DNA of 24,317 bases from a virus. Under the pieces are notes generated by a model that was given only the letters and a program-made list of their open reading frames with translations, ran no database searches and was not told the origin of the DNA. Position 1 is the stretch's first letter; each line of letters starts with the position of its first letter. The position numbers were made by a program, and so were the translations under genes. This document shows positions 1 through 24,317 of the stretch, in pieces. The stretch is from IMG/VR virus record IMGVR_UViG_3300037112_000050, positions 1 through 24,317 of that record. One strand, given 5' to 3'.

Positions 1-19
1 AGATAAAAGTTTCTCCGAC

Positions 20-55
20 CCCTCGGCTGTCACGCACAGCGGCCGAGGGCTTTTT
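20..55 (+). terminator. Intrinsic terminator upstream of first gene
   Basis: The arms CCCTCGGC (20-27) and GCCGAGGG (42-49) are perfect complements. A nested GCTGT/ACAGC stem sits inside the loop, and the structure is followed by C and five T (51-55). It should end transcription arriving from the left on the + strand. The first gene starts only about 17 bases downstream, which leaves no room for a separate promoter, so the downstream genes probably depend on read-through, antitermination or a promoter left of the window. Confidence 0.75.
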
Positions 56-71
56 ACGTGTGGAGGGTGAA

Positions 72-1817
72 GTGGCGAAGATGACGATATTGAAGGACGG
101 CCCTGGAACTACGGCAGACCGCAAGGCCAGGCTCCACGACGCGGTGGACCGGGCGTTCGATGCGAAGCGGGTGGGCGATGCCTCCATCAAGGCGCTATAT
201 TCTTCGGCTCATGCAAAAGACATTCTCAAAAGAGCGAAGCAACTTGGCTTCAGCGCCTCTTTGTCTGGCAACACCGTAACTGTCGGGGCATTTAGTGGGT
301 CTGGCCCGGAAGAGAATGAAGCCTGGAAGAAACTGAAAGTGTTGGCGAATGAAGGGTCTGTAGAGTACGGCTCTGCCAAGGATGCTGATTGGCGCACGTC
401 AACTACAGCGCCAAGCAAGATCATTCCAGGTGATTGCCCTGTTTGTCGCGGAACAGGTAAATCAAGTGTTCGCAATGACAAAGGGTTGCGCCCAGACTGC
501 GCCGTGTGTAAAGGCTCCGGACTTGCAAAAGCCACCGACCGCCGCACCAAGATGCACAAGGCGCTGGACGCAGTGATGGACGCAAAGCGGGTGGGGGACA
601 TGCGCGACTCAGATGAAGTAATGCGCATCAAAGAAGCGATTGAGCGTGTTCAACGCTCTTCTATAGGCAACGGCGATCCAGACGCTCGGGCTAAGATTTC
701 GCGCAAGCTGACCCAACTTGACCACGAGTTATCAGCAGCTTATGCACAGGCCACCGACCGCCGCACCAAGATGCACAAGGCGCTGGACGCGGTGATAGAC
801 TCAAAGCGCGTGTCAGACGCTGCTGACTTAGTACCTACGAAGAGCAATTCTTCTTACGGCACCTGGGCTGTTCGGGTAGATAACGCGAACATTAAGTTCT
901 TTTTCTCCAAGAAGGAAGCCGATAAGTTCTGCGTCGAGGAGAGGGCAAAGGCCACAGACGGCTTCCGCCCCCGCACCACGCCAGCCCCGAAGAAGGGCTA
1001 CGAGTCGTTCATGGACACCGTGAAGCGGCTCAAGGAGTCGAAGAAGGCTGAGGCGAAGGACGCCGACACCCATGCTTACGTCGGCCCTGCCAGTACCACC
1101 TACTGCGCTCAATGCGGCGAATCACGCGGACACGCGAATCACGGTGGAGTAGCGAAGGACGCATCGCGCATGCCGTATAAGTCTTGCGAAATTCGTTCAC
1201 TACCTAGCGGGCGGTTCTACGTTATACTGCCTGGAGGAAAAACCCAAACCGGATTTGCGTCTGAGCAGGCCGCGCTCAAATGGGTAGATCAGTACGAAGG
1301 GCACGCAGAAGACGCCGCGTCCTTCATAATCACGGCGACGGACAAGCCAACTGGTAAGAAGAAGCAGTTTCGTGTGCATGCTGCTACGGAGGCTGAAGCG
1401 CGGAAGAAGTTCGAGTTGCATTACAGTAACTCCTCCGTTGAGTCCGTAAAGGCGAAGGACTCCGAGGGCACGCTGAAGTTCATGGTGAGCCTGAAGAGCG
1501 GGCGTGCCGTAATCGAAGCTGACACCAAAGCTGAAGCTGCTAAGCTCGGGAAGAATCAGTATGGCGATTCCTTCGTAAGAGTGCTTGGGCTGATGAACGG
1601 AACTGGCCGTGACGCAAGCCCCTTCGACCGCGACACCGACGCCGGCAGTGCCCGCATTGTAAAGCGCGAAGCCGCTGCCGGCAAGACGGCCAAAGAGATA
1701 GTAGCCAAGTACGGCTTTTCGAAGTCGTTCGTTGACGAGGAGATGCCTTCCAAGGCGAAGGACGCTGCCCCGCACGCGTTTCAGCCTAAGGAAAGACGCC
1801 CTTGGTGTGGGGCGTGA
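72..1817 (+). CDS. Modular AKD/ATD-linked head-region protein 1
   Basis: I do not recognise the whole protein as a named family. It is a string of about ten small units separated by A-K-D or A-T-D tripeptides. In order, with rough residues: an N-terminal helical unit (ADRKARLHDAVDRAFDAKR); a small alpha/beta unit; a DnaJ-like double zinc knuckle CPVCRGTG...CAVCKGSG (about 122-150); two near-identical helical repeats beginning ATDRRTKMHKALDA (about 154 and 227); an alpha/beta unit; a Cys-His unit HAYVG...CAQCGE...H (about 334-360); three more alpha/beta units; a helical HTH-like unit; and the start of a second Cys-His unit. GTG at 72 is preferred because GGAGG ends 5 bases upstream; GTG 60 and ATG 81 are alternatives. 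The stop at 1815 probably reflects a frameshift (see 1809-1893). The position beside head genes suggests a virion or assembly role, which is inference. Confidence 0.8.
   Translation: MAKMTILKDGPGTTADRKARLHDAVDRAFDAKRVGDASIKALYSSAHAKDILKRAKQLGFSASLSGNTVTVGAFSGSGPEENEAWKKLKVLANEGSVEYGSAKDADWRTSTTAPSKIIPGDCPVCRGTGKSSVRNDKGLRPDCAVCKGSGLAKATDRRTKMHKALDAVMDAKRVGDMRDSDEVMRIKEAIERVQRSSIGNGDPDARAKISRKLTQLDHELSAAYAQATDRRTKMHKALDAVIDSKRVSDAADLVPTKSNSSYGTWAVRVDNANIKFFFSKKEADKFCVEERAKATDGFRPRTTPAPKKGYESFMDTVKRLKESKKAEAKDADTHAYVGPASTTYCAQCGESRGHANHGGVAKDASRMPYKSCEIRSLPSGRFYVILPGGKTQTGFASEQAALKWVDQYEGHAEDAASFIITATDKPTGKKKQFRVHAATEAEARKKFELHYSNSSVESVKAKDSEGTLKFMVSLKSGRAVIEADTKAEAAKLGKNQYGDSFVRVLGLMNGTGRDASPFDRDTDAGSARIVKREAAAGKTAKEIVAKYGFSKSFVDEEMPSKAKDAAPHAFQPKERRPWCGA
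531..593 (+). repeat. Direct repeat copy 1 (ATDRRTKMHKALDA unit)
   Basis: This 63-base stretch inside the first gene is nearly identical to 750-812. Both encode A-T-D-R-R-T-K-M-H-K-A-L-D-A-V followed by a similar D-[AS]-K-R-V. The third bases are almost all conserved too, which points to a recent duplication rather than old divergence. Confidence 0.9.
750..812 (+). repeat. Direct repeat copy 2 (ATDRRTKMHKALDA unit)
   Basis: This is the second copy of the 531-593 unit, with a handful of substitutions near its end (GATAGACTC against GATGGACGC). A more diverged copy starts the same protein (ADRKARLHDAVDRAFDAKR), and a cousin lies in the DUF2213 gene near 12535-12610 (DARRKAHDALDRALDAEDRK). Confidence 0.9.
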
Positions 1818-1893
1818 TCAGTGTGCTTTCTGTGGTGAACGGCGTGACGCTACGGTGCACACGCGCCGGGCGAAGGACGTAGAGCCCGTCTAG
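1809..1893 (+). other. Out-of-frame continuation of the first gene (frameshift)
   Basis: The first gene stops at 1815-1817, but the +1 frame continues open to TAG at 1891-1893 and encodes RDQCAFCGERRDATVHTRR followed by AKDVEPV. Joined at the GGGG run (1809-1812), the end reads HAFQPKERRPWCG-RDQCAFCGE...H...AKDVEPV. This matches the internal unit of the same protein, HAYVG...CAQCGESRGHANHGG followed by AKD. The second modular protein also ends in AKD-SREVQPV. The pattern fits a one-base insertion in the G run, through sequencing error, mutation or programmed slippage, rather than unrelated intergenic DNA. Confidence 0.65.
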
Positions 1894-1902
1894 GCAGGTC
1901 AC

Positions 1903-2778
1903 ATGGCCCCATCGAAGAAACCACCTGTAGAATTCAGCGCTACACAACGCCTCATGCGCTCTTACGAAGCTGGGCTCAGACAAATCACTGGCCGAGTTCT
2001 TCTGTCCACAAAGCAAACCAAAGAGCAAACCCTCCAGCAGTGGCTTACGACCATCGCTGACCGCTCGAACCAGCCTGACATCCAAGCGGCAAGCGACCTT
2101 CTAGCCAAGCGCATGATCTTCAGTTCACAAAAGACGAACTGGCGCTCTTGGCGGGAAGCCGCTTCAAGGTCGAGCCATGCCGGCAAGCTGTACAGCATGC
2201 TCCAGGCGGAGATGCAGGGTGCTACCGGCGCAAGGGTGCAGTCGCTCATCAGGGAGAACGCCTCGCTCATCTCAAGCCTGCCGCTGCACTCAGCGCAGAC
2301 GCTTGTAGACGAGATAACCAAGGCGCAGCAGGCTGGAGCCCGGCCAGGCACAATCGCGAAGATGTACCAGAAGCGGTTCCCTGAGTTGCTGCATAGCCGA
2401 GTCCAGCTTATCAGCAGGACAGAGACTGCAAAGGCTTCCACGGCGCTTACCAAGGCGCGGTGTGAGAACTTGGCGATCGAGTGGTATGAATGGCTGGACG
2501 TAGGGGACAAAAGAACTCGAAAGAGCCACAAGGCGATGCATCATGTCATTGTGCCTTGGTCGCAGCCACCATCACCAGAAGCGCTACTTGGTGAGAAGAC
2601 TACACTGGGGCACTATCACGCTGGTGAGTGCCCAAATTGCAGATGCGTAGTCGCGCCCATCCTTACCCTAGATGACATCGCCTTTCCGGCAAAGATCTAT
2701 TGGAACGGGTCTGTCAAGCAGATGACTAAACCACAATTCAGGCAGATTGCTGTAAGCCTCGAAGAACGAACCACGTAA
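1903..2778 (+). CDS. Head morphogenesis protein, Mu gpF / SPP1 gp7-like
   Basis: A minor head protein of the Mu gpF/SPP1 gp7 type, a low-copy virion protein associated with portal and capsid assembly. The first two thirds are helical and variable. The C-terminal part carries the family pattern: SRTETAKAS, then EWYEWLDVGDKRTRKSHKAMH (R-T-R-x-S-H core), then a G-E-C-P-N-C-R-C-VV-x-P segment near residues 240-252, which is the usual C-x-P end of the domain. Length 291 aa is within the range of the family. ATG at 1903 has a weak AGG upstream (GGCAGGTCAC). It lies before the portal gene, with four small genes between, whereas in many phages it follows the portal directly. Confidence 0.85.
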   Translation: MAPSKKPPVEFSATQRLMRSYEAGLRQITGRVLLSTKQTKEQTLQQWLTTIADRSNQPDIQAASDLLAKRMIFSSQKTNWRSWREAASRSSHAGKLYSMLQAEMQGATGARVQSLIRENASLISSLPLHSAQTLVDEITKAQQAGARPGTIAKMYQKRFPELLHSRVQLISRTETAKASTALTKARCENLAIEWYEWLDVGDKRTRKSHKAMHHVIVPWSQPPSPEALLGEKTTLGHYHAGECPNCRCVVAPILTLDDIAFPAKIYWNGSVKQMTKPQFRQIAVSLEERTT

Positions 2779-2796
2779 CTACAAAGTAGCTTCACA

Positions 2797-3078
2797 ATGA
2801 TCAACCTCGGACAGATCAACTTCGACGACGCCTCCACCGTTGGCCAGGCCCTCGTTCTGCGCACCACCAGCACTCTCAATGCCATCGGCACGCCAGCAAT
2901 CGGCCCGGCATTCAAGGTGTTCACTGTCGCTACATTGCCCGCCGCAGCTACCGCACTCAAAGGTGTAGTCGCGGCCGTCAGCGATGCAACCTCGCCTGCC
3001 ATCGGCGTTGCACTCACAAGCGGTGGCGCTGTGTTCTGCCTGGCGCTGTGCACAGGCGCTGCCTGGGTCGCGGTCTAA
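2797..3078 (+). CDS. Small hydrophobic structural-type protein
   Basis: Unrecognised 93 aa protein. After an N-terminal INLGQINFDDASTVGQALVL segment it has a pattern common at the ends of small phage structural or fibre proteins: KVFTVATLPAAATALKGVVA, then VSDAT, then a Gly-rich GGAVFCLALCTGAAWVAV ending. In that pattern the last part normally reads dG-x-W-x-V. This suggests a small beta-rich virion or decoration protein. No strong Shine-Dalgarno is visible before ATG 2797, so translation may be coupled to the upstream head gene, whose stop is 18 bases away. The reading frame and amino-acid composition support a real gene; function is inference. Confidence 0.6.
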   Translation: MINLGQINFDDASTVGQALVLRTTSTLNAIGTPAIGPAFKVFTVATLPAAATALKGVVAAVSDATSPAIGVALTSGGAVFCLALCTGAAWVAV

Positions 3079-3121
3079 CGACGTTGGCGCAGGCCTCCAG
3101 CTTAGGAAGCCGAGGGGACAC

Positions 3122-3439
3122 ATGACCTACCGCTTGCCGTACAAGGTCAGAGTAACCAAGACACGTAAGAGGGGCCTGCTTATGCCGCTGAGAATTCGTA
3201 GCAAGACCCTTCCTTCTGAACAGCGTCTGATAGAGCTTGCACCGGGCGACGCACTTGTGCACCGTGGCATGCTGATCGACAGTGAGATACTGGACGCCAT
3301 TCTGTCGACTGACAAGCGGCTTCTATGGGCCTTCGTGCGTGGCTCCGAGGGCGACGTGATGGCCATGCCATTTTCAGAAGAGCAATGCATCTGGATTTTA
3401 GAAAGCGACATTCTGCGTGAAGCTGACGTAGAGGTTTAA
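3122..3439 (+). CDS. Hypothetical small phage protein
   Basis: Unrecognised protein of 106 aa. The frame is open from 2984, but ATG 3122 is preferred because GAGGGG lies five bases upstream and the earlier start would overlap the preceding gene. The N-terminus is basic (YRLPYKVRVTKTRKRG), followed by an alpha/beta-looking body (PLRIRSKTLPSEQRLIELAPGD...) and an acidic end (ESDILREADVEV). ATG 3182 is a further internal candidate. No catalytic motif, signal peptide or membrane segment is visible. It lies in the cluster of small genes between the gpF-like protein and the portal. Confidence 0.65.
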   Translation: MTYRLPYKVRVTKTRKRGLLMPLRIRSKTLPSEQRLIELAPGDALVHRGMLIDSEILDAILSTDKRLLWAFVRGSEGDVMAMPFSEEQCIWILESDILREADVEV

Positions 3440-3575
3440 GTTTGCGGACGGGCGTGGAGCAGTAGGCGCTGACTGGCTCCACACCGTTCGTGATTCATTT
3501 CTGAGCCGCTCAGTGCGCGGCGGTTCGATGTACTAAATGAACAGAGCGCGTTTACTTACGTAGGGAGAATACACC
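3440..3575 (+). other. Structured intergenic leader, element A
   Basis: This non-coding gap holds two hairpins. The first pairs GTGGAGC-AGT (3454-3463) with ACTGGCTCCAC (3472-3482), about 10 bp with one bulge. The second pairs GCCGC (3505-3509) with GCGGC (3517-3521). The segment TGCGGACGGGCGT at 3443-3455 recurs exactly at 15182-15194 in the gap after the major capsid gene. Neither hairpin has a T run, so these are not simple intrinsic terminators. The next gene has a good GGGAG site. Confidence 0.5.
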
Positions 3576-4052
3576 ATGGCACCATTGACGTTCAGGAATT
3601 CAAAGATCATCTACTACGGCCCTCATCCGTGCGATAACTGCGGCATCGACGTCGCGAAAATGGGCAATGAGTGGGGTGGCACAGCATTTACCTATCCAAG
3701 TGGGCCGGTCTACCCAAACACCGAGTGGCATCCGCATGTATGTGACCCGTTCGAAGTTCGGAACAAACTGGGGCGCGAAGCCAAAGACCGGCAGCTAGCG
3801 AAGTGGCCTGACGCAGCACCACTGCAAGTCAACGGGATGTTCGTCATTGTTGCGTACGCCAATAAAGCTGATTCATTCCCCACCGTTATCTCGCACAACT
3901 GCTCATTCTATGACACTGAGCTTTCGGCCTGGGCCGGTGCTGATGAGCGTGATCAGCGAGGCAATCCCACGTGGCGTATGCACCGAGCCACTGGTGAGAC
4001 GTGTGATACATACATGCACAATGCTGCTGTCGACGCCCAACGAAAGAAGTAG
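3576..4052 (+). CDS. Hypothetical protein with CxxC motif
   Basis: Unrecognised 158 aa protein. A CDNC pair near residue 19 (PHPCDNCGIDVAKMG), the HPHVCDPF segment and C-S-F-Y / ETCDTY later could form a small metal site, but spacing does not match a family I can name. It has no signal peptide or membrane segment. ATG 3576 has GTAGGGAGAAT upstream with good spacing, so it has its own ribosome site after the structured gap. The composition (many W, H, D and N) looks like a soluble enzyme-like or binding protein; function unknown. Confidence 0.75.
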   Translation: MAPLTFRNSKIIYYGPHPCDNCGIDVAKMGNEWGGTAFTYPSGPVYPNTEWHPHVCDPFEVRNKLGREAKDRQLAKWPDAAPLQVNGMFVIVAYANKADSFPTVISHNCSFYDTELSAWAGADERDQRGNPTWRMHRATGETCDTYMHNAAVDAQRKK

Positions 4053-4146
4053 TCTGCTAAAGATTCAGGGATAGGAGGCATCCGACAAACCAGTTTTCTC
4101 CGACTGGCTTCCCTGATTGGTTAACCGGAGCGTGGGAGAACACGAT

Positions 4147-4404
4147 ATGGCAGTGAAGATGAGGGCGGCAAAGGTTGTCAAGCCTGTGGAAGCGCTCAAA
4201 GCCGGGCCTAAACGTCGTTTTGAACGAAAAGATGAACGGGCTAAGTTAAGCGCCGCACACACTAAGAAATGGCAAGACCCGGACTATAAAGCTAGGCAAG
4301 CGGCGGCGCACACGCTAGGTGTATACGCACAAGCAGCAGAATCCAACAGATTAACCGCGCAGCGTAAGCGCCAAGAAAAGGAGAAGAATGCCCAAGCCGC
4401 GTAA
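4147..4404 (+). CDS. Small basic protein with NUMOD/HTH-like motif
   Basis: Very basic 85 aa protein (KPVEALKAGPKRRFERKDER, then many K and R). The central S-A-A-H-T-K-K-W-Q-D-P-D-Y-K-A segment resembles the 'S..hk..W.dPe' type of DNA-binding motif seen next to homing nucleases (NUMOD-like), but no nuclease domain is attached. ATG 4147 is chosen over the earlier TTG 4117 because GGGAG lies about eight bases upstream. Its end overlaps the portal start by 17 bases, implying translational coupling. A nucleic-acid-binding role is inference; the rest is unknown. Confidence 0.65.
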   Translation: MAVKMRAAKVVKPVEALKAGPKRRFERKDERAKLSAAHTKKWQDPDYKARQAAAHTLGVYAQAAESNRLTAQRKRQEKEKNAQAA

Positions 4405-7006
4405 ACGTAAAAATCCTAACGCGCTTGAGCAGAATCTCGGTGTGCGGGGTTTGACGGCAGGCTCAGCCGTCGCGAATGACATGTTCTCGAACTTTGCAGC
4501 CCGTTCCGGATTTGGAACTCAATCTCTAGGGCAAGGTTCGGAATACACCCTGGTTAGGTTCTCCTACGATTTTTGGGCCATCATAACTCTCTATCGCAAT
4601 CATTGGCTGAGCCGCCGCATCATAGATGTGCCCGCCCAAGATTACGTGAAAGCGTGGCCTAAGCTCACAAGTGAGATCGAGCCCAAGGACCTGACTCGCA
4701 TTGACCGAGCGCTGCGCAAGACGAACACAAAAAACAACGTCCTTACTGGTTTGACCTGGGGGCGGTTGTTCGGCGGAGCGGGCGGGCTGATAGTCATAGA
4801 CGGCCAGGAGAATGAGCTCGATCAGCCGTTGGACTTAGAGTCAGTAAAAATCGGGGCTTACAAAGGCATTCTGCCGTTCGATATGTGGAGCGGAATTCAC
4901 CCAGCAGGGGATGTGTGTACAGATATCAACCGCCCTCTTGACTTCGGCAGGCCAGAAAACTACACGGTCACGCCTACTGGTGGGGCCTCATTCAAAGTAC
5001 ATTCATCACGCGTACTGAGGTTCACAGGACCCTCTGTACCTACACCTGAGAAGGAAGCCCAGATGCAGTGGGGCATTTCAGTGTTGGAACCGATCTACGA
5101 GTCCATCACGCGCCTAGACAACATGTACGCAAATCTGCTTAACCTCTCGTTCAGAGCAAATCTGATCGGCATGAAATTTCCCGACCTTGCCCAACTTCTC
5201 TCGGGCCTCGGTTCGTCACAGGTGGCCTCACAGAAGTTTGAGCAGCGCATGTCGTCGCTTAATTCGCTTATGAGTAACCAGAGCCTCATCCCGTTGCCGG
5301 CGGATGGCGGCATAGAGCAGACCCAGTACAGTTTCAGCGGCATGAGCGATGTACTTCAGTTGTTCCAGCTAGACATTGCAGGCGCGGCGCAGATCCCAAT
5401 CACGCGCCTATTTGGCCGGACCTACAATGGACTTGGTCAGGCTGGCGACGGCGACGAGATGATCTACTCCGAACGCATCGCAACCGACCAGTCGGTCTAC
5501 CTCACACCTCAGTTGGAAAAACTTTACCCCGTGCTTTGTATGAGTGAATTAGGAGAGGTACCAGACGATCTAGATTTGGTCTGCCCCTCCATCAGAGTCC
5601 TTGACGAAAAAGAGAAATCTGAGCTAGCGAAATCCGTAGCAGATACCGTGACGGTTTACTTGAATAGCGGAATTATGAGTCCGCGCGTCGTAGCTAGAGA
5701 GGTCAAGCAGTCCAGTGACATGACCGGCATCGGCACGAACCTCACAGACGAGTTCATCGCGAAGCTGTCTGACTCCGTAGCCTCAGAAGGCGAGCTCGGC
5801 GAGGGCCTCTTCGGAGGCGAGGGCGCGGGGCTTGGTGAGGCCGACTCCCCTGCCAAGGCCATTAAGAGCGAAAACAAGACGGGCCAGGGCGAAGACCCCG
5901 AGGACCCGGCTGCAAAGAATGACGAGCCATCCGCCAAAGAACTGCTAGCCAAGAAGGCTGGCAAGCCCAGCAAGACAGCGCCTGCAATGGACACCCTCCC
6001 CGCCGGACTCAAGCGCGGTGAAAAGATCCTTGTAGGTGGCAAACTGCTGACAGTCGCCTCCATCGGCGATGCGGTAGAGGACCTGGACGGAGAAACTGCC
6101 GTCCCCGTTCGCTTTGTGGATGGGACTGTGGTGGCTTACGCAAGAGTACAGGATGCGCTACCCAGGGACCTGATCTACGGCCCGTTCACCGATAAGGTGG
6201 AAGCTGAGCATTGGCTGAAGAAAGTGCGCACTAGCAAGCAGTACGACATGACACGGGTTTCCCGTTGGGGTACAGTGCCAACACGTGAGCAAGAAGCTCG
6301 CGGTATGTACATTGGCGACGTACGGTTGTCAGTTGGTTGGGGCGTGTTCGGAGAAAAGAAGACCAAGGCCACCGACTCCATCCCCACGTTCGAGAAGTGT
6401 GGCAATCCAGTTTGGCGCATCTGTACAAAGTGCTCTGGCCATCTGCACCGCTCTGAGTGCAAAGTTACGCTGGATAGAGTGCGTGACTGCGTATGCTCAG
6501 CTGGTCTGGAGCATGGATCCAGCACGTACGAGGTCCTGCATGGCCACGCCACGGACGCCGACGGCGCTTCGGCCGCGAACGGAGCCACGGAGTCCATACG
6601 GGAGACCCACGGACTGCGCACACGCGTCGAGACGCCGGTTGGAAGGCTGCGTTCAGGCTTCACACCGGACGGTCGAGCCTGGTCGGTCACAATGCCGGCT
6701 CATTATGGCTTCATCGATGGCATTCTGGGTGCTGACGGTGATAGTCTTGACTGCTACATCGGTACAGACCCGGAGTCAGCTACGGTGTGGGTCGTTGATC
6801 AGCATGACATCGACGGCACAGGGTTCGATGAGCATAAGGTATTTCTTTCGTTCGCAAACCAGGCTGAAGCACTAGAAACTTATATGCTTGGTCATCATCT
6901 GTCCCGCAAGACCTACGCCGCCATCACGGAATTCACCATGGCGGCATTCAAGAAGTGGATGGCTAACCATGACATGGCTGAGCCCTGCGACCCTGGTGTA
7001 GAGTAG
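4388..7006 (+). CDS. DUF1073 portal protein with pyrophosphatase-like C-terminus
   Basis: Forms the portal ring through which DNA is packaged and ejected. Residues about 25-470 follow the DUF1073 portal pattern (FSYDFWAIITLYRNHWLSRRIIDVPAQD, then ITRLFGRTYNGLGQAGDGDE). After an Ala/Lys/Glu-rich linker come a small beta unit (about 535-590), an alpha/beta unit, an ATD linker, a Cys/His cluster (about 671-702, CTKC...HRSEC...CVC), a second ATDAD linker, and a domain at about 745-865 resembling the inorganic-pyrophosphatase-like (InPase) domain of phage polyvalent proteins: TPVGRLRSGF, GADGDSLDCYIG near 780 (close to the D-x-D-x-x-D metal signature), VWVVDQHDIDG, DEHKVF near 814. At 872 aa it is well over the size of a plain portal. 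GGAG sits just before ATG 4388, inside the previous gene. Confidence 0.85.
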   Translation: MPKPRKRKNPNALEQNLGVRGLTAGSAVANDMFSNFAARSGFGTQSLGQGSEYTLVRFSYDFWAIITLYRNHWLSRRIIDVPAQDYVKAWPKLTSEIEPKDLTRIDRALRKTNTKNNVLTGLTWGRLFGGAGGLIVIDGQENELDQPLDLESVKIGAYKGILPFDMWSGIHPAGDVCTDINRPLDFGRPENYTVTPTGGASFKVHSSRVLRFTGPSVPTPEKEAQMQWGISVLEPIYESITRLDNMYANLLNLSFRANLIGMKFPDLAQLLSGLGSSQVASQKFEQRMSSLNSLMSNQSLIPLPADGGIEQTQYSFSGMSDVLQLFQLDIAGAAQIPITRLFGRTYNGLGQAGDGDEMIYSERIATDQSVYLTPQLEKLYPVLCMSELGEVPDDLDLVCPSIRVLDEKEKSELAKSVADTVTVYLNSGIMSPRVVAREVKQSSDMTGIGTNLTDEFIAKLSDSVASEGELGEGLFGGEGAGLGEADSPAKAIKSENKTGQGEDPEDPAAKNDEPSAKELLAKKAGKPSKTAPAMDTLPAGLKRGEKILVGGKLLTVASIGDAVEDLDGETAVPVRFVDGTVVAYARVQDALPRDLIYGPFTDKVEAEHWLKKVRTSKQYDMTRVSRWGTVPTREQEARGMYIGDVRLSVGWGVFGEKKTKATDSIPTFEKCGNPVWRICTKCSGHLHRSECKVTLDRVRDCVCSAGLEHGSSTYEVLHGHATDADGASAANGATESIRETHGLRTRVETPVGRLRSGFTPDGRAWSVTMPAHYGFIDGILGADGDSLDCYIGTDPESATVWVVDQHDIDGTGFDEHKVFLSFANQAEALETYMLGHHLSRKTYAAITEFTMAAFKKWMANHDMAEPCDPGVE

Positions 7007-7049
7007 CACCACCGCCAACGAACTGCCCACAGAGAACGGACCCCTACAA

Positions 7050-7373
7050 ATGGCCCAAGAGAACTACGACCATCAGCCTATGGACCTGACCGAGTTGATC
7101 CGCACCGTACGCGGCCATGACCGTGATCTGTACAAGGGCAACGGAAAAGCCGCGTTGTTTGTGAGGGTCACCGAGCTAGAAACATATCGGGAACGCACAG
7201 AGGCTAATCTGTATGACCCTGAGACCGGAGCCATACCGAAGCTGAAAGATTTCTTCGCTGTGCTAGTAGAACGTGAGCGGCGGGCCTCTACCACCACAAA
7301 GGTCTATGTCGCCCTTGTGGCCGTCATACCGATTATGTATGACGTGCTCAGCCACTATGCCGGGTGGAGGTGA
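7050..7373 (+). CDS. C-terminally anchored membrane protein, holin/XhlA-like
   Basis: The 107 aa protein has a soluble, charged, probably helical N-terminal part (LTELIRTVRGHDRDLYKG... VTELETYRERTEAN) and one hydrophobic segment close to the C-terminus (about residues 80-102, TTKVYVALVAVIPIMYDVLS). This layout resembles XhlA-type lysis accessory proteins and some small holins, but no family signature is decisive. Its stop TGA (7371-7373) overlaps the ATG of the next gene, so the two are probably translated together. Membrane location is strongly suggested; a lysis role is inference. Confidence 0.65.
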   Translation: MAQENYDHQPMDLTELIRTVRGHDRDLYKGNGKAALFVRVTELETYRERTEANLYDPETGAIPKLKDFFAVLVERERRASTTTKVYVALVAVIPIMYDVLSHYAGWR

Positions 7374-8176
7374 TGAAGCGGGTAACGCAGAGCCGTGTCG
7401 GTGAAGATGGTACATGCTTTAGAGCAGCACTGGCGTCCATCTTAGAAATTCCAGAGGCGGACGTGCCAGACTTCCCAGACGCCAATCACGACCCTGGGGT
7501 GAACAAGTTCCTTCGCAAGCACGGCCTGCGCTACACACGTCGTCCCATCGACTCGGCGAAGCCGTCAGGGTGGCACGTAATAGAAGGCATCTCTCCGCGC
7601 GGTGGAATGCACGCCGTTGTCGGTCATGATGGTGTGTTCAAGCACGATCCGCATCCTCAAGACGGAACGGGCCGGGGATTGGTCGAGCCGATGTTCTGGG
7701 GCGCGCTGGAGAAGGTCGGCAGAGCAAAGGACGCACACGGCACCCGCCCCGGCGACGTCAAGCATGGCAAGGGAGCGTTCACCATCCAAGTTACTGAGAA
7801 GGACGGCCGTGAGCATGTCGAGCCGGTGGGCGTGCTGAGGGCTTATGACGCCCAAGCTGATGAAGATGCGAAGATTGTTACACATGCATTTAAGACCGGC
7901 GGAAAATCGGCGGCTGTATCAAAGGTGCGAGAATTGACAGACGGCCAACCAGCGTGGGTGGCGCGCGCACTATTTGAGAAAGCACTTTACCTTATGATTC
8001 CAGGTGATACACGTGAGGCAAGATTGGCCCGCAATGAAGCAGTGCGCACGGGTGACTCCACCCTAGACATCATCGCCATTCTGGCCGGTATCTATGCGTG
8101 GTACATTGCGCACAAAGAGCCTGAGGTTCAGAGTTACAACTTGGCGAAGTACGTGCCTAAGAGGCGTGTCTTTTGA
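7373..8176 (+). CDS. Papain/C39-like cysteine peptidase with extended C-terminus
   Basis: The first ~110 residues match a phage papain-fold family: VTQSRVGEDGTCFRAALASI with candidate nucleophile C15, VPDFPD, then GISPRGGMHAVVGHDG with H80, and KHDPHPQDGTG with D92. The Cys-His-Asp order fits a peptidase or amidase. An AKDAHGTRP linker (about 120) separates it from a second half of unknown function that ends with a hydrophobic segment (about 231-248, LDIIAILAGIYAWYIAH) and a basic tail. ATG 7373 overlaps the previous stop; the GTG 7364 alternative adds three residues. The substrate cannot be told: it could be peptidoglycan, a head protein or a host protein. Confidence 0.75.
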   Translation: MKRVTQSRVGEDGTCFRAALASILEIPEADVPDFPDANHDPGVNKFLRKHGLRYTRRPIDSAKPSGWHVIEGISPRGGMHAVVGHDGVFKHDPHPQDGTGRGLVEPMFWGALEKVGRAKDAHGTRPGDVKHGKGAFTIQVTEKDGREHVEPVGVLRAYDAQADEDAKIVTHAFKTGGKSAAVSKVRELTDGQPAWVARALFEKALYLMIPGDTREARLARNEAVRTGDSTLDIIAILAGIYAWYIAHKEPEVQSYNLAKYVPKRRVF

Positions 8177-8409
8177 ACCGTAAACCCGAAGAAACTCGCA
8201 CATCCGGAATCCAGCGGTTCAGTGCACCGCCAGGTTGGAAGACCAAACCGTGCTCGGCCGTGCCGCACATTATGGGAAAGTGTTTCTCGCTGAAGTGCAC
8301 ATGCACCTGTCATAATGCAATACCGGGTTTGAAACAAGAAGCTTGGCAAGGAAGTAAAGCAAGCAAGGAGCACCAATGGCAAACATTCAAGAAGCATCGT
8401 TCGCAGTAG
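8173..8409 (+). CDS. Small Cys/His-rich protein
   Basis: A 78 aa frame begins at TTG 8173, overlapping the previous stop, with AAGAGG eight bases upstream. It contains PCSAVPHIMGKCFSLKC followed by TCTCH, a C...H...C...C-x-C-x-CH cluster typical of tiny phage zinc proteins. Its end overlaps the start of the next gene by 34 bases. The start codon is weak and the protein is short, so this is a probable rather than certain gene. No function can be assigned. Confidence 0.5.
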   Translation: MNRKPEETRTSGIQRFSAPPGWKTKPCSAVPHIMGKCFSLKCTCTCHNAIPGLKQEAWQGSKASKEHQWQTFKKHRSQ

Positions 8410-8690
8410 ACGCGGCCCAGGGCACATCCTTTGGGTTCGCCTCTACCGCCGTCCTTCTGCCCGGCACCCCGGCGAGCGACTCTATCGTACGTGTCGCAAA
8501 TCTTGGTCCCTGCCACATCAGCGTCAAGCTGGGCACGTCCAACGCCGTGACGGTGACAAACTCCACGGGCGTCGTCATCCTGGCTGGGCAGGTGCTCTAT
8601 CTCACGCTCGGCGCGAACACCTACATCGCGGGTGTGTCTGCTGGTGGGCCTGGCTCCGGCTCCACGTGCAACCTGGCGACGGGGAACTAA
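8376..8690 (+). CDS. Small beta-rich structural protein, possible decoration
   Basis: A 104 aa protein rich in V, T, G and S, with the pattern R-V-A-N-L-G-P-C-H-I-S-V-K-L-G-T followed by GVVILAGQVLYLTLGANTYIAG. I know this layout from small uncharacterised phage virion proteins with a beta-sandwich appearance. AAGGAG sits six bases before ATG 8376. It has no signal peptide. A head-decoration or fibre-accessory role is inferred only from composition and location; it could equally be a non-structural small protein. Confidence 0.7.
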   Translation: MANIQEASFAVDAAQGTSFGFASTAVLLPGTPASDSIVRVANLGPCHISVKLGTSNAVTVTNSTGVVILAGQVLYLTLGANTYIAGVSAGGPGSGSTCNLATGN

Positions 8691-8694
8691 CATT

Positions 8695-9291
8695 CTGAAC
8701 TCTTGTAACTGCACCAAGCCACCCAAGGGATGGTACTGCCCACGCCCCTACATGCACGAAGGCCCTTGTGCGACGCGACCGACCTTGTTCACGCGGCTAA
8801 AGTGGCTGGTGGGCTTCACTGTGGTCTTGGTTATCTGCACCACGCAAGGCACAGCGCAGACGGCGAAGTACCGGATGCACGGCCCTGGGGTGCTGAACGA
8901 CCTAAAGGCCACGCCCGGTGCAGTCAGCACTCGCACTGCGGCGCAACTCTGCGCTAAGACCTTTCGCACTGGGCCTATTCGCCTTGTAACAGAAGCCACA
9001 AAGCACGCGGCATGTGCAGAGTATGGCATCGACAAGGCCGGGTGCGTAGGCGCAAAGCTGGAAATCGACCATTTGATTTCTTTGGAGCTCGGTGGTACCA
9101 ACGACCTCACGAACCTGTGGCCCGAGCCGTACCTGCCAAAGCCCGGAGCGCGTGAGAAGGACCAAGTAGAAGATACGTTGCATCGCCAGGTTTGCTCTGG
9201 TACTGTTTCACTAGCGACTGCTCAGCACGAGATCAGCACGGACTGGTACGCTGTGTACCTCACAATCCAGTCGGGTTCGGCCAAGAAGTAA
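8695..9291 (+). CDS. HNH-like nuclease with signal/anchor segment
   Basis: The C-terminal half matches a family of HNH-like nucleases: LEIDHLISLELGGTND, NLWPEPY, then EKDQVEDTLHRQVCSG; the core D-H pair is at about residues 125-126. Before it, RLKWLVGFTVVLVICTTQGTAQTA looks like a signal peptide or membrane anchor with an A-x-A-like site. The N-terminus holds a Cys unit CNC...GWYCPRPYMHEGPCATRP, also known from small phage proteins. The start is uncertain: that Cys unit begins upstream of ATG 8752, leaving CTG 8695, ATT 8692 or GTG 8632 (overlapping the previous gene by 59 bases). If 8752 were used, the signal peptide would be N-terminal and the Cys unit truncated. Confidence 0.7.
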   Translation: MNSCNCTKPPKGWYCPRPYMHEGPCATRPTLFTRLKWLVGFTVVLVICTTQGTAQTAKYRMHGPGVLNDLKATPGAVSTRTAAQLCAKTFRTGPIRLVTEATKHAACAEYGIDKAGCVGAKLEIDHLISLELGGTNDLTNLWPEPYLPKPGAREKDQVEDTLHRQVCSGTVSLATAQHEISTDWYAVYLTIQSGSAKK

Positions 9292-9365
9292 GACAGCCGC
9301 CACGCGTCACAGATTCACCTGCACTACCACCTAACTACAGCCGCCACGCGGCACAGGAGATTGAA

Positions 9366-11486
9366 ATGAAGACGCTCAAGAAGCTGCGCCGCGCGTATGA
9401 CGAAATCCAGCCTGTAGGTTCAGAAGACCCCGAGCGCGACGCCGCGTTGGCGGCACACGAGTCCGGCGAGACCGAGGCGCAGGACCGGCGGAAGGCGAAG
9501 GACGTAAGCAGCAGGTCTGACCCTTGGCTTGCTATGGTGAAGAGGCAGTACAACGACAAAATTTACACGTCGGTGCGAAACACCTTCAAGGCTAGTGGCA
9601 AAGAGGCTGCGGCCAACTATTTGCAAAAGTTTACAACCCGCAAAGTGGAAGGCGCGACAGCTCAGCCACCAACGCGCGGTGAGGACGTCCTCCCCGTCCC
9701 CATCAAGACCTCCAACGCCGTGCCCATGCCGACCGAGAATGACGGCGCGCAGCGGTACGCCACGGACAGGTGGCGCGGCAAGGACAAGATGCCGCCGATG
9801 AGGGCAAAGGACACAGACCCGCGAAAGCCTCTTTACGTTCAAGGTGAATGGAAGGTCATGCCCACTCATGACCCTGATAAAGTACAGGTACTGCGCGGAA
9901 CGCAGTTGGTGAACGAGGTAGAAGACTTGGAAGCGGCGAAACGGTTCATTGCAGGAAAAGCAAAGACCGCCGACGCCGAACTCAAGAATACTTCTACGCA
10001 AGATATTAAGATGGAGATTCTCGCACTCGAAGATAAAGAAAAATTATCTAATGTCCAAGCGGCCAGGTTGAAAATGCTAAAAGATGAACTTTCAAATCGG
10101 CGCGGCACAGACCACGTGCGGCCGGTTGGAGACGCCAATGCGGCCTCGGATCCACATTTGGCTGAAGTGAAAAAGACCTGGAACGACAAGATCTACAAGA
10201 AATATCTGTCCATCTACAATATGGACGGCAAGGAGGCGGCTACGAAATACTTGCAGCAATTCACAACGAAGAAGCTGGGGGACCACAAGCGCGCCACCGA
10301 CGCCAAGATCGTAGAGCAGCGCGGCGGCAGCGAACCCGCTGACCACCTCTACCGCGCTTCTGTGTACGAGGTGCAGGGCGACCGCGCCCGCGCCCTCGAC
10401 AGCTACCGCATGGCAGCGAGCGGGTTCCGCAAGTCTGCTGCGTTCGCCAAGACCACGGACGAGGCAGGCACGGCGAAGGACGGACTCAGCAAGGCAACGG
10501 ACGGAGTCGCCGCGTGTCAGAGCCGCTTCGCTTCGCAGTACCAGCATCCTGGAACGGGCCGCGTGAAGGTGTGCGACTCGGCCTCGACGGCGCTGCGCAC
10601 GGCGGTCGAGCGCACTCGGGCGGGTGAGGTTGTGTCGGTAATCGGCAAGACGGTGAGGCCCGGACGTGCTAGGGTGTGCGACTCTAGAGAAGGCGTCTGG
10701 ATGTGCTCAGAGTGTAAGACGGGGCATACTTCTGAGACCGAGTTGCATAAACACCAAGAAAAAACTGGTCACTGGCGAACACCTACTGGAAATCCTTTGA
10801 CCAAGGAAGAAGCCGGGCACAGTCAGTGGCAGGCCAAGGACGGCGCGTTCGCCAAGCTCGAGGGCAAGCTCGAAAAAGAGGGCGAGTCGAAGCGGAAGGC
10901 GTCGGGGACGGATCTTGTAAACGCTCATACGTGGAGTGTGAGTGACCTGAATTCAACTCTGGCAGAATTGCAGCGCGCACTGAAAGATGCGCGTACGCCT
11001 GGAAAACCACAGTACGGCGGCAATACGCGACAAATAGAAGAAGACATCGCTGACGCGAAGCGTGCTCTAGCAAGTAAGTCCAGTGCTAAAGACGGCGCGT
11101 TCGCCAAGCTAGAGGGCAAGCTCGAAAAAGAGGGCGAGTCGAAGCAGGAAGCAGGCGGTGTCGCGTACGAGGCAGGCGCGGCAAAGTACGGTAAGGCCGG
11201 CATGGCGGCGAAGTCTGCGGCGGCGAGGGACGACGACACAGAAGAACTTGCGCAGCGCATTAAGTCGCTTGTAAAAGAACTTAAAGCTGATGGCACTACA
11301 AACATGTCTACGCGCAATCTAAAGCAACTTGTGAACACAAGAGGCCTTAGATTCACAAATCAAAACCACTTTGAACGTGCATTTTCAGAAGCACTTGCGA
11401 AGGCTGGTGTAGCCAAGTTCGTAGCCATGGCCGAGGAGGCTGGGAGGACGAAGGCCAAAGACAGTAGGGAGGTCCAACCCGTATGA
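9366..11486 (+). CDS. Modular AKD/ATD-linked head-region protein 2
   Basis: A 706 aa string of small units separated by AKD, ATD or similar tripeptides. ATG 9366 is chosen because AGGAG lies eight bases upstream; the frame is open further back. Units in order: charged N-terminus; a YNDKIY...GKEAA..YLQ.FTT unit (from about 9516) repeated near 10146 as WNDKIY...GKEAATKYLQQFTT; a YVQGEWKVMPTHDPDKVQVL alpha/beta unit; a helical unit; a TPR-like helical unit (ADHLYRASVYEVQGDRARAL); a classic C2H2 zinc finger C447-x2-C450-x12-H463-x5-H469; two copies of DGAFAKLEGKLEKEGESK; an AAKYGKAGMAAKSAA segment; and a final helical unit. It ends AKDSREVQPV. It overlaps the DUF2213 gene by four bases. Function unknown; a virion or assembly role is inferred from context. 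Confidence 0.8.
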   Translation: MKTLKKLRRAYDEIQPVGSEDPERDAALAAHESGETEAQDRRKAKDVSSRSDPWLAMVKRQYNDKIYTSVRNTFKASGKEAAANYLQKFTTRKVEGATAQPPTRGEDVLPVPIKTSNAVPMPTENDGAQRYATDRWRGKDKMPPMRAKDTDPRKPLYVQGEWKVMPTHDPDKVQVLRGTQLVNEVEDLEAAKRFIAGKAKTADAELKNTSTQDIKMEILALEDKEKLSNVQAARLKMLKDELSNRRGTDHVRPVGDANAASDPHLAEVKKTWNDKIYKKYLSIYNMDGKEAATKYLQQFTTKKLGDHKRATDAKIVEQRGGSEPADHLYRASVYEVQGDRARALDSYRMAASGFRKSAAFAKTTDEAGTAKDGLSKATDGVAACQSRFASQYQHPGTGRVKVCDSASTALRTAVERTRAGEVVSVIGKTVRPGRARVCDSREGVWMCSECKTGHTSETELHKHQEKTGHWRTPTGNPLTKEEAGHSQWQAKDGAFAKLEGKLEKEGESKRKASGTDLVNAHTWSVSDLNSTLAELQRALKDARTPGKPQYGGNTRQIEEDIADAKRALASKSSAKDGAFAKLEGKLEKEGESKQEAGGVAYEAGAAKYGKAGMAAKSAAARDDDTEELAQRIKSLVKELKADGTTNMSTRNLKQLVNTRGLRFTNQNHFERAFSEALAKAGVAKFVAMAEEAGRTKAKDSREVQPV
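10833..10892 (+). repeat. Direct repeat copy 1 (AKDGAFAKLEGKLEKEGESK)
   Basis: This 60-base segment is repeated at 11085-11144 with three third-position differences and encodes the same 20 residues, A-K-D-G to E-S-K. Each copy begins exactly at an A-K-D tripeptide. Between the copies lies an inserted helical unit, so the layout looks like a module inserted between, or flanked by, duplicated units. Confidence 0.9.
11085..11144 (+). repeat. Direct repeat copy 2 (AKDGAFAKLEGKLEKEGESK)
   Basis: Second copy of 10833-10892. The differences are confined to synonymous third bases (GCC/GCT, AAG/AAA, CTC/CTA). Downstream, only this copy is followed by the AGGVAYEAGAAKYGKAGMAA segment that in other phages usually follows the KLE-unit, so this is likely the complete unit and copy 1 a truncated duplicate. 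Confidence 0.9.
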
Positions 11487-13213
11487 CTGAGGAAATGGAA
11501 GAACTAGAAGTGCTTCCCGCCACTAAGTCTCCACACGGCTACCTCACTAGCCCTCTGACTGATAACATCCACATGACTGACGAGGGCTACCTCGTCATCG
11601 TGGGGTGCCCCGTCGCACGAACGGGCTGGCAGAAATACGCCGTAAAAAATTTGCCCCAGGCGCGTGCAAAAGAGTTAGGCATAGACACCTCGAATCCTGA
11701 GGCATCTATCGATCTATACAGGCCCGCAAAAGAGGTGTTCCACCCGGAGTTTCTTGCAAGTCTCAACGGAAAGCCGATTTGTGACTCTCACCCTCCGAAT
11801 GGTGAATTTGTAGACCCGAAAAACTTCAAAAAGCTTACATGTGGACACCTACAAAATGTACGCAAGGGCCTAGAACCATTGGATGATGGAGAGTGGCCGA
11901 TCATAGCCGACCTGGTCATCAGCGACCATCAGCTGATTGAGAAGGTAAAAAATAAGACGGCTCGAGATAACAGTCTTGGCTATGACTTCTCTATCGACCG
12001 CGACGGCGACAAGATAATCCAGTGCTCAATGTCTGGCAATCATGACGCAATAGTCACTGCCGGACGCGCTGGAGATCTTGTGTCCATTCAAGATGCCGCG
12101 CCTGAAGACCCTGCCTTCCTTGCGACCAAGGCCGCGGAAGCCAAACCAAGTTTACCAATCCCTGCGCTGGTGGAAGTCATCGAAACCAAAGCGTACACCC
12201 CAATCGTACTTCCACCCATACCAACGAAGGAGAAGCAAACCGTGGCCGATCAAAAGCCGAAGAAGGACTGGCTTCGCATCTTCAAAGGAAAGCATCTCAT
12301 TGAGATGGCGCGAGCCACCGATGCTGATCCCGAGTCCGTGATGGACGCAGCTGAGTCGCTGCAAGAAGACGTCGAAGACAAGCGTGGCGCGAAGGACGGA
12401 GAACTGCCCGAAGCGCTGAAGGAAAACGAGTTCAAGGCCAAGGACAAGCGCCGCACTAAGGACCGTAAGTCCAAGGATGCGGAGGAACTTAACGAGGCCA
12501 AGGACGAAGAGGAAGAGGAAGAGGAAATGAGCGACGCACGTCGTAAGGCGCATGACGCCCTCGACCGCGCGCTTGATGCCGAGGACCGCAAGGCGCACGC
12601 CAAGGACGCCGACATCGAAGAGCTCAAGAACCTGCTGGATGAGTTCCTCGACGAAGAAGAGAAAGAGCCCGAGCACGCAAATGACGCGGAAGAGGCTGAC
12701 CCCTCGGACCTCGAAGCTGTCTTGGGTGCTGAGGACGCTGAGGAGTGCCCCGACTGCGGCGAACCCGTGGACGACTGCAGCTGCCCATCGGCCAAAGACT
12801 CTGAATCTGACCCCGGCGAAGAGGAAGTCGAGAGCGGCGAGGAAGAAGTCGAAGACGACGAAGAGGACGATGACGATGACGAGGCTGACGTCGAGGACAA
12901 GAAGAAGGCCAAGGCGAAGGACCGTGCCCGCGCAGCTGATGGCGCGAATGCTGTACTGCGCATGCTGCGGCCCATCGTAGCCCGCACCAATGACAAAGCC
13001 GTACAGGGTGCCTTCAACCGCGCACTGGACTCGGTCAAGAAGTCCAGCCGTGTCTCCACTGGAAGCTACGGAGCGTTCGCCGGTTCGGCGCGTGCTCGTG
13101 ATAAGGCTCCTCGCAACCCCAACCCAGATCGTGTCCGAGCCACTGACGGCCAGGCTGATCCCATCGCCAAGATGCAGGCAGCTTATAACGCTGCATTCAA
13201 GGGAGGCAAGTAA
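11483..13213 (+). CDS. DUF2213 protein with acidic scaffold-like tail
   Basis: The N-terminal ~220 residues follow the DUF2213 pattern (GYLTSPLTDNIHMTDEGYLVI, PKEVFHPEFLASLNGKPICDSHP, DLVISDHQLIEKVKN). This family sits where phages usually keep the prohead protease, but I cannot point to catalytic residues. From about 265 on, the protein is highly charged, with many AKD/ATD tripeptides, a helical unit DARRKAHDALDRALDAEDRK (about 352) like that of the first gene, a knuckle CPDCGEPVDDCSC (about 422-434), and a run of Glu/Asp. This looks like a scaffold joined to a protease-like domain. ATG 11483 overlaps the previous stop; GGGAGG lies about ten bases upstream. The gene directly precedes cement and capsid genes, as expected. 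Confidence 0.8.
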   Translation: MTEEMEELEVLPATKSPHGYLTSPLTDNIHMTDEGYLVIVGCPVARTGWQKYAVKNLPQARAKELGIDTSNPEASIDLYRPAKEVFHPEFLASLNGKPICDSHPPNGEFVDPKNFKKLTCGHLQNVRKGLEPLDDGEWPIIADLVISDHQLIEKVKNKTARDNSLGYDFSIDRDGDKIIQCSMSGNHDAIVTAGRAGDLVSIQDAAPEDPAFLATKAAEAKPSLPIPALVEVIETKAYTPIVLPPIPTKEKQTVADQKPKKDWLRIFKGKHLIEMARATDADPESVMDAAESLQEDVEDKRGAKDGELPEALKENEFKAKDKRRTKDRKSKDAEELNEAKDEEEEEEEMSDARRKAHDALDRALDAEDRKAHAKDADIEELKNLLDEFLDEEEKEPEHANDAEEADPSDLEAVLGAEDAEECPDCGEPVDDCSCPSAKDSESDPGEEEVESGEEEVEDDEEDDDDDEADVEDKKKAKAKDRARAADGANAVLRMLRPIVARTNDKAVQGAFNRALDSVKKSSRVSTGSYGAFAGSARARDKAPRNPNPDRVRATDGQADPIAKMQAAYNAAFKGGK

Positions 13214-14022
13214 TGCCGACTAGTTTCGGACAAGTAATTAACGTAACGGGGCCGAATAATGGCTTCGTGGGCACGGTCAGCCGACAGGGTGATCGCGTCA
13301 TCGTGGCGCGGGAGTTCACTCCTTTCACGTCGACCAACAACCTGAGCTTCGGTGACCCCACCGTCGCCATTCCAAATGCAACGGGCGGTGTTTGGGACTC
13401 GATCGCTGACTTCGTTACTCACGCGACGTCGAACATCGGACTCGTGGCTTCGTACTTCGCCGGTATGGCGGTGCGTGAAGTCAAGACGCAGCTTACCTAC
13501 CCGGCTGGGCAGACGCCTGGCATTCAGCAGGTCGGTTACTACGCCAACCTGCAGATGTCGGAAGTCCTTCTGCGCGGCAACGGCACCATCGCTCTGGCCG
13601 TCGGCGCTCCGAACGCTGAGGCGCAGGTGTACACCCGCGTCGTGCTGAACGCGGCTGTCACTGCGGGTGTCATAGGCGACTGGGAGACCAACCCCGCCGC
13701 TACCGACTTGTTCAACATCACCGGTGTAACGGCTGCTGCCGCTGCTGCGACGGCGCTCACGGGCACCTTTACTGGCGTTTACGTTGGTCAGGTCGTGTCG
13801 GGCGCAGGTATCACGCCTGGAACGTACGTCGTAAGTGGAACTGGAACCGCAGGCGCTTACACCGCCATCGTTCTCAGCTCTGGGCTTACGGTGGCTACCA
13901 CGGCGACGTCAGTCTTCACGTTCAGCAACCTGGTCGCTCTGCCCAATGTGGTTGCGCGCACTGGCAATCTGGACACCAACAACATTCTTGAGATCACCAT
14001 CAAGAACCGTAACGTGGCGTAA
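13213..14022 (+). CDS. Head cement protein, Gp24-like, with beta insertion
   Basis: Residues 1-165 match the pattern of Gp24-type structural cement proteins placed just before DUF2184 capsids: GFVGTVSRQGDRVIVAREF, FAGMAVREVKTQ, GYYANLQMSEVLLRGNGTIAL. The cement occupies sites between capsomers and stabilises the shell. At about 168-240 a Thr/Gly/Ala-rich segment (GQVVSGAGITPGTYVVSGTG...) is inserted that looks like a small beta domain; the cement pattern then resumes (NILEITIKNRNVA). ATG 13213 overlaps the stop of the DUF2213 gene (TAATG) with GGGAGG upstream, so translation is probably coupled. Confidence 0.75.
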   Translation: MPTSFGQVINVTGPNNGFVGTVSRQGDRVIVAREFTPFTSTNNLSFGDPTVAIPNATGGVWDSIADFVTHATSNIGLVASYFAGMAVREVKTQLTYPAGQTPGIQQVGYYANLQMSEVLLRGNGTIALAVGAPNAEAQVYTRVVLNAAVTAGVIGDWETNPAATDLFNITGVTAAAAAATALTGTFTGVYVGQVVSGAGITPGTYVVSGTGTAGAYTAIVLSSGLTVATTATSVFTFSNLVALPNVVARTGNLDTNNILEITIKNRNVA

Positions 14023-14036
14023 GGGAGAACTAGACT

Positions 14037-15083
14037 ATGAAGCGTACTATTCCGAATCGTTCGCGGGCATTTGACGCGGCGGGCGCGTCCGGTCTGGCTT
14101 TTCTTCAAAGCCAGCTGGAGATCATCGACACGGACCTCGTCCGTCCTTTGCAGGCTGTCACGCACAAGCGCGACATCGCTGTTGAAGTAGGTGGTGGCTT
14201 CCCCGAGTTTATCTCGGCGTTTGCCTCCAACTACGCCTCCACTGGAACCGCATCCTACGGGTTGCAGGGCACCAACAACACGGAGATCCCCGAGGCACAG
14301 GCGGACATCCAGAAGGGCATATGGCGTACGTACAACTGGGCGATGGGTATGACCATCACCTGGATCGACCTGCGGCGCATGGAGACTGCACTTCGCACTG
14401 GCCAGGCACCTCCGTTCAGCTTGCAAGAGCTGTACGAGGAGTCTGTCGAGACCACCTGGGGCAAGGCGCTGGACTTCGTAGTCTACGCCGGGTTCCTCGG
14501 TGATCCGGGCTTGATCAACAACCCGAACATCTACGAGTCCGTTGCACCGGCTGGCGCGTCGACGTTCACCACGTGGGCGAAGAAGACCCCGCAGGAGATT
14601 CTTGCGGACATCAACTTCGCGCTCAACCAGACCGTCGAGAACTCTGGCTACTCGGCTGAAGAGGGCATGGCAGATCGCCTTCTGATTCCGTACACCCAGT
14701 TCGCTACTCTCACGCAGCCCATCGCAATCGGTGGCGCGCCTGTGGCGGTGTCGACGATCGAGTACATTGAGAAGCAGTGCGTTGCTGCGCATCACGGCAT
14801 CGACTTCAAGATCAACTTCCTCCCCAACCCATGGATCAGCGGAACCGGCAGCGGCAACACTGTGGCTCCTGGCAGTCCTACGGGCGGGAACGGACTTGAT
14901 CGCGCGTTCTTCTACAAGAACTCGAAGAAGAGCGTGTACTTGAAGGTCCCACAGCCGATGATCCCGGCCCTCACGGTTCCTACGACCCGCGCAGGCGGAG
15001 CGTATGAGACCATGTACGCTGGCTGCCTGAGCCAGGTCATCTACAAGCGGACCACGACTGCCTACTACCTCGACGGCGTCTAG
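14037..15083 (+). CDS. Major capsid protein, DUF2184 family
   Basis: The shell-forming coat protein, recognised by the DUF2184 pattern: FLQSQLEIIDTDLVRPLQAV near the N-terminus, EVGGGFPEFISAFASNYAS, GIWRTYNWAMGMTITWIDLR, LLIPYTQFATL and a C-terminal YLKVPQPMIPALTVPTTRAGG segment. At 348 aa it is a typical length. Codon use is strongly biased towards G/C-ending codons, as expected for the most abundant virion protein. AAGGGAG precedes ATG 14037. It has no AKD/ATD tripeptides, unlike the preceding genes. The family is thought to adopt the HK97 fold; there is no sign of an N-terminal scaffold domain. Confidence 0.85.
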   Translation: MKRTIPNRSRAFDAAGASGLAFLQSQLEIIDTDLVRPLQAVTHKRDIAVEVGGGFPEFISAFASNYASTGTASYGLQGTNNTEIPEAQADIQKGIWRTYNWAMGMTITWIDLRRMETALRTGQAPPFSLQELYEESVETTWGKALDFVVYAGFLGDPGLINNPNIYESVAPAGASTFTTWAKKTPQEILADINFALNQTVENSGYSAEEGMADRLLIPYTQFATLTQPIAIGGAPVAVSTIEYIEKQCVAAHHGIDFKINFLPNPWISGTGSGNTVAPGSPTGGNGLDRAFFYKNSKKSVYLKVPQPMIPALTVPTTRAGGAYETMYAGCLSQVIYKRTTTAYYLDGV

Positions 15084-15285
15084 AGCTTGCCGTGGGGCGG
15101 TCTGCACGACGCCCCGACTGGTCGTAGTTCAGCGCGGCACGGGAGGCTTGTAAAGCTCCCTAGACATTCAACACAAAGTCGTGCGGACGGGCGTAGAAGG
15201 CGGCGGGTGAATCCTTGCCATCCTCCTGCATTCGATCCCCGTCCGCCGGCAATACTCAACAAAAGCAGCAAGGAGAATATAAGAC
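15084..15285 (+). other. Structured, tRNA-like intergenic region, element B
   Basis: This 202-base gap has no gene. It holds hairpin GGGGCG/CGCCCC (15094-15115), hairpin GGGAGGCTT-GTA-AAGCTCCC (15141-15160) and a 9-bp perfect long-range stem, GCGGACGGG (15183-15191) with CCCGTCCGC (15238-15246). A segment GTAGTTCAGCGCGGCA (15124-15139) looks like a tRNA D-arm, CTTGTAA resembles a Thr anticodon loop, and ATTCGATCC (15230-15238) resembles a T-loop. The spacing is about 60 bases too long and the T-stem does not pair, so this is not an intact tRNA. TGCGGACGGGCGT (15182-15194) is shared with 3443-3455. Confidence 0.45.
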
Positions 15286-15663
15286 ATGCCAATGCAACTG
15301 TTTTTCAAGCGGGCCAAGGCGTTCGTGAATACCGACGAAGGAACGAAGAAGTTCCTTGCCCAGCCCGGCCCCTACGCGCAGTCCGTGCCCTTCTGGGTGG
15401 CCGAGACCCCAACATTCATTCAGGGAATCAAAGACGGCAGCATCGTGAACCTGACGCCGCCTGAGCAGATGCCGGGCTACAAGTATCCGAAGCATGCAGA
15501 GCCGCAGCCCGAAGAAGAGGCCGTGAAGCCTGAGCCCGAAGAAGAGCAGGAACAGACAGCGGCTGACACACCACAGGCCCCGTTCGGCGGCCAGCCCATG
15601 ACGCCCGTCCCTCCCGCGCCGAAAGTCGGCGGCATCACCGGCAACGCGAAGAAGGCCAAGTAA
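15286..15663 (+). CDS. Small post-capsid accessory protein
   Basis: A 125 aa protein with a folded-looking N-terminal half (QLFFKRAKAFVNTDEGTKKF, VPFWVAETPTFIQGIKDGSIVNLTPP) and a low-complexity, Pro/Glu-rich C-terminal half (EPQPEEEAVKPEPEEEQEQ), followed by a Pro/Gly tail and basic GNAKKAK. Similar small proteins often lie between the capsid and first connector gene. It has no recognisable catalytic motif. AAGGAG lies upstream of ATG 15286. It may be a capsid-associated accessory protein; function is not established. Confidence 0.75.
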   Translation: MPMQLFFKRAKAFVNTDEGTKKFLAQPGPYAQSVPFWVAETPTFIQGIKDGSIVNLTPPEQMPGYKYPKHAEPQPEEEAVKPEPEEEQEQTAADTPQAPFGGQPMTPVPPAPKVGGITGNAKKAK

Positions 15664-15667
15664 TGTA

Positions 15668-15699
15668 GAAGGGCCTTGGCACAAACGCTAAGGCCCTTC
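15668..15699 (+). terminator. Strong hairpin after the post-capsid gene
   Basis: A perfect inverted repeat, GAAGGGCCTT (15668-15677) and AAGGCCCTTC (15690-15699), is extendable by three pairs to 13 bp with a 6-base loop (ACAAAC). It lies 4 bases after the stop and before the Shine-Dalgarno of the connector gene. No T run follows, so it is more likely a partial terminator, mRNA-stabilising or processing hairpin between head and connector genes than a full stop. Confidence 0.6.
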
Positions 15700-15718
15700 C
15701 AGCATAGAAAGGAACTCC

Positions 15719-16702
15719 ATGGGCGGCTACCTGAACACGATTGACTTCAACGGCTGGCTCCAGACAACATGGGGTTCCGGTGCTTCTTACGAGACAGTAT
15801 GCGGTGACTTCTACGGCGCTTCGAACTTCGTGTTCGGCACGAACCCGCCCTACTACCTCGACGACTTCAAGGCCATCAACCCAAAGTTCTTCGGAACGGC
15901 GACTTCTGTCAGTGGGTGTGGAACTACCGCAGGCTCCACCACTGTAACCGTGCCGTCAACAAACGGGTTGGACTACGGCCAATTCCTGCAGGCGTTCGGC
16001 GTGTTCCCCAAAGGAACAATAATCGTCGACATTGGCTCGAATACGATCACTGTCAACAACGCGGCCCTCTCCACGAACGCCAACGCCACCTTGCAGGTGT
16101 ATGAGTCCGCACCAATTCCTACTGGCGTTGTCCTGATGTATCTGAACTTGGCTCTTGCCTCGTTGGTGCAGGCCCGGTGGCAAGAAATGTGGTGGCAGGC
16201 GATTGCGCTCTTCACATCGCACTACTGCACCCTTTACGCCCGCTCTGACTCCAGCGAAGTGTTTGAGTCACTTCAGACAATCGTTCACGGGGAGGCCCCA
16301 ACCGGCACGACGCCTGGCACAGTGTACACGCTGAGCGGAGCGCCTCCTGGTGGAGTGCTACAGGCTCTGACGAACAACGGTATGTTCCAGACACCCGGCG
16401 TGGACTACACGCTGAGCGGCGCTACTGTAACCCTCACCGTGCAGAATACAAGTGGCGCGCTCTACGCTACGTGGCTTGTGCAAGAGACGACTATGCAGAC
16501 TGCGCCCATGAACGGCGCACAGATCGCGGCGCAGGGGCTCAGCTTCGGTATCATGACGTCAAAGGGCGTAGGAGACGTCAGCGTCGGATACACTACATTG
16601 TCGGCTCTGGAGTCGTGGGCGGCGTTTAACTTGACGAGCTACGGACAAATTTTAGCTACTCAGGCCCGGATAATCGGAATGGGCCCCGCCCTCATACACT
16701 AG
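15719..16702 (+). CDS. DUF4054-like head-tail adaptor with two insertions
   Basis: The connector protein that joins the portal to the tail. The family core is visible in pieces: [12 protein letters not shown] at the N-terminus, a helical [25 protein letters not shown] (about 140-165), and a C-terminal [34 protein letters not shown] (family pattern K-x-x-G-x-x-S-x-x-Y...T-x-Y-G-Q). At 327 aa it is more than twice the usual 130-150 aa because of two beta-rich insertions: about 62-130 ([19 protein letters not shown]) and about 195-262 ([15 protein letters not shown]...[14 protein letters not shown]). AAAGGAA precedes ATG 15719. The insertions probably face outwards. Confidence 0.8.
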
Positions 16703-16738
16703 AATCCGCCTGCACAGCCGCTAGAACGGAGACCCCTC

Positions 16739-17293
16739 ATGGCCAACAAAACAGGACCTACCATCACGATAGCACGCAAGAGTGGAAAGCTGGCCTTTGC
16801 CAAGCGGATGGCTGGGCTGTCTAAACTAGCTGCGTATGTAGGAGTCCCCGCAGCCAATAAGGACGCCCGCAGTGAGCAACTGCTAGATATGGCAAGCCGA
16901 GCCGGCAAGAAGAAAGCGACGAAGCTGAAGAAGGCCGCGAAGGAAGACGTCAACAATGCAGAATTGTTGTTCATCTTCGAAAAAGGGTCACCACTGCACA
17001 AACAGCCATCTCGGCCCGTTCTAAAGCCAGCCATCGAGGGTGCGAAGGAATCAATCAGCAACGAAATCAAGGCCTCCATCAAAGCCAGCTTGGCTGGGGA
17101 TAGTGAACTTGCAAAGAAGAAGATGATGCGCGCGGCCTTAGCTGGGCAGAACGCTGCGCGGCGAATATTCACGCAAGAGAATGGGTGGGCACCGAACGCA
17201 GAGTCTACCATTAAGGCAAAGGGCAGCGACGTTCCAGGAATCGACACTGGGGCTATGAGGGCGGCCATAATCGGAATTGTTCGAGAGGAGTAG
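16739..17293 (+). CDS. HK97 gp10-like neck/tail completion protein
   Basis: A 184 aa protein with the pattern of HK97-gp10-type proteins: YVGVPAANKDARS, NNAELLFIFEKGSPLHKQPSRPVLKPAI (N-A-E-L...G-S-P...R-P-x-L-x-P), a long helical middle, and a C-terminal STIKAKGSDVPGIDTGAMRAAI (K-x-S-x-x-P-x-I-D-T-G). It probably sits at the neck, linking head connector and tail. CGGAGACCCCTC precedes ATG 16739, and it is followed after 3 bases by the next gene. The Lys-rich helical region is longer than usual, and no AKD linker is present. Confidence 0.8.
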   Translation: MANKTGPTITIARKSGKLAFAKRMAGLSKLAAYVGVPAANKDARSEQLLDMASRAGKKKATKLKKAAKEDVNNAELLFIFEKGSPLHKQPSRPVLKPAIEGAKESISNEIKASIKASLAGDSELAKKKMMRAALAGQNAARRIFTQENGWAPNAESTIKAKGSDVPGIDTGAMRAAIIGIVREE

Positions 17294-17296
17294 GCG

Positions 17297-17872
17297 ATGA
17301 TCTCCGTAGCGGACGTAGTGCAAGACCCTGACCTCATCGCCCCCAAGAGCTACACCATCTGGCGCAGCGTAGGTACGTACGTGCTTGGTAGCTTTGAGTC
17401 CACCGTAACGCCTATCCAAGTGTTCGGGCCCTGTCAGCAAGCCAGCCCGAAAGAGATACAGATGCTTGCAGAGGCTGACCGCATTGGAAGCATCCGCTCG
17501 TTCTGGTGGACGCAGCCTATCTACACCACACGTGGAGCGGCTCCGGTGCCTAGCACGCAGGGTGCAGCCGCTACAGGCTCAGGCGCTACATACACGCTTG
17601 CTACCCCACCGCCGGACGGTTCAGCTACGGTCTACGTCAGTGGAGTGCAGCAGACCCCTGGGATTGACTACACACTGAGCGGAGTGACTCTGACGTTCAC
17701 TTACTCGCCCTCTGCTGCGCCCTATGTCACCTGGCCAATCACGGCCTTCGTAGGTCAGAGCGCCAGCGACATCCTGCAGTACCAGAACGAGCGTTATCGT
17801 GTGATGTCCGTGTTTCATGTAGCCGGGTCTGGCTACTACAAAGCGATGGGAACAAGAATGGATGCGGCCTGA
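17297..17872 (+). CDS. Head closure/neck protein with inserted beta module
   Basis: The flanking parts fit a small head-closure protein: FESTVTPIQVFGPCQQASPKEIQMLAEADRIGS with W-W-T-Q-P-I-Y at the front, then a C-terminal SASDILQYQNERYRVMSVFHVAGSGYYKAMG (D-x-x-x-x-x-x-x-x-Y-R-V pattern). Between them (about 88-150) is a Thr/Pro/Gly-rich insertion, GATYTLATPPPDGSATVYVSG...QTPGIDYTLSGVTLTF, clearly related to the second insertion of the DUF4054 gene. GAGGAG precedes ATG 17297. Stop TGA overlaps the ATG of the next gene (TGATG). Confidence 0.65.
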   Translation: MISVADVVQDPDLIAPKSYTIWRSVGTYVLGSFESTVTPIQVFGPCQQASPKEIQMLAEADRIGSIRSFWWTQPIYTTRGAAPVPSTQGAAATGSGATYTLATPPPDGSATVYVSGVQQTPGIDYTLSGVTLTFTYSPSAAPYVTWPITAFVGQSASDILQYQNERYRVMSVFHVAGSGYYKAMGTRMDAA

Positions 17873-18465
17873 TGACAACCACGACGTATCCTAATGGCCA
17901 GGTCCTCACAAGTACGGCGCTCACCGTCACACAGATCAATGACATCCTCCAGCCGCTTACGTGTGGGATGATCGGCATCAACCCACCCAACCCTGCACTC
18001 GTTCGTATCGACTGGCAGACAGAGGGCCAGCCATTCGTCCCACGGCCGCAGGACGATATCTGCTTCATCAGCTGCATCCCAGAGAACGTAGAGTATCGCA
18101 CCGTGCGAGATCGCACATTCAGCGGAACCGGCCCTGTCACCGAGACTTGGGTCTACACGCGCGGCTGGCGTGTGGCTTGGTGCTTGTACGGCCCGAACAG
18201 CACTGACCGCGCCAGGATGATCCACTCGGCGATGTTCATGGATTACTTCAACGATGTCCTATCGCTCAGCAATTTGTACCCGATCAGTGACCCACCGGAG
18301 CCTACAAGAATCCCAGAACAAACAAATTCGCAGTGGTTCGAAAGAGCAGACTTTCACATCATTATGTATGAACAAGTCACTGAAACCATAGAAGACGGTG
18401 CTGTGACAAGCGTCGAAGTCAAGGTCTATGACAAGGACGGCCTAGCAGCCGACATCACCGTGTAG
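17872..18465 (+). CDS. Tail terminator / neck protein (gp12-like family)
   Basis: A 197 aa protein that fits the phage neck terminator family (LIC_12616/gp12-like). It has the pattern VRIDWQTEGQPFVPRPQDDICFISC, ENVEYRTVRDRTF, the tail-terminator-like WRVAWCLYGPNSTDRARMIHSAMF, and a C-terminal QWFERADFHIIMYEQVTETIEDG. Such proteins cap the tail tube and mark its length. ATG 17872 overlaps the previous stop by one base. The 73-base gap that follows holds no gene; it ends with the Shine-Dalgarno of the sheath gene. Confidence 0.75.
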   Translation: MTTTTYPNGQVLTSTALTVTQINDILQPLTCGMIGINPPNPALVRIDWQTEGQPFVPRPQDDICFISCIPENVEYRTVRDRTFSGTGPVTETWVYTRGWRVAWCLYGPNSTDRARMIHSAMFMDYFNDVLSLSNLYPISDPPEPTRIPEQTNSQWFERADFHIIMYEQVTETIEDGAVTSVEVKVYDKDGLAADITV

Positions 18466-18538
18466 CGGCATCACAGCCTCACATCCCTCTGACTAAAGCA
18501 AGCCCACCTCACCACTCAGCACTACCCAAAGGAGACCC

Positions 18539-19933
18539 ATGGCTGTTACGCCGCCGCTCGCCCTCAGCAACATCATTGACATCTCAGTGCAGGTGTCGCC
18601 AGCGGCTCCGGCCGTCAGTTCCTTCAATGTGGGTCTGTTTGTCGGCCCCAGCACAGTCATCCCGTCGTACGGGGCAAACAGTCGTGTGCAGGTATACACA
18701 GGCACCACGGACATGCTGACGGCAGGGTTCATCGTAAGTGACCCTGAGTACATCGCGGCACAGATTGCCTTCTCGCAGACCCCAGCGCCGTTCAAGTTCG
18801 CGGTAGGACGGCAGGACCTCACCGCCCTGCAAACTATCACCATCGACATCGCCGGTACAGGCTGGGCTGTGGGCGACCAGTTCCTTGTGGTTCAGGCCAG
18901 CGCAAACTACGGCGTAGGCACTGTGCTCACAGAGGCTGGTGGCGTTCCTTCTGCCATCAGCATTGCAGTCCAAGGTACAGGCTATTCTGTTGCTACGGCC
19001 CTACCCACTACGGCGGTCAGCCCCTCCACCGGCACGGGGTTGGAAGTGAATATCACGGCGATCGGTGAGACACTCCTTCAGGCCGCGACAGCGTGCCGCG
19101 CAGTGAGTAGTGTCTGGTACGGCCTGACGGTGAACGCCCCTGCAGACGCTGACAATACCGCTCTGAGTGAGTGGGCCGACCCGCTATGGCAGACTACGCG
19201 CTACTACCCGTACTCTGGCAGCACGGCGATTCCAGCGGGCACGGCAGCCAACATCGCTCTTCAACTGCAGACGCTAGCCTTGCGCGTGCTGGGTCAGTAC
19301 TCCACGACACAGAATGGGCTGTATCCGAATAACATCTACGCGGCTGTCGCTTTGATGTCTGTGGAGATGGGACTGAACACCGGGTTGGCGGGCAGCTTCT
19401 TCACAGTGGCCCACAAGACCCTAGCAGGAATCGCGCCCGAGCCCCTCACCCAGTCGCAGTACGACAACATCGTAGCGGCAGGATTCAATGTGTACGGCGA
19501 CTTCCAGAACTTCCAGGTAGAAGAGCCGGGCTTTATGTCTAACGGTTCGCCATCCTACCTGTGGTTGAGCCTGGCCATGCTGGTGGCGCAGATCCAGAGC
19601 CAGGAGATGGCCGTACTACAAGACAACCCGGCCGTAGCGCAGACTAACGCCGGTGAGCACTTGCTCATCCAGGCCGCCAACGCTGGGTGTACTACCCTTG
19701 CGAACATCGGCTTCCTTGCCGGCAGCACATGGGCAGGAGCCTCCATTGCGATTCCTGGGCTTACGGTTACAAATGGGCAGGCCATTCCGTCTGGGTTCCT
19801 GAACTTGTCGCAGCCTTACTCGCAGCAATCACCGGCTGATCACGCGGCTGGAAAAGCGATGCCGATTTATACGTTCATCACAACGGCGGGTGCGGTTCAG
19901 AGCCTCGTCATCGGAGTGTACGTTCAACTCTAA
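18539..19933 (+). CDS. Contractile tail sheath protein, DUF3383 family
   Basis: A 464 aa sheath protein whose rings contract to drive the tube. It has the DUF3383 pattern: SNIIDISVQVSPAAPAVSSFNVGLFVG, an N-terminal region ending FKFAVGRQD, then YGLTVNAPADADNTALSEWAD, and a long C-terminal helical/beta region ending PLTQSQYDNIVAAGFNVYGDF...ANAGCTTLANIGFLAGSTWAG...AIPSGFLNLSQP. Residues about 102-180 look inserted: a Gly-rich beta unit (AGTGWAVGDQFLVVQ...VQGTGYSVATALPTTAV) of the kind found as accessory domains in phage tail proteins. AAAGGAG lies five bases before ATG 18539. Confidence 0.85.
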   Translation: MAVTPPLALSNIIDISVQVSPAAPAVSSFNVGLFVGPSTVIPSYGANSRVQVYTGTTDMLTAGFIVSDPEYIAAQIAFSQTPAPFKFAVGRQDLTALQTITIDIAGTGWAVGDQFLVVQASANYGVGTVLTEAGGVPSAISIAVQGTGYSVATALPTTAVSPSTGTGLEVNITAIGETLLQAATACRAVSSVWYGLTVNAPADADNTALSEWADPLWQTTRYYPYSGSTAIPAGTAANIALQLQTLALRVLGQYSTTQNGLYPNNIYAAVALMSVEMGLNTGLAGSFFTVAHKTLAGIAPEPLTQSQYDNIVAAGFNVYGDFQNFQVEEPGFMSNGSPSYLWLSLAMLVAQIQSQEMAVLQDNPAVAQTNAGEHLLIQAANAGCTTLANIGFLAGSTWAGASIAIPGLTVTNGQAIPSGFLNLSQPYSQQSPADHAAGKAMPIYTFITTAGAVQSLVIGVYVQL

Positions 19934-19980
19934 TTCTGGCCCTAGGGTCTAATACTTCGGTGTAATGAAAGGAATCTGAA

Positions 19981-20436
19981 ATGGCTACAGGAGCAACGTA
20001 CTCGTTTAAGTCGCTCACGGGAGTTCTCACAAATCCAGTATTCGGCTTTACCATTCCACTCACAGGTGGCAACATCGGTGCCGGCAGCTTTACGGTTCGT
20101 ATGGCCACCACGCGTACAGCACACGACGTAGCTGCCGATGGCACAGTTATGGTGTCGTATGTGGCGGGCGACAATGGTGACGTGGACATTGACGTGCAGG
20201 AATCATCGGCGCTGCACTCGTCGCTGCTTGCGCTGTGGAATCTGTGCATTCTGGCCGCCAACAATGACGACGTCAGCGGTTGGGCAGCCACGATCATCAG
20301 TTTCCGTATGCTGACCGACGGCACGCAGCACATCCTTACTGGATGCAGCTTCGACAAGGTGCCGGATAAGCCATACGAGTCCGCCGGCAAGCGCGTGACT
20401 TGGAAGTTAATGGCGGCAAATGTAATCAACGTGTAG
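19981..20436 (+). CDS. Tail tube protein, DUF3277 family
   Basis: A 151 aa tube protein with the DUF3277 pattern: TYSFKSLTGVLTNPVFGFTIPLTGGNIGAGSFTVRM, AADGTVMVSYVAGDNGDVDIDVQESSALHSSLL (G-x-V-x-x-x-x-x-S-x-x-H/N-x-x-L), and a DKPYESAGKRVTWKLMAANV end. Tube subunits form the inner channel inside the sheath. GAAAGGAATC precedes ATG 19981. Directly after the sheath gene, it has the expected position. It has no insertion, in contrast with the sheath and connectors. Confidence 0.85.
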   Translation: MATGATYSFKSLTGVLTNPVFGFTIPLTGGNIGAGSFTVRMATTRTAHDVAADGTVMVSYVAGDNGDVDIDVQESSALHSSLLALWNLCILAANNDDVSGWAATIISFRMLTDGTQHILTGCSFDKVPDKPYESAGKRVTWKLMAANVINV

Positions 20437-20482
20437 AACGGTAGCAACGAGTTTTTCAGTAAGGTAGCAAGGAGCAAGGAAA

Positions 20483-20947
20483 ATGCAAGCACGAAGCAAA
20501 GTAGTAGAAATGAAGAACGCGTCGTACGAAGTACGGCGTTTGATGCCCGAAGTCGGTAGCTTCATCTTCATGCGCATGATGGGCCTCCACATGCGCATGC
20601 TACAGGAGCGCCTCGACAAGGAAGCCAAGAAAGACGAAGAGCCAAAGAAGGAAGAGGAGGCAAAGGAGAAGGTTTCTGGCGAGATGCAAGTGCGCGCCCT
20701 TACATTCTCGATCTTCTCGGGCGGCATCGGCTTCGAAGACTTCAAATTCATTCAGTCCGAGTGCTTGAAGGCTGTGTCTAAGCGTAACGAGGTTGGCGCA
20801 TTCATGCCCATCATATCTGACGGTGGTGTGTGGACTGTCGACGGCGAAGAGGTAAAGAACGATGTCGGTCTGGTGATGAAGCTCACCACTGAAGTATTGA
20901 TTCTTTGCTACTCAGATTTTTTCGAAGAGTCCAGCCCTGGTATCTGA
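20483..20947 (+). CDS. Tail assembly chaperone (G-like), zero-frame product
   Basis: A 154 aa protein located between tube and tape measure, the position of tail assembly chaperones. It has an N-terminal alpha/beta part (MKNASYEVRRLMPEVGSFIFMRMM), a charged Lys/Glu-rich linker (about 45-68) and a C-terminal helical part (FEDFKFIQSECLKAVSKR...LVMKLTTEVLILCYSDFFE). Near the end, a T TTT TTC slippery heptamer (20917-20923) can redirect ribosomes to the -1 frame to make a longer G-T-like protein of about 225 aa. AAGGAGCAAGG lies upstream of ATG 20483. Confidence 0.8.
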   Translation: MQARSKVVEMKNASYEVRRLMPEVGSFIFMRMMGLHMRMLQERLDKEAKKDEEPKKEEEAKEKVSGEMQVRALTFSIFSGGIGFEDFKFIQSECLKAVSKRNEVGAFMPIISDGGVWTVDGEEVKNDVGLVMKLTTEVLILCYSDFFEESSPGI

Positions 20948-20961
20948 TGCCTGGTCTGGAC
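20917..20961 (+). promoter_or_regulatory. Programmed -1 frameshift site
   Basis: The canonical heptamer X XXY YYZ appears in the right phase as T TTT TTC (20917-20923), read in the zero frame as GAT-TTT-TTC. Five bases later, GTCCAG (20929-20934) pairs perfectly with CTGGAC (20956-20961). After a -1 slip the ribosome reads TTT-TTT-CGA-AGA-GTC and continues to TAG at 21157-21159. Heptamer, short spacer and stem are the three classic elements. Confidence 0.8.
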
Positions 20962-21159
20962 GAAGATGTGCAGTCTAATGCTGCTCCGTTCCCAACGTTG
21001 AACCCATTCTTGTGGCAGCCTGTAGCAGCTGGTCTGTGGCGGCAGCACGAACTATTCGACGGCACCTATGACATCGGCGACTTGCTGGATGTGCTAGAGT
21101 ACTTAGATGTGAAAGCCGAAAACGAGCGGCGAGCCAGAGAAGCCGCCAGGAAGGAATAG
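20947..21159 (+). CDS. T-like extension of tail chaperone (-1 frame)
   Basis: The -1 frame is open from before the slippery site to TAG 21157-21159. It adds FRRVQPWYLMPGLDEDVQ... and a helical, charged tail (VLEYLDVKAENERRAREAARKE). An ATG at 20947 overlaps the zero-frame stop (TGATG), so a standalone 70 aa product through re-initiation is also possible. By analogy with lambda G and GT, the fusion would bind the tape measure protein made just downstream. The fusion is the more likely product because of the slippery site. Confidence 0.7.
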   Translation: MPGLDEDVQSNAAPFPTLNPFLWQPVAAGLWRQHELFDGTYDIGDLLDVLEYLDVKAENERRAREAARKE

Positions 21160-21160
21160 C

Positions 21161-22831
21161 ATGTCGACCAGTTTCGTAGACGAGTATCTTGTAAAGCTGG
21201 GCGCGGGCGTCGACGCTAGTGGCATGCAGCGGTTCTTCCAGGCACTGAAGGAAGCTTCCACGGCTGCCGACGTCAGTGCCAGCTCTATTGCCGGCTCGTT
21301 CTTCAAGGCACAGACCGAAATCACTGGTGGGTTCCTGGCCATCGGCAGCGCAGCCCTTGGCATGGTGGACAAGGTAGCTATGGCCGATCAACGCTACCGC
21401 CTGTTGGCGCTGAATATGCACATCAGCAAGGACGCAGCACGCGGCCTTCAGATTGCCATGGATGCACTTGGTGCTTCACTGGATCAAATGACGTGGGATC
21501 CAGAACTGCGTGCACGTACATCGCAGTTGATGAAGGACATGAATGCTATGGCCCCCAATGGGGACTTCGATGCGCAAATGAAGAAGATCCGAGACATTCG
21601 GTTCGAGTTCACACGCATGGAAGTAGAGGGCCAATTTCTTACCTTCCACGTCGTAAATGACTTCCTGTCTGCTCTGGGTATGGGGCCAGACACTCTTCTG
21701 GCAAAGCTGCGTGGGTTCAATAACTGGGTAACGCATAACATGCCCAGGATTTCTGCCATACTTGTGAAGGACTTCCTTCCGGTGTGGGTGGACATTGAGA
21801 AAGTTGGTGCGGCTACTGCTGCCGCATTCAAGGCCACAGGCTTAGCGTTCACGAACCTGGTTGGCTTCATTACTGGCGATACTTCTATCGAGGGCACAGC
21901 ATTCAGCTTCGAACACCTAGCTGTGGCAGTTACTGATGTGCTGCACCCATTCGCTGTGCTGGCAGAGGCCATCGCCAATGTAGAAGAGTTCCTAGCGCAC
22001 CTGACCAGCGCAGTTGCACTGGCACTCTCTGGTGATTTCAAAGGCGCTGGTACAGAGCTTGGTATGGCGTTCCACGCTGCTACGGCCAAGGCTGTTGGTG
22101 GTGTAGCTGGTGGTGTAGCTGGCGGTGTACTAGGCGGTGCAGCTACAGGTGCTCTTGGTGGCAGCTTGTTCGGGCCCATTGGCACTGTAGTTGGCGGGGT
22201 TGGCGGTGCTATCAGTGGTGCGCTGTTTGGCGCTGGTGTCGGCTCTAATGCAGCAGATGACTTCTTCGGATCAGACGCATCAATCAGCTCTGTGATTGAC
22301 CAGCAAGCCGATGCTATGGGTGTTCCGCGTTCACTGGCACACGCCGTGGCACGTACTGAGAGTGGAGAGCAACAGTACGACAAGAATGGCAAGCTGATTA
22401 CTTCTGCTACAGGCGCACAGGGCATTATGCAGCTCACACGCAGCACAGCAGCAGCATTGGGGGTAGATCGCGGCGATGCCGGCAGCAATGTGAAGGGCGG
22501 CGTGACGCTGTTGGCGCAGTTGCTGAAACACTACAATGGCAACGTAGCCGACGCTGTAGGTGGGTATCATGAAGGCCAGGCAAAGATGGATGCTGTGCTT
22601 GCTGGCCGTGCTACTTTGTCGCCAGAAGCTAAGGGAGAAATAGCACAGGTTATGCGCCGTATGGGTACGACGGGCGACGTCCACGTCGGCTCCATTGTCA
22701 TTCACATCGACGGCGCAACTGCCACGAACGAGCACGTAGCAAATGTGGTAGTCTCCCGCCTGAATACCCTGAAGAATCGCCAGACGCAGCGCAACCTGTA
22801 CGAACTACAAGACCAAGGCGTGACAGCCTAG
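21161..22831 (+). CDS. Tape measure protein with lytic transglycosylase domain
   Basis: A 556 aa protein that sets tail length. Residues 1-300 are helical (AALGMVDKVAMADQRYRLLALNM, KDAARGLQIAMDALGASLDQM), as in short tape measures. A Gly/Ala zipper (about 308-362, VGGVAGGVAGGVLGG) may insert in the host membrane. At about 385-475 there is an SLT-type transglycosylase domain: VPRSLAHAVARTESGEQQ with candidate catalytic E400, GAQGIMQLTRSTAAALG, then NVKGGVTLLAQLLKHYNGN and AVGGYHEG. This part likely cleaves peptidoglycan during DNA entry. ATG 21161 follows AGGAATAGC, two bases after the previous stop. It is short for a tape measure. Confidence 0.85.
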   Translation: MSTSFVDEYLVKLGAGVDASGMQRFFQALKEASTAADVSASSIAGSFFKAQTEITGGFLAIGSAALGMVDKVAMADQRYRLLALNMHISKDAARGLQIAMDALGASLDQMTWDPELRARTSQLMKDMNAMAPNGDFDAQMKKIRDIRFEFTRMEVEGQFLTFHVVNDFLSALGMGPDTLLAKLRGFNNWVTHNMPRISAILVKDFLPVWVDIEKVGAATAAAFKATGLAFTNLVGFITGDTSIEGTAFSFEHLAVAVTDVLHPFAVLAEAIANVEEFLAHLTSAVALALSGDFKGAGTELGMAFHAATAKAVGGVAGGVAGGVLGGAATGALGGSLFGPIGTVVGGVGGAISGALFGAGVGSNAADDFFGSDASISSVIDQQADAMGVPRSLAHAVARTESGEQQYDKNGKLITSATGAQGIMQLTRSTAAALGVDRGDAGSNVKGGVTLLAQLLKHYNGNVADAVGGYHEGQAKMDAVLAGRATLSPEAKGEIAQVMRRMGTTGDVHVGSIVIHIDGATATNEHVANVVVSRLNTLKNRQTQRNLYELQDQGVTA

Positions 22832-22844
22832 AAAGGGCGCGACA

Positions 22845-23711
22845 ATGTCGGCATTCCCATACCCAGGCGACACCACCTCCACGGCTGCGCCCATCGTTCG
22901 TCAAGTACCCAGTGGTTACCAGCCGCCACAATGGTCCAGTGCTGCGATGGTGTCCATTACCGTACCGGCCAGCACGAGTACGATCAATGTCGGCCCTATC
23001 AATATGGATTATAGTCTAGCGGGGACAATCAACGCTGACCCAAACATCCCAATCACCACAGCCGCGCATACGTATGTGTTCGACGCTGTGCTCTCACTAG
23101 AACATAATCAGACCCTGACCATCACAAAGCACCCGGTACAGAATAGTGCGGCTATTTCCAGTCATGCCTACCTGAACCCTGCTAGCCTAGTCATGTACGT
23201 GCTGATGTCCGATGTTGTGGGCAATTACCCTGGGGCCACGGTGTGGACTGGTGGCACATCTAAGAGCGTGTCATCTTATCAGCAGATGTTGGCATTGCAG
23301 GCTGCGCGCTCTCCACTGACAGTCGTAACCCGCCTTCGTACTTATACCAACATGCTGGTGGCTGCCATATCGCCACATGAAGATGCAAAGACCATCACAG
23401 GCGCACGATTTCGTGTGGAGTTCGAGCAGATCTTTCTAGCTGGCGTGCAGATTACGCCTGCTAGTGCCAGCCCAAATGACACGAACACCACGGGTCTCGG
23501 CACAGTGAGCGCCTATACGCCACCGGCAACTATCAACAGTCAGTTCCTAGTTCCGCCTGGTTCTATGATTAACACGCTGAATGGCAGTTCTACTGCCGTG
23601 CCGACGGCCACGACTGTCGACGTACCTGGTGCCGGTCTGTATACCTCATCGCCGCAGCAGTTCGGCGTCAGCAACCCAGCGGGCGCGCAGGCAACAGCGG
23701 GGTTATTCTAA
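22845..23711 (+). CDS. Dit-like distal tail / baseplate protein
   Basis: A 288 aa protein with the pattern of Dit-like baseplate proteins of contractile phages: HPVQNSAAISSHAYLNPASLVMYVLMSD, SVSSYQQMLALQAARSPLTVVTRLRTYTNMLVAAISPHEDAKTITGARFRVEFEQI. The N-terminal ~75 residues are Pro/Thr/Ser-rich and variable; the C-terminal tail is also low in complexity (TTVDVPGAG...GVSNPAGAQATAGLF). It should start the baseplate beneath the tube. GAAAGGGCG precedes ATG 22845. Confidence 0.75.
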   Translation: MSAFPYPGDTTSTAAPIVRQVPSGYQPPQWSSAAMVSITVPASTSTINVGPINMDYSLAGTINADPNIPITTAAHTYVFDAVLSLEHNQTLTITKHPVQNSAAISSHAYLNPASLVMYVLMSDVVGNYPGATVWTGGTSKSVSSYQQMLALQAARSPLTVVTRLRTYTNMLVAAISPHEDAKTITGARFRVEFEQIFLAGVQITPASASPNDTNTTGLGTVSAYTPPATINSQFLVPPGSMINTLNGSSTAVPTATTVDVPGAGLYTSSPQQFGVSNPAGAQATAGLF

Positions 23712-23714
23712 GCC

Positions 23715-24053
23715 ATGTCAGCGCAAATCATACCACTGACTACAAATCCTAATCAAACATTCGCAGTACAACTCACGGTCGATGGAGCTACACTGACGCT
23801 GGGCTTTGTGCTTACGTACTCAGTAATGTCTGGCTGGTGGATGATGCAGGTATCCAGTGCGCAGAACGTGGTTCTCATAGCCTCTGTTCCGCTTATTACT
23901 GGCTACTATCCATCAGCCAACTTGTTAGCTCAGTATGGTTACCTGAAGATAGGAAGTGCGTACTTGCTGAACACAGGTAACTCCACTACAGACTATCCTG
24001 GTGCCAATGATTTGTCGAACTTCTCATTGCTCTGGTCGGACACTGCGCTATGA
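23715..24053 (+). CDS. Baseplate plug-like protein
   Basis: A 112 aa protein matching the small phage baseplate plug family: IPLTTNPNQTFAVQLTVDGATLTLGFVLTYSVMSGWWMMQV, PLITGYYPSANLLAQYGYLKIGSAYLLN, and DLSNFSLLWSDTAL (P-N-Q-x-F...G-x-W-x-x-x-I...L-x-L-x-W). It likely plugs the tube tip at the baseplate. ATG 23715 follows the preceding stop by 3 bases, and its own stop overlaps the next ATG (ATGA). Confidence 0.75.
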   Translation: MSAQIIPLTTNPNQTFAVQLTVDGATLTLGFVLTYSVMSGWWMMQVSSAQNVVLIASVPLITGYYPSANLLAQYGYLKIGSAYLLNTGNSTTDYPGANDLSNFSLLWSDTAL

Positions 24054-24317
24054 GCACCCCATCTACGATCCCATTCTTCGGGCCGGCGTGGAACCTTGTC
24101 ATCACGTATACAGATTCTGCAGGCAATGACCAGGACATGCAGGTGTCCACTGACTCGTGGTCACCAGAGGCACTGCGAATCACATTTGAGGTAGTGCAGG
24201 CTACGATCCCCTCTCCGTGGTGGTACGCGGATGTTACGGTGTACAACCTTGACCCAGAGACTATAGCCAATGTAATGACGACTACAAAAGTAAAACTGAG
24301 CGCCGGATTTCAGACGG
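24050..24317 (+). CDS. Baseplate hub protein, N-terminal part (runs off the end)
   Basis: Translation from ATG 24050 (ATGA overlap) gives 89 residues before the window ends. They read STPSTIPFFGPAWNLVIT, LRITFEVVQATIPSPWWYADVTVYNLDPETI and VKLSAGFQT. This is the opening pattern of phage hub proteins of the T4 gp27/Mu gp44 type (F-G...L-x-I...l-r-I-x-F-x-V...A-x-V-x-V-Y-N-L...K-x-x-L-x-A-G-y). The gene continues to the right and is partial here. Confidence 0.7.
   Translation, partial: MSTPSTIPFFGPAWNLVITYTDSAGNDQDMQVSTDSWSPEALRITFEVVQATIPSPWWYADVTVYNLDPETIANVMTTTKVKLSAGFQT

Follow-up and report, generated by a model that had tools for sequence, protein, structure and literature searches.

The internal proteins IPI-III of phage T4 are packaged into the head and trimmed by the head protease. 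Proteases of the gp21 type cut after P3-x-Glu, a pattern that reads A-x-E in SPN3US; several head proteins are cut at such P3-x-acid sites, propeptides can hold multiple sites, and the proteases themselves carry a C-terminal self-processing region (PMC10052503, PMC5694885). In P1, the N-terminus of DarA is removed by the protease Pro (PMC12810830). Polyvalent proteins are multi-domain phage proteins whose domains are rapidly shuffled (Iyer et al. 2017, PMC5512222); in BcepF1 an inorganic pyrophosphatase (InPase) domain is fused to the portal, its injection has been proposed, and its release by a peptidase has been suggested (PMC5512222).

We considered how these systems compare with a 24,317-nucleotide stretch of viral DNA (IMG/VR record IMGVR_UViG_3300037112_000050; the window), in which an earlier note had pointed out A-K-D and A-T-D tripeptides in five head-region proteins and proposed that they are either cleavage sites of a head maturation protease or seams at which modules are exchanged. 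All features described here lie on the plus strand. In our assessment the tripeptide is very probably the recognition sequence of the DUF2213 head maturation protease, which would cut after Asp and thereby free scaffold and cargo; the two proposed meanings are mutually compatible. The protease fold and class are already known; what seems to be new is a code that is specific for Asp and written into the protease tail, together with its role in cargo polyproteins.

Distribution and spelling of the motif

The five proteins contain 31 copies of A-[K/T]-D, in line with the 30 or more noted earlier, against about 4 expected from composition shuffles. The modular head-region proteins modA (3..1817, its 5' end lying beyond the window) and modB (9369..11486) have 10 and 9 copies, against 1.0 and 1.1 expected; the DUF2213 protein (11483..13213) has 8 against 1.0, and the portal (4388..7006) has 3 against 0.6 (p=0.012). 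The single copy in a peptidase-like ORF (7364..8176; 0.3 expected) is not significant by itself. With shuffles giving about one copy per protein, the motif is clearly denser than composition would produce. As previously claimed, the tail genes for sheath, tube and tape measure contain no A[KT]D; stray single copies occur in two other genes (3780-3788 and 13699-13707).

The codon variation noted earlier is also borne out, with 15 distinct 9-base strings encoding the 31 sites. This indicates that selection acts on the amino acids, and it rules out a single DNA repeat as the origin of the motif. An unbiased profile taken at every Asp of the motif-rich proteins returns (R/K)-A-(K/T)-D, with z scores of 8.8 for R and 4.5 for K at P4, 11.8 for A at P3, and 5.1 for K and 3.2 for T at P2. 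The Glu profile of the same proteins has no comparable signal, which rules out a Glu-based motif. Among 446 ORFs from 11 related contigs, nearly all of the significant enrichment again falls in head-region proteins, namely DUF2213, modB, modA-type proteins and one portal homologue; the remaining proteins, pooled, have 110 copies against 86 expected and thus no comparable enrichment. Homologues at 50-70% identity retain the pattern.

The DUF2213 protein and the capsid N-terminus

The protein encoded at 11483..13213 (DUF2213, PF09979, 1.1e-30; phrog_530, a family annotated as head maturation protease) is the putative protease of the head, and in the window and its relatives the gene order is portal ... 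DUF2213, a small ORF, capsid. A structure model of its domain (11573..12094; pLDDT 79) gave no significant match to the PDB with plain Foldseek. When VIA-align was run on the Foldseek candidates, the top match was T4 gp21 (5jbl; Z 13.2, rmsd 3.1, 142 residues), followed by herpesvirus proteases (Z 5.0-5.6). By this model, DUF2213 folds as the T4 prohead protease, with the fold shared by herpesvirus assemblin. His103 (11789-11791), Ser164 (11972-11974) and His187 (12041-12043), invariant across 17 diverse DUF2213 proteins, are candidate catalytic residues; across all clades, divergence is too great for an alignment to serve a locus search. In the portions of the literature open to full-text search, a growth phenotype is reported for DUF2213 and a cleavage motif was not found.

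The domain is followed by an acidic, scaffold-like tail (12095..13210) with 8 A[KT]D and at least 16 A-x-D, which are candidate self-cleavage sites. Within the tail lies a helix, RRKAHDALDRALDAEDRKAH (12545..12604, ends approximate), that is common to modA and the cargo proteins of relatives. This HDALDR helix has 23 matches in the 446 proteins, all of them in DUF2213 and modA/modB-type proteins, where 0.05 would be expected, and it is a candidate element for targeting proteins to the prohead core.

In 72 non-redundant DUF2213/capsid gene pairs, P3-x-D typically punctuates the protease tail, and the P3 letter, which differs by clade (A, T or F), tends to equal P3 of the capsid N-terminal site. 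In the T clade, 48 non-redundant tails place T at P3 before Asp 402 times against 93.6 expected and G at P2 208 times against 83.5, with no comparable signal before Glu. Agreement between the capsid P3 and the enriched letter of the tail scores 3.60, against a maximum of 3.01 in 5000 permutations that take no account of phylogeny, so that effectively few independent clades stand behind the score; it points to a partial covariation of the code between tail and capsid. The small-capsid relatives RHph_I65, Vibrio D93 and Pam3 show little or no tail signal (the Pam3 tail, with no clear P3 preference, counts neither way), and Gekk3-15, which has an A-x-D tail yet GAD at the aligned capsid position, speaks against the matching.

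For the major capsid protein (14037..15083; PF09950, Pfam 7e-34), the earlier statement that it lacks the motif holds for AKD and ATD but not for A-x-D, given RAFD|AAG near the N-terminus (14067-14075). Conservation of this A-x-D predicts a 13-residue propeptide (14037..14075): it is found in nearly all close relatives, with GFD in one, and is retained though the length upstream varies. Asp13 is invariant in 16 diverse capsid proteins, even where almost nothing lies N-terminal to it (MLTFD), and its conservation may therefore be partly structural. An AlphaFold2 model of the capsid protein (pLDDT 31) was left out of the analysis.

The Pbunavirus phages PB1, E217 and Pa193 and Vibrio phage XM1 resemble the window in having DUF2213 upstream of the capsid gene, and PB1 also in its portal-InPase fusion. 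PB1 ORF21 is a DUF2213 protein (5.5e-29) with a tail rich in A-x-D, and A-x-D occurs just once in the PB1 capsid protein, at SAMD64|S65. The cryo-EM capsid models of E217 and Pa193 begin at residue 66 (PMC10329688, PMC11042391), one residue past the N-terminus that the predicted cut would create, and the E217 authors leave room for disorder. XM1 gp52 is likewise DUF2213 (1.8e-12), with 11 F-x-D against 1.7 expected. The XM1 capsid protein has the same F-x-D code at F28-K-D30, and its residues 1-30 are missing from the cryo-EM structure, for which its authors suggest cleavage (PMC10457771). In both relatives, then, capsid density starts exactly at, or within one residue of, the predicted cut, with the caveat that a first ordered residue is not necessarily the mature N-terminus. 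The accessible parts of these papers assign neither a DUF2213 protease nor a motif; they term Pa193 gp24 a putative scaffold and, for XM1, name gp46 as a guess.

Modules and their boundaries

The modA sites (213, 375, 531, 750, 951, 1053, 1152, 1335, 1452 and 1755) flank small modules, among them DnaJ-like and other Cys-rich, HTH-like and short alpha/beta ones, all with weak Pfam matches. In modB the C-terminus, AKD|SREVQPV, is conserved, and modA and modB have one internal duplication each. Neither protein matched any of 50,697 phage records by tblastn, so the modules cannot be traced beyond close relatives. Between near-identical relatives, 9 of 13 module breakpoints fall within 2 residues of the motif, against 3.9 expected. 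Among 110 alignment block ends, 72 lie within 4 residues of a site against 52.5 at random; these pairs are not independent, which partly explains the weaker signal. Modules also relocate among modA, modB and the portal with the motif at both ends. The suggestion that the motif marks module seams is thus upheld, and modules, InPase included, are exchanged at motif sites between genes and between phages. As regards polyvalent proteins, the modules recombine and the InPase domain on the portal is clear; those of modA and modB, with their weak family matches, are candidate effectors.

The portal ORF (Pfam matches 9e-90 and 1.4e-35; Phage_portal_3 at residues 64-422) has a C-terminal tail with ATD sites and the InPase domain. 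The earlier placement of the motif in the portal tail is correct for ATD at 6368-6376 and 6548-6556, but not for RIATD (5480-5488), which lies inside the portal domain. InPase (6548..6961), directly C-terminal to GHATD|ADG, is a predicted released cargo module. In relatives G002, G003 and G004 the portal InPase domain is preceded by RSFD, RATD or GRATD, and in G007, where InPase is in a separate protein, by RATD. The ORF at 7364..8176 (phrog_5845, unknown function, residues 6-105) is peptidase-like in our own reading of its Cys/His pattern; its sole AKD (7724-7732) is just past the conserved domain.

A cleavage code and its alternatives

Taken together, the gp21 fold, the code in the protease's own tail, the capsid N-terminal site and the two cryo-EM coincidences make the head-protease part of the earlier proposal well supported; that the proteins of this phage are cut, and that the fragments stay in the head and are injected, are predictions. 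The sequence consensus is strong, and a P3-x-acid rule fits the start of the capsid protein in E217/Pa193 and in XM1. We suggest that DUF2213, whose gene lies a short way upstream of that for the capsid protein, recognises (R/K)-A-(K/T)-D and cleaves behind the Asp. As the prohead matures, the enzyme would break up its own acidic, scaffold-acting tail to give small peptides, remove the first 13 residues of the capsid protein, release InPase from the portal, and dice modA and modB into pieces of about 10-160 residues that are kept in the head as cargo. Because every module is flanked by one short sequence, modules could be lost, gained or relocated with release preserved; since they would still be freed after moving, cut sites would double as exchange seams. 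The P3 letter varies among DUF2213 clades and can be taken from the tail of the protease itself. The chances seem to us evenly balanced for the fuller proposal that DUF2213 dices packaged cargo polyproteins in the capsid into dozens of small modules, zinc-binding, HTH-like and pyrophosphatase ones among others, for host delivery, with a code (A, T or F at P3) that drifts with protease, tail and capsid, and with the cut site as exchange boundary.

The breakpoint excess, and the trading of modules among modA, modB and portal, would also follow if A-K-D/A-T-D were a flexible linker kept for homologous or illegitimate recombination, with no proteolysis. We consider this improbable: 15 codon strings for 31 sites leave scant DNA homology for recombination, the same type of code is found in the scaffold tails of relatives where no modular cargo protein was seen, and it marks capsid N-termini, where no exchange occurs. 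Nor do we favor uncut loading, which is very unlikely, in which R-A-K-D would be a repeated short linear motif binding the capsid interior or scaffold, like encapsulin cargo peptides. Enrichment confined to proteins expected in the prohead, and the avidity offered by many repeats per chain, fit such docking. However, the motif sits at module borders and in the capsid protein's own N-arm, matches the missing capsid N-termini and resembles the P3-x-E sites of gp21-fold proteases, and the HDALDR helix is the better docking candidate. It is scarcely credible that the counts are an artefact of low-complexity proteins rich in Ala, Lys and Asp with internal duplications. The proteins do have this composition and one duplication each in modA and modB, but residue order matters (A-x-D not A-x-E, with a basic P4), homologues keep the pattern, and other proteins of the same contigs are not enriched; shuffles and relatives largely exclude a pure composition effect.

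Read as a cleavage code, the motif allies DUF2213 with T4 gp21, phiKZ gp175 and SPN3US gp245, which have the same fold and a self-processing C-terminal region like that proposed for the DUF2213 tail. In contrast to these proteases, DUF2213 is predicted to cut after Asp, has a clade-dependent P3 repeated in its own tail, and has diverged beyond the reach of plain Foldseek. For polyvalent proteins, embedded peptidase domains are credited with the release, whereas here a separate head protease would act on a short explicit code; and whereas IPI-III and DarA shed one N-terminal piece, modA and modB would yield many small ones. For a widespread family that Pfam lists as uncharacterised, this would supply a specific rule for cleavage (P3-x-D, the P3 letter being legible in the tail), from which mature N-termini and released cargo could be predicted by sequence alone. 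It would also name a probable protease-scaffold for XM1, E217 and Pa193, phages solved without one, and offer a possible mechanism by which polyvalent head proteins free their domains; we propose that modules shuffle readily because each brings its own cut sites.

Distribution and consensus of the motif

The 24.3-kb viral record encodes head and tail proteins of a contractile-tailed phage, with a gene order (coordinates on the + strand) of the modular protein modA (3-1817), a MuF-like protein, the portal (Phage_portal_3; 4388-7006) with its C-terminal InPase module, a peptidase-like ORF (7364-8176), an HNH-like ORF, the second modular protein modB (9369-11486), the DUF2213 protein (11483-13213), a small protein, the major capsid protein (PF09950; 14037-15083), connectors, sheath, tube and tape measure, the last four names being our reading of the ORFs. 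The HNH-nuclease-like stretch (LEIDHLISLELGGTNDLTNLWPEPY) lies among the head genes in ORF 8632-9291, directly before modB.

The recurrence of A-K-D and A-T-D in five head-region proteins described in the earlier note is confirmed, with 31 copies against about 4 expected from composition. As proposed there, selection on the motif acts at the amino-acid level, since 15 different codon strings spell the 31 sites. Most copies are in modA, modB and the DUF2213 protein. The peptidase-like ORF contributes a single one, and of the three in the portal one lies within the portal domain. Tail proteins of the window do lack the motif, but the capsid protein, also thought to lack it, carries a looser form of it at residue 13, RAFD|AAG (bar, presumed cut), whose A-x-D is kept in nearly all close relatives and is preceded by a stretch that differs in length among them. 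The motif is both enriched and gene-specific: when ORFs were called on 11 related contigs (446 proteins; three contigs of at least 100 kb), enrichment was significant in DUF2213, modB and modA-type proteins and one portal homologue. An unbiased profile of every Asp in the motif-rich proteins gave (R/K)-A-(K/T)-D, with z of 8.8, 11.8 and 5.1 at P4, P3 and P2; the same profiling around Glu in these proteins gave nothing comparable.

The DUF2213 protein and a predicted cleavage code

The motif is very probably the cleavage code of a gp21-type head protease, Asp being the P1 residue; the fold of the DUF2213 protein, a clade-specific code and two cryo-EM capsid N-termini all support this reading, one of two offered earlier. 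The predicted substrates are the scaffold, the capsid and portal proteins, and the modular cargo proteins. PHROGs annotates the DUF2213 protein as a head maturation protease and Pfam as uncharacterised. Its N-terminal domain model (pLDDT 79) has a predicted gp21-type protease fold, the best match of the DUF2213 domain being T4 prohead protease gp21 (Z 13.2), followed by herpesvirus proteases (Z 5.0-5.6), and His103, Ser164 and His187 are invariant across 17 diverse members. Proteases of this type cut head proteins after P3-x-Glu; SPN3US gp245 cleaves after A-x-E and also trims its own C-terminus, and long propeptides contain several sites (PMC5694885, PMC10052503).

DUF2213 phages with solved capsids provide a check, neither structure having been used in deriving the rule, and the predicted cut agrees with two cryo-EM capsid N-termini. 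In Pbunavirus PB1, ORF21 (locus L245, 5672-7069) belongs to DUF2213 (5.5e-29), a predicted protease-scaffold whose tail favours A-x-D, and A-x-D occurs just once in the 382-residue capsid protein, at SGSAMD64|S65. Capsid models of E217 and Pa193 begin at residue 66; for the missing start the E217 authors suggest cleavage or disorder (PMC10329688, PMC11042391). The PB1 portal carries VAMD76|SAY; LC-MS of the Pa193 portal did not detect its first 93 residues. Gene position and an EMSGE sequence common to both suggest that ORF21 corresponds to Pa193 gp24, which was labelled a putative scaffold; the sole part of gp24 seen in the head (286-326) sits between two A-x-D sites of the homologous PB1 protein. 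In Vibrio phage XM1, gp52 (L248, 4268-5725) likewise belongs to DUF2213 (1.8e-12) and is a predicted protease-scaffold. It contains 11 F-x-D where 1.7 would be expected, and F-K-D30 is present in the capsid protein. The XM1 authors report capsid residues 1-30 as missing and suggest cleavage; they assigned no scaffold and named gp46 as a possible protease (PMC10457771).

Variation of the code among clades

The code is clade-specific. DUF2213 tails of related phages and prophages show x-x-Asp punctuation with a different first letter. In one clade (48 non-redundant tails) that letter is T, found two positions before Asp in 402 cases where 93.6 would be expected (z 31.8); G is enriched beside it (z 13.6), and no comparable signal precedes Glu. 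Many T-clade capsid proteins open with TFD or have a leader whose last residues are RARTRD, and in BgManors32 an RARTRDG leader also precedes the protease domain. Common N-terminal leaders ending RARTRD/RARTQD occur on a small protein and the capsid of Edwardsiella phage ZHS (L076, 3647 and 4309) and on the protease and capsid of BgManors32 (L033, 6799 and 8842); such sharing between different head proteins of one phage is what common propeptides would lead one to expect. Among 72 non-redundant pairs, the capsid P3 letter matched the tail-enriched letter at a rate that none of 5000 permutations reached. Shared ancestry is ignored in this test, so only a few independent switches underlie it (A, T, F; R in S-CBS4). 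Some points weaken the case: a clear tail code was not seen in the small-capsid relatives RHph_I65, Vibrio D93 and Pam3, Gekk3-15 has GAD at the aligned capsid site, and conservation of capsid Asp13 may be partly structural.

Module exchange and candidate cargo loading

The other reading, that the motifs are seams for module exchange, is also borne out: modules are exchanged at motif sites. In modB of near-identical relatives the differences are whole segments bounded at both ends by AKD/ATD/AAD, and in the closest relatives 9 of 13 block ends fall within 2 residues of a site, against 3.9 expected (p=0.005). The GFRP...KKGYESFMDTVKRLKE module, flanked on each side by AKD or ATD, is in modA in the window and in modB in the related contig G009. 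The InPase module (6548-6961) is by its sequence a probable pyrophosphatase. It is the C-terminal part of the portal in four cases (the window, G002, G003, G004) and lies within a separate protein in G007; among these five it is preceded by ATD everywhere except G002 (RSFD). The two readings are compatible: a module with cut sites at its two ends is self-contained. The modular proteins are reminiscent of polyvalent proteins; fusion of InPase with the portal and release by peptidases have been proposed for that class (PMC5512222). Neither this class of protease nor the trimming of internal proteins is a new idea; an Asp-specific, tail-encoded, clade-variable code punctuating shuffled cargo polyproteins appears to be new, since full-text searches of non-subscription literature yielded no description of such a code.

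The window modA (1755-1817) stops shortly past SKAKD|AAP and the near-identical modA of G001 runs on into a further module (VEPVGDAEG...), suggesting module loss or a frameshift at the last site. Several cargo proteins (window 11454-11483; modB and modA-type proteins of relatives) have a conserved short C-terminal peptide right behind the last AKD-like site: SREVQPV, AREVQPV, KREVQPV, SREVLPV, VAPV or VVQPV.

A helix-like stretch, R(R/K)xxxH(D/K/R)AL(D)(R/A)xxD, recurs in most relatives, both in the DUF2213 tail (window 12545-12604) and in proteins of the modA/modB type (in the window's modA, near 120-180, 540-600 and 759-819), with 23 matches against 0.05 expected and no match in other proteins among the 446 from the 11 contigs. 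By analogy with the targeting sequence that loads T4 internal proteins into the core, this possible targeting element might carry cargo along with the scaffold into the core of the prohead.
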